This document shows, one piece after another, positions 1 through 64,000 of a stretch of 64,000 nt of DNA (position 1 is the first letter of the stretch; the number at the start of each line of letters is the position of its first letter). The DNA is from Telopea speciosissima (Eukaryota; Streptophyta; Magnoliopsida; Proteales; Proteaceae). The translations under genes and the position numbers were made by a program. The DNA lies in contig NC_057925.1 in assembly GCF_018873765.1 (NCBI RefSeq), positions 10,303,568 through 10,367,567 on the forward strand, in the 5' to 3' direction. The notes beneath the pieces are model-generated. The model searched no databases. It was not told where the DNA came from and saw only the letters and a program-made list of their open reading frames with translations.

Positions 1-105
1 TGTTGGACAGCATGGCACAGATGTTAGGTCCCAATGGAGGTAAGTGTTTATTTATTAATTTTCTTTTGGATTATCTTCATTTATGGCTAAGAATCACAAT
101 AAGAT
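1..105 (+). repeat. Direct repeat copy 1 with a splice-donor-like site
   Basis: This segment recurs almost unchanged at 1202-1306. Both copies carry the string CCCAATGGAGGTAAGTG, which looks like an exon end followed by a consensus GTAAGT donor. The host gene, if there is one, lies off the left edge or has been destroyed; I do not recognise the short peptide it would encode. The copy may extend left of the window. Confidence 0.75.
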
Positions 106-159
106 AAGAAGGAGCAAAAAATGAAAAATATCTCATAAGCATCCGTTGATGGCAATTTT

Positions 160-735
160 ATGTATGTTTAGGTTTGCACACGACCTGATATTGCCTTCAC
201 AATAGGAGTATTGGGAAGTTTCAGAAAGAAAAAAAAAACACCTACTATGTCACGCACATTAGACAACAAAAAAAGAAGTATTGAGATGTTGTAAAGGCAC
301 TAAAAATCACATCCTCACCTACAAGCGTTATGATAATCTAGAGGAGCTGATTAAATATTCAGAGTCAAATTATATTGGATGTGGAGATACGAGGAAGTCT
401 ACCTAAAATTATATTATTTTAATTGTTGAACGTGCAATATCTTGGAGGAGTGTAAAGCTACTGAAAACTAACTCTTCCACTAAATTATTTTATCACAGTT
501 CTCAAGAGTTGTTTTTTTCTATTGAGAAGCTAATACGGATCTACTATGACAATACTACGACACAGTTCACTTCTCTACCAACAATTTATCTTTGAGACAT
601 TGAGATAATATTTTGTTGTTAAAGAACTGATGAAATGATTGTTGATCCTTTCACGAAAGAGTTTCCGCTTAAGGTATTTTTAGATCATGTGGATCGTATG
701 AGATTTGTAAATCATTGTGCCTAATGTTTTATAAA
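160..735 (+). mobile_element. Decayed Ty1-copia RNase H / 3' end
   Basis: Short translated blocks match the end of a copia polyprotein: a VCTRPDIAFT block near 174-203 and a block reading IVDPFTKEFPLKVFLDHV near 640-695. The first is the conserved region between reverse transcriptase and RNase H and the second is the RNase H C-terminus. The frame is broken between them by several stops, so this is a dead fragment. The 720-1030 stretch after it may be LTR-derived, but no LTR pair was identified. Confidence 0.6.
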
Positions 736-1201
736 ATACATTGAAATGTGCAATTATGATTCTGAATATAAGTATTTTGTCATTTTTTTTAGCACGTATT
801 ACTTGAAATGTCAGACGTCTATAAAGTACATAAGACAAGAAAATTTGGATTGAGAATTGACTATGGGGTTGATTCTATAAAGTTAAAACATGCCACTTAA
901 AAGTTCGTTTTCGTAATACATTGAAGGGAGTGTTTTAGATATTGAACATGTACCACCACGATTAAAACCACCTCCACTTCCTTGATGGTAGGAAGAGGGG
1001 TTAATGGTGGTTATCATAAACTGATAATAGGGTTTTGGCTTTGCATAATATAGCAGCAAATCTCCATCCGGTGTTGCATCTTAGAGAAGCTGCAAAAGCC
1101 AGAATCTCTTCTTAGAAATAAACAACAGTTTAGTTAAGAGTTAAGAGTATAAATAAACTACATAAGAAAGCAGCCAAACACTGAGTGGAAAGGAGAAAGC
1201 T

Positions 1202-1306
1202 TGTTGGACAGCATGGCACAGATGTTAGGTCCCAATGGAGGTAAGTGTTTATTTATTATTTTTCTTTTGGATTATCTTCATTTATGGCTAAGATTCACAA
1301 CGAGAT
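1202..1306 (+). repeat. Direct repeat copy 2 with a splice-donor-like site
   Basis: Second copy of the segment at 1-105, with only a few differences and the same GGAGGTAAGTG. The spacing of about 1.2 kb, with a copia remnant between the copies, suggests a local duplication or unequal recombination. The repeat is followed by a short GA microsatellite at about 1312-1329. Confidence 0.75.
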
Positions 1307-1589
1307 ATTTGAGAGAGAGAGAGAGAGATGCAAGAAAAATGTCCTTTTAAGGAATTAAAAGTCATCTGTGAGTATAAAAATAAAAATAGTTTAACATTAA
1401 TTGGACCAAGATTTCATCACATGTTCAAATATGTTTGCAATAAAAAGGGAAGTAAGTGAAGAAATTGATTATAACCTAAAGTTTACCAGTGTTTATTGAA
1501 ATAGAAATGTCAACATTCTAGAGAGTCATTGTTAGATAAGAAGATACAACCATGAATCATGATGCTTATATGAGTTGAGAGAAACAAAA

Positions 1590-1899
1590 CAAAAACAGTA
1601 ACTAAGAGTATTAAGCTTAAATGATTTTGAGTAGACATGATGAAATATTTTTAGCCTTTAGCATGACATTTGAATATCCTAACTGTAACTTGCTTCCACT
1701 ATCCTTTATTTTTATGTTCATATATTTATTATTATTATTATTAGAGCAAGAGATCTCTACTTGGTCGCATGGTCTCTACACAAGCGTCTGGGCCAATGGG
1801 CGAGCCCACCTAGGTATTCATCCAGGGGCAAAGGTGTCATTTCATGGTGTTCTGTGAAAGGACGTAGGAAACACCACCAAGTAGAGATTTTTTTTCCCC

Positions 1900-1939
<40 letters not shown>

Positions 1940-2060
1940 CACAAAACAGTTACTAAAAATATCAAGCTTAAATGGTTTTGCGTAGACATGATGAAATCTT
2001 TTTAGCCTTTAGCATGACATCTAAGTGTTTAATATATCCTAACTTTAACTTTCTCTCCCT
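1590..2060 (+). repeat. Imperfect direct duplication interrupted by a small inverted-ended element
   Basis: A segment around 1612-1700 (AAGCTTAAATGATTTTGAGT and onward) recurs around 1964-2050 with a few changes. Between the copies lie TTA-repeat tracts and the element annotated at 1753-1888. No gene is seen here. Confidence 0.6.
1753..1888. mobile_element. Small inverted-ended (MITE-like) element in a TTA microsatellite
   Basis: ATCTCTACTTGGT at 1753-1765 is the perfect reverse complement of ACCAAGTAGAGAT at 1876-1888. The 136-bp body is GC-richer than its surroundings and is bracketed by TTA-repeat tracts (about 1722-1742 and 1900-1938). No protein is encoded. I cannot assign a superfamily, and the microsatellite hides any target duplication. 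Confidence 0.5.
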
Positions 2061-2640
2061 TTGTATTTATATTAATATATTTATTATTATTGTAATCATC
2101 ATTATCATTGTTATTATTATAATTATTATTTAGTTATCGCATTGAATTGATATGTACTTGTTCATTTCAATATGTCGTGACAAATGAAACGTGTAAATGA
2201 AATAGTATTAACTACACATGAAGAGTTATAAAGAGTAAAATATGTTACAATATTTTTAAAAAGATTTTATTATTAACATCACATTAGGTCTCAAATAATT
2301 TGTAATTTTACTTTTTTTTCTTCTTTTTAAGTATAATACATTTTTTTTTTCCAATGAAGATAAATCAAGTTATTTCACATGTATACTCGAAAAATTTACA
2401 AGACAACGACAATTTTTGATAATGACATAATGGTTAGTCACTTTCAAATTATTTTTAAAAACTATTTTTTAACCCGTACTTAGGAATAAGACAAGGGGCA
2501 ATTAAAAAAAGAGTGTCTAGTTCTTAACATATCTATAGAGGTGTCATTTAGAAAGTTCCCATTTTAAAACCAATAAACTTGAATAGTTAATAGAATCTTT
2601 CTTTCCACCATGATTATAAGTTAAAGGAAAGAGATATCTG

Positions 2641-3110
2641 TCTGGGACTGTAGCCTATGCTAGCGCTCTTATGTGTCTTTCTAGTCCCTTCTCTTGAAAT
2701 GACCTCTCTATTTCTTGAACGGCCCTGTTTATTTGACGGGGACTTAGGTGGGGTGAGAAAATTGGGCTAAAAAGAGCTGATGTGGCACTTCAAAATCCCA
2801 CCTCAACCTTTTTTGTTTAATCTGGGATGGTACAAAGGCTTAAGGAACAACATTAAATGTTTTATTAGCTGATGTGGCACTTGAAAATCCTACCCGTATG
2901 CTATCAAAAGTCTTACAAAAAACAAAGTATTTTGATTACTGTTCGTGAGAAAAGTAAAAACCACCATTGTTCCCCAACCCACTATACTGTGAGACCCAAT
3001 CCCACAACATTCCCACCTAATCTTTCCCGCCAAACAAGCAAGTCAAAAAATGATTCCTTTCATAAAGCAATCATTGGATATTTCCTGCCGGCATAGGCTA
3101 CGCTCCCAAA
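2641..3110. mobile_element. Possible non-autonomous terminal-inverted-repeat element
   Basis: GTAGCCTATGC at 2650-2660 is the reverse complement of GCATAGGCTAC at 3091-3101, and the match continues imperfectly outward and inward. Inside is an imperfect direct repeat beginning GCTGATGTGGCACTT at about 2776 and 2870. No target duplication was identified, so the ends are approximate. Confidence 0.35.
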
Positions 3111-3688
3111 CAAGAAACACTCTCCCATAAATTAATAAAGGAGAGTTCAAAGAGTATATGTACACTTTAGAGAAAGAAAATTAAAAGGAAAAAAATATTT
3201 GACCTATGTTACATCATTCTCCAATTGACTTCTATTGATATATATCTTAACTAGTTCTTATTTAAGGGTCAACATCAGAGAAGATGTAATAGTAGTAGTA
3301 GTAGATGGTAGATGCCTTGTTGGCAAGGCAAGTGTCATGCAACCACATTTAGCCATTCAATAATCTCACCACCTGAAATCCCGGCCATTATCAGAACTCT
3401 TCCTTTCAAATGTGAAACCAAATGGTTGGTGAAGACGTATTTGCCACATACCCACAAAGAAACAATTCTCCGTAGTCAATACTCAAGAAACTTCCCCTTT
3501 AAAAAAAAAATCAGAAACTTCTTAAAATGTCTTTTGCTTCCATGACTTTGTCACTCAATCTTAAGACACCACTAACGCTCTTCCATGATTTTATCCACAA
3601 ACTTGAGAGGAAACCCACACGTACTCATGCTCATAAGCCCACAAAGTCTAAACTCTGAAGTCCTCTCCCCTCTTGTGAAAGAGAGGGA

Positions 3689-3709
3689 GAGGGAGAGAGA
3701 GAGAGAGAA
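3689..3709. repeat. GA microsatellite
   Basis: A run of GA dinucleotides with a few GGGA interruptions. The 3110-4120 stretch around it contains no recognisable gene; its small ORFs lack homology signals. Confidence 0.7.
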
Positions 3710-4122
3710 TTGGATCCTTCAAGAAGAAATCAAAACTTGCAGACAGAGGCAAGAGCACGTTAGATATAAAAAATAAAGAATAGAGGAAAGTAAAATCACA
3801 TTCACACCTACGGACCCCTTATAATTTTTGGATTCATATAATAATAATAAAAAAAGGGATGTATCCAGTGCATGAGGCTCCCGGCTCTCATTTTCAGAAA
3901 TTGAGGAAGATCGTAATGTAGACAGTTTTAACCCTCCACTTCACAGAGAGGCTGTTTCCCGACCCCACAATTACTAAATTGTAATAGAGCAACATTACTT
4001 TTGGATATTCATTTAATCAATAACAAAAAATTTAAGCTGTGTTTGGTTGGACTTGGAATAGAATGATATCAAAGCAGTTATTTACAAACATATGTTGTTT
4101 AGAAGGGATCAATAACAGTTCG

Positions 4123-4478
4123 AGGTGTCAATTGGTTCGATCTGGTTTCGGTGTAAGAATGGACAAATGTGAAACCAAACCAATAAGGAAAAGTTCGGAC
4201 TCAGTTTATATTTGGTTTCCTCTTATCGGTTTGATAGCGGGTTCAATCTGATTTGGGTTTGGTTTACCAAGTATATATACATATACATAATTATAGGAAA
4301 AACATGTTTTTTAATGGTTTCAGGTTGGTTTCGGTTTCTTATCGGTTTTCTAACGATTGGATGATCCAATTTTATTTATATTGGTCAGTTTTGATGCGGC
4401 GGTTTTCAGCCAATTCCACAAGATTTCGGTTTGGTTTGTCCTTTTTTCGGTCGGTTTGAGCTAGGGTTTGACACTCCT
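4123..4478. mobile_element. GGTTCGG-rich element with AGGTGTCAA-type inverted ends
   Basis: The left end (AGGTGTCAATTGG) and right end (TTTGACACTCCT) are inverted relative to each other, and the interior is rich in GGTTTCGGTTTGG-like words. Similar words occur at about 7443-7600 and 9390-9560, so this is probably a dispersed family. It ends about 200 bp upstream of the HSFB3 TATA box. It has no coding capacity. Confidence 0.45.
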
Positions 4479-4677
4479 ACTTCTAACAATCCAAGGTGGG
4501 TTAAGTTCCCCCAAACACTCTATTAGTAGATGATTTGCTAAATATCTTTTGAACTATAAGTTAGGAGATGGAATAGTTTCATTCCAAGCGGCATCCAAAC
4601 GCCGCCTTAAGAGAATGACATAATCAATTTGAGTGCACGAATCTAGTTTTATATTGCACAGTTAGCTCCATGAGGAG

Positions 4678-4688
4678 CTATATATAAG
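4678..4688 (+). promoter_or_regulatory. TATA box of HSFB3
   Basis: CTATATATAAG lies about 245 bp upstream of the HSFB3 start codon. Transcription would be expected to begin near 4710-4720, giving a 5' leader of roughly 210 nt that contains a single upstream ATG. Placement rests on sequence and spacing only. Confidence 0.55.
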
Positions 4689-4783
4689 AAGAGGGTGGAC
4701 TTAGTTCATACGTTTCAACCAATTCTTCATTCCTCTTCTTCTTTTGAAACATTTGAGAGAAAATAAGATCCCCCACATCTCTC

Positions 4784-4861
4784 ATGAACTGTGGAATCGT
4801 TAAGGGTTTCTATTGTTGGGGTTGGGAGTTCTTAATTTCCAATCTTCTCTTCTCCCACTAG
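4784..4861 (+). promoter_or_regulatory. Upstream ORF in the HSFB3 leader (25 codons)
   Basis: The only ATG between the TATA box and the HSFB3 start opens a 25-codon ORF ending in TAG at 4859-4861, 68 nt before the main ATG. The peptide is aromatic and hydrophobic (MNCGIVKGFYCWGWEF...). Other class-B heat-shock factor mRNAs, such as TBF1/HSFB1 of Arabidopsis, are translationally controlled by upstream ORFs. A similar role here is inferred. The leader may instead be spliced, since GTAAGATC begins at 4861. Confidence 0.5.
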
Positions 4862-4929
4862 TAAGATCACCTTCTTCCTTCTCCTAATTAATCACTTTTT
4901 AAGAATAAAGAGAATTAGGACAAGCCAAC

Positions 4930-6246
4930 ATGGTTCAGGCAATCTCTGAGGAAGAAGAACATGAGTTGGGTTTGTTAGAATATGTTAGAAGATCTTCTCC
5001 TCCACCATTCTTGTCCAAGACTTACATGCTTATCGAAGATCCGAGCACCGACGACGTAATCTCATGGAATTCTGATGGATCTTCTTTCATAGTATGGAAA
5101 CCTGCTGAGTTCTCAAGTGATCTCCTTCCTACCCTCTTCAAGCACTCTAATTTCGCGAGCTTCGTTCGACAACTCAATACTTATGTATGTGTTCTTCAAC
5201 CTTAACAAATTTTCCTCTTTTTGTTTTCTTTTTGAAGAAAGAAGAAGAAACAACACAAAAACACAATCTTGAGCTATGAAACCCCCCAAGACTGAACAAT
5301 ATAAGTCTTGTTCTTAAGGGTATTTGATCCTAACTTCAATTAGGGCATTTAGTCCATCTTTTAAGATTTCTTTTTTTTCACACATGATAGATAGTAGCAC
5401 AAAAAGCCAATTTACCAATTATATCGCACCCCGAATTTCCTTTGAAGTTTTTCTTTACCCAAATTGCATTAATTCACTTTGAATTTGATCTCGACTTGTT
5501 AGTCTATCTTTTAAGATTTCTTTCTTTCCACACATAATAGAGAGTAGCACAGAAAGCCAATTTACCAACTATATCGCACCCCGAATTTCTTTTGAAGTTT
5601 TTCTTTACCCAATTGGGTTAATTCCCTCACAAGAGGGAGGGGAGATCTAGTGAATAGCCAGCACTTGCGAAGCACCCCTTTATTAAATGAATTGAGAGAA
5701 GGGACGCTCAAAAAACAGATGCTCTACAACCTAATTAGGTTTCTCTATTCTCATGGCTTAAGAAACTGTTATTATTGTATGTAGGGATTCCGAAAAGTCA
5801 CGACGAACCGGTGGGAATTTTGTAATGACAAGTTCCGCAGGGGTGCGAAGGAATTACTAAGCGAAATAAGGAGAAGAAAGGCATGGACAAGTAAGGGTAG
5901 TACTAATGCAACTACACAAGCCCAAACTGCACCACAAGAGTCTGATGAAGAGCAAGGATCGACATCGTCGATGTCGTCCGGTTACAACAGCCTCTGCAAT
6001 GAAAACAAGAGGTTGAAGAGGGAGAATGGAGCCTTGAGCTCAGAGTTGGTGAATATGAAGAAGAAATGCCAAGAACTTCTTGATTTGGTGGCTGTTTTCA
6101 CTACTAGTTCAAAGAATGATATAGAAGAAGATAAAAGGCCTAAATTGTTTGGAGTAAGGTTGGGGGTTCCAATAGTGGAAGGGAAGAGAAAGAGGGTAGA
6201 AATTACTGAGGGTCTTCAGATTTTATTATCTCAATCATGCAAATAG
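4930..6246 (+). CDS. HSFB3: Heat stress transcription factor B-3 (class B HSF)
   Basis: Two exons, 4930-5184 and 5785-6246, encode 238 residues. The 600-bp intron has GTATGT and GTAG ends and splits the DNA-binding domain between VRQLNTY and GFRKV, the conserved HSF intron position. The DNA-binding domain covers about residues 24-118 (PPPFLSKTY to the basic RRRKAW). A short linker leads to a leucine-type oligomerisation coiled coil at about 150-190 ([17 protein letters not shown]) without the class-A insertion. Near the C-terminus are the KLFGVRLGV repressor motif and a basic GKRKRVE nuclear signal. It should bind heat-shock elements in the nucleus as a trimer and act mainly as a repressor or co-regulator. 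The short length and domain order fit HSFB3 better than the longer HSFB2 or HSFB4. The start is the first ATG after the upstream ORF. AATAAAAATT at about 6259 could be the poly(A) signal. Confidence 0.93.
5351..5627 (+). repeat. Tandem duplication inside the HSFB3 intron
   Basis: About 128 bp starting AGTCCATCTTTTAAGATTTC at 5351 is repeated from 5501 with about 90% or better identity by eye (period 150). The two copies make up nearly half of the 600-bp intron. Neither copy disturbs the splice sites. Confidence 0.8.
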
Positions 6247-6733
6247 TAACATGTATTAATAAAAATTAAAGTAGTAAACCACTTACAAGCAAGTGGATTA
6301 ATTATGATCTAATACCATTTTCTAATTGGGTTTTGACAATTAGATATAATGGTAAATTAAAATGTCAGCTTAAGCATGTCTGTAAGTATATGCTAAAAGC
6401 ATTTCAATATCAAAAAACTTATTTACTGTATATCTGTGGTACTCATTCTAAGGCTCTGTTTGGTTACAACAACATTGGGGTTTTTGGTAGCTGCAAAACT
6501 CCTATTTCTTTGAAATTTTTTTCTTTGCCTTGGCTTTTGATGCTTCTTTCTAAATATTCTATAAAAAAACAAAATCTTTCTGAATAGGGAGGTTTCTCAA
6601 TTCTAGGTAGTGTTAGTTGGATCTTTTGTTCTTTAAAGTTGATTTGGGTACTAGTTGAATCTCTTAAGTGGGACCCATCTAAGGGTGGGGATTGAATCAG
6701 CTGGAATTCAGATTGAAATTGATCTGGAATAGG

Positions 6734-6781
6734 GCGGCTGGGCACCGCCCACTGTGCACACATGGGCGGTGCCCCAGCCGC
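6734..6781. repeat. Perfect-stem GC-rich hairpin
   Basis: GCGGCTGGGCACCGCCCA (6734-6751) pairs with TGGGCGGTGCCCCAGCCGC (6763-6781), with a single bulged base and an 11-nt loop. It stands out in an AT-rich setting about 490 bp past the HSFB3 stop. It could be the tip of a transposon or a structured transcript. There is no T-run to suggest a terminator. Confidence 0.7.
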
Positions 6782-7129
6782 ATGATGAGAACTTGACCAC
6801 CCCCAGTACTGGGGGCGATAATTTTCCTCTGGAATAGGTCTTTATCACCTCAAATAAGTTAGAAGGAGAAAAAAAAAAAAAGATTTTTTCAAAATTTGTG
6901 ATTTTATGGTTTTCTTATTTAATAAATTTGGGATATTTTTGGAAGAGGTAAGTTTCATTATCTTTCTCTTATTTATTGACTTGTTATGTCCAAAAAAATT
7001 AAAAACAAAAAAACATAAATAGTGGGCAATCAAAAAGAAAGTAATTGAAATCGGGATCAGGCTCAGCGGATTCCAATTTGTGGGGTGAGTCACCCAACGC
7101 GACCATTTCTCAAACTGTAAATGTCTAGA

Positions 7130-7244
7130 GGTCATATAATGTGCGTAGCTTTACTCTTGCTTTGCGGAGAGAATATTTTCTGACTCGAACCCGTGACACT
7201 AGATCACAATGGAGCAACCATACCATTGCACTAAGGTCCACCTT
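7130..7244 (-). mobile_element. tRNA-derived SINE fragment
   Basis: Read on the minus strand, the segment starts GGTGGACCTTAGTGCAATGG, contains a B-box-like CGGGTTCGAGTC, and ends in a GTAAAGCTACGCACATTATA-type tail, as in plant Au-like SINEs (B box, then a conserved TGCGTACA-like 3' region). The A box is weak. No flanking duplication was identified. Confidence 0.55.
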
Positions 7245-8811
7245 TTCACTCATGACTCCATGGTCATCATTATTTTTCCTTATTCGTTGCAGGTCCGAAA
7301 TGCTCTTTATTGTCCTCTTACACCCATTCAACCAATAATAACCATCGATAAAGGAATTTGTCATTCACTATGGTTCAAAGAAACCTTGGTCCAAGCTTTT
7401 AAGAGTTTTTTTTTTCCCCTATAGAAAATAATGCATCATTCATAGGGGAGTCAAAACCTGGCTTGAACCGGTGAAATCGAACTGAAATAACCCAAATCAA
7501 GTCGAACCAATCCTTATTGAATCGGGTTAAGCTCTCACCCGAAACCAAATTGAAACCAACTTAACCTGAACATGAAAACGAAACCTAACCAATATAACCT
7601 GATACCAACGTGAAACTCAATAAAAAATCATATTTTCCCCATAATTTTGCATACATAATATGTCAAAACGAAGACCACAACCGAGACCATTCTGATAACA
7701 ATCCAATTAGAGAAATCGATAAAAAAAAAAAAAACCCGAAACAAAACCAAACTAAAACCGAAACCGACCCTACTAAAAAGAAATCTAAGAATTGGGAGAG
7801 ATCCAACCCGGTTCAAACCAGTAACCCCTATGATCTACGGTCAAATGTTGCTCTACCATCTCACTGAAAATTTGAATTCTAATTATTTGAACATCACCTC
7901 CTATATCTTCCCCTCTAATGTTGAATTAATTGTAAGTGGGACCTCACAAGACCTAAGCCTATAAATTTAACAAATTTTTTTTGTTTTTCTCTTGAAATCA
8001 TATGGATTTAACATTTGATTAAGATACATTGCATGCGTAAGCATGAAGTATATGATGACGTTTTCTAATGTCAAAAAAACAAAAAAAATATCAATTTAAA
8101 GAAAGAACATTCTAATTTTAAAAAATTAGATCCTAAGCAAGAATGATTTGTAGCAAAAGTTCATAATATGAAAACGGATATTCTAACAATTCAAAAATAT
8201 ACTAATTGGGTTGAATAGAAAAGAAGTCATTAGTTGAAGTGGTTATATTGTTTTGGTCATTAGCCATGACTTGACATTTTCAAGATTGACTTTTGTTGCT
8301 TAAGTTACCCTTATCAACTAAGCTTTTTACTGTGCACTTTGTGTTGGTCTTTTTTGTTTTTTGTTTTTTTGTTTTTGGATAGAAACACTTGTTTTGGTCT
8401 CCTCTAAACATTTATAAAGAGTTGATAATAACTTAAGTGATTTTGATAGTTGTTGTTCCTTTCTTGTCAATGTAGTGGGCAATGGCAAACAATTGAAGTG
8501 TCAAGGGTTTGTTTGATGGTTGGAATAGCAGTTACTTGCAAATATAAAAATGTCAAAGGTTTGTTTTATGGTTGAATAGTGGTTACTGGTTTTTTTTTTT
8601 TTTTTCGTTTTTTAAATCTAATCAGTTGTTTCTTTTTTACATTGTTTGAAAATAAAGGCAATATGACCTAATCCTGAGGTCTTTGGAAATCAATATTTGA
8701 AAATGAAAATAAAAGGGAAAGGCTTTTGGGACTATTACACATCTACACCATCCCTTTCCTCCCCGCGTTGGGCTCCTCTGTAGTCTGATACAGAGTGTAG
8801 CGTACATCCCA

Positions 8812-8891
8812 CAGCCCGCAATGTTTGGGCACACAGCTCACCACCCCACCTGTGTGTTGGGCTACGTGCCCTGCCCAAGCATTGTGGGCTG
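8812..8891. repeat. Inverted repeat with 19-bp arms
   Basis: CAGCCCGCAATGTTTGGGC (8812-8830) matches the reverse complement of GCCCAAGCATTGTGGGCTG (8873-8891) with two mismatches. The 42-nt loop itself has ACACA/TGTGT ends. It lies in an isolated GC-rich island of about 240 bp (8740-8990) of unknown origin. Confidence 0.6.
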
Positions 8892-9839
8892 TCCGATGGT
8901 GCGCTGCACATTGGGTCGTGCTACAAAGGACCCAAATCCCTCCTCCCCATTCCCAAATTTTAAAAAAAAAAAATTTGGTGGACAATGACTTTGCACCTCT
9001 TTCTTAGGACTTGATCTCCTACATTTAAAAAAAAAAAAAACACATCTCCTTAACAGGCACCTAGATCTTCGAATGGGGCTAAATATAATGGACAGATAAA
9101 TCCGAAGTCTTCTGCTCTTATTTAGAAAAATCCAAGTTTGCTATAAGATTTGATGAAACCTAATACAAAATTATATTAATAGAATTACAAAGGGGGGAAA
9201 TTCTTGAAATGCAATACAAAAAATTCGAAACAACATCCATTTAAAATTCAGAATATTGTTTTCTCAAAAATAATGATGGTGTGTATTTCAATGTGTATGG
9301 AATTTATATATATCCTACTGAACTCAATTACCATTATATCCCTAAGGTCACTTTCAATCATATAGAATCATACCTCTAAGATTACTCTCAATTAAAGGTG
9401 TCAAAATGGAACTGAACCGATCGTTTATAATTGAACCAGACTGAATCTAATAGAAAATGCTTGATTTTGATTTCATAGGTTCTCTTCTTAGTTCGGTTTA
9501 GATTTGCACTAGAAAAATCGACGGTTCTAAGCCAAATAAGAACCAATAAATCTGGACCGAATAGAGACCTGATCGAATAAACTCAAAATTTTTTTTTGGT
9601 CCTACCTAATATTCAAGCAAAGGTTGATTCTATGTTTCTAAGGGATTGTATTTCTGAGGTGGCTTTTTATGATGTTAGAATGTAAAGTAAGAGAATCCAC
9701 AATATCTATTGAGATGATAAGCTTTGGTTATTCTAAATTTATATGTTCATGCTCTCAAATTAGATGTAGAAGGAATCAAATTAAAGGGTACAAGGTGAAA
9801 CTAAATGTGAACCAACACTACAAACTGCATACAAACCTA

Positions 9840-11650
9840 ATGTGAACCGAAATTAAATAAATTATAAATTAAAATTGCAAATCGTTTTTCAAAATCGGCA
9901 CTACCAACCGCATGTAAACTGGATGTGAACCGGATAATGAAAACCCAATAAAACCAAGTTGAGTTTGGATTCCAATCAATAATAGTTTCAAGAAAGATGC
10001 ATTTTGGTAAAATAGATTGACATACTGATGCACGAATGAAACGGAAGCAAGAGTGAGGCTGCCACACAACAAATGATGTCGTACAAAATGACAATCAATC
10101 TCAATGTGCTTGGTAAATTCATGAAATACATCATTGTTGATTTGAGCAACACTCTTGTTGTCACAATATAGAGGTGTCGGAGATGAGAAAGAGACACTCA
10201 TATCTTGAAGAAACCAACGAAGTCAAGTAAGTTCAGGAATTGCATCAACAAGAGCATGACACTCGGCTTTGGTGAGCTAGAACGAGCAAGAACACTTTCT
10301 CACTACGGCAAGAGACAGTAGAGTTTCCAAAGGAGAAACAATAGCCCATTGTAGAATGTCAATTAATAGCATCACCTGCCCAATCAACATCAAAATAGAC
10401 CGTCAACTCAAGAATGGAGCAAGAGGAGTATAGTAAGCCATAGAGGAGAGTGCCCTTGATGTAGTGAATAATCCGAAGAACTGAGCAAAATGCATGGATC
10501 ATGGGGCAGTCATGAATTTACTAATAAGATGAACAACATAGGCGATGTCAAGACGAGTGAATGTCAAATACACAAGGCTACCGACAAGCTGACGGCAGAG
10601 AATAGCATCGGCGAGAGGTTCTCCATTAGTTGCTCATCTATTGGTGTTGATATTAAGAGGATGTTATCTGTTTTGTTATCGATCCCTGCACCGGACAATA
10701 AATCAAAGACATATTTGGCCTGAGACAAGAAATATCCATCAATGGTAGAAGAAATTTCAAGACAAAAAGACAATATTATTGTAGAGGATCAAAATCTTTC
10801 ATCTCAAAGAGTTTTAAGTACTAGATCCCTGCAATATCTACCCCCTATAATGAGCATATTATCCATATAAATAAAAGTATAGCCCTAGAAGCAGTACGAC
10901 AAATAAAAAGTGCATTGTCATGAGGTCTCAATGAAAAACCGATATCAAAGATTGTGGAATTGCAATTGGCAAACCAGGCATGAAGAGTTTGTCTAAATTC
11001 GTATAAATCATGTCTTAAACAACACACTTGATGAGGGATATAAAGATATACTAGAGTAGGGATCATGTACACATCTTTCTGGAAATCATTTAGGAAGGCA
11101 TTGTTCACATCCATCTGAAAAAGGACCATTGATAGACAACTACTACAACAATGAAGGTTCGAACAAAGGTCAACTGGGCAACAAGAGAAAAAGTCTCTTT
11201 ATAGTCAATACCATATTCCAGATTATGTCCTTTTATAACTAGTCGAGCCTTGTATTGTTCAATTGATCCATCAGACTGAGCCTTGATCCTATACACCCGC
11301 TTACATTCAACTGCATTTTTATCAACGAGTAGATCCCCCCAAATCCAGGTATTAGTCTTATGGAGGGCATCAAGCTCATCTGTTGTTGCTTTCTACCATT
11401 GAGGATTAATTGACGCCTCAAGGAAGGAAGTAGATTCATGTAAAGAAAATAGGGAAAAAAATAACAATGAAAATCACGAAGACGGATAGGATGTTGTCTT
11501 ACCCGATTGGGATAGCAATGAGAAGATTTGGTAGAGGAATCCATAGATGGGTCAATACAATTGGATCGGAGACAAGTAGACGACAAGTTTGTAGCTATTG
11601 AGTCTTAGGCGAAGCAATAACAAGAGAATCAAGAGCAGTTGGAGTGATGA
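9840..11650 (-). pseudogene. Ty1-copia pol remnant (reverse transcriptase to RNase H)
   Basis: Minus-strand fragments read in copia order from right to left. The reverse transcriptase start (VYRIKAQSDGSIEQYKARLV) is at about 11.3-11.1 kb and the DVNNAFL block at about 11.1 kb. The active-site block is degraded to YMDN near 10.86 kb, followed by a KYVFDLL block near 10.7 kb. The RNase H C-terminus (CDNKSVAQI, TKHIEIDCHFVRHHL) is at 10.2-9.9 kb. Several frame changes and stops are present. No LTR, gag or integrase was recognised nearby, so this is an old truncated copy. Confidence 0.85.
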
Positions 11651-13423
11651 TAGGAATGTCAGGGTCATGAATTAGTGGAGGAGAGATATCAAGTGAATCG
11701 GAAGGAGGAAAAATAAGTCAATATCATCAACACAAAAAAAAACTAACTTGTCACTAGATGCCAAAAACCGAAGGCGAGAATATAAAGACATCGGATTTTA
11801 TCTTCCTTTTAGGAGGAGAGAGAGAGAGAGAGAATATAAAGCTTGAGTCGTCACCTAAATTAAGGTCTATGACTCATAATCTTAATTGTAAGTATGACTT
11901 TCAATGGAGACATAGGTCAAATCAAACAATGGGAATTTTTTCATGTCGCCAAAACAAATGGAACCTTCAAAAACAAAATTCCTTGGTTTTGCTTGACAAT
12001 GAATGGCCCTCCAAGCAAAAACTTATGAAACAAAGAAAGGATAGCACAATGGTGTAGCTGTCTTAAAATTTAAGGACCGAAAAAGCTGCCATTTAACGTG
12101 AAATGAATTCATGAATCTGAAGACCATACTAGAACCCAGCCAAACTTTTAAACACATGATTACACCCTTGAAATGCAAAAACACACACATACAAGCACAA
12201 GAAAAGAGAGAATACAAAAGGGCAAAAATAAAACAATTGAAAGGAAAGAAACCATCTTGTAGAGAAAGCCTACACATGTTTCTCCCCATTTTTTCTTTCT
12301 CTTAAGATGATGAGGAGCATTCTTTTAGTTTTTTGTTCCGTGTGTGGATCTTGTTGGAGAGAAAATAAAAAACAAATAGAAAAATAAGAGAAAAGTTAGG
12401 AGAGAGTAGAGATTTGGCTTTACGGATGAAGTCGGACGTTCTTGCGCAATTGAGAGGCCACAAATTAAATTAATAATTTTTTTGTTCTCTTTCTACCTCT
12501 TCATTCATCAATAAATACAGGGATAATCCTCACTACCCACTTCCCCACTCCTACAATTTCTCCCTACAACTCATCCCACTTTTAATAACTACATATAATA
12601 ACTAACCACAATCTCATACATACATTTCATTAATAATAACTAACCATAATCACAAGTAACCAAACCTAAGCAAAATCCGTCACATAATATTTTTCATCGT
12701 GACCTTTACTGAAAAAGATGTCTACAACAAAACTAATAGAAGTTACGCATAATATCATAGACTAGTGCCTGAAATTCCTTAAATTTGGTTTTCAACAAAA
12801 TGTGCAGTCTCTCCTAACACTTACATCAACCTAATTTTTAACCTAAACACCATTGGAAATTTAATTTCACTTCACTTCTACTAATAGAAAAATTCTCATT
12901 GGGTGATATCTTAATTAATAAAATCAACTCCTGATTTCTCTATGTTGTCATATTTTTTTTCTCTCCTACTTACACTTTACATCAACATTTTTTTGGGGGA
13001 GGGGGGTTGGCAAATCATTTCACATCAACCTTATTTTTAACCTAAACACCAATGAAAATTTTATTTCACTTCTACACAGCATAAACAAACAATAGAACAA
13101 TCAAAAAAAAAAAAAAAAAAAAAAAACATTCACAACCATTTTGAGTAACGTTACTTGATAGTAACTACCCGAAGGATGTCCTCATTCTTTTGCAATTTTG
13201 TCCTCTGTGAATAGAAAATTAGTATCAGAGCTTTCTCAAAGCCATAGTAAAATCAGGTCATTCTTTCTTCCGAAGAAAATTTCATCATTTTACAGTGCTC
13301 CTGTCCGTTCTCAGTCATAAAGAAACAACAATTAGAACCATGTGGCTATACAATAATTACATAGCCATTACCAGCCAAGTCCGACGTTTTCTTGTGAAAA
13401 CCAAAATATAATAACTTACTCGG
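11651..13423. other. Intergenic stretch between copia remnant and TRAUCO
   Basis: No gene recognised. It contains a GA run at about 11816-11833, an imperfect direct repeat of about 55 bp (CATCAACCTAATTTTTAACC at 12826 and a close copy at 13024), a GGGGGAGGGGGG tract near 12996 and an A-run at about 13104-13127. The TRAUCO 3' UTR should lie in its right end. Confidence 0.55.
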
Positions 13424-16400
13424 CTAACTTTTCTTCTCCTCGGAAGCACCATTCTCAACAGTGCTGTCAAACCCATGATATAGAACTTCAATCATGGGTC
13501 GGGGTAGTGGACGGTCTTTGAAGTCCTCGGGGAAGCATTCAAATTCAGGGCCAAAATTGAACCTGACCATACAGTTGGGCTGGTTGGGGAGTGTGTACAT
13601 GGAAGCAGCAGGGTAGTAGCGTCCCCCACACAGATCCTTGAAAGCAGCACCTTGGCATACTCCATTCTTGAAAAAAGATATCTCACTTCCTGCAGAGCAA
13701 CACCAGCATTTGTTAAGAACCCACCAAAAGGTTGATTGAAAAGATGATCATCCTTCACTTTAAAGCTGACAAGATGTAACAAATTCTCATCAAACACTAG
13801 GAGACAAAAATATCCCTGAGAAAGATGGTGCTCCAAATTTTCCTCTATGGGCAAATAGTGACTATAATATAGCTAGTAGCAGTTTTACATCATCATTAAT
13901 TTTGGGTTTGGTAAACTAATTTGCTCACAGAAAAAAATGGAAGACCATGAACTATTGTTGGTGTTGCTAAAATATTTTTTGCCCGATATTCTTACATTCA
14001 TAACTAGAGATGAACAAAGTACAATTAATATGCTTAATAAAATGGGAAGTCACATTGAAAGTCAAAAGCCTTAGAAAAGATTACCTAGTTACCTACTCCA
14101 GATGTGCTAGACACAGCTGGTGAATTGGAAAGAGATGTGGCTGATAGTGACCCTTGAAATAAGATGTCCAACTTTGTAGCCATTCTCCAGAAGTGGGAAG
14201 ATCTTCAAAAACTCCCAACCATATCCAACAATAGTTGATGAAGAACTCCCTCTACCAATATTTATTAAACCCAAGTTCAATAGAATAGTTCAAGTACTGG
14301 TGTAGAGACATGATGTCTATCCAGGACACATCCCCAATTTAGTTGGGTTTGATATATGTTAATAATCCCATGCCTAAGCTTTATCAGGAGGCCCAAGTAG
14401 TGTCTCACTAAGCAGCAGCTCACACCACCCAGACAGCGGATGAATTCTATTGTTCTTTTAAGGAGAAAAGAAGCCTAGAAAGGAAAGACTCAACTGACCG
14501 ACTACGACAGCCTAAATTACCAGAATATAGCCCAAACAGGCCAACTCTCAGTAACACATGAATATCCCAATTAAAGAAGAATTTAATGCAGTGAAAGCTG
14601 AGTATACTAAATATAGAAGGGAATGTACATCCTCAATAATTCAATCAGTAGTCAGACTTCATTTCTGCGAACATTGAATTTATTCTGTTCCAAAGATACT
14701 GACAAATAGGAAAAAGAAGCAACCTCCAACTTTCAATCAATGGATCAGTTAGGACTGACTATATGTTTGTGTAACCTCTGTCTTTAATTAGATTTGTTAA
14801 ATAAAAATAAATAAATAAACCTAAATTGTTCACGTGTTCTACTTTTACATTTGGAGAAAAGATCAAGAATCTAGCAAGAGATAGAGACAACACTTCACAA
14901 ACCTTAAATAAAGATCTTCACTTCAGGAAATGATACTTCCATTTTAAAAGAGCGTACAAGGTTAAACCTCATCAGCTATGTTAGGAGGGTGCCTCTTAAT
15001 TCAGAGTTTTGCAGTGCTGGACAGAAACCAAAACTTCTTTCTTGTATATAAGCCAATATGATTTTTTTTAATAGGTCAATATGTTTTCAAAGTATGCACT
15101 GCATAAAGCACCACTTTCCACCTCCTTGTTGATTGTTACCTTGGTCATCCTAATGAATCACTGTTAATTTCCAATTAGCCAATCCCAGACTGATGCCTAA
15201 AGGAACCAAATACAAAAGCACAGACAACACCAACCTCATAAGAAACAGAAATGCTCTAAACAAATCACATCATTCAAGATTCAAGACTTTATACTGCAAA
15301 ATAAAATTGTAAGATAAGATGGTAAATACAGCAACTTTGATTACTGTGAAACACAAGAAAGAGGAAAAATCTACCACTCCAAGCAACCAACCAAGCATTC
15401 AAATTGGCACCTAGAAAACCCTCAAATTCACTCTCCCTGGTGCTTCATGAATGTCAAGATATTTCCAAGGCGGCACCCAAATGGCACACTGGAAACTAGA
15501 ACAGATTGTCAAGTAATATTAATCCATCAGTAACTGATCTTGGAATGTCAATACGGTTGAGTGGTTACCCTCCGTTAGAAATGAAAACCTATAAATCTCA
15601 TCCAAACATATGAGACCTTATGGGAGGTGCAATATAAGCAGCTTCAACGCACTTCAAACTCTGCCATACACCACAGATAATAGATCACCTTAAAGCAAGC
15701 TAATTAAACCAGGCCTGAAATAAAACAAGTACAAAAAAGCTATATCAACTAAAAACTAGTCAGAAGAGTTGTGAAGCAATAGTTACTTCATTTTATGTTG
15801 TCTACTACCAATGCTACTACAAGTATATGCCAAATTCATCCATTTCTAATTAAAGCCAGCATAATTCTTATCAACTAGCAGGCCTTCCCCCCAGTGTAAA
15901 CTATATATCTATGACCTTTTGGGATCCAAAGACTAGAAGGTTTGGGAAGGGGGAAAAAAATAGCAGGGTTCAGGAGCTTAAAAGGAGCTAAGGTCAAATA
16001 CACATAGTACTTACAAAACCATTTTTCTATTATTCGTCATTGATTTAGTACTAACTATTAGGACATTCCCCTACAGTGAATGACAGTCCAGTGATTGAAT
16101 GCGAAGAAGTAAGCAAGGTCAAAAAGAAATTGGAGAGGAAGTAAGGTCACTCTAATAGCATGTTTGACACCTTTTCTCTACAACATAATATTATTCTTTC
16201 TATTCTGGCTATGGAAAAAAAATTGGGATTCTAGGAAATGTATTCTCAAGAAACGACCTTGGTGAAAAGAAGTATGCCTTCTCTGTAGACCAGGTGGACA
16301 GATTTACGACCAGTGAGAGTGATGAACTGAGTTCTTCTAACGAGGAACGGATAGGGACAAAGTAGCTTTTGGTTGCTTACAATTGAAAGTTAATATGATG

Positions 16401-19400
16401 GTGGATCACATAAGAGGGAGAGTTAAAATGGACTACCAAAAAAAAATCTAAAACTAGAAAAGAAAAATTCAGGGCGGTCATTTCGCCCACCCCCATGTGT
16501 CTGAGCACATCCTGCGCCCCCAGTGCAGAGAACATTTTCCCATATATATAGTATCAAACTGACTCATTTTGATTTTTTTTTGGCGGGTGGTGTTGCCATG
16601 TCAATTCTTAACTTGAGACTATCCTCATATCTCATGTTAGAATTTTAAGGTTATAAACCCTCAAGTGAACAAAAGAAAAAGACAACGGATCAGGGTGAAC
16701 AAAAGAAAAATACGACAGATCAGGGTCACTGAACAAACATAAATAAGAGAAAGAAGGGAAGGAAAGGGAGGAAAGGAAACTCTTTAACAGTTTAGTCACC
16801 ATTATACATAAAGTGAATACACAAGCAAATGAAAAGCTCCATTTCATTTTGAACCACATATATGATGCATAACCATCCCAATCATAAGTGATGCATAAGC
16901 CTCTTTATAATGCACCAAGGATACTGATCCTTGGCATGAGACCTCTTATTACCAGATCTTGACAAACCCAAGACTTAACCACTTGCCAATGACATAAAAA
17001 AGTTAAATGATGTATATCAAAGGTTCCAACAGCATTACACTCATAAGAAGAAGAGACAGCCAACAGCAGCAGCCTTTAAGCCCCATACGGCCAGCATTAT
17101 AGCTCCATCAAGCCCAGCACTTCTAAGCCACTTGTGGCTTAAGTTTTAGGCCCAATTAATGGGCCAGGTCAGGGCCCATTAAGGCCGCTTTATCATGTCT
17201 TGCGTAGGAAGTTTAGTAGAATCTTTTACATATTTGTTTCTACTTTAGTTGTTGTTGTTAAGAATACCACATATTAGTTACTATTTTGTAAGTTCTGGAC
17301 TACTTTTATTTTTGTAACAGTGACTAGTACAATTAATAAGAAAAGAGGGCAGAATAAACCCATGACTTTGATAATCAAAACTATGTTGCTCGCTACAATT
17401 TTCTATGTGATACAGGTACTGTGAGAAGCAGATGTTGATTTTGGTGTGATGCTAGACAGCTAGAGGGAAACTGGTTGAAGGTAGGTTGGGACATCCAAGC
17501 TATATTCCTTCTTCTTCTCTTACTCTCCATCTTGGCTGCGATTCCAGTAAGATCTTCCAAGTTTTATTTCAATTTTTTTGCTGTTACTACTTTTCTGTTC
17601 TGTTGGATTTCATCACCACTCCATTTTTTATGATGAGGTTGAAGTTGAACAGTTGTTGAATAATCTCAGATTTCCAGCAGTAAACCAGACCTGAAGCTCC
17701 TTTGTTTCTGGTTTTTCCTGTTCTGATTTGGGTTATCATTATTATACCATCTGACTTTCAGATCTGGATAGTAGTTTGGAAGATTGATCACTGCTCCCAG
17801 GGGTGTACTCGACTGGAGTTTTGAGACTTTTTGGCCTGTGGATTGATGAATAACAGCTGCTAATATTGTGAACTGCTGATCTGGGGTACTTAGCCACTGG
17901 ATTGGTTTGCTTTTTATATATGATGAACTACTCATGGAGTACTGGTTACATTCATGTTTCCATGTTGTTTTGCAACATGGATTATGAGATAAAGTACTGT
18001 TTCTAAATCTGAACACTATTTCTATTCCAATTACTTGTTAAAACTTGAAATCCATCCACCCCATCAAAAAAAAAATATAACTTGAGATCTGACCATTGGA
18101 TCTTCAACTTGTTTTGAGGGTTTGAAGTACTGCTGGTTTCCATCAATTGGACTGAATTTGGGGGTATTCTAAACGTAGATTGGGGTAACTGTGGTGATAA
18201 TTTGCTGCTCATGAATCACAAGTTCCTGTTGTGGATGGGATAGTAACCTAGTTGTTGCTGGGTAGTTATACCAGAAGTTATGGTTCCTCCAGACAGCAAG
18301 AAAGACACGCTGTTTCTATGATATGAAGGCATTCACCATCCAGATTAAAGGGGGGGGGGGGGGGGGGGGAGGAAAGAAACGTAAACACAACCATATCTAC
18401 TTTTGGAGAATATTCTGAACAAAATAAGATCTTTATTTGATGAATGACAACCTTATTCATAAGAACAGAATATATTATAACAACAATAGATGACAGCTCC
18501 CGACCACCTAGACTAATAAGAAAAACAGTAAAGAAAACAAACAGGCGAGCAAACATAAGCCATCCCACATTAAAACACCATAGAGAATAGTCTTCCCAAA
18601 CCACAATACTAGGCCTCACAACTCATTGTGTAGCCAGCTCATTTGCCAAAGAATTAACCTATGGTCTCCAGTGAAACAAAACAATAGCTGACAAAATCAT
18701 ACAGTGAATGTGTCTGACAAGATGAGAAAATCTCCAATATTCGTAAACTATCCTATCAGAATTGTTGAGTTGCCTTCAACCATGATATTGCATAAGGCTC
18801 AACTGATGGAGATATCCAACCAATTTCAGAAGGAGAGGGGCTCAGCCTTCACTGAGTCGCCCTCCCCAATTGGACCAGAGTAGAGCAGAGAATGTTCCCT
18901 GCATTATCAAGAGCTTAATAACTCTCTCCACAAATAAAGAGATCACTTATTGATCTTCAGCCTCAGAGTAAAGGTGGTTTGGAGTTTCTCACTCACAGAG
19001 TTATAGTTCACTCTGTTTACCTTAATATTTCTTCACCATCTTAACCCCTCTCAAATTCATTTGGAGACAGTCTATAAACTTGTGCATCTTTGATGGGGAT
19101 ATTGATATCTCCACATCAAAGACTGCAAGGTTTTAGAAATGAACAAACTCAAAGACAGCATGAACAGTTAAAAAGTGGTCCTAAATTTCCTCAATGAAGT
19201 AACTTCAAGGGCAGTCAAAAGCCTTCTACAATCTATGAACTATGGAGATGAAGATCTTAATAACTATAGAGTCTGCATGTTAAAGACTTAGGCTACACCA
19301 TCAATTAAGCTTTAGGATAATTGCAAATCTAGATCCATCCAATTTCACAGCTTCAATAAATACATGCATGCCGCATGTATATGTCTAGGGGAGAGTAGAT

Positions 19401-22140
19401 ATAGGTATAGGTAAATTGATTGACTGATTAATTGATGGAGAAACACACACAGAGGAAGCAGTATAGACACACAAGTGTCGTTAAGCAAGGATATCAAGTA
19501 GGCCCTTTTACCCCCTCCTAGATCACATGCTCTATTTTGTTCCTTCTATTTCCTGAAGTTTTGAGGTGCCCAAGTCACCAGGCAACACTGCCAAGGCATT
19601 CTGATAACACTGTCTGAAAGAGAATTTTCATTTAATCATTTTACACATTGTTGGACTTAAGTCACCAAATTACATTCTTGGAACTCTTCCCAGGAACAAA
19701 ACAACAAATAAATAGAAAAAAGTGCAAAACCACCAAATTAAGTCCATAACATGAGCCCTCTTAAACCATATCACGCGGTAAGTTGGAAGATAAAGCTTCT
19801 ATAAATATTGGTGACAATTTTAGAATATTGTTAGTACTTGTATAACTTATTATTTTCTTTTTGTTTCCTCTCTATTAAAAGTAAACATGGAAAATCAATG
19901 GATAGTGGATGGGATCCAGTTAACCATTAGGAGTGAGGTGAGATAACTACTTGAGATTAGGATAGTGGGATTAGGATAACTACTGTTGTAAGTGCTATGC
20001 AACATCTCCAGCAGCAGGTACTTGTGGTTTGGCACTCCTAATCAGCCTATCTCTTATTCATCTCTTATTATCTATTTCTTCTCACCTTCTTCTCATCTTA
20101 AGATAGCGAAGCGAGGGAAAACTCTGCACATACCAGCCTTAAATTGAATTTGTCAACAGGCAACAGACTCCAGTATCAATGGATATCAAACTCCACAACT
20201 TTACATGGACTTGAGGGAGTTGAAGCATGGAAACAAGGATCCAGCCCTGAGTTGCCCAAGCATCTCCACCTGATATAGTGCAAATCACGGCAAAAAAAGG
20301 CATTATATGGCAAAAAAACTGAAATAGATTAATTTAGGTATCAAATGTTTACATTTCAAAATTTTCAGAATAAGAAATTGACCCACTTTTTAAATTATTC
20401 TTATCAAAGTTCTGCAAACGATTCCGACATTCCGTATTTTTTGGCCCAAATAATTCACAGGGGCCATTTTTTGGAGTTCAGAATTTTCAGACTAAATTGT
20501 TTGTGGAGTCTCTGGAAAAAAAAACCCACAACTTTTTCAAGCAGGGGTATTCTGACTTGAAGTCACTTGCTAGTTGAAAATTAAATTCCACTCCTCATGA
20601 GAATAAAAAAATAGAATATGTAAGACCAGTAACGTGTAGAAGCATCAATATAAGCCCCACGATACCAAACTAGTATAGCATTCACCATAGAAGAAAGAGG
20701 GGCAGGGTGAAAAAAAAACAGAATAAAAGAAGAATCAGCATAAGTTTCTTCAATTCTCATAGAAATAAACCAAGCACAGTGAGCAAAAAATACAAGCATA
20801 GACTAGGTAAGCATTACTCAGCAAAAAACAACACAATACAATTAACAAAATACACCAGCAATGAACTAATATTCACATGAATGCTACAAAGAATTCTAAC
20901 CAAGAAAAGGGTTCAAAAATGAAGAACTACTACAATCTCCATTTCAACAACCAAATAGTTGAAAGAGATGTCATTCTGCAAGTAAAGCAATAGTTTCCTA
21001 CGTTGCATAGAACAGCAAAAAGAGGCCAAATATCAGAGAACAGCAAAATGCACAAAAAAAAAAGGGCCAATATACTACTCAGTTGCAAACAACATTATCA
21101 CTTCTGCCCACATTCGGTAATAGGTTGATCCCCAACTTACCCGGTACTACTTTGGGTGGATCTTCCTTCCCATCAGGGGCGCACGCATACTTCTGCCCCT
21201 TGTAAAAAACAAAATGCGGTGGTTTTGGGGCATATAAAGCTCCCTCAGGCAAATTAATGTAGCAACCAATAACATCCCCTTCCACATAGCCTTCTTCACC
21301 ATACTTCTCTCTCAGAGCCTTATGAATCTTACTCCCATCTATATCTCTATACCCAAAACTATTCCCATCGTACCCAACCGGCGCCTGCAAATCCCCCTTC
21401 TCCGTCGTCCACCCAAGCCTCGTATGACCAGTTTCCCCAAGCTTCGATACCTTAATTTCAAAATACCAAGCACCCTCAACAACCCCTCTCGTTGCCCTAA
21501 CCATTCGGTATCCTTTCGAACTCCCCGCAGACAAACGGTCGTCGCTGAGCTCAACTTTCTCAGCCTTGTAGACCTTGGAGAGGCAAATTTTGATGTCGGG
21601 TGTATCGTCGGTCTTGTCAGGGAACCGAGCCAATGGAGCTATAAAGACATTGTTTTCTGCAGTGACAGGGTTGGCATTGGATTTGCTCTTCTTCTTGTAC
21701 TTCCGTGATGATGTGCTCCAAACATTGTTGTTTTTCTTCTTGGCCTTCTTTATAGTCGTTGGCAACGCAGGTGCTGTTGGTGGGGTTAGCGTGATTATTT
21801 CCGGTGCCGCTTGCTCAGGTGGCATTGCTTCGGGGGCTTGGGAAATAAATGAAGAGAGGGGCTTTTGCTTCTTCTGCGGTGGATTTTCATTATCGTCGGA
21901 TATTGAGGTGGGTTTCGGTGATTGTTGGTCTTGTTCTTGGTGTAGGGTTTTCGAGGGTTCTTCGTCATTGTCGCCATCGGAGAGCTCCTCGGAGGCTTCT
22001 TGTTCCTGCTTTATATGGGTTTCTAAGTTATTTCCAGAAGGTTCAATGGTGACGGGTTGTGCTTCATTGACGAGTTCATTGTTGCTCCAATCTTCTTCAT
22101 CGTCATCGTCGTCCCTGTAAGCAGCTCTCAAGGTTTCCAT
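13424..22140 (-). CDS. TRO: TRAUCO / ASH2-like SPRY-domain protein (COMPASS subunit)
   Basis: Two exons on the minus strand, 22140-21141 (1000 nt) and 13689-13424 (266 nt), give a 421-residue product. The donor is GGTAAGTTG right after CCGG and the acceptor is CTGCAG. The phase-1 junction gives a continuous [11 protein letters not shown]. Residues 1-190 are acidic, low-complexity and lysine-rich. About residues 195-400 form the SPRY domain ([73 protein letters not shown]). The family is the plant ASH2L homologue, a core cofactor of nuclear H3K4 methyltransferase complexes with WDR5 and RBBP5 homologues. It is somewhat shorter than Arabidopsis TRAUCO, mostly in the N-terminal part. An ORF reading through the donor to 21079 is an artefact of the intron. 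The start is the first in-frame ATG. Confidence 0.93.
13690..21140 (-). other. 7.45-kb intron of TRAUCO
   Basis: The intron starts GTAAGT at 21140 and ends TGCAG at 13690. Apart from an L1-like fragment (18350-18990) and a 20-nt G run (18350-18369), I recognise little in it. There is a palindrome AATGGGCC...GGGCCCATT near 17158 and a piece at about 17040-17380 that resembles an LTR end but has no partner. Many short ORFs here have no family signature. Confidence 0.85.
18350..18990 (-). mobile_element. Probable L1-type LINE 3' fragment
   Basis: Minus-strand reading gives fragments of an RNase H-like C-terminus: a VEGNS block near 18775, then an [14 protein letters not shown] block near 18660-18625. 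Next comes a T-rich 3' untranslated-type region ending at the poly-C/poly-G tract. It is broken by stops. The match is weaker than for the other LINE tails in this window. Confidence 0.4.
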
Positions 22141-22383
22141 GACGGGGTTTGAAGGTGGAACCGTAAAGGTTTTTCTCAGTTTCTAATCCAGCAATGCTAT
22201 GAAAGATTGCTCTTTTATCTGCTGAGTTGTTCTTCCGAGTTACAAACTGTTTGAGCTTAGAGCGAAATGGAGAACAAACATGAAGCTTGCAGGAGACCAG
22301 ACACAACTAGGCCTTGCGCGGGAGAAGATCTGAATCCTTCAAAGGGGCTCGGCTCCCCTGTTTGGTAGTAGGGCTCATGGAGT

Positions 22384-22634
22384 CATGGTTCGTAATCCAG
22401 GGATCGGTCAAGACTGATACCGATTCGGATCGATCAAAAATATTAAAAAATTAATAAAAGCAGGAAATTTTTTCAAATAATCGATAAAATAAAGTCATAC
22501 GTATCGGATCGGAACAGGCGATCCAACCAAGTAGACCGATCCAAGGAATGATCCACTAATCGGGATCGGTTGGGACCAATACTGATCCGATCTGATGATA
22601 TTTTTACCGATCTAATCTGATACCTCAAACCATG
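22384..22634. mobile_element. GATCGG-rich element with CATGGTT ends
   Basis: CATGGTT (22384) and AACCATG (ending 22634) are inverted ends around about 250 bp dense in GATCGG, CGATCC and GATACC words. A related GATCGG-rich stretch lies at about 55925-56070. It is non-coding, and its superfamily is uncertain. It sits about 240 bp upstream of the TRAUCO start codon. Confidence 0.4.
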
Positions 22635-22683
22635 GTAGGGTTACAATCTTTTTGCCTTTATTGTTCATAAAGTTTAGAATAGG

Positions 22684-22960
22684 GGTGTAAGTTTGGCCCT
22701 GTCGGTCCAAACCCGCTCTGGCCTGCCCTGAGCCCAAACAGAGCCTGGGCTGAAATATCTTGGCCCCGAGGGCGGGTCAGGTCTGAAAATTTTTAACCCT
22801 GAGTCAAGATCGGGTTGGGTTAGGCTGAGCTTGGCCCGGTCCGGCCCGGCCCGGCCCGACCCGACCCAACCCTATTTTAAGTTATACTACAAAATATATA
22901 CCTAAACTGACCCGACCCGACCCTATGTTAAGTTATACTACAAAATATATACCTAGAAGG
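22684..22960. repeat. CCCGACCCGA-rich repeat with a 51-bp tandem unit
   Basis: GC-rich DNA made of GGCCCGGCCC and CCCGACCCGA words. It is followed by two copies of a unit containing CTATTTTAAGTTATACTACA (about 22868 and 22919) that share an AAAATATATACCTA tail. It is non-coding and lies just before the LINE. Confidence 0.6.
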
Positions 22961-23050
22961 TAATTCTTTGGTTTCTTTTTCTAGCTTTGCATATAACTAT
23001 CTTTACAGTTTATGATATATTTCTATCTCTTCATTGTTGTGTTTGTAGCT

Positions 23051-26000
23051 ATGATAATCCTTTCCTGGAATGTCAGAGGCTTACAAAGCTGTTTCACAAA
23101 GAAGTGCCTCACCCCTCATGTTAAAAAAAATAAATCCGATTTTATCTTTCTTTGTGAGACTAAATGTACCGATCACTCAAACATGGAATTCCTAGCACTT
23201 ACAAGCGGATGTCTCTCATGGACATATCAATAGCAAAGGTGCTAAAGGATTGAGTGGTGGACTTTGGGTTCTTGCCAACCCCATCATAAATCCATCGGTC
23301 ACAACTCTTGGCTCTCACTATATTGCCATCCTTGTACTGGACTTATCTGGTCAACCTTGGTTTTTAATTTTCCTCTATTCCCCCCCAACTCTTCCTTTTT
23401 CAAAACTTCCCACCCTCTAGGTCCAGACTTCATCAAATGTTTGTTCCCAAATTGCCTTCAGACCAATGTCTCAAACCTCCTATCCTCAGTCCCGAATTTG
23501 GATGAAATCAGATTAGCAATTTTTTCTATTGGTGCCTTTAAAGCACTTGGGGCTGATGGTTTTTAAGCCTGCTTCTACCACCAATTTTGAGACTTAATCT
23601 CCGGAGATGGATTGGCTATGGTTCATCAATTCTTTACTACTTTTGGTTTACCTAGGGGTTGTAATCATACCTTCCTTTGCATGATCCCCAAAAAAGAGAA
23701 TGCAACAAAAGTTTTTGAATTCAGACCGATCAACCTATGCGATGTATCTTACAAAATTCTTGCCAAAATCTTGACAAATAGGCTGAAGGGAGTTCTTCCT
23801 TCCATGATATCACCTTTTCAGACAACTTTTTTATCTGACCGGAAGACAAATTTCTGATAATATTATAGTGGCTTAGGAGATTTTCCATTATCTTTCTCAC
23901 AGGAAGAGGAAAAAAGGGTTTTGTGGTTATTAAAATTGATATGGCCAAAGCATATGACCGGGTGGAATGGAACCTACTCACTAAGATTTTCTCTTTCTTG
24001 AGCTTTAATTCATCTTGTATCTCGTTAATAAATACCCTTATTATCACTACTTCTTTTTCTTTTATAATTGGTGGAAGCCCATATGGATTTTTGAAAACCT
24101 GAAAGAGGCCTTCGGCAAGGATGCCCATTAAGTCCATATGTGTTCCTTCTTGCCATGGCGGTGTCCCGTCTTTTAGCCACCTACAGAGACCTTAACTCTT
24201 TCAAAGGCATCAGAGTGGCGAGGAATGCACCTGAGGTAACTCACCTCCTTTTTGTAGATGACACTTTTATTTTCTGTCGTACCTTTGAGGAGGATTTCCT
24301 TACTATAAAGTCCATTTTGGATCTATTCTCTGACATTACTGGACAGGAAATTAGTTTTGCTAAAAGTGAAATTTTCTTTAGTAAAAATGTCCCTACCACT
24401 CAGAGGAAAAAACTTTGCTCAGTCCTAAGTATATGTGAAATGTCCTCAAAATCCTCATACCTGGGTATCAGACTTTGCCACTCAAGATCTAAAGTTAAAG
24501 ATCTGGATTTCATTGTGAAAAAGGTACAATCTAAACTTGCAACTTGGAAATCTGGTTTTTTATCTTATGTTGGTAGAAGGATAATGATTCAATCTCTTAT
24601 CAAGAAAATTTGTAGATCTCTTGATTCAATTTGTATCAAATTTTGGAATGGTAATATGGGATCAAAAAAAAAAAAAAAAAAAGGCTGAATCAGCTGGGAA
24701 AAAAATATCTGTTCCCCTACCAGTAACAGTGGTCTAGGCCTTAGGAATGCTTTGATTCATAACCAGGCTCTTATCCTAAAATTAGGATGGAGACTTCTAA
24801 CTCATGAAGACTCGACATGGGCCAAAATACTCAAAGCCAAGTATTTTCCTAAAACCTCAGCCTTTGACCCAAAAACCCTGAAAAGAAGGGGTTCTTGGAC
24901 CTGGAACAGTATTTGTTCTTTACTCCCAACTCTGAAAACTTTCATTAGGAGGAAAGTGGGATCAGGTTTTAACACTAGTTGTTGGTTTGATCCTTGGATC
25001 CCCTCGATCCCAGGAAGATCCCTACCTCAGTCATTACAACCTTCTTTGACCAATCTCATCTCAATCTATAATTGGAACATGGATTTAATTTATGATCTTT
25101 TGCTTCGTAATTTTGGTACTGAAATTTTAAAAATTCCAATTTCAGACATTAAGGATCAATGGAGATGTACTCTTTCAAATTTTGGGCGGTTTTCCGCCCA
25201 ACTAGTTGCAAAATTCATTTTCAAATCTCACCATAGCCCCATCAGTACAAGATGGTGGCGATTTTTCTGCAAAATTAAGATACATCCGAAATTTAAAATA
25301 TTTTTTTGGCGTGTGTTAAATACAGGACTTCCTATCAAAGACGAGCTTAGGAAATGGGCGACGATCGATCCTACATGTTTATTATGTGGGGGTGTTGTGA
25401 TGAGTCCATGTGGCATCTATTCCTTTCTTCTGATTGGACTAAGCATATTTGGGCATCTGACCTTCTTGGATTGAGAACAAAGCTTCTCTCTAGTCCGTCA
25501 CTATCTCTTCTGTGTGATTCTCTATTAAGAAACAATGTGCTCCATAGACCGCCTAAGACTGATCCAAACTTTGATATTCGATATGTATCTAAATGGCTGG
25601 GTGATCTCACTATCACTCCACCATCTTTGTTTCCCTACCCCATAACTTCAATACAGCTTATGTCTTATTATAATCTTCCTGATAATAATATTGCTAACCT
25701 TGATGTTCAATGGCCTATCTTAATCTGCGCAGGCCTTTATGAACCGCACTTAAGAATAACAAGTTGGGCATTTTGCATTTTGCTAGATAGAAAGGTCATT
25801 CTAACATCTACAGGTACTTCACCGTCTATGACCAAAGAAGAAGTTGAACTATATGGATTCCTGGAAGAATGGAAAGCAGAAATAAGAAAACATATCAATC
25901 CCAATGAAGTCTGGTGTAGCAACATCTCCTTGAACAACTACCTCCATCCTTCTGACAACACCAGAATTCCTTGGAATATGATATCAAGTTTTTTAGAACT

Positions 26001-26181
26001 AGCAGACTTAAAAGTTCTCTACTGTCCATTTTGCTTTATGTATTGAACCATCCATATGTAATTATGTCGGCAAAATAGCTCTAGAAGCAATAGAAGGGAT
26101 AATACCCAGTGCCCTTCAAAGTCTGCACATGCACTTACCGTCTTAACTTTAATATGTTTACTTTTTCTATAAAAAAAAAAA
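23051..26181 (+). pseudogene. L1-type LINE ORF2 (dead) with poly(A) tail
   Basis: Domains run in L1 ORF2 order. The endonuclease N-terminus (ILSWNVRGLQ at 23054, FLCETK) is present but most of that domain is deleted. Then come reverse transcriptase blocks (FSIGAFKALGADGF, FRPINLCDVSYKILAKIL, IDMAKAYDRVEW) and the active-site region (THLLFVDDTFIF near 24240-24280). A zf-RVT region follows (WWRFFCKIKIHPKFKIFFWR, with CLLCG) and a degraded RNase H-like end at about 25.76-26.04 kb. Several stops and frameshifts are present, including one at an 18-nt A-run (about 24665-24682). The element ends in an 11-A tail at 26171-26181, where the next element is inserted. Confidence 0.85.
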
Positions 26182-26464
26182 GGGTAAATTATACGTCACC
26201 TTTTGGTTTTCAAACGAAATTTAGCTTGGTTTTTGAAAAAACTCAAATCACCCCCTCTACAGTAACGGTGTTAGTCTGCTATTAGGTATTGGTGTGAAAG
26301 GACTATTTTACCCTTATATTAAAACATTAAAATTAAATTTACAATACTACCCTTCCTTTATCTTCAACATTGGTCAAGGATAGTTTAGGGATTTAAATTT
26401 ATTTAACTGGCTGACATCATCACTTGACAACATAAAACTAACGGTAGGGACTAATTTATCATAT

Positions 26465-26856
26465 TGCGGTCTATAAACAGGATCAGAGTCCAACTCTAAT
26501 CCTACATGTGATACCGGCTCAACCAACACCTGTGCATCTACAACTCTTTTCTCCACCTCACCAAATCAGTCTAGATTCATTGATGAGTCAGCATCCATAT
26601 CTCCAAAGCTCAACGATAGTGCACAGCAGTGTTTTAGATTAACTAAATCACCATGTACTCAGCCTCATGTATATCAATATACTAATCCTCCTCTACATCT
26701 ATATAATCTATATAAAGGGAGGATTAGCAAGAATTAAATAAGTGAGAAAGTAAAATTACAGTGGAAGTTGGTTACAAATAACCGAACCACTTAACACCCT
26801 GTGTCGTTTCTCTTCTTCTTCCTCTCCTCATCTCTAACCTTCCTTCACTTTTAACA
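26465..26856 (+). repeat. 5' LTR of copia A
   Basis: About 390 bp, paired with 36120-36506. Landmarks are AACTCTAATCCTACATGTGA, a CTATATAAAGGGAGG promoter-like block, and an end in ...TTAACA. Compared with the 3' LTR there are about a dozen substitutions and one 9-nt insertion (a duplicated CTATATAAT). This suggests an insertion much older than copia B. The first ~15 bases are diverged and no target duplication could be read. Confidence 0.88.
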
Positions 26857-28271
26857 TGGTATCATCCGACCAGGGCTCCTTGGGATCTTCGAGAGCCCTT
26901 CCTGCGGGTACGATATCTATGGCATGGTTACCGACGACTCACGATGTCCACCGGAATTTATTTCTTCAGCAACTGAAGGCACAACTGATGCCACTCCCAC
27001 ACCTAACCCTGCATATCAGACATGGCAGCGACAAGATCAACTGCTCATGAGCTGGCTCATCTCCTCTTTAATTAACAGAACCAGTTCATGCTCACATAGT
27101 CGGCTGCACTACTTCTCATGAAGTTTGGACCACCTTGGAGCAATCATACAATAACATATCTGCTGCCCGTGTGTTACAACTGAGATTTCAGCTTCAAAAT
27201 ACCAAACGGGGCTCCTCCACCATTCAAGAATATCTCTTGCGCATAAAATGAATAACTGATTTACTTGCTGCCGCTGGGAAACCAGTATCCAATGAAGATC
27301 TCAGTCTATACACACTTATTGGCTTGGGTCCAGAATACTCCGCCTTTGTGACGTCAATGACCACGCATCGAGAGGCTGTTTCATATACTGATATGCGAAC
27401 CATGCTCCTTACCCAAGAGATCCGGCTGCAAGATGAACACTCTCTGCCTGAGGTAGCTATTCCAGCAAACACTGCTAGCACCAATACTGAAAATCGTGGG
27501 GGACGTCCCAATCGTGGCTATGGAGGATCACATGGTGGACGTGGTTTTTATCGTGGTGGCCGTAATGACCGCACTGGGTACCAGCGTACTCCAAATCAAG
27601 GTGCGCAACAGCCCACCACCCAAACTCTTGCTCCTAATACAAATATATGCCAGATCTGTAACAGGGTCAGTCATAAAGCTTTGGATTGTCGCAATCGGTT
27701 CAATCATGCATTCCAACCAGCTACCGACACCACGGCACCAGCTGCCAATTTGGTTGATTATTCTCGAACAGCACCACATAACAATAATGTTTGGTTCCCT
27801 GACTCTGGCGCAACGAACCACATCACTGCCGACCTCGATAATCTGACCATATCTACTGAGTACAATGGGCAAGATCAGGTTCAAGTGGGCAATGGTTCAG
27901 GTTTGAAAATTTTGCACACTGGCACATCTCATATTTGTTCTTCTTCTAAGTCGTTGGCTCTCCCTAATATTTTGCATGTGCCTATCATTACTCGAACTTT
28001 ATTATCTATTTCTCAATTCACAAGGGATAATAACGTAATGTTTGAATTTCATCCTGATAGTTTTTATGTTAAGGATCGCTGCATGGGGAGGTGCCTTCTC
28101 CAGGGAATCAGTAAGGGTGGACTTTACCAGCTGGCTATGAATACAGGTGGATCATCAAAAGCTGGCTCTACTCCACGTGCTCTAGTTGGTGAACGCACGT
28201 CTTTACATCAGTGGCACAACAGGCTAGGGCACCCAGCCCTTCGCATTGTTTGGCAACTAATTAGTGGATTT

Positions 28272-29931
28272 TGTTGGTCAACTGGGTCAACTGAGGTTTG
28301 CTGGAGTGGTGTTGTCATTGTTGGCAACCTTATTATTCGTATTGGTGATGCGGTAGTGGTATTTGATGAGCTGCAAGAGCTGAAACGGTCAAACAGTCAC
28401 CTACGCATCTATAAGGGTATTTTGATCATTTGGCAAGGTTACAGGGGTACCTGCACTTGAAGAACACCATTTAACAGTATATTAAGTCTTTATATAGTGT
28501 TTGGCAAAGGGCCGAAGCAGTAGGTGAAGGTTTCATACTGTTAAAGTTGTGATTTCACAGGTTCATGTTCATAGGTTCATGCAATAGTAGTAACTTTAAG
28601 GTCATTTTTGGAAGGTTTAATTGCATTTCTGGGTGAAGTAGTCTCCATGAGAAATGAAGTTCGTCGAGTCACGGTTCCAATGCAACTGGTATCACATCAT
28701 TTCAGTGTCGGACGAGAAAGTCACAGTTGTTTCCATGTTGACGCGCGAAAACAATACAAATCTGGAATAGGCAAAAGTTTTATACTTAGCCAATTTTTTG
28801 GTCGTTTTTTTTTTGAAGTGCTACTCTCAACAGAGGTGTCCCATTGTTTTATAAAATTATGGAATCTTGGTGGCCGTTGGATTTTTCTCATCACGTCGCT
28901 CTCTGATTGGCTTGCCCTTGATGGTGCACGGTGCTATGCGATACACCATAACATTGTTCCTTAAGAGAGTAGTACGGTTGTTGAAATTTGAATTCTGATT
29001 TGAGTAAGTGCTGTACAACTGTCACCTCTTTTGGAATGTGATCTCTTGGCAAATCTTATCGTGCCTTGCCAATCGTCACCAATATCTTTGAATATCATAA
29101 ATTCGTCCTCCACTTGCCATTTTTGTATCTTTCAACTTTGAAATGCAATATCTCTCTCATTCGGAGTCCAAATTAGTCGCCATTATTTTTGAAGGTGCAT
29201 ATTTTTTTCAAGGAGAACACAATGGAAATGTGAGAAAGAGCAGAAAAATTACAGAAACGTCAAAAAAAAAAAGAAAAACCTTACTTGAACAATTGAAGAT
29301 GCTGCTTTGAACATTGGAGATCGTGCATGACATCAGGCAGGCTTCGAGCAGTGGGTTAGTCACGGGATTACTCAGGGAGAGGTAATCTTTTGTTTCACAA
29401 GTCCTAGTTGATATTTAGGGTTTGATTCATGTTGAAAGAATCCTAATTTTTGTTCATGTGGGACTTGTAATTGAATTTTTATATTCATATTGTAATTCCA
29501 TTCAAGTTGGGGCTTGATTGGATTGGGGTTGTAGCCCTAGATTTTGTTGTTGAGGAGTCAGAAGCAGGTGTTGTAGCACCTGGGCTATTGTAGTAGTCAA
29601 ACTCGAGTTGAGTATTTGAGGAAATACGAAACCCTTACGGGTATTCTTCCGTGGATGTAGGCAGCTTGGCCGAACCACGTATATTTGGTATACTGTGTAC
29701 TTGTTATTTTGTTTTCGTATTCTTGGACTGTGTTTGCTGCAGAGTGGTGGTGCATTGTCTGGTAGACCTGGCCACACAGTGGTTACGAGGTGGACGTGCA
29801 TGTGTGATTGGTAATTACGGGACTGCCCTGGCCAATCTTTGTGTGTGATTGTTATTGCTATGGGATTGAGTTTGGAAGAATTTTTTAAGGCACTGATTCA
29901 CCCCCCCTTCTCAGTGCACATGGGATTATCA
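28272..29931. mobile_element. Solo LTR inserted in copia A (1660 bp, 5-bp target duplication)
   Basis: The inserted segment starts TGTTGG and ends ATTATCA (TG...CA) and is flanked on both sides by GATTT (28267-28271 and 29932-29936). It lies between the pre-integrase and integrase parts of copia A. Its right end (TTCACCCCCCCTTCTCAGTG, then CACATGGGATTATCA) resembles the 3' end of large plant LTRs. No gag, pol, primer site or second LTR lies inside, so it fits a solo LTR left by LTR-LTR recombination. The family (large-LTR copia or gypsy) is not certain. Its ORFs are not recognisable. Confidence 0.8.
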
Positions 29932-31200
29932 GATTTAATTTACCTTTGAGTTCTCAATCAGATTTTAGTATTTGTAATGCCTGTCAGCAAGGCAAGAGTC
30001 ATAAGTTACCATTTTATTCATCATCTAATCGTTCTAGTCGGCCATTGGACCTCTTATATTCTGATGTTTGGGGTCCCTCTCCCATTCCTTCTTCGGCAGG
30101 ACACCGTTATTATGTTCATTTTGTTGATGATTACAGCAAATTTATCTGGTTATTTCCACTTACAAATAAGTCCGATGTATTGCCTGTATTTATCAAATTC
30201 ATGAATCTTGTTGAGAATTTGTTTGACAGGAAAATCAAAAGGTTACATAGTGATTGGGGTGGAGAATACAGGTCTGTCTCCAAGTACTTGGCCAACAATG
30301 GCATTGAACATCGACTCTCTTGCCCACATACTCATGAGCAGAACGGTTCTGCTGAAAGAAGACACTGCCACATAGTTGAAATGGGTTTAGCCCTGATGTC
30401 TCATGCTGGTGTTCCTAAGTCCCATTGGAACCACGCGTTTGCAACGGTAGTGTTCTTGATTAATCGGCTTCCCACTTCAGTAATTGGAAATGTCTGCCCT
30501 ATTTACAAGTTGTTTGGCACCAAACCCGACTATAAGACCTTGCGGGTGTTTAGGTCGGCCTGCTATCTGCTATTGCGACCATTCAATAAGCATAAGCTTG
30601 ATTACAGATCTGAACTACATGTGTTTCTCTGGTACAGTTCCCAACATAGAGGGTACACCTGTCTCAACATGCGCACACATAAAATACTTGTTTCCAGGCA
30701 TGTCATTTTTTATGAAGACCGGTTCCCATTTAAAGAGGTTGTAGTACCATCACCATTGGCCCACTCATATTTGCCATCATCCATTCTCGATCCACCTCCA
30801 ATGCTACCCACCATCTCACCTCCCATTACAGCCACCTCCCCTCCATTATTATCTCCCCCCCACCACTACCCCACCTCCCACCATCTCCTCTCAACCACCA
30901 ATCTCCACAACCATGGTCTTACCTCCACCAAATTCTTCATCATCTCCATTATCATCACACCTCCCCCACCACTAACCCATCTCCCCTCCGCCACCGAACC
31001 CCACATCCACGGTTTCATCTCCACCGAACTCATTACTACCTCCCCCTCCACCACTACTACCATCCATCTCCCACCATCACATGATAACCCGGACCCTTGA
31101 TGGCACACGCAAGCCAAAAACATTCCTTAGTACCAAGTACCCTATACCGGTATGTATGCTCACTGAAGCAGCATCTCAAGCATTGGAACCCACGTGTTAC

Positions 31201-34200
31201 CAAGGATTTAAGTCTCAGACAGTATCGTATCGTCTCGGCCGATACGTCTCGGTATCGATCGTGGTCGATACGATACAGGTCGAGACGTATCTTTTTTTTT
31301 TTAAAAATGCAAATGTCTCGACTATATCGAGACTTATCGACCGAGATGTACTGATACGATACGATACGATCGATACATATCGATACAGCCGAGAGTTTTT
31401 TAAAATATTATTTTATTATATTTAAAAAATGATACGTATCTAGACGTATCGAGTCATCTCGATATGTATCGATATGTATCGACCGATACATACCGATACA
31501 TATCGAGACGACTTGATACGTCTCAGTACGCGTCGTTAACTTAAAAAACACATGGCCATTTTATTCTTGTCACCTGTTGGCCTTAGTAGAGCAACCAGTA
31601 TGAAGGGGATGTTTGACCGGTTTACAAAGAGTGGTAAGGGTAAGAGAAAGAAGAGCCCAGATATCAGAGACATGGATCCTAATGTCTATAGACCAAGGGA
31701 TGCTAGCCAACAGAGGATTGAAGAAAGCTTTCAACCCAAAACACTTAGTAAAAGGATAGGTAGAGCAATCTCCAGATGGTTCCACAGTTCTATGATTCCA
31801 CCACATAAGGCCAAAGATCCCCACTTCAAGGCCATGGTAAAGGAGATTCAGCGGTGTGGGAAAAATATTAAGCCACCCACACCTCATGAGATTGCTGGGC
31901 CTTACTTGGATGATATTGTCCAAGAGGTGCATGAGTATGTGGAGAGGTTCAAGGAGAAGTGGCCACTATATGGAGTGACCATCATGTGTGATAGATGGAG
32001 TGGACCAACAAGATTATCCATCATCAATTTTCTTATCTACTGTGATGGAAGGGCGATCTTCCACAAGTCGGTCAATGCATCTAGTGAAATCAAAGATGCC
32101 AATTACTTATACAAGTTAATGGATGAAGTTGTGGAGGACATAGGAGAAGAAAATGTTGTCCAAGTAGTAACTAACAATGCAGTAAATTTCAAGAAGGCTG
32201 GTCAGTTGCTTATGTTAAAGAGGCAACATCTATTTTGGACACCATGTGCAGCTTATTGCATAGATTTGATGTTCAACGACATAGGAGAATTGCCCAAGGT
32301 CCAAAAGTTGGTTGGTAATGCAAGAAAAATCACCAACTTTATTACAACCATAGTTGGGTTTTGGCATTGATGAGGAGTTACACACAAGGGGATTTAGTGA
32401 GGCCTACAACAATAAGATTTGTAACAAATTACATTGCAATTGATAGCCTCATTTCCCGAAAGCATGGACTGCTACAGATGTTCACCTCTACTGAGTGGTT
32501 GACTAGCAATTATGCAAGGTCTGAAATTGGGAGATTTGTTCAAGATCTTGTCACCTCCTCAAAGTTTTGGGCTGCGATGGGCCGACTTTATAATGTTATG
32601 ATGCCACTCTTTTGTCTGCTTCGAGAGGTTGATGGGGATAAAGAGCAGACCATGGGTAAGATGGTAGAAGCCATAGGATGTGTGAAGAGAAAAATACATG
32701 AGAATAACTCAACATCAAACAAGAAGTATTTGAAGATTATATCCGATCGATGGGAAAATATGTTGGTTCAAGATGTTCATTGGGCAAGTAATCTTATAAA
32801 TATATGACTTTGGTTTCATTTTAAACACTTAGTAGTTAGTAAGTTACTATTTATTTATTTATTATTAGAATTTCTAGGTTTCTAACCATCCATTACAAAC
32901 CATGTGCAACATATTATTTGAATCCGGATATCCAATACTCCAATGATATAGGGTGTAGACCGGATCTATTGCATGCCCTAAGGAATGCTGTGAACAAAAT
33001 GGAGCCAGATGTAGAGAAGGCCACACTTGCCATGGATGAGGTTAGAGCTAAAGTAGTTGTATAAATGATTGAAACCAAGAATAGAGTGATTGGTGGAAGT
33101 GGAACTAATATTTTAATTTTTTTAATACCTCTCTAGGCTAAGTATTTTCGGGAGGCCACTCGTGGTTTTGCTAATAGAATGGCTATCCATGCTAGGAGCA
33201 CACAACGCCCAGGTAAGTTAGGTTTACCTAATTTATTATATCATTTAAAATTTATTTTAAGGTTTTGTCTTTTAATATTTCATTTATTATTGTGTAGCTG
33301 ATTGGTGGCTCAATTATGGGGGTACTAGTGCTCCACACTTAACCCGAATTACAATTCAAGTGTTATCCCTAACGGCATCCTCTAGTGGCTGCGAACGTAA
33401 CTGGAGTACATTCGGGTTGATACACACCAAACCCCGGAATCGTCTCAGTTATTCAAAGTTGGAGAAGCTAGTGTATGTCCATTACAACATGAAGCTGAAG
33501 CTTAAATATTTAAAGCTGGAAAGAGAAGGAGATGATGTAGATGTCAACCCAATCGACATCAACCACCTACTTGACGATGAAGATCCAGTTAGAGTATGGA
33601 TAAAGGATACTGATAAGGTATTGGTGATGGATCAATTAAGTGAGGATCGCCAGACAACCAAACTTGATCCAGTGATAGAGAGCATCATTCAACAGATGGA
33701 TGAGGATGCAACACAGCCACCATCATAAGATCCTTGTCCTAATGTTGAAGAAAATGAAAGTAGCTTTAAAGAAGGTTTAGTCAGGAGGACGAGGTCATAC
33801 ATTGTGCTGGGGTTCAGTTCACATGTGAGGTAGGATACACACATACTACCCAAGATATGGATCATGGTCCTGAGCTTGCTGGCCATAAGACTTACTCGCG
33901 GAAGCCGCATAAGGGCAAGTTTGCCAAGTGCTCCCACAATCCACATGATAGTGATGTGCTTATGAGTGGCATGGAGTCACTTAGCATTAGTTCTGATTAT
34001 GTTGGTGCTTCATCAGGCCATGGGCATTATGCATCCGGTTCTTCTTCAGGCTATGGACATGGGGCTTCTGTAGGGTATGAAAGTTATGGATACGGAGAGA
34101 ATCAAGCACAAGCACGACCTAGTGCTTTCGTGACATTAGCCACTCTAGAGCAGTACACACGATTCTACTATGAGTGGGAGAGTCACTACCATCAGTATTT

Positions 34201-34586
34201 TGGCTAGGCTCAATATTGTGCTTATGTTCGGACAGTACACAACATCATCCTAGTCGCTCCTATTGTTGAAGACCCTTACAGACATGACTTTGACCCACCC
34301 CAACATTTTTCATGGCAATAGAGTGACTCTATATGTAAGCAATTTCATCTTTTAATCTTTTATAACAATTTCAAAGTGTCGCACTTGTCTAGTTATTGAT
34401 TATTCACAATTCTTAGTATATATGCATGATAAATGACACAAATTGCTTGTTTATATTATTTTTTGTGTCCAAAAGTGTATTTTCATGTGTATTTTGATCA
34501 TTTTTATGTGCTTCTGCACCAATCGATATGTATCTCTGGTACGATACGATACGATAAGATACTTGATACCGATACTTAAATCCTTG
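31201..34586 (+). mobile_element. hAT-superfamily DNA transposon (TIRs, 8-bp target duplication)
   Basis: The ends are CAAGGATTTAAGTCTC (31201) and its near-perfect inverse GATACTTAAATCCTTG (ending 34586). Flanks are CGTGTTAC (31193-31200) and CCTGTTAC (34587-34594), an 8-bp target duplication with one mismatch, the hAT hallmark. Interior: a transposase pseudogene on the plus strand. The subterminal regions (31214-31545, 34535-34575) are packed with CGATACGTATCG-like words. Length 3386 bp. It sits in the copia A pol region between integrase and reverse transcriptase. Confidence 0.93.
31552..34207 (+). pseudogene. hAT transposase (DUF659 / hAT-C dimerisation), inactive
   Basis: The N-terminal part (31552-32340) carries a lysine-rich segment and a DUF659-type domain (IAGPYLDDIVQEV, VTIMCDRWSG, TPCAAYCIDLM). 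A frameshift near 32340 leads into the next block (SYTQGDLVRPTTIRFVTNYI, to 32807). Possible introns separate a middle block (about 32880-33063, then about 33137-33213) from the hAT C-terminal dimerisation domain (33360-33500: LTASSSGCERNWSTFGLIH, NRLSYSKLEKLVYVHYN). The tail (33857-34207) is Gly/Ser/Tyr-rich. No BED zinc finger is visible at the N-terminus. The frameshift and a stop near 33062 argue that it is not functional. Confidence 0.88.
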
Positions 34587-36109
34587 CCTGTTACACATCT
34601 GCCTCTAAACATCCTCAATGGCGCACTGCCATGGATGCCGAGTTCAATGCCCTAGTTCAGAACGACACCTGGACATTAGTTCCACCACCTCTACAAAAGA
34701 ATATTGTCGGGTGTAAATGGGTTTACCGTATCAAGCGCCATGCCGATGGGTCAGTTGAGCGCTATAAAGCCCGTTTAGTGGCGAAAGAGTTTCACCAGCA
34801 AGAAGGCCTGGACTACACAGAAACTTTCAGTTCAATAGTCAAGCCCACAACAATACGTCTTGTGCTCTCTTTGGCTGTATCCAAGGGATGGGCTATTCGT
34901 CAACTTGATGTGCAGAATGCGTTTCTACATGGCATCCTAAAGGAAGAAGTCTATATGACTCAGCCACCCGGCTATATGGATTTGAAGTTTCCAAATCATG
35001 AGTGTCGCCTACATAAGTCTCTGTATGGACTTAAACAAGCTCCCTGAGCATGGTTTGATCGCTTGAGTGAGTTCCTCACAAATTTTGGGTTTATTGGCTC
35101 CAAAACTGACACATCGTTGTTTATTTACGGCACTGTTGCGACAACTATGTACCTCTTGGTCTACGTTGATGACATCATTCTTACAGACAACAATGACAAT
35201 TTTATGACTGGGTTTCTCGACTGCCTTGCCAAGACCTTCGCAATCAAAGACCTTGGCAATCTCCATTATTTTTTGGGAATTAGTGTGCACAAACGACCCC
35301 ATGGACTTCTACTCTCTCAGCGGTAGTATATTTTAGACCTGCTTGATCGGACTCAAATGACTGGTTGCAAACCCATCTCAACTCCTGTATTGCCATCCCA
35401 ATCATTGTCACGCATCGGAGGCACACCAATGGATGATCCTACATTATATCGGAGCGTGGTTGGGGGTCTTCAATATGCCACTCTAACACGCCCTGATATT
35501 GCATTTGCAGTCAACAAGGTATGCTAGTTCATGCACAGTCCTAGCACCGATCACTGGTCTGGTGTGAAGCGTATATTGCGGTACCTAAAGTCCACCATTG
35601 ATCATGGTCTTTATCTCCACAAGCAGCCCCACTTATAGCTCTCTGCCTATTCTGACGCTGACCGGGCTGGTTGCCTAGATGACAGGAAATCAACGGGTGG
35701 TTTTGCCATGTATCATGGCGATAATCTCATTTCATGGAGCTCTCGTAAACAGGCAACTGTGGCATGGTCAAGTACAGAATTTGAGTACCGAGCCATCGCA
35801 AATGCAGCAACTGAACTCACCTGGCTACAATCTCTGTTAAAGGAACTTGGTATCTACATGGCACATGCACCAGTACTCTGGTGCGACAATGTTGGTGTCA
35901 CATACTTAACTGCAAACCGATTTTTCATGCCCGCACGAAGCATGTGGAAATTGATTTCCATTTCGTCCGAGATAAAGTTGCAAAGGACGATCTCACTGTT
36001 CGATTCATCTCCACCAAGGACCAAATTGCGGATATTTTTACAAAGGCATTACCCACTAGGTGATACACCTATCTACTATCCAAGCTCAAGGTTCAGCCCA
36101 CCTTGCCCT

Positions 36110-36119
36110 TGAGGGGGCA
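36110..36119 (+). promoter_or_regulatory. Polypurine tract of copia A
   Basis: TGAGGGGGCA lies directly before the TG of the 3' LTR, the usual plus-strand priming site of LTR retrotransposons. Confidence 0.75.
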
Positions 36120-36506
36120 TGTAAACGATAAGGATACAGGACCAGAGTCCAACTCTAATCCTACATGTGATAACGGCTCAACCAACACCTGTGCATCTAC
36201 AACTCTTCTCTCCACCTCACCAAATCAGTCTAGATTCATTGATGAGTTAGCATCCATATCTCCAAAGCTCAACGATAGTGCACATCAGTGTTTTAGATAA
36301 ACTAAATCACCATGTACTCAGCCTCATGTATATCAATATACTAATCCTTCTCTACATCTATATAAAGGGAGGATTAGCAAGAATTAAATAAGTGAGAAAG
36401 TAAAATTACAGTGGACGTAGGTTACAAATAGCCGAACCACTTAAAACCCTGTGTCGTTTCTCTTCTTCTTCCTCTCCTCATCTCTAACCTTCCTTCACTC
36501 TTAACA
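36120..36506 (+). repeat. 3' LTR of copia A
   Basis: 387 bp, from TGTAAACGATAAGG to CTCTTAACA, paired with 26465-26856. It ends only 327 bp upstream of the AUG2 start codon and about 216 bp upstream of its TATA box. It contains a TATAAAGGGAGG block that could in principle drive read-out transcription toward AUG2. Confidence 0.9.
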
Positions 36507-36721
36507 TGGGAACCAGGGATTGATTTGAGTTGTTTCAAAAATCAGGGGGTGATCTGAGTTTCGTTTGAAAATCAGGGGGTGATATGTAATTTACCCAAAA
36601 AAAAAACCGAGAAAGAGAAAAAAAGGAAAAAGAAGAGGCTAGATGGTCATTTGAAGTTTTAACTTTTGAGCCACTCAGGATTCAGGAGTCAGGAGTCAGG
36701 ATCGGTTGAGGGAATCGGCCG

Positions 36722-36730
36722 CTATATATA
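36722..36730 (+). promoter_or_regulatory. TATA box of AUG2
   Basis: CTATATATA lies about 110 bp upstream of the AUG2 ATG and only about 126 bp after the end of the transposon nest. The spacing would give a leader of roughly 75-85 nt. Confidence 0.5.
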
Positions 36731-36833
36731 GATTTGGTCATTTTTTGAATAAATTTCTGGAGAAGTCACACAGAAATACAGTGTCCACTGTGCATCAGCC
36801 TCTGATTTTGAAACGCTACGCCCGCCGGCCAAT

Positions 36834-39800
36834 ATGTCGATGGGGAACGATACGACTTGGGTTGGAAAGAAGCCTCTGAGACGGCTTGGAGGAATGTCCG
36901 ATGCGTTATCTATCGCAGCTGATCTCGGTTTCTCCGTTCCTCCTCCTCCTTCTCAGGTAATTTGTTTCTTAACCTTTAGTCCGAAATTCATTTATTCTTG
37001 TACATTTGTAGATCGGCGTATTTGAGTTCCTCCTCCCTTACGTTGATTTGGGTTCTTTTTCAGTCATCCGTCACCCGCATTGTAGAGTTCCATTGTCGAT
37101 GCTTAATTAGTTCTCTCTCTTCAAATTGGCTGTTTTTATTGTATTTTTCTCACAATTAAGTTCGGCAGCTGGTGCTTTAATCGATTTCATTTTTGTGTGA
37201 TGCGTTTGATGTAGACTTTTGATCTTGAAGTTCATTTCGTTATTTTTTACTTCAACATAATTCTGGAGTGTAAGATCAGACTCTGGTCTGATCTCTGGTT
37301 GCAAAGTTTCAGACCTGGCAAGAGAAGAGTTGGTTGTTGCTTGCTAGATAGAAGATAGTTGCAACACCTACTTCTATGATGCCTTGATACTCTTCCTATT
37401 TACTTTTTAACGAAGCCTTATAGTGAAGACTAACTATTTGAAGGAGAAGATCAGGATCTTATCTTAAGAAATTTATAAATGGATTCTCTCATTCCTTATG
37501 TGCCTTAAGCAAAGGAGTCCCCCTTAAAGAATGGGTTGGACAAGTTACAGTATGGATTTACCCCTCATATTAAAAGGATGCAATCAAATGGACGAATTAG
37601 ATACAATTTGGTAATATTTTCTCATTCTGGAAACCTCCTAGTTTGTTTGCTTTCGTCCTTTTTTTTTGTTTCCTTCTTCTTCTTCTTATTATTATTATGG
37701 ATATCTATTTGTATCTCGTAAATTTTGTTGGTGCATCACCTCAATGTAGATCTGTTCTAATTTGGGTTGGACAAATTAGTTCCTTTACGGCTTTACTGTC
37801 CCTGAACTTTTTTATACAATTACTTCTTGCCATTATCTATCAAGTATTTGATTTCTTGTTAACCTTAGCTTAGTTTGATGTTTTTCACCTTGCAATGGAT
37901 TTTCCCTGCTAATGGCATTTCTACTTTTTGTTCCATATTTGATACTAACAACTAATCCTGGTCCTTTCCTTTTTCTGTTTATTTTCTTGTAGGAAGACAT
38001 ACAAAATTTGTCCATTACCAATGGTGACAAGAGTGATGAGTTGATAAGAGCCTTAAGAGAGCTTAGCACGGTGCAGAGAAAAATAGCAGATTTGCAAGTA
38101 GAACTTCAAGGTCGGAAGGTGAGTTATATAAGTAGGAATTCTTGCAATTTGTAGTTCTGTCCCCCCCCCCCCCCTCCCCCCTTCTCTCTCTGCAGTTCTG
38201 TCAGTATCTGATATGCCCACTGCAGAAATCATTAGACTACTCTAATTACCCATAAAGCCTGGCTGAATCAGATGATTTTAACAATACATCCATTGTTTAC
38301 TCTAGCAGTCAGGGAAGAATAAAAAGAATAGTTAAATGGTCATAGGTAAGATAATCCTTAAAGCAGATATCTTTATCAACTTCCATGTCAAAGATCAATT
38401 AGATGGAATGTGTCTAAGGGTGGGAAACCATACCTGAGTATATGCCCCACATACTTGCATCACATTGTATTCCGATGGTCTACCTAGTGTGTGCCTTTCA
38501 AATCTCCTATTTTTCTTTGTATAGTGTAAAAACATGTTTTGCACTTTTGATTAGCATTTGCTGTTTCAGTTTGCTTCAAGATTACATCAATGGTAATGCA
38601 TTTATGTCATGGTTTTCTGGCTTTATTGTTGTTTTCCATCGGTTTCATGTGTAACTTCTGTAGCTTTCCTGTAGGTAAAGGAAAAAGGATACTGTGCTAA
38701 TAGATTAGTGAAACATGATTTTGATGAACTCATTTGACTATTCCATCTACCTTAAATTGAGTTTTTAACCTTATTTGTTGATTTAATCCCCTCCCCCCCT
38801 CCCCAAAAGGAAGGAAAAAAATTCGCTAAATATATTTATTACTAACATCTCAATTGATTTGCATGTTTCTGAACGTTTAGGATGATAAGAATGTGGCACA
38901 TCTAACACATGTACATGAAATGGAGAAGAAGATTGAATCTTTGGCAAGGATTACTACTATCCTTAAGGATGTTATTCAGAATAAGGTACTATGTGGAAAT
39001 TAGTTTTTCCATCTCTGCATTTTGGATGGGTAAAAAATCAATTTGCTTTTGTTGGGCTGTCATAAAGACTTCAAATGCAATAGCTTTCTGTTCTCCCCCC
39101 CCCCCCCTATATACTCCCTTTCAAATAGATATAGATGCTCAAAGGGAGTATTATGAACTCTTCTTATGGATGAAGCATCCATGTTGGAATTTGGAAATAC
39201 TTGGTTTCTGATATCCTGCAGTTTTTTTTTTTTTTTGGGGGGGTGGGTTGTTTAAGCGAGAATAGATGACACCCTGCAGATTGACACTCTACTTCTCCTT
39301 CCCTCCCCTTTTGTTGGTATGTAATGCATCCTGATTTGTCATAAGGGAACATCTAACTTGCATTATAGATTCCGTTTTTTCCTACAGGGAGTTTCTATAT
39401 GGCGAAGATGATATAATTATGGTTAGTGTTGTACAAGATCTTCCATTATTCTGCAGTAGATAATTTTCCTGCAGAAACTCCAGAACCAGAGTAATTTTAC
39501 CTTGTAGATTATAACTCCTTGACATGTGTCCAATTCCAAGCAAAGCATTAGCACCAATCAATCCTGTTTGGATGCATATGCTGACTCTTTTTTTTTTCCA
39601 TTGGACCTTGAACTGTTTAATGTCAATAGATCTGCTAAATGTTTCCTGGACCATCACAAATATTTAATTCTTGAAAACTTAAAAAATGGGCCACTTGAGA
39701 GGGGTCCATGCATGATTCAAACAATTGCTTGGTAGGGTTATGGTCTGGGTTTGTGGGTTTGGGATAGTATTGATTTTCTCAAGTTTTTAAGTATTCTATC

Positions 39801-42800
39801 AGGTTGTGGAAGTTCTTAGTTGTCCTAATTCAGAGAAATGTTCGAATTATTTGATGGGTGAAAGGTAGCAGGATGGATGTGTAGCCAGGCTTGGCAGCAT
39901 GGCCCACTTATATCTGCCTGGTGGCAGCTCATTTAAAGCTCAAATTTGGTAGAAAGGTTGGTCCCATTTTTCTCCTTTTTCCTATAAAATTTCAGCCCAA
40001 TCTGAATTTTACACAGAAAAAGAGGGTCAAAATTTAGCTAAAAGGTCAAAGATAATGAACAAAATAGGTTGGCCACTGGAAATACCCAAGGAACAATCCG
40101 ATACAATTGCGCCATATGATGGAGTAGACCACCAAACTTGACACTTGGCTAATCCAAAGTGGACCCTACCTATCCATATGGTTGGGACTTTCTAAATCAT
40201 GTTCCACATGGCACAAAGCAGGTGGGCCGTTTTACCAAGCCTAGCAAGCTAGCACACATCTGTTGTGCTACATTTTTCACTTTCAGGTTTCAAGCTGTCA
40301 AGTTATTTCTGGAAATCCATTACAGTTAGTGTTTGGATGGGTTGTGATTTTTACAGCTAAGGCTTGCCTTATTTCAAAGGTGTGAGCCTCATACAATAGT
40401 TGAAAAATATGCCTTTTCTGATCAAAATGTTCTCAATTTCTTTAGTATTGTTCAAACTGACACTCCATTAATTATATTTAACATATTTTGCACTTTTAAA
40501 ACCCTATGGAGGCTCCATTTCTCATTAAAGCTTTCTAGTGGTGAACTAGTGATATAGGACAGCATTAGATTTTGTCTTGTTAAGATGAGTGAATTATTTA
40601 GGCAAAACCTTCTAAAATAGGGTAAGCAGAGAGAGGTTCTGCTTTTGATAGTATAAGGGGTCAGCAAAGAAGAGAAGAGTAGTAGAATCAGCATAGAAGG
40701 GAAGGTAACAAAAGATAAACTAGGGTTTTATTGAAGATCTACGTTTTAGAGAGAAATAGTGCATGTTTTAAGAAAAAATGAAAGAAGAGAAATTGGATAC
40801 TGTTATAGGACTCTGAACTGAAACTATAGAGGAAGGGGCTGGAGAAGAAACTACTAAGAGAAGAAGAGAATGATTGTTGTTCTACCTCTTCTCTATCAAT
40901 CACTATGCGGGTCCACGGCTGATTGGTAAAAATCATAAGCCCCTGATCACAGCTTGAATTTCTGTTGTTGGAATTTGCTATCCTAATGTGTTGGAATATG
41001 TAATCCAGAATACCGTGGGGGTATTCTGCTCCTTTTGGGGTTAGTTTATTTATTATGTTATTAGGTACAGTCAGCTATGTGGGTTTTAGTCCCACATCGC
41101 CTATCAGTCCCTTTGCAACTTTCCCCTCTATTATAAATAGAGGGGCTTACCTATCAATGAATCTAAGTCATTCCGTTCTCTCAATAGTCTTCTTCCATCT
41201 TCTCTTCTCTCTTTTCTCCTCTCTGAAGTTACTGTTTAGGGTTTTCTACATAATGGGACCTGAGAACAACAATAAATGTTACCAATATGATCCTTCAATG
41301 CTCTATGAATTCCTGTTGGGCCTGGATCTCCAGAGCTACCCCATCAAAATTTAACTTAACCAGAGAGGTAGACGGAGCTTTATTTCATGTGATATCCTCT
41401 CTTTAGACAGTCTAGATCTGACCACATTTCTCCACTCAAATGGAATCAGAACCTTTCTTGGTTGGTTTCCAATGAGCTGCCCAAATCATGATGGTGTTCA
41501 AATGAATTACTTGCCAATCTGCTTTCCTCCCTAAAGATCCAATTGCTCCTTTCCTTCGAAGGGCGCCATAAAAGCTCCATAAAACATAAAATCTTCCTCC
41601 TTTTTCCAGGTGGGATGGATTTTTGGAACCAAGCTAAGTCAAGGAAGTCTAGAGGTGAAGTCCAGCATACTGTGACAAGAACGAGGAAGTAATACCATAC
41701 TTCCTTTGCAGAATAGGAATTAGTAAACAAGTGCCTTACAGGTTCCACATACTTGCAAAATTGACACATCTGAATTTTTATCCTACGACTTCCCGAAATG
41801 AATGTTGCCATTTTTATTGGTTGTTTAGACAAATTGAGGGACTATGAAAGAACAGAACTAATCATTCCATGAAATGATTGCCTTAAGTTTCAGTGTTCTG
41901 ATGCCTTGCCTCATACTTTTACCTTTAGGAGACTGATCAAGGCAATCTCTACCTGAACATGTATCTTCATCTAACTTAAACGGGCTTTGTCGAGTCTCGA
42001 AACCTATATCTTTCGTTTGTAGTTTATTCGACTCTTGAATGTTATTAAACAAAGAAACTGCTAGTTATCCGCTGTATTATTCATGTGATTTTGTTTTGGC
42101 CCTTATCTTATCCTTCATCCCTTCCTCAAAATTTAATTTTTGTCCTTTCACTCTCACATTCTCTTTTTCTGCTTGTATCATGATTTCTTAACGTAGTCTT
42201 TTCTATGAATGATGCTTTTGTTGGCCAGGATCGCATCATAGCTCGACTTCAACAACCATATTCACTAGACTGCATCCCAGTGGAAGCAGAATATCAGGTA
42301 TGTTAAAACCTCAAAATTAACACGTCTTATTCTATATCATGGTTTCACTTTTGATCTCCAAATGTATTATTGGTATTTTTTAAAATTTTCCATTAAATCT
42401 CTTAGATTGGTTAAGTAAGCCACTAAAGTTGGTGTAACTCCTAGATATGCACTGCTTATACCTCTATATTGATTACCTTATTGTAGCTTTGCTTATGATC
42501 TACCTAAAAGATACCTTAAAGTTTCATCTTCTGAAGGATGCTAAACCGGGCAGTGCTTATTTGGGTTTAATTCACATGTACTGACAAATTATGGTTCTAT
42601 TCTTGCAGAAGGAATTCTCAGAATTATTGCTCATGGCTGCTAGTGATTATGGGGCCCTTACGGCATCTGTTGCAGATTTTCAGTGGAGCCAGAATTTCAA
42701 GGAGCCACCATCTGTATGGGGGGTATGTTTATGCAAACATTTCAGAATCTTATCTTACTATAATGAGTTGATAGACAGTCATAGCCTGAAGCAATGCGTT

Positions 42801-45800
42801 AGAAATACCAATCTCACTCTCTCTCTTTTTAAGCTGAGGTACATCATTTATTTTCCATTCTTGGTATAAGTTTGAGAGTAAAACTGATAATCAGAAAAAA
42901 CCTAAAATGGATATTGTACTGTTGCATCTCACTATACTTGAATAGGAACATCTTAATAAAATAAAAAAAAGTTCAAGAGAGGGGGGCACAAACCTTTCCT
43001 GCATCAAAGTCTGGAACAGCCAATTAACCCCATAAAGCCCAATCTCTTGGGCAGATTAAAGCTAATCACCTTTATTTATATGGTAGTCTTATTTTTGTCT
43101 GAAGCCTCCCCCCCAGTTGGATTTTAGGTTAAGAATGTAGGTAAGAGAAGAGGAAGAAGATGGAGGAGAGGAAGAGAAGAAGAAGAGAGCAAGAGAATGA
43201 AGGAACAATATTTCGGTTGTAATGTTAGGTTATGTGAGAAAGATCTCTCCACACCTATATTGATTCATTAGTAGAAGTAGAATTACATACACCTCCCTAA
43301 GGAGGTAAACAGTAAAAAAGGTAAAAAGATAGAAATTACATATTAAGGCAACTAGTCAACAGGCTAGTCCCCAAACTACCCTTAGAACATAACTACTAGT
43401 AACTCTAACACTCCCCCTCAAGATGGAGAATATATATCATGCATTCCCAGCTTGCTTAAGAGAGTACTAAACTGAGGAAAAGCAAGAGCCTTGGTGAAGA
43501 TGTCTGCCAGCTGATCACCAGTCTGCACAAAAGGAGTACAAATGCAACCAGAGTCTATCTTCTCCTTGATGAAGTGCCTATCAACCTCAATGTGCTTAGT
43601 TCGGTCATGTTGGACTGGATTGTGGGCAATACTGATGGCAGCCTTGTTGTCACAGTAGAGTCTCATAGGGCCTTCAGTATCAAAACCCAGTTCCTGAACA
43701 AGCCTTCTCAACCATATGAGTTCACAAACACCATGAGCTATAGCTCGAAATTCTGCCTCTGCACTGGATCTGGCAACAACATGTTGTTTTTTGCTTCTCC
43801 AAGTAACCAAATTACCTCCCATAAAGGTACAATAGCCGGAAGTAGATCTCCTGTCTGTAATGGAGCCTGCCCAATCAGCATCAGTGAAGCCTTCCACTCT
43901 TAAGTGATTGTGTCTGGCATACAACAGTCCTTTCCCTGAAGAAGACTTCAAATATCTAAGAATGCGATACACATCATCTAAGTAGCCACTCTTGGGAGCA
44001 TGCATGAATTGGCTCATCACCCCCACTGCATAGGAGATATCTGGACGAGTCATAGCAAGATATATAAGCTTCCCCACTAGCCTTTGGTACTTTCCCGCAT
44101 TAACCAAAGGAGAACCACAATCTTCTCCCAGTTTATGATTCTGCTCAATGGGAGAATTTGCTGGTTTGCAGCCTAACATCCCTGTCTCTGTCAACAAATC
44201 AAGAACAAACTTCCGTTGACATATGTTGATTCCTTTCTTGGTTCTTGATACTTCAATTCCTAAGAAGTACCTCAAGGGGCCCAGATCTTTGATCTCAAAC
44301 TGCTGTGCTAGGTAGTTTTTCAGTTTCCTATCTCAGTTATATCATCCCCTGTGACCACAATATCGCCAACATATACAATGAGGGCTGTAATAGTACCATT
44401 GCTTCGCTTGGTAAAGAGGGTATGATCAGCTTGACTTTGGGAGTATCCATTCTTCAGAATAGCCTGTCGGAAGCGCTCAAACCATGCCTTGGGTGATTGT
44501 TTGAGACCATATAGTGCCTTCTTGAGAAGGCATACTTTCCCTATAGCTGAAGGCATTTTGAAGCCTGGAGGGGTTTGCATGTACACTTATTCTTCCAAAT
44601 CACCATGAAGAAAGGCATTCTTCACATCTAACTGGTATAATGGCCAATCATTATTGGCAGCCATAGATAAGAGGACTCTTATAGAATTGTGCTTGGCCAC
44701 AGAATTGTACTTGGCCACAGGAGCAAATGTCTCCTGATAGTCAATCCCATAAACTTGACTGTACCCCTTGGCAACCAACCTTGCTTTGTATCTTTCAACA
44801 CTGCCATCAGATTTATACTTGATGGTATAGACCCATCTGCATCCAACTGGGACACGTCCCTTGGGAAGGTCCACCAATTGCCAAGTACCATTCTTCTCAA
44901 GGACCATCATCTCCCCAGACATAGCTTGTCTCCACTTTGGGTCAAACATAGCATCAGTGACATTCCTGGGAATAGAGGCTGTAGAAAGAGTAGTAATAAA
45001 GGCCATACTTGTAGGAGAAAGAGCATCATAAGAAATAAACTGGGCTATAGGATTAGTGCAAGCTATTTTCCCTTTTCTAAGAGCAATAGGAAGGTCTAAA
45101 TCACATGGAGGAGAAGGGATGTCACCTGACTGAGAGTGATGAATCTCAAGATGTGGATCTGGATCCAAAGAGGACTCTTGGTAAGTCTGCTTTCGTTGAT
45201 TATGTATGCCTTCACCTTTTTTGTATGTAATGTGGTAATCCTTCTCCTTACTAGGACCACTTTCAACCACCAATTCTGTATTAACCACATCCACAGTCTT
45301 GTATGTACCAATGTCAAACATAAAAGGAGAGATAGGGAGAGGAGAATGAAAGAAATCAGCAGCCTGTTCACTTCCACACTTCTCCCCCTGAAGAGGATGC
45401 TGAGAAGGGACGAAGAAAGGAATAGATTCAAGGAAGGTGACATCCTTGGAGATAAGACACCGGCGAAAAGAAGGATGGTAGCACTTGTAACCCTTGGTAG
45501 TAGAAGAGTACCCAAGAAAGAGACACTTGAGAGCCTTGGGATCAAGTTTAGTGCTGGCAGATTTGTTAACATGCACATAACAAACGCAACCAAAGACCTT
45601 AGGGGGAAGAGAGAAAGCAGAAACCTTGGGAGATAAGATATCCAAGGGAGATTTGTAGTCAAGAAGTCTGGTAGGTATGCGATTGATGAGAAAAGAGGCA
45701 GTGAGAAGAGCAACAGACCAAAAAGTCTTGGGGACATGCATACCAAACAAGAGACTACGGGTGACCTCCAATAAATGGCGATTCTTCCTCTCAGCAACCC

Positions 45801-48800
45801 CATTTTGTTGGGGGTTGTCAACACATGCTAGCTGATGGACAATGCCATTATCAGCAAAGAATGTTTGGAGGCCACCAAACATGTATTCCCCCCCCTTATC
45901 AGATCGAACAACTTTGATTCGAGTATCAAACTGAGTAAGAATCATCTAATAGAAGGTTTTAAAAGCATCACACACATCACTTTTATGTTTCATAAGAACA
46001 GTCCAAGTAGCACGAGAGAAATCATCAACAAAGGACACAAAATAACGATAACCAAATAAAGAAGTAGTAGGAGAAGTTTCCCAAACATCAGTGAGCACAA
46101 GATGAAAAGGAGTAGCAGTTCTATTACCATGATATGGATAAGAGGAACGACAATGTTTGGCAAACATACATGGTTCACATTGAAAAACATGAGAAGAAGC
46201 AACAGAGGAAAATAAGTGAGGCAACTGTTTCCTCATTACAACAAAAGATGGATGGCCAAGACGCCGATGCCATAACATAACAGACTCCACAGAACTACTC
46301 TCAGTATGACCACACACATAAGACTGAGCTATGGGCAAAAAAGGGTCAAAAAGGTAAAGGCCTTGCTCTTCACGTCCACTACCAATAATCCTCTTCGTCA
46401 CCAAATCCTGAAAAAGACAGTGAGAAGGGAAAAATGTGACGCAACAATTCAAAGATTTTGTCAAGTGACTCACAGATAAAAGATTAACTATAAGGTTAGG
46501 AACATGAAGAACAGAAGTAAGAGAAATGGAGGAGGTGACAGGGATACTACCCTTACCAGATATGGAGGATAGGGAGTCATCAACTATTCTAACCTTATCC
46601 CTATCAGAGCAAATGGTATAGGAATCATAATTATGGGACGTACCAGTTATATGGTCAGTAGCACTAGAGTCAATGACCCAAGACTGGGCTGCAGTAGAGG
46701 TTGAAGTAGAGACCTGTAAGGCTGAGGATGATGAGGAGTTGGCTACAGAAGGTGTAGAAGATGTGCTAAGCTGTGACATGACCCGTCGAACAACTGTCTC
46801 CATAAAGGTGGGGTCATCCGGTATAACATCGGCCTCAGTCATCACAGAGTGAGCTCGAGCTCCCCCTCTACGGCCACCACGACCACGTGTGCCAGGACAG
46901 CCATGAAGAGATCAACACCTATCCTTGGTGTGTCCAGTTCTCCCACAATGATCACATTTAAACCGGTCCCGACCGACTGCATTGGCACCTACTGTCTCCA
47001 CTGTATTGGCTACCTCTCGGTTAGGCCCCGGGCCTCGACCACCTCCACGGGTGTCCCGGGAAGAACTAGAGTTGAGGGCTGACCTCTCAAGAGAAGATAC
47101 AGGAGCTGGCTCCATAGCAACATGCCGAGTCTCCTCACTCTGTAAGTAACTACAGACCTCACTAAGAGATGGGAAGGGAGACCGGCCTAAAATCTGAAGC
47201 CTGATGGGCTCATAGTCAGGGTTCAGGCCACCAAGTAAGGTAAAGACACGCTCTTTTTCAAGAGTCCTATATACCTTAGCCTCATCCTCTGGGTCCTTCA
47301 AGTGGAGATCCCTGTAGTGGTCATATTCTTCCAAGAGACCAAGGAAGGCATTGTAGTACTCAGAAATGGTCCTATCACCCTGCCTCATGGAGTTGATCTT
47401 TTGGTGAAGCTGGTAGACCTTGGCAGAGTCACCCACTCGATCAAACGTTTGTGAAACACAGTCCCAGATGGCCTTGGCAGTCTCCTTTCTTATAAACCTT
47501 CGTCCAATCTCAGGAGTCATAGAGAAGATTAGCCATGTCATGACTGTAGAATTGTTGGCCTCCCATTGGTCATAAGCTGGTGAACTAGGCTCAGGAGCCG
47601 TGATGGTACCTGTAATGTACCCTAGTTTCCATTTGCTTCTTAGTGAAAGCTTAACGGAGTGTGACCAATCCAAATAGTTAGTGCCATCAAGTTTCACAAA
47701 GGAAATCTGTGTAGGTACACTCTCATAAACAACTGGAGATGCTGTGGGGAGAGGCTGTGAGGTAGCCGAACCAAGTTCAGAAGCAGATGTATCACCCATA
47801 GTGTATGGGAAAGAGCACTTGACCATAAACAGACAACAACCAGCAAAGGGGAGTGCACACTCAACCCAAAGAAATTATCTCAACACACTCTTCAAGAAGT
47901 AAAACAGCTTAAACAAGCTCCAATATTCAAATACAGATGTTCATAATCACTTCTCAACCAAACAAGAAGACCAATATACCCTAAATGCAAGCACAAGAAA
48001 AATACAGCACCATCGGGTGGGCAGAAAAACTGTCACCACGAAACTGAGTAAGGCTCAAAGAATGGTCTCATCCATCAAAGGAGAACACAAGGACAATAAA
48101 TAGGACCCTTATACGATCCTAGTGGGCTGGTCCAACAGCCAAACCCAAGCTGAAATGTAACTGGGCCATGGATTCAACCTGCAACTGGCAGAAATCTGGG
48201 CAGAAAACAGACCCAACGAAACTGAGCTATGCTTAGACAGTTCCTTCAATCATCAAGGAGACACATGGGAAGCATGGAAAGGATCTCTGTACGGTTCTAT
48301 TGAGCTATTCCAAGCTCCAAAGACATGCCGAGAAAGGAACTGACCTGGCCTGCAATCTTGAGCTGGCGGAAACCTAGGTTGCTGCTTGATTCACTTCAAA
48401 ATAACTTCAATAGAGCTCCACAGTAGCTCAAGGACCATCTTCAATCACCTAAATAGGTTGTAGAGAACCTATTGCATATTACTTTAGCAAAGGATTTACA
48501 TAGGAACCTCTTCTTTGAAATCCTTTGAGTTCTAGGATCTCAAAGAGAGGAAAAAAATTGTGAAAAGAGTGGTGATACGACTCTCAAACCTAAAGCTCTG
48601 ATACCAAGTTGGATTTTAGGTTAAGAATGTAGGTAAGAGAAGAGGAAGAAGATGGAGGAGAGGAAGAGAAGAAGAAGAGAGCAAGAGAATGAAGGAACAA
48701 TATTTCGGTTGTAATGTTAGGTTATGTGAGAAAGATCTCTCCACACCTATATTGATTCATTAGTAGAAGAAGTAGAATTACATACACCTCCCTAAGGAGG

Positions 48801-51800
48801 TAAACAGTAAAAAAGGTAAAAAGATAGAAATTACATATTAAGGCAACTAGTCAACAGGCTAGTCCCCAAACTACCCTTAGAACATAACTACTAGTAACTC
48901 TAACACCCCCCCCCCCTTATAATTTATTAGAAAGCACCATTCTGGCCGCACAGCTATGATTAACTAAAACATCCACAGCTTGATTATTTACCATTTATGT
49001 ATGTATTCAGAAAGATCACTGATGTCTACCGAAAAAAAAAAAGAAGAGAAAGATCACTGATGTGTGGTAGGTAGGATGATCTCATGATCCCTAGGTTCAA
49101 ATTACACATCCCTTTTTACAGAATCTCAAGGAAAACATTGAATATTGATGGAGAAGAAGAAGATATGACTAAGCAGCCCACCTAGGCTCGACTGGAGTCC
49201 CAATAGCCATTAAAGGTATCTGACCATATAAGTAATATAACACTGCATCTCACAACAAATCTGAATTTTGCAGAATACAGAAAAGCTCAATCCAAAATCT
49301 CATTACTCAAATTCGTGTACAAGGTTGGACCCCCTTACAAACTTATATATGAGACTCAAAAACAGACTCAAACAATCAAAAGGAAAGGCCTAATCCAATC
49401 TTTAACTAATAAGGTAACATAAACTGACTAGGAAACTAAAATAATGAAGAGAACTAACTCAAAACAGAACTGGACTTCTGGAATCCTAATTCATCCTAAC
49501 TAAAACACTTAATAATAGTTAAAATAAAGACAAAAACTTAACTAATCCTGTATGCCTAGCCTCTACCTATATTATAGGCCCATTAAAGTGGTCCATTACA
49601 AAGAAAACCCATTGGATTAAAGGCCCAACACATAAATAATCATGCCAAGGCTTATTTATAATAAAATAAGCCGATTTAGGTGATTTATTTGCATCAATTC
49701 TCCCCGGCTTGAAGAAGCTTGACCTCGACTTTTGCAAAGTCGAGGAATCAACTTTAGGTGGTGAACATCAAGCTATAACAGAACTCTGGGAGCTTTGGAT
49801 GTTAGGAGTAAACTCTTCAACCCTGGGAGCTTTCGTGTCAAAAAAAACAAGGTGGTAACACAAATTCTCTCTCTTCAAGAACAGTTTATTGGATCTTGAC
49901 GGTTCTTGTGCTCTTGGCCTCATCTTCCACAGTTCCACCACTACTTCAACCTCATCCTCTTTGACCTCTTCTACAGTCTTCCACGGTAGGGTCTAGGGAA
50001 GAAAAGTCTTCCACCTTCTGTGAGTCATCAAATCACCTAGGAGGGAAACTATTATTGCTGTTGAAGTATGTTCTCATGTAATTCTCAAAAGTAACCGGTA
50101 GTGTCTGTGGTGTAGGACAGGTTTCGGAAACCTAGAAACTTATCCTAACTGAAAGGTAGGAAGGCTAGGAAGGGTATTCAACTCATATATTTCAGCATAC
50201 ATGCAGAAATTCTTAACAAGTACAGCCATAAAGAAAGAAACAACAAATCATATGTACAGAATTTCATGCTAAGTATGTAAAGGAAAATTTAATAAAAGAA
50301 ACATGATAGATCAGTACCTTCCTTTGCTGATCCACGGGTTAGAATGCTGTGAATAAGTGCTAAATCACTACCTAGCTCCACAGAATGTGTCCTCAAAGCC
50401 TCCTTGTTACTGGTAGAAGAATATCCAAGGTATTTGGGGGCTGAAGTTGAGACAAAAATTGGAAAGCTTGGGACTGATACAACAACTAGAAAGAAATTTA
50501 GCTATAATCAAGTCTAGGCAAGAAGAAGATTGGGTTTCTTGGAGATTTGGCTAAGGAGGGTCAAGGAAATTTGGGATACCATATCTTTCATCACAATCAG
50601 TCCTATTTCAGCCAAACAGGTATGATTTATTGGGGTTTTTGGGCGGCTGTAGTTGAAAGAACAAATGGAAGGCTCTTAAAAAATGAAAATGGAGGTTGGG
50701 AGAAATATGATGAAACAGGGCCGTGGATTGGCTGGCGAACTATGCATGCGAATCAGCTACCAACACTTTGTTTAGATCTGATTGTCGGCTGCCTATTGAG
50801 CTAAAGAGGATTACCTGCGAGGATGCTGCAGGTCTTCCTGTTTTGAGGCATTAGGTTTTGTTTTTTGTTTGGGGTTTCCTTGTATGGTGGTGAGTTTCTT
50901 TGGAGGGTTTTGAGAGCGTTGTGTCCCCTTGGATTGGGGTAAGGCGGGAATGTCCCCCCCCCCCCCCCCTGTATTTTTTCCTATGATTTTGATTATTAAT
51001 AAAATTCTAGGGGCTAGCCCGGGTCCTAGAGAATATTCCGGTTACAAAAAAAAAAAAAAAAAGAAGATAAACAAGCAACAATGGAATTGGAGGATCGAAC
51101 AGGGGTGGTTTGCTGTAGATATAGAGTTTGAAAAAGAGGAGTGGATAGAAGAAGATAGAGAAGAAAGAAGAAAGTAGATATGCATCTTGGGTTCACACCA
51201 TCTTGGATTCATTCCAGGAATTGCATAGTCACTTGCGCTGCAGAAAAGAGAGTAATCTCACAAATTCCAAATACTTTCATTCATTCATTGTGTTTCCATA
51301 ATGAGTACAAAGAGCCTCATAACATTACCCCCCCCCCCCCAAAAAAAAAAAAAAAAAAAAAAAAGGAAAAAAAAGGAAGTTATTTCCTAATATAATTACC
51401 CATAGAACTATATATTAAACCTCTAAACAATTATTTTATAAATTGCTACCCATATAACTGCAACGAAATAACAACACAACAACAAAATAAGATAATAGTC
51501 GGGCCCCGAATAAAAGTACAACAACTACAACAACAACAACTTAGTTTTATCCCAACTAAATGGGGTCTGCTACATGGATCCTTGCCCTCCAATCAGCTCT
51601 ATTCAAGGTCATACTTAATACAAGGCCTAAGCTATGCATGTCTTTCCTCACCACTTCTCCTAAGGTCATTTTAGGTCTGCCCCTAACTCTTTTAGTTCAT
51701 TCAATCTGAATCAAATCACTCCTCCCAGTGGAGCATCCAAAAGCCACTGTTGAACATGGCCATGCCACTTCAAACGACTTTCTCGTAGCTTATCATGTTT

Positions 51801-54800
51801 CGTAGCTACTCCCAAATCAGCTCTAATATGATCATTTCTTACTTTATCCTTCATTGTTTTGCCACTTCTCCATCTCAACATGCTCATATCTGTTACACTG
51901 AGTTATCTATATGATGTTTCTTAACTGCCCAACATTCTGCACCATACATCATAGACGGTCGTATGACTGTCCTATAATTTTCCTTTAAGTTTTAAAGGGA
52001 TTTGCCAATCACACAACACTTTGGATGCACCTCTCCACTTTATCCATCCTATTTTTATTCTCTATGAAACATTATCCTTTATATCACCTTCTTTATTTAT
52101 GATTGAGCCCAGATACTTAATATAATCACTTTGTGGAATCTCTCCCTCATCAATTTTCACCACCTCATTATCCGTCCTAGTGTAACCAAAGTTACACACC
52201 ATATGCTTCGTCTTCGTTGGACTTATCTTAAAACCTTTTAGTCCCAAGGTTGATTGCCATAACTCCAACTTGGCATTATTCCCTACTTTTGTCTCATACA
52301 CCAAAACAATATCATTGGCAAAAATAATACATCAAGGAACCAGTTGAAATATCAGAGAATCACTTGGCTTGTCACTAATGACAGAGTCCACCACTTTATT
52401 TATAGATGGAGAAGGGATTACAAATATAGAATGTTAGCTAAGAATGACTCACAATCCTAGCATAACATATGGAACATGTGCACAATGTACCTAGACACAT
52501 ACGATGAACCTAGACACTTTAACACTCCCCTTCAATAATGCAATCCTAGATTTGATTTGCTCAAACTAGGAACCAAAAGAGGATCTTTACCAAAGGATAG
52601 GTTCAGTTTAGGGTTTAAAACCATGAAAAAAATATTAGGTCAGGGAAAACACCCCAATAAACAAGAAATCATATGAGGGAACCAAGAGAACAATGGGAAC
52701 TAAATCATATGAGGAAACCAAGAGAACAATGGGAACTAAATCATATGAGGAAACCAAGAGAACAATAAGAACCCAAATATATTAGGTTAGGGATGGGGGT
52801 AATAAATCATAAGTACTCCTCAAGTTTCTCATCTTTGAAAAGAGCATTCCCTTCCATCTTTCTGCAGTTACAAGGGTTTGGGGATTTGAACTTACTTGTT
52901 GATGATGACTAAACCTTGAGATTAGATAGCTTGAATGTAGAACAGTAATGGAGAAAACAAAGTAACCAAAACGAACCACCCGGGCTTCCTACTACAAAGT
53001 GTCAATTGGATCAAACATCGATCCCACCAGCCTTGATCAAACACAAGACAAATCTTTAAAGGAGAAGAGCAGCAAAAAGCTTTTCATTAATATCAAAATT
53101 CGTGTCCAATACTTGCCCCTTTTACAACCTTATATAAAAGACTCAAAAATAGACTCCTACACTAAAAAGAAAGGCCTAACCCAATCCTTAACCTATTAGG
53201 TAACCTAACTGATTAGGAAACTGAAATAGACTCAAAACAGATGGAACTAAAACAACTAATCCCGTATCCAACCTAATTACCCATATTTTAGGCATATAAA
53301 AGTGGCCTATTACATAGAAAACCCATGGGACCAAAGGCCCAACATATATATAACCCAACCCTAAACTTATTCCTAAGCAAAGAAGCCCAGTTTGGTGATA
53401 AATATGCATCAGTTAGAACCTGATGTAGCCATAGCTCTGGTACCAATTGATGGGTGTTAGGTTGGATGAACCCTAGGTTCAGATTGCACATCCCTTTTTA
53501 TAGGATCTCAAGGAAAACATTGAATATTGATGGAGAAGAAGAATGAAGAAGAAGAAGATATGACTAGCATCCCAACTAGCCTCGACTGGAGTCCCATCAG
53601 CTATTAAAGGTATCCCATCACATAATACTGCGTCTCACAAATCTGAATCTCACAGAATAAAGAAAAGGCTCGAGCCAAAATCTCATTAATCAAATTCGTG
53701 TACAAGGCTGGACCTTCTTATAAACTTATGTAGGAGACTCAAAAAGAAACTTAAACACTCAACAAAAAGGAAAGGCCTAACCCAATCTTTAACTAATAAG
53801 GTAACAATTGACTAAGAAATTAAAATAATGAAGGGATATTACCCAAAACAGGACTGGACTTATAAAATCCTAATCCAGCCTAACTGAAACACTTAATAAC
53901 AATTAAAATAAAGAAATAATGACACTAACTTCATTAATCTCGTGTGCCTAGCCTCTACCCATATTATAGGCCCATTACAAAGAAAACCCATTGGATCAAA
54001 GGCCCAACACATACATAACCTAACCCAAAGCTTATTTCTAATAAAATAAGTCCATTTAGGTAATTTTTTTTGGGAGAATTGCCTAGATCTACTATATAGA
54101 AAAAAGATTTACAGAACTAGCAAGTATAAATTATATTTTACAATCACAAGTTATGTTGTTCAAAAGATTTACCAAATTCCCAACATCATTTACTCTGTTT
54201 TTCTTCTTTCTTCTTTCTTCTTCTCCTCCTTCCATGGACGATGCCTCGGCAACCACTCCCTCCTCCCTCCTCCCTCCCATTCAACCCCGCCCCACCCTCC
54301 TCACTGCAAACCTGCCTCGACACTACCACCTCCAGCACTACCACAACCCACCCCCTCTCCCTCCCTTTCCTGCTCTCTCCCCCCTACCCCTCCCTTCCTT
54401 GCAAACCCACTCCACCATGCTCCCCTGCCCCTACCCCCTCCCTCCCCTGCAAACCCACCATAATATTTATTACCGCGATCTGGACTGAAACCTTCTACTT
54501 TTGTTACAGCAAAAGACAAAATTGATTGAGTTGGTTGTTTAACATGGAATTCTGTTGGGGTCTTGTCACTACTCTTCTCCCTTCTCCCAGTGTTAAAAAT
54601 GCTAGCTGATACTATTGAAAAACTTAGGAGCTCACAGTAATTCCTCAGGCATAAGTAATTTTATTAAGAAGGGGCCTTCGCCTGTTTAAGAGTGGGGCAA
54701 TCACTACTAAAAGTTACACTACTTTTTGCTTCGAGAAATTCAGGTTAGTGTAAACTAGCGAGGAGAGCAACTCCGGATTCAAGAGTGTAGAAGGGGAAGG

Positions 54801-57516
54801 AGCAATGGACAATGGCTCTCTGCAATATTATATTAACATGGATTGACAGAGAAAGTTTATCTGCACAAATAAGAAGTGAAACGAGTAAAATAAAATTTTT
54901 TTGGGGGTAAAAAACGAGTGAAATAATTCATGAAATATATTTTCTTTCTTTTCCTTTGTTTTTTTTTTTCTTACATTAATAAATCATCCACAAAAGAAGA
55001 TGCGAATGAAAAATGGCTTATAACAATGGTAAATGGGAGTTTTTTATAAGACGGGAGAAACATCAATTAACTCCTCGAGTCTTCTCCTGGGACTTGAACG
55101 GGAATTAGAGGGTGGGAAGGGGAGAATTCAAAAGGCGAATGGAAAGGCTCAGACTCACCGGAAAGCATCACCCCTATGGATCAGCTAGATAACAATCAAA
55201 CCTCAAATCTGGGAAAGGTAACGCAAACGTAGACAATGAGATCTGGGAGAGGGTGGTGCGGGTTTGCAGGGGTGGGGGGGGGTAGGGAGGAGGGAGTGGG
55301 AGAAGAGGGTGGGGTGGGTGGCAGTGGCGGTGCGGGGTTGCTGGGGAGGGAGGAGGGAGTGGTTGTGGCTGTGTCGTTCGTGGAAGAAGAAGAGAAAGAA
55401 CAATGTTTTGGGTATTTTAGGTTCTTTTTTAACTTTTTTACTCATGGGAATTGGGTAAATCTTTTGAAGATTATAGCATGTGATTGTAAAATAGAATTCT
55501 CCCTTTTTGTTTTTTTTGCATCAATCACATAATACCGACGGGATCAGATATTTCCTTACGCATAAAATGCTGTCCTAAAGGGTAATATAACATTAAGATC
55601 AACAAGCACTTTGGAGTCGTTTACCCCCTACAAAATAAAAAGCACTTTGGGATCACTTTATTCCTTAGTGCTGCAGAGCTAAACTATTGTGGTCTCGGTC
55701 CCTCAAGCAGCTTTCTGGGTTGAAAGTTGAAACTTTTTGAACACAAGAACATTGATAAGGATCTAAATAAACCGAACAGAGCCTAAATCTTAAATGCTCC
55801 ACCTCTACACCAGGATACCAACAAATACCTTCACCAGTACTTAACCGTTGTGAACACACTTTTGTTGGGTTAAATTCTTGTTAGTATAATATAGTTTGAC
55901 GTTATCAAAAGTGTGTTCAAACTCATGATTGGATCGGCCAATCCGTCTTGGGATTGGTATTTGGCGATACGAGAAAAAAAGGGGTGATACAGGAATGTAA
56001 AACTTGGATCAATTGGATCGCCATGGATCGGTTGGATTGGGAGGGCGATCCATGATGGCCTGTATTGGCCTACAACTAAAAACACAGAAAACACAACCAG
56101 GGCTCACGGTTTTTGACTTTTCTCCCTCATTTTCGCTGCATATCCTCTCAAACTCCACTATTGAAGTCGTCCTGAGCTTGTCTACAAGGATATTGAGTTC
56201 AAAATCTGAAAAGGTTCAAGATTTAGGAGATCTAAGCAAGAAGCAATAAGAATTTTGGAGAAGCCTACAGATTAGGGTTTCAAGGGGAGAAAATACCCTA
56301 TCTCCATTTTCTTTTGCATCATTCTTGCATCAAATGAGTAGGATCTTACTTCCGTGAAGCAAATCCTATAGCAGATTTTCTAGCTAAGTTAGCGGCGAAC
56401 AGTGGTGTGTCTTCACCGTGGGTCTCTGAATTCCCTTCCTCGGCCTGGAGCCTTTTATTTGATGATGCTAAGGATAGGCCTCGATTTAGATTCGGCTAGT
56501 GGGTTTTTTTTGGTTTCTCTTTTGGCTATCGGCTGCTTGGCCTTAGTTTGTTTGGGTTTCTTTTGGCTGTAGGCTTTTGGCCTTAGCGTGGTGTTTCTGT
56601 ATCTATCTGGGTATGCCTGGACATTAATTTCTTGTATTCTTTTTTTCTCTTTAATATATTCTTGTGATCCTTAGCAAAAAAAAAAGAGATGGATCTATGT
56701 TCGGTGAAAATTTAGAGTTTGTTCTATATTTATATTAGAAATGAGTATATCGAAATTGGAAAATTTGGGGGAAAAATGCGTATATATGCAAAATTCCAAT
56801 TATTCTTTTTTTTTTTTTTCCTTCACCAAACCCTTTTCCCCATTTTCTTTTTCAGATTTTTTGTATTTTTGGGATTTTTAAGCCTTTTCTTTTGTTGGGC
56901 AATCCAGAGTAGGCTTGGATCATTCCTGGGAACAATCCAATCCCCAATCTCAAATTCTAAATCCATAGTTTCAATTGTTATTTCTGTTTGAAAATTTTGG
57001 GTTTCTGTGTTGATTTGTTCATTTCTTATTCTTGTTGTACCTGTAGAAAGTCTACACAGGTATATACGATTCCTTTCCTAAAGCAGTTGACACACTTGAT
57101 ACTAAGCTTTTGTGACAAACTGGCCTCACATTTTCACTCTTTATGTATTGGTTTGGTTGATGTAGGAAATGCTCCGACCAATTCCAGTTGCGCTGGCATC
57201 ATGCACCCGGTTCTTTGAAGCTATGTCTGCAATGAGAGAAACGTTTGCCACACTTAAACAATTGCGTGTTGGTTCTTCATTGCCCACCACACCTCCCAGG
57301 CGTTCTTCTCAAGGGGTGGTAGGAGACTCTGATTGTGTCACTCCACCTCCTTGGAGAGAGGAACCAAGCTTGGATGGCATGGTTATCAGAAACCACATGA
57401 GGCAAGAGGAAGAAGATGAGACTAGTGAGGGAGGTGACCCTCATCAGATTGATAGCATGAGCCAGAGGAGGTTATCTTGGCCTCCCTCAGTCAAGAAGAC
57501 TTCTGTAATCAATTAG
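36834..57516 (+). CDS. AUG2: AUGMIN subunit 2 (HAUS2 homologue)
   Basis: Six exons: 36834-36956, 37993-38118, 38881-38985, 42229-42297, 42609-42722 and 57166-57516. All boundaries are GT-AG and phase 0, giving 295 residues, about the length of Arabidopsis AUG2. The N-terminus ([20 protein letters not shown]), the central segments ([69 protein letters not shown]) and the start of the last exon ([20 protein letters not shown]) are characteristic. The middle is predicted coiled coil; the C-terminal ~70 residues are polar. The protein is one of eight subunits of the augmin complex, which recruits gamma-tubulin to existing microtubules in spindle, phragmoplast and cortical arrays. All splice sites look intact despite the 14.4-kb intron 5. 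The ORFs that read past each donor are intron artefacts. Confidence 0.95.
36957..37992 (+). other. AUG2 intron 1
   Basis: 1036 bp, GTAATT to TTGTAG. T-rich, with a CTT/ATT-rich stretch near 37675-37700. No mobile element was recognised, so it is probably close to the ancestral intron. Confidence 0.8.
38119..38880 (+). other. AUG2 intron 2
   Basis: 762 bp, GTGAGT to TTTAG. It contains a 14-nt C run at 38161-38174 followed by TCCCCCC. Nothing else was recognised. Confidence 0.8.
39878..40258. mobile_element. MITE-like element in AUG2 intron 3
   Basis: The left end TGTGTAGCCAGGCTTGGCAG and the reverse complement of the right end share TGTG, AGGCTTGG and GGCCCA in order, with small indels. The body is about 380 bp and non-coding, with phrases typical of dispersed repeats. 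No target duplication was found, so the ends are approximate. Confidence 0.45.
41446..41832 (-). pseudogene. L1 LINE fragment (zf-RVT region) in AUG2 intron 3
   Basis: The minus-strand ORF of 128 codons contains [41 protein letters not shown] and [11 protein letters not shown]. This is the pattern of the zinc-binding region after the reverse transcriptase in plant L1 ORF2 (a C-x2-C pair, then H-L-F-x-x-C with the last C replaced by S here). It is an isolated fragment; neither reverse transcriptase nor poly(A) was recognised beside it. Confidence 0.65.
43118..43410 (-). repeat. 3' LTR of copia B
   Basis: 293 bp. On the minus strand it starts TGTTAGAGTTACTAG and ends CTAAAATCCA. It differs from 48610-48905 only by lacking one GAA (GTAGAAGTAG versus GTAGAAGAAGTAG). 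Confidence 0.95.
43418..47826 (-). pseudogene. Copia B gag-pol polyprotein with few, discrete lesions
   Basis: One frame runs from the ATG at 47826. Gag comes first ([30 protein letters not shown]), then a CCHC knuckle ([14 protein letters not shown], about 46955-46914). The protease site is [14 protein letters not shown] (the usual DSGA has become DSSA). Then follow pre-integrase ([11 protein letters not shown]), integrase ([25 protein letters not shown]), reverse transcriptase ([20 protein letters not shown]) and RNase H ([32 protein letters not shown]). Lesions: in-frame stops at 46912, 45946 and 44587; one missing nucleotide near 44321; active-site YVDD changed to YVGD near 44365. The element cannot be autonomous as it stands. 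Confidence 0.95.
48610..48905 (-). repeat. 5' LTR of copia B
   Basis: 296 bp, partner of 43118-43410. On the minus strand it is followed by the tRNA-Met primer site. On the right it abuts an 11-nt C run (48906-48916). Confidence 0.95.
49058..49696 (-). repeat. LTR of family D, copy 1
   Basis: 639 bp with TGATG...CATCA ends. It shares long blocks with 53448-54068, such as CAAGGAAAACATTGAATATT, CATATTATAGGCCCATT-like and AAAACCCATTGGAT. Outside its right end is TCTCCCCGGCTTGAAGAAGC, which on the minus strand reads as a purine-rich tract next to the LTR, so this is the 3' LTR of a minus-strand element. The internal DNA to its right (49697-50540) shows no gag or pol that I can recognise. Confidence 0.75.
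50540..51062 (+). mobile_element. 5'-truncated L1 LINE tail with poly(A)
   Basis: The 3' end carries GTAAGGCGGGAATGTCCCCC (C15), TTAATAAAATTCTAGGGGCT, then AGAATATTCCGGTTAC and about 17 A. The same ordered words occur in the inverted L1 tail at 60613-61140, which encodes an RNase H end. An 85-codon ORF at 50547-50804 is just upstream; I do not recognise it, and it may be L1-derived or chance. Confidence 0.6.
51328..51364. repeat. C13-A24 compound homopolymer
   Basis: Thirteen C directly followed by 24 A. It could be the tail of another small retroposed sequence, or a region where assembly or base-calling is unreliable. Confidence 0.7.
51515..52329 (-). pseudogene. RTE-type LINE, 3' fragment
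   Basis: On the minus strand it begins inside the reverse transcriptase at FANDIVLV (the usual FADD site with the third residue N). It continues with [33 protein letters not shown] and [13 protein letters not shown], a pattern specific to plant RTE elements. Stops follow, and the fragment ends with the RTE 3' signature (CATTTAGTTGGGATAAAACT, then GTTGTT repeats near 51515-51540). It is 5' truncated and inactive. Confidence 0.85.
52350..52660 (-). mobile_element. Fragment of another copia 3' end (LTR plus polypurine tract)
   Basis: On the minus strand GAAGGGGAG is followed by TGTTAAAGTGTCTAGG, the same arrangement as the copia B 3' junction (GAGGGGGAG then TGTTAG). The LTR would run from 52524 leftward to about 52350, with the end of an internal region at 52525-52660. 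No partner LTR was identified. Confidence 0.45.
52668..52775. repeat. Three-copy 36-bp tandem repeat
   Basis: The unit ATCATATGAGGAAACCAAGA, followed by GAACAATGGGAACTAA, starts at 52668, 52704 and 52740, with small changes in the first and last copies. The 36-bp period keeps reading frame, but no ORF supports coding. Confidence 0.85.
53060..53411 (-). repeat. LTR of family D, partial copy 2
   Basis: It shares AATTCGTGT, AAAGGCCTAACCCAATC, ATTAGGTAAC, AAAACCCATGGGA-CAAAGGCC and a CATCA end with the other family D LTRs, but is clearly diverged and lacks the outer part. It ends 36 bp before copy 3. The stretch 52980-53060 at its left is not assigned. Confidence 0.6.
53448..54068 (-). repeat. 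LTR of family D, copy 3 (5' LTR)
   Basis: About 620 bp. On the minus strand it ends ...CACCCATCA and is followed by TTGGTACCAGAGC, a primer-binding site, so this is a 5' LTR. Its start is truncated at a T-run where the fold-back element begins. With 49058-49696 it could bracket one degraded element, with about 3.75 kb of replaced interior. Confidence 0.7.
54072..55503. mobile_element. Fold-back type element with long terminal inverted repeats
   Basis: The left end GGGAGAATT and the right end AATTCTCCC are inverted. Inward, TTTTACAATCACA, TTCAAAAGATTTACC and AATTCCCA on the left match the reverse complement of the right. Further in, the C-rich left arm (54200-54480, ACCACTCCCTCCTCCCT, CTGCAAACC) mirrors the G-rich right arm (55230-55400). 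The arms total about 300-400 bp each around a middle of about 700 bp without a recognised ORF. T-runs on both sides (8 T left, 5 T right) may be the target duplication. The proline-rich ORFs in the arms are composition artefacts. Confidence 0.75.
56335..56685 (+). pseudogene. 5'-truncated L1 LINE: RNase H end, 3' UTR and poly(A)
   Basis: [20 protein letters not shown] (from about 56345) is the C-terminal RNase H motif of plant L1 ORF2. The frame ends in TAG near 56500, then a T-rich 3' UTR with a duplicated TTTTGGCT-GGCCTTAG phrase and ten A (56676-56685). It is a different L1 family from 50540-51062. Confidence 0.8.
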
Positions 57517-57689
57517 AAAAAAAACCAGATTCTGTCATCCATACTTATACTCTTTTGTTAATATATGTACATTTTATAGATGGTATTTATATGCTTTCAG
57601 TCGTTAGTTACAGTCTTCTCCGTGTCTGCAACCTTCCTCCTGGCAGTAAATTGTATTGCTAACCTGCATCTCTAGTCATTTCTCCATGG

Positions 57690-57950
57690 GGAAGTTGCAT
57701 GGAAGCTTTGCTTGGGTTCCAGAATTGAGTGATGATGGACATTCTCGCATCTACACTGCACCTTTAGAACACCCCATTCGCATGCATACAAATTCAGGTT
57801 TCCGTTTATACGTCGACCTAAAACAGGGTGGAAGCTAAAAAAAAAAGTATGTACAATCCATAATTGCCAAACCTTGGTTATTGATGAAGGAAGTATATGA
57901 CTCAGCGCCTGTAGGGGTGTCAATTTCCAACTTAAATTGCCAAACTAACA
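57690..57950 (+). repeat. Diverged direct repeat, copy 1
   Basis: It shares in order GCATGG, GTTCCAGA-TT, GATGATG-ACATTCT-GCATC, TTTATAC-TCGAC-TA, GGGTGGAA and GGAAGTATATGA with 59525-59815. The pair flanks the CML gene. A short peptide here (FAWVPELSDDGHSRIY) is echoed by the other copy, so both may derive from an old coding or repeat sequence that I do not recognise. Confidence 0.6.
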
Positions 57951-58323
57951 TGAACAAGATAGTAAGATACTAAATTACAGGATTAGGGTTAAGGTTATGT
58001 GGTTTTGTACCTTTAGTCTAATTATGACAATGCCCCAAGTTGCTAATGGCAAGAGAGCTTTTTTCTGTTTTTATTTTCTAAAAAAAGAAAATTTCTTCTA
58101 AGGGTCAGATAAAATTGAATTGAAATGAAAAAAAATGATTACACAAAGAACCTTGGCATACCTTGGAAGATATAAAAAACACAATAGGGAAGAGCACGCC
58201 CCACCTTTGGCATTGTCATCATCAAGGCCGATCGACTCCAAAGCATAAAATGAATTCCAAAATTAAGGGCAGCGATATCTAGGCAACTTCAGAATATCCC
58301 TCTTGATCCACTGACCAAGCCTC

Positions 58324-58440
58324 GGGAGTCTAGGTCTGCAGGGATAACAAGAAATTACAAGCTGGGTGCTGTTTGGAGCGTGTTTGTTCTTCTTAGTTGT
58401 GGAACTGCCCATCTTCTCTCAGGAATGCCTTTGAGATGAT
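58324..58440 (+). repeat. Dispersed repeat, copy 1
   Basis: GGGAGTCTAGGTCTGCAGGG and the following ATAACAAGAAATTACAAGCT also occur at about 63849-63930 with few changes. The TTGGTTGTAATT...AGTAAATTTGATT tail and an A-run near 58512 make a retroposon 3' end plausible. Confidence 0.55.
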
Positions 58441-58692
58441 GCTCTAGGGCTGCTGTCCTTTGGTTGTAATTATTTTTTTTCATTCTCAGTAAATTTGATT
58501 TACGGATAGATTAAAAAAAAGGAACATTACCAAGTGTGAACTTCATACTCAGACAGCTAGCAAACCTGTTCATAATTATTTATTATGTGCTACACACTGG
58601 TCTTACAGTCCTGGTGCCTAACCCCATTATTTTTATTTTTGCAAACTTATTTGCTAAACACACATAGAACAGGTGCAAACATTGATACCGGA

Positions 58693-59193
58693 TTAAGCCA
58701 TCATCTGCTGGAACTCAGGGAAATCAATCACTCCATCGCCGTTGAGGTCGAATGCCTTTATGATGCTCTTGCACTCTTCATTTGACATTTTGAATATCCT
58801 CTGCAAATCCTCTGATGTAATGGACCCAGACCTCTTCCCAGCGAACATCTGAAACCCTCTTTTCAGATCATCATCCCCACCTTGACGCTCCATCAACATT
58901 GCAAAATCATCAAAGCTGAGCGTCAAACTGTCGCCACCTGCTGCAACGAGTTCATTGGTCACAGCTTGAGCCTCCTCAGGTGACATGAACTCCTTTTTGG
59001 AGGCAAGGTAGGATCTGAGTTCAGATCCTTCGATTTTCCCATTACCATTAGTATCCAAGTGACGAAATATTTGTTGGAGTTCATCATTTCTTGATTGTTT
59101 TTTGGAATGCTGAAGGCGCTGGACACTTAGCACGAAGCTCTTGTTGGAGAAGCATTTGGATAATGTTGCCTTGGAAACAACAGCAGTTGCCAT
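58693..59193 (-). CDS. Calmodulin-like EF-hand protein
   Basis: Single-exon gene of 166 residues. After a basic N-terminal extension of about 35 residues come four EF-hand positions. EF1 (DTNGNGKIEGSE, about residues 47-58) and EF4 (DLNGDGVIDFPE, about 149-160) have complete 12-residue loops with acidic residues at 1 and 12 and N, N or D at 3 and 5. EF2 (region of LSFDDFAMLM) and EF3 (AGKRSGSITSED) lack key ligands and should not bind calcium well. The protein is a likely cytosolic or nuclear calcium sensor of the plant CML family. The N-terminal basic and hydroxylated residues could hint at organelle targeting, but that is weak. I cannot assign a CML number. Start: the only ATG near the TATA box, 95 nt downstream of it. 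Confidence 0.9.
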   Translation of the reverse strand: MATAVVSKATLSKCFSNKSFVLSVQRLQHSKKQSRNDELQQIFRHLDTNGNGKIEGSELRSYLASKKEFMSPEEAQAVTNELVAAGGDSLTLSFDDFAMLMERQGGDDDLKRGFQMFAGKRSGSITSEDLQRIFKMSNEECKSIIKAFDLNGDGVIDFPEFQQMMA

Positions 59194-59284
59194 TAGAGTA
59201 GCTAGTTAGGAACGTCGAGAGTAGTGTTTGTTGCTTCTTGTTGCCTGTTGTTGCTCTTTGCTATGATGGAAACATGCAAAGAAA

Positions 59285-59293
59285 CTTATATAG
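59285..59293 (-). promoter_or_regulatory. TATA box of the CML gene
   Basis: The minus strand reads CTATATAAG, about 95 nt upstream of the start codon. This implies a leader of roughly 60 nt. Confidence 0.6.
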
Positions 59294-59299
59294 AGACTT

Positions 59300-60612
59300 T
59301 GATAGGATGGAGGCTTCATAAGTAAAAAAGAAAGAATCAGATTCTAGAGCTTAAAAAGGAGTGGTCTAGGTTAAAAGTTCCTAAATATTTAATTGTTGGA
59401 ATATTTGCCTAGATAGATATACATTCATCGGAGTGTTGCTTAAAGACAAATCATTTTCAGTGTGAGAAAGAATAAGTATCCAGAGCTTTAAAAAGGAGTG
59501 GTTGTTGTAAAAAGTTTCCAAAGGTAAATGCATGGGTTGGGTCCCAGATTTTAATGATGATGAACATTCTTGCATCCATATTCAAAAGTCATACAAATAC
59601 AAGGTTTAGTTTATACATCGACTTACAATGGGGTGGAACCTAAAAATACAAGTATTTAAAATCTGTAATTTACAAATAAACAAGCTTTGGGAGGAAATTA
59701 ACAAAAATAATAACTAATCTAATCTTCTTCTCTACCAAACAAAATTGGACAAAGGAAGTATATGATTCGGTGCCTCTTGGGCGTCAATTTCAAATATGAA
59801 TAGCCAAACTACATACATGACACAACACGGTTAAGGATATGTGGCGTTGTACTTGTTGGGCATTATAACTTCGGAATATAAAAGAACTAGAAAATTAAAT
59901 ATTAGTTATGTGTATATGTTATATAATACCTAAACACGGATGAAGTTATAACTTGGTGTTTCAATTTATTTATTTTTGTGCATTGGGCTTGAAAGAGACT
60001 ATTTTTGTCATTTTGTAAGGATATTTTAATTCAATTTTACCCAAAACGGCTTGTATGAGATGAATTTAATGTGATCTAAGACAAACTATTTACCCAAAAT
60101 TAAGATCATATGATTATAGTATATTGTTGTTTGTTGACACAAACATGACTCGTTTATCATATCATATTCATTAGGGATGAAGGGATTCCAACACAAAACG
60201 AAGATGTCCTGACATCACCCATTGCCACATCTAGTTGCCCCGGTACCTGAGAGATTCTTAATATACCAATATCTTTTTCATGTGAATGCATATGTGAGTG
60301 GATATGGATAGTGATTGGGCCACCCTAGGAGGGTATTTATGAACCTAAAGGGGAAGTGAATTATTCCATTTCCTTGACTGCTAGCCTTATAGCAGGAGCA
60401 TTCCTGCTCCAACTGTAGCAGCAAAGTTTTTAACCGCTCCTAGATGTTTTGTTCTCATACATATTATAATTTTGATCATAAAACTCTTTAAATCTTTGTT
60501 TTTTTTTGGTAATAACATAAAATTCTTTAAATCACAACGTTAGAATATTACTGCAGTTTAATAGAGGTCTTTCTATACCACCTCTAATAAATGTTGGGGT
60601 CTTTACTCGTTA
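59300..60612. other. Intergenic region upstream of the CML gene
   Basis: AT-rich. It contains the second copy of the diverged repeat (59525-59815). A short direct duplication is also present: AGCTT-AAAAAGGAGTGGT occurs at about 59349 and 59485. No gene recognised. Confidence 0.55.
59525..59815 (+). repeat. Diverged direct repeat, copy 2
   Basis: Partner of 57690-57950 (see there). The order of shared words is kept, with an extra segment of about 60 bp before GGAAGTATATGATTCGG. Confidence 0.6.
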
Positions 60613-61140
60613 TTTATTTATTTATTTTTTAATCCGAATATTATCTGGGACTTGGGGAAGCCCTTAAAATTTTATTAGAAAATCTCATTAAAAACAAGTT
60701 ACAAGGGGGGGCATGACCCGCCTTACCACAACCCAAAGATACAAAATAAATGCTCTCGCAACTCCACAACAACCTAATCCAAAAGCCCAAAAGGATAAAA
60801 CCAAACCATCAACTAGAAACGGAAGACCGGTAAACCAGCCTTATCTTCTCTAATAATGTGGGAGAGGTTAGAAGGAAGCTTCCATGCGCCTGGAATAAAA
60901 TACTAAGTTATAATTCACAGGCCCAATTAGCCTGAAAATCAGCCGTGCGATTGCTCTCTCTATAGGAAAAATACACGTGCGCTTCCAGGCTATCGATCAA
61001 TTGAATGACTTCATGGTACCAATACCAGTATTTCCATAACAGGCAGGATCTCGTAGAGATAAACCGAACAATAGTTTTCGAGTCCGAATTAACATGGCAA
61101 TTAGTGTGGCCCATGTTAGCACACATGCTCGTTACTCGTT
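60613..61140 (-). pseudogene. 5'-truncated L1 LINE tail (RNase H end and 3' UTR)
   Basis: The minus-strand ORF 61126-60908 reads HVNSDSKTIVRFIS, ..DSLEAHVYFSYRESNRTADF, the RNase H end of plant L1 ORF2. It is followed by a 3' UTR with GTAAGGCGGGTCATGCCCCC, TTCTAATAAAATTTTAAGGG and AGATAATATTCGGATTA, then an AAAT-repeat tail (60610-60632). The same 3' UTR words occur at 50540-51062, so both belong to one L1 family. Confidence 0.82.
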
Positions 61141-63050
61141 ATTGTAATTTTCTAATTTTTGTTATAAAAATCTTTAAATAGTAGCATTAAAATAGTTTCA
61201 GCTTTTATATACCGCTGCTCAATATCCACCATTATTATTTATTCTTATTAAACTTAATTTTATATTTTAATTTTATTAAAGATTTCATACATCATCATGT
61301 ATGAATATGATGAACATTTTACCTTTAGAGTTTTAATATTATTAGATACGGATCGGGTATATCAGCCTGATACACTGAGTCACACCTTTGTGGTATCAGC
61401 TCAGATATCCCAGTATAAATCGGAAAAAACAAAAAAAAAAAATCTCTACACTAGACCAACCATAGATCATGCATTGGAATCATTTAATTTGAAACTCCAT
61501 AGGAATGTACCAAGTCTTGGGATGGCGTCCAACTAATCGACAAACCCTACTTAGGCCACGGGCCAAGGGCCATGGGGGGGATGCACTGTGCGTGAGCGGG
61601 GGTCTGGGTCTTGTTTCTGGCATGCCCACAAGGCCTACAGCCATGGCCGCAACAACCTGCCACCCAGCCCGATGCTAGCCGCATCAGTGCAGCCCCTGGA
61701 CACTTGGATGTCACATCAGCCATCCTCTTGCACGAAGGCCATGTCAACCTCACGAAACATCTCTATTATCACACACCAAATTTCTCTATCCTAATTCTCT
61801 CTCCTAGGAGCGGCTTCTAAATTGTGCGACTGCATGGAAACAATTATATTTCCATTATCCGACATCGTAATTACGTAATTCTAGTTGCATTGGAAAGGCG
61901 AATATATACTTTACATTTCTCATTTAGAAAGTTCTGCCCAGTTCTTCTATTTGACCCTCTGAACATGCCGATGAACTTGCAACCAATGCACCATCCTATG
62001 AAACTGGCATTTCCAAAACACTAGGCCTTCACCCAAGGCATCCGAAGGGTGTCAAACACTCCAAAACAATGAGGTAAAGTGTCCCATGCTGCCACATAAG
62101 CCCGGATGTTCCAGCATCATTGCCAAATGTCCAAAATACCCATGTGAGCTATATCAATACTCCACTGATTTTTGTGACTGACATAATCACCAAAATACCC
62201 CTAGATGCTGACTATCACCTATTTAGGCCATTTGTACTCTATAAAATTTTAGAAATGCCCCTGCAATACTCTCTATGCCTGTAAATGATAGAATTGCACC
62301 TAGATGACTACCAATCACTGTGGGACCTTTGTGTACACTGCCAAACCTGTGTAATGATGTTACTGCCATTGTAAACACATTAATAATTACTAGGGATGCT
62401 AGGAAGACTGTCTAGTCACTGCCTACACTGCCAAAAGTCTGACAATCATCTAGAGTGTTGCTTTTACTATATTGACCTTTGTAACTGCCATGGATTGTCA
62501 TTATCACTGTACTGAAACAAGATGCACTGTGTTGACAAAAACAACACCCATGCACTGTGTTGACAATAATGACAACCAAGACAGAGACACTGTCATCTAC
62601 ACTGTGTGTTCAACATGAACAGTTAAGAGGAAAAAAAGGAAAGACACGGAGATAGTCAAAATCACTATTTCTCTTTGGTCTTGCTATCAACAGTGTAGTT
62701 ATTGTAGCCGTTGTTGGAAAAATCTTTCATCGATCCCTTATATTATATAGGGATTTTTTTTAATCAATCAATCAAATTTATACACATTAAAAAGAAGCAT
62801 TAGATACAAATGTGTGGTTAGTTGGGGCCTGCATGATAAAACTTTTGTTTCTGGGCTATGTTTCTATTCCAGAATTGACTTTTCGTATTTCTGTTACTGG
62901 GTTAAATTTTTAGACAAAAAAAAGCCTTTGATAATGCAAAATAATTTCTATTTTTGGTCAGAAAAGAAACAAAAACACGTTTATTATGCACAATCATTTC
63001 TGTTTCTAGAACTTCATAAAATTTCAAAAAAACCATTGAATACCCAAAAA
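61141..63050. other. Intergenic region without a recognisable gene
   Basis: It contains a GC-rich patch at about 61545-61740 with overlapping ORFs on both strands and no family signature. At 62000-62640, ACTGCCA and CACTGT words recur, including a doublet (ATGCACTGTGTTGACAA at about 62522 and 62553). I see nothing that supports a gene. Confidence 0.5.
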
Positions 63051-63052
63051 AT

Positions 63053-63290
63053 TGGTGGAGGAGAGGTGGTGGTTGTGGTGGTGGTGGCAGTATTGGTGGT
63101 GGTGGTGTCATGGCGACAACAGTGGAGGTGAAGGTGGCGGTGACAGTGGGGGTGGAGGTGGTAATGGAGGTGGCGATGGAGGTGGAGGTGGCGGTAGTGG
63201 TGGAGGAGGTGGAGGTGATGGCGGTGGGGTGCTAGTGGCAATGGTAGTGGTGGAGGTAGAAGTGGTGGTTGAAGTTGAATTGGAGGTGGT
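63053..63290. repeat. GGT/GGN minisatellite
   Basis: About 240 bp of GGTGGT, GGAGGT and GGCGGT words, strongly purine-skewed on the plus strand. It reads as polyglycine in one frame and histidine/proline on the other strand. The open frames follow from composition and I do not call a gene. Confidence 0.85.
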
Positions 63291-63659
63291 GTTTTATTTT
63301 AAACATGAAAAGCTTTGCCCATCAAATTAACCATGTGCTCATTAAAGAGAAACTCTCCGCCCTTATTTCTTCCTTTTATTTTTGTGACAGAGAAGCTACA
63401 AATTGGAGTTTCATTTTTTTTTTTTTTTCTATTTCTTATCAACTTTTTTGTTCTGGTTCATTTTCGGGAACCAAAAAAATGAACCGGTCTTAAGAAATAG
63501 ATTTCTCTTTTTTTTTTTGTTCCCAAGAACCAAAAAAAAAGAAGAGAGAAATAGAAAAACAAAAGTGTTATCATGCAGGCCCTTGATCATTCTCTATATA
63601 TTGCAAAACCAAATAGTGACCTTTAAATATAAGAAGATTTTTTTCGTTTTTTAGTTCAG

Positions 63660-63966
63660 GTGGGACCTGCTACTAGGCAGCCATGGGGTGGGCGCCAAGG
63701 GGGTCAGCCTTTGATGTGGAGGAGAGTACATGGGTTGGGGATGGAAAGGGTGGAAGGTGCATATCAAGTACCAGTGCAATGAGGAGTACTTGATCAACTG
63801 GCCAAGCATCAGGCATGCTTTCAAGCGAGCAATGCCAAACCACCAGAGGGAGTCTAGGTCTGTAGGGATAACAAGAAATTACAAGCTGGGTGCTGTTAGA
63901 AACGTGCTTGTTCTTCTCTCAGGAATACCCTTGAGAAGGGGTGCCCACTCATCCGGGCATGTGTAA
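63660..63966 (+). repeat. Dispersed repeat, copy 2 (longer)
   Basis: It includes GGGAGTCTAGGTCTGTAGGG and ATAACAAGAAATTACAAGCT (about 63849-63890), shared with 58324-58440. It extends upstream with an open frame of 78 codons (63730-63966) that I do not recognise. It may be the 3' part of an unclassified retroposon or a gene fragment. Confidence 0.45.
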
Positions 63967-64000
63967 TCTTGTTCAGTGATTTTGGATTACACTTTTTCTT

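Follow-up and report, generated by a model that had tools for sequence, protein, structure and literature searches.

Location and Content of the Nest

The window analyzed here is a 64,000-nucleotide stretch of the Telopea speciosissima genome (contig NC_057925.1, positions 10303568–10367567). Within it, a cluster of transposable elements is flanked by a SPRY-domain gene (21079–22140, minus strand, 7.8e-12) and a HAUS2-like augmin subunit gene (exon at 42591–42869, plus strand, 1.2e-13), which are apparently arranged head to head. The first exon of the HAUS2-like gene presumably starts near 36834, approximately 230 bp from the nest, if the protein begins where we take it to begin. A direct repeat of approximately 309 bp is also present (43112–43417 and 48604–48912, 98.4% identity, 5.5 kb apart) and may represent the LTRs of a young element.

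The stretch from 26171 to 36606 is a genuine four-level transposon nest in which the order of insertion is legible. Coordinates of all parts are given in Table 1.

Table 1. Parts of the nest, listed by position in the window.
Feature	Position	Strand	Basis
LINE (layer 1), degenerate, L1-type, 3' part; reverse-transcriptase and zf-RVT remnants; poly(A) 26171–26181	22944–26181	+	Homology to L033, Pfam, tail of L010
Mutator-type MITE (layer 2, 380 bp), left part with left terminal inverted repeat	26182–26471	+	Joined alignment, 8 of 8 copies, L002–L008
Copia A (layer 3) 5' LTR, starts TATAAAC; 11-bp gap relative to 3' LTR	26472–26856	+	LTR alignment
Copia A interior segment 1, Pol_BBD; primer-site-like TGGTATCA at start (by eye)	26857–28271	+	Pol_BBD 2.4e-13
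Solo LTR (layer 4), TGTTGG..ATTATCA; GATTT at 28267–28271 and 29932–29936	28272–29931	+	Ends, duplication, family matches
Copia A interior segment 2, integrase core and SH3-like domain	29932–31200	+	rve 1.8e-11, SH3_retrovirus 2.8e-22
hAT transposon (layer 4), TIR CAAGGATTTAAGT; DUF659 and hAT dimerization region	31201–34586	+	TIR, duplication, Pfam, copies
Copia A interior segment 3, RVT_2; polypurine-like stretch before 3' LTR (by eye)	34587–36119	+	RVT_2 1.2e-38
Copia A 3' LTR	36120–36506	+	LTR alignment, relatives
MITE, right part with right terminal inverted repeat	36507–36596	+	Joined alignment; inverted relative to 26182–26256
LINE, right part of interrupted poly(A) tail	36597–36606	+	Sequence; family duplication length and A/T make-up

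LINE and Poly(A) Tail

The outermost element has the features of an L1-type LINE: a poly(A) tail, and reverse-transcriptase remnants together with zf-RVT. The Pfam match to zf-RVT (1.6e-8) is above the cut-off and the match to RVT_1 (6.2e-5) is below it, while the piece at 23264–23566 has no Pfam match. Homology to the relative L033, located on C11, covers 22944–23216, 25022–25526, and 25526–26181 at 86–89% identity; the intervening part is absent from L033. L033 is the nearest long relative among the matches listed and is 87% identical over positions 1–607 of the 611-bp query.

The first-pass annotation had described A-runs at both ends of the nest as one interrupted tail. Both runs are present, with 11 A on the left and 10 A on the right. 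The nearest LINE copy (L010, at the same place as L033) enters its poly(A) at the same base as the LINE of the window, which identifies the A-run at 26171 as the LINE tail, and the reading of the two runs as a single tail is upheld.

No target duplication was found upstream of the LINE, and the position of its 5' end is indistinct. The best agreement between the flank after 36606 and the 5' junction is 6 of 13 positions, a level reached by 84% of random stretches. In L033, 13-mers at 5142 and 8001 agree at 11 of 13 positions and are a candidate target duplication of that relative. The 5' junction of the window LINE adjoins another repeat, with TATACCTA microhomology. This GACCCGACCC-rich repeat (22680–22951) belongs to a large family (40 of 2309 candidates scored) and may be a still older layer.

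Mutator-Type MITE

The inverted arms of the MITE (26182–26256 and 36596–36515) align over 82 columns with 74% identity (E 8.7e-8), giving the element terminal inverted repeats. When compared with the opposite arms of other copies, the left arm is 77–83% identical (six copies) and the right arm is 88–91% identical (seven copies, L008 aside). No coding sequence was seen in the 380 bp of the element.

The two parts were joined as a 378-bp query, the inner boundaries of which deviate by one and three bases from those given in Table 1. All 8 of the copies compared, in seven loci (L002–L008), align with the joined sequence through the junction. This shows that the outer ends, proposed earlier to belong to one element, do so. 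Five copies align over the whole length, at 89% (L004 and L003), 87% (both copies in L007), and 79% (L002), and the L005 copy is 89.5% identical up to position 375. The L006 and L008 copies align only in part and look deleted or rearranged. The two copies in L007 (1097–1477 and 1524–1903) stand in tandem, separated by approximately 46 bp and sharing their 9-bp flanks, AATCAAAAT; they are perhaps the product of a segmental duplication.

Ends and flanks were examined at 38 distinct MITE loci, including 34 (L046–L079, three at the same places as L006–L008) that were used for this purpose only. Both ends were not shown in 6 loci, and the other 32 hold 33 elements. A 9-bp target duplication is exact in 19 of these 33 elements, has one mismatch in 3, and has two or more mismatches in 11. 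Left and right flanks paired from different copies gave an exact match in 6 of 1056 cases. The exact duplications are 94% A/T. The family has at least 43 matches (40 of 2525 candidates scored).

The candidate 9-bp duplication of the window copy (left 26173–26181, right 36597–36605) lies inside the two A-runs. These flanks fit the A/T-rich duplication of the family, of which a duplication of nine A in a poly(A) tail is to be expected. It is quite unlikely that the family favors retrotransposon poly(A) tails beyond its general A/T preference and that LINE tails repeatedly start nests in this genome; the copies were found with a query containing the A-run, which biases the share of A-run sites toward such copies.

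Copia A

Copia A has the Ty1/copia layout, with the integrase ahead of the RVT_2 reverse transcriptase between two LTRs and the domains in copia order. The last open stretch (35708–36112) has no Pfam match. The 5' LTR is 385 bp long and the 3' LTR 387 bp, and a BLAST alignment of 383 columns shows 94.5% identity between them. Of 376 sites compared, 13 differ, seven by transition and six by transversion, which gives a Kimura distance of 0.035. The alignment contains three gaps, one of which is the trailing base of the interval used.

In relatives with visible ends, the family LTR starts with TGTAAAC and ends with TAACA. The 5' LTR of copia A starts with TATAAAC and has the 11-bp gap relative to TGTAAACGATAAGGAT in the 3' LTR. 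A 5-bp target duplication is not recognizable (CGGTC on the left, TGGGA on the right), and aligning both flanks to MITE relatives did not reveal one. We read this absence as decay, the start of the 5' LTR itself being altered.

Six copia-related stretches were fetched for comparison, four of which have no match at either inner insertion site. Segment 1 is 80% identical to L083 and 74% identical to L084. L084, on C7, carries an insertion of its own near the start of the integrase core (4721–6388, approximately 1.67 kb), with 352-bp inverted repeats that are 89.5% alike.

Solo LTR and hAT Element

The solo LTR lies between the Pol_BBD and integrase-core domains of copia A. It has TG..CA ends and an exact GATTT duplication, and paired copies are found elsewhere. 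At least 41 further matching rows were obtained for the family (40 of 945 candidates scored). Among the matches listed, at least 12 same-strand pairs occur within 10 kb, so members with paired LTRs exist. Of the family members, one is followed by what we take to be a primer-site-like sequence and one is preceded by a presumed polypurine-like stretch (L025 and L030). The solo-LTR site is spanned by two of the six copia-related stretches, L083 and L084, and is uninterrupted in both, where segments 1 and 2 are contiguous.

The hAT element has a short TIR, CAAGGATTTAAGT, and an 8-bp duplication, CGTGTTAC (31193–31200) and CCTGTTAC (34587–34594), that agrees at seven of eight positions. Its transposase domains were identified by Pfam as DUF659 (1.1e-54) and Dimer_Tnp_hAT (8.4e-6), and the stretch between them (32361–32807) has no match. 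The hAT site is spanned by one of the six stretches, L084, in which segments 2 and 3 are contiguous and the site is uninterrupted; L083 has no match there.

At least 39 other hAT copies are 95–97% identical over approximately 2.2 kb (40 of 2530 candidates scored), and these 39 scored copies suggest a young family. Three collinear matches on C3 (34135474–34139251) cover both ends of the window copy. Positions 1–205 are matched by only one listed row besides that of the window itself. Judged from neighboring match rows, the window copy is without a stretch near 33798 that its relatives carry, the length of which varies among copies from approximately 100 to 310 bp. Many CGATACGTATCG-like inverted repeats are present at the left end of the element (31201–31572).

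Order of Insertion

The joined-flank alignments, uninterrupted relatives, and target duplications support the order first proposed from inspection of the sequence: the LINE, then the inverted-repeat element (the MITE), then copia A, then the solo LTR and the hAT element. Which of the last two came first cannot be read. The nest is almost certainly an ordinary cluster built by at least five successive insertions, as follows. A LINE was copied in with its poly(A) tail, the position of which is common to a relative. A non-autonomous Mutator-type MITE, from a family with a 9-bp A/T-rich target duplication, entered this tail, as the alignments and flanks show. Copia A then inserted into the MITE approximately 90 bp from the right end of the latter, as shown by the joined alignment. 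A longer LTR retrotransposon inserted into copia A, an event to which the duplication and unbroken relatives attest, and was probably reduced to a solo LTR by LTR–LTR recombination. At another site in copia A, a member of the young, high-copy hAT family inserted, as the duplication and the unbroken relative show.

The outer two layers would be exchanged if the MITE had come first and the LINE had later inserted into its left A-run. L1-type LINEs prefer A-rich targets, and the LINE duplication expected from the flank at 36607 is absent. A 13-mer at 22926, beside the LINE 5' junction, also matches the MITE start at 10 of 13 positions, a level attained in 0.42% of 46-bp stretches drawn at random from the window. 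However, this sequence recurs at 22877 as an upstream unit inside a genome-wide repeat family. With the row of the window itself excluded, 39 of the 40 rows listed for this repeat end at query positions 260–261 (22899–22900), just past the 22877 unit, and the remaining row, on C1, extends to query position 312 (22951), past the 22926 unit also. The sequence at 22926 is therefore part of an older repeat, and there is no need to regard it as a MITE duplication; the reversed order was rejected. The right A-run, moreover, is accounted for by insertion of a MITE into a tail. We consider it very improbable that the MITE preceded the LINE.

The outer ends might also come from separate MITE copies that a rearrangement brought together, given that the family is large and that copies can stand close together, as in L007. 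Against this, the two parts total 380 bp and, to within a few bases, meet at one and the same point when aligned to the family, their A-run flanks match, and the break is bracketed by the two LTRs of copia A. Such a rearrangement has a negligible probability, and unrelated outer ends were rejected because the joined MITE aligns through the junction with family copies. A single MITE, interrupted by copia A, is the reading adopted here.

Parts of the initial description need to be narrowed. The ends or target duplications of the inner insertions, said to be visible, are so for the solo LTR (exact) and the hAT element (seven of eight), but the 5-bp duplication of copia A is not recognizable. For this reason, and with a LINE that has no visible target duplication and an indistinct 5' end, "complete" is too strong a word for the stacking.

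Relative Ages

The distance to the nearest relative falls inward, from approximately 13% for the LINE to 10.5% for the MITE and 3% for the hAT element among the relatives compared, and the copia A LTRs differ by 3.5%. This fall agrees with the insertion order, with the nearest-relative distance being only an upper limit on age. The solo LTR is 8% from its nearest listed copy and is not datable by this distance. Substitution rates of 2e-9 to 1.3e-8 per site per year serve as illustration; at such rates, the LTR divergence of copia A corresponds to an age of about 9 to 1.4 million years. The suggestion that the nest provides a relative clock for several superfamilies holds as an order of four ranks, but the last rank is common to two insertions, and an internal divergence clock exists for copia A alone.

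Comparison with Known Nested Insertions

The ordering of LTR, LINE, and MITE nests by nesting is standard in plant genomics, as the portions of three reports drawn on here illustrate (PMC2672092, PMC3903597, PMC6911290). REANNOTATE, a tool that resolves the order of nested insertions, has been in print since 2008 (PMC2672092). The grass clusters treated in the relevant part of that paper likewise contain nested LTR, LINE, and MITE elements, ordered by nesting level and aged by LTR divergence, and the values that we take as nesting levels in the part of its table considered reach 3. The present nest differs from those clusters in its host, a member of the Proteaceae, and in its families, and in nothing of kind.

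Mutator-type elements interrupted by other transposons are described in a study of maize and rice, in the sections considered here (PMC3903597). Mutator-like elements were accepted there with duplications of 8–11 bp, LTR elements were the chief interrupters in maize, and more than one-third of the candidate coding elements carried nested insertions. Those are coding elements, whereas the interrupted element here is a 380-bp MITE. A survey of nested plant LTR retrotransposons covers 1491 pairs from 12 genomes (PMC6911290), each, like the solo LTR in copia A, an LTR element within an LTR element. According to the part of that survey used here, coding regions are not commonly targeted, whereas the solo LTR here separates the Pol_BBD and integrase-core domains of copia A.

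The nest contains nothing beyond known plant nested insertions. As a single locus it matters little, being one more readable nest and a worked example of insertion order. Its position between two genes shows how intergenic space can expand through repeated insertion.
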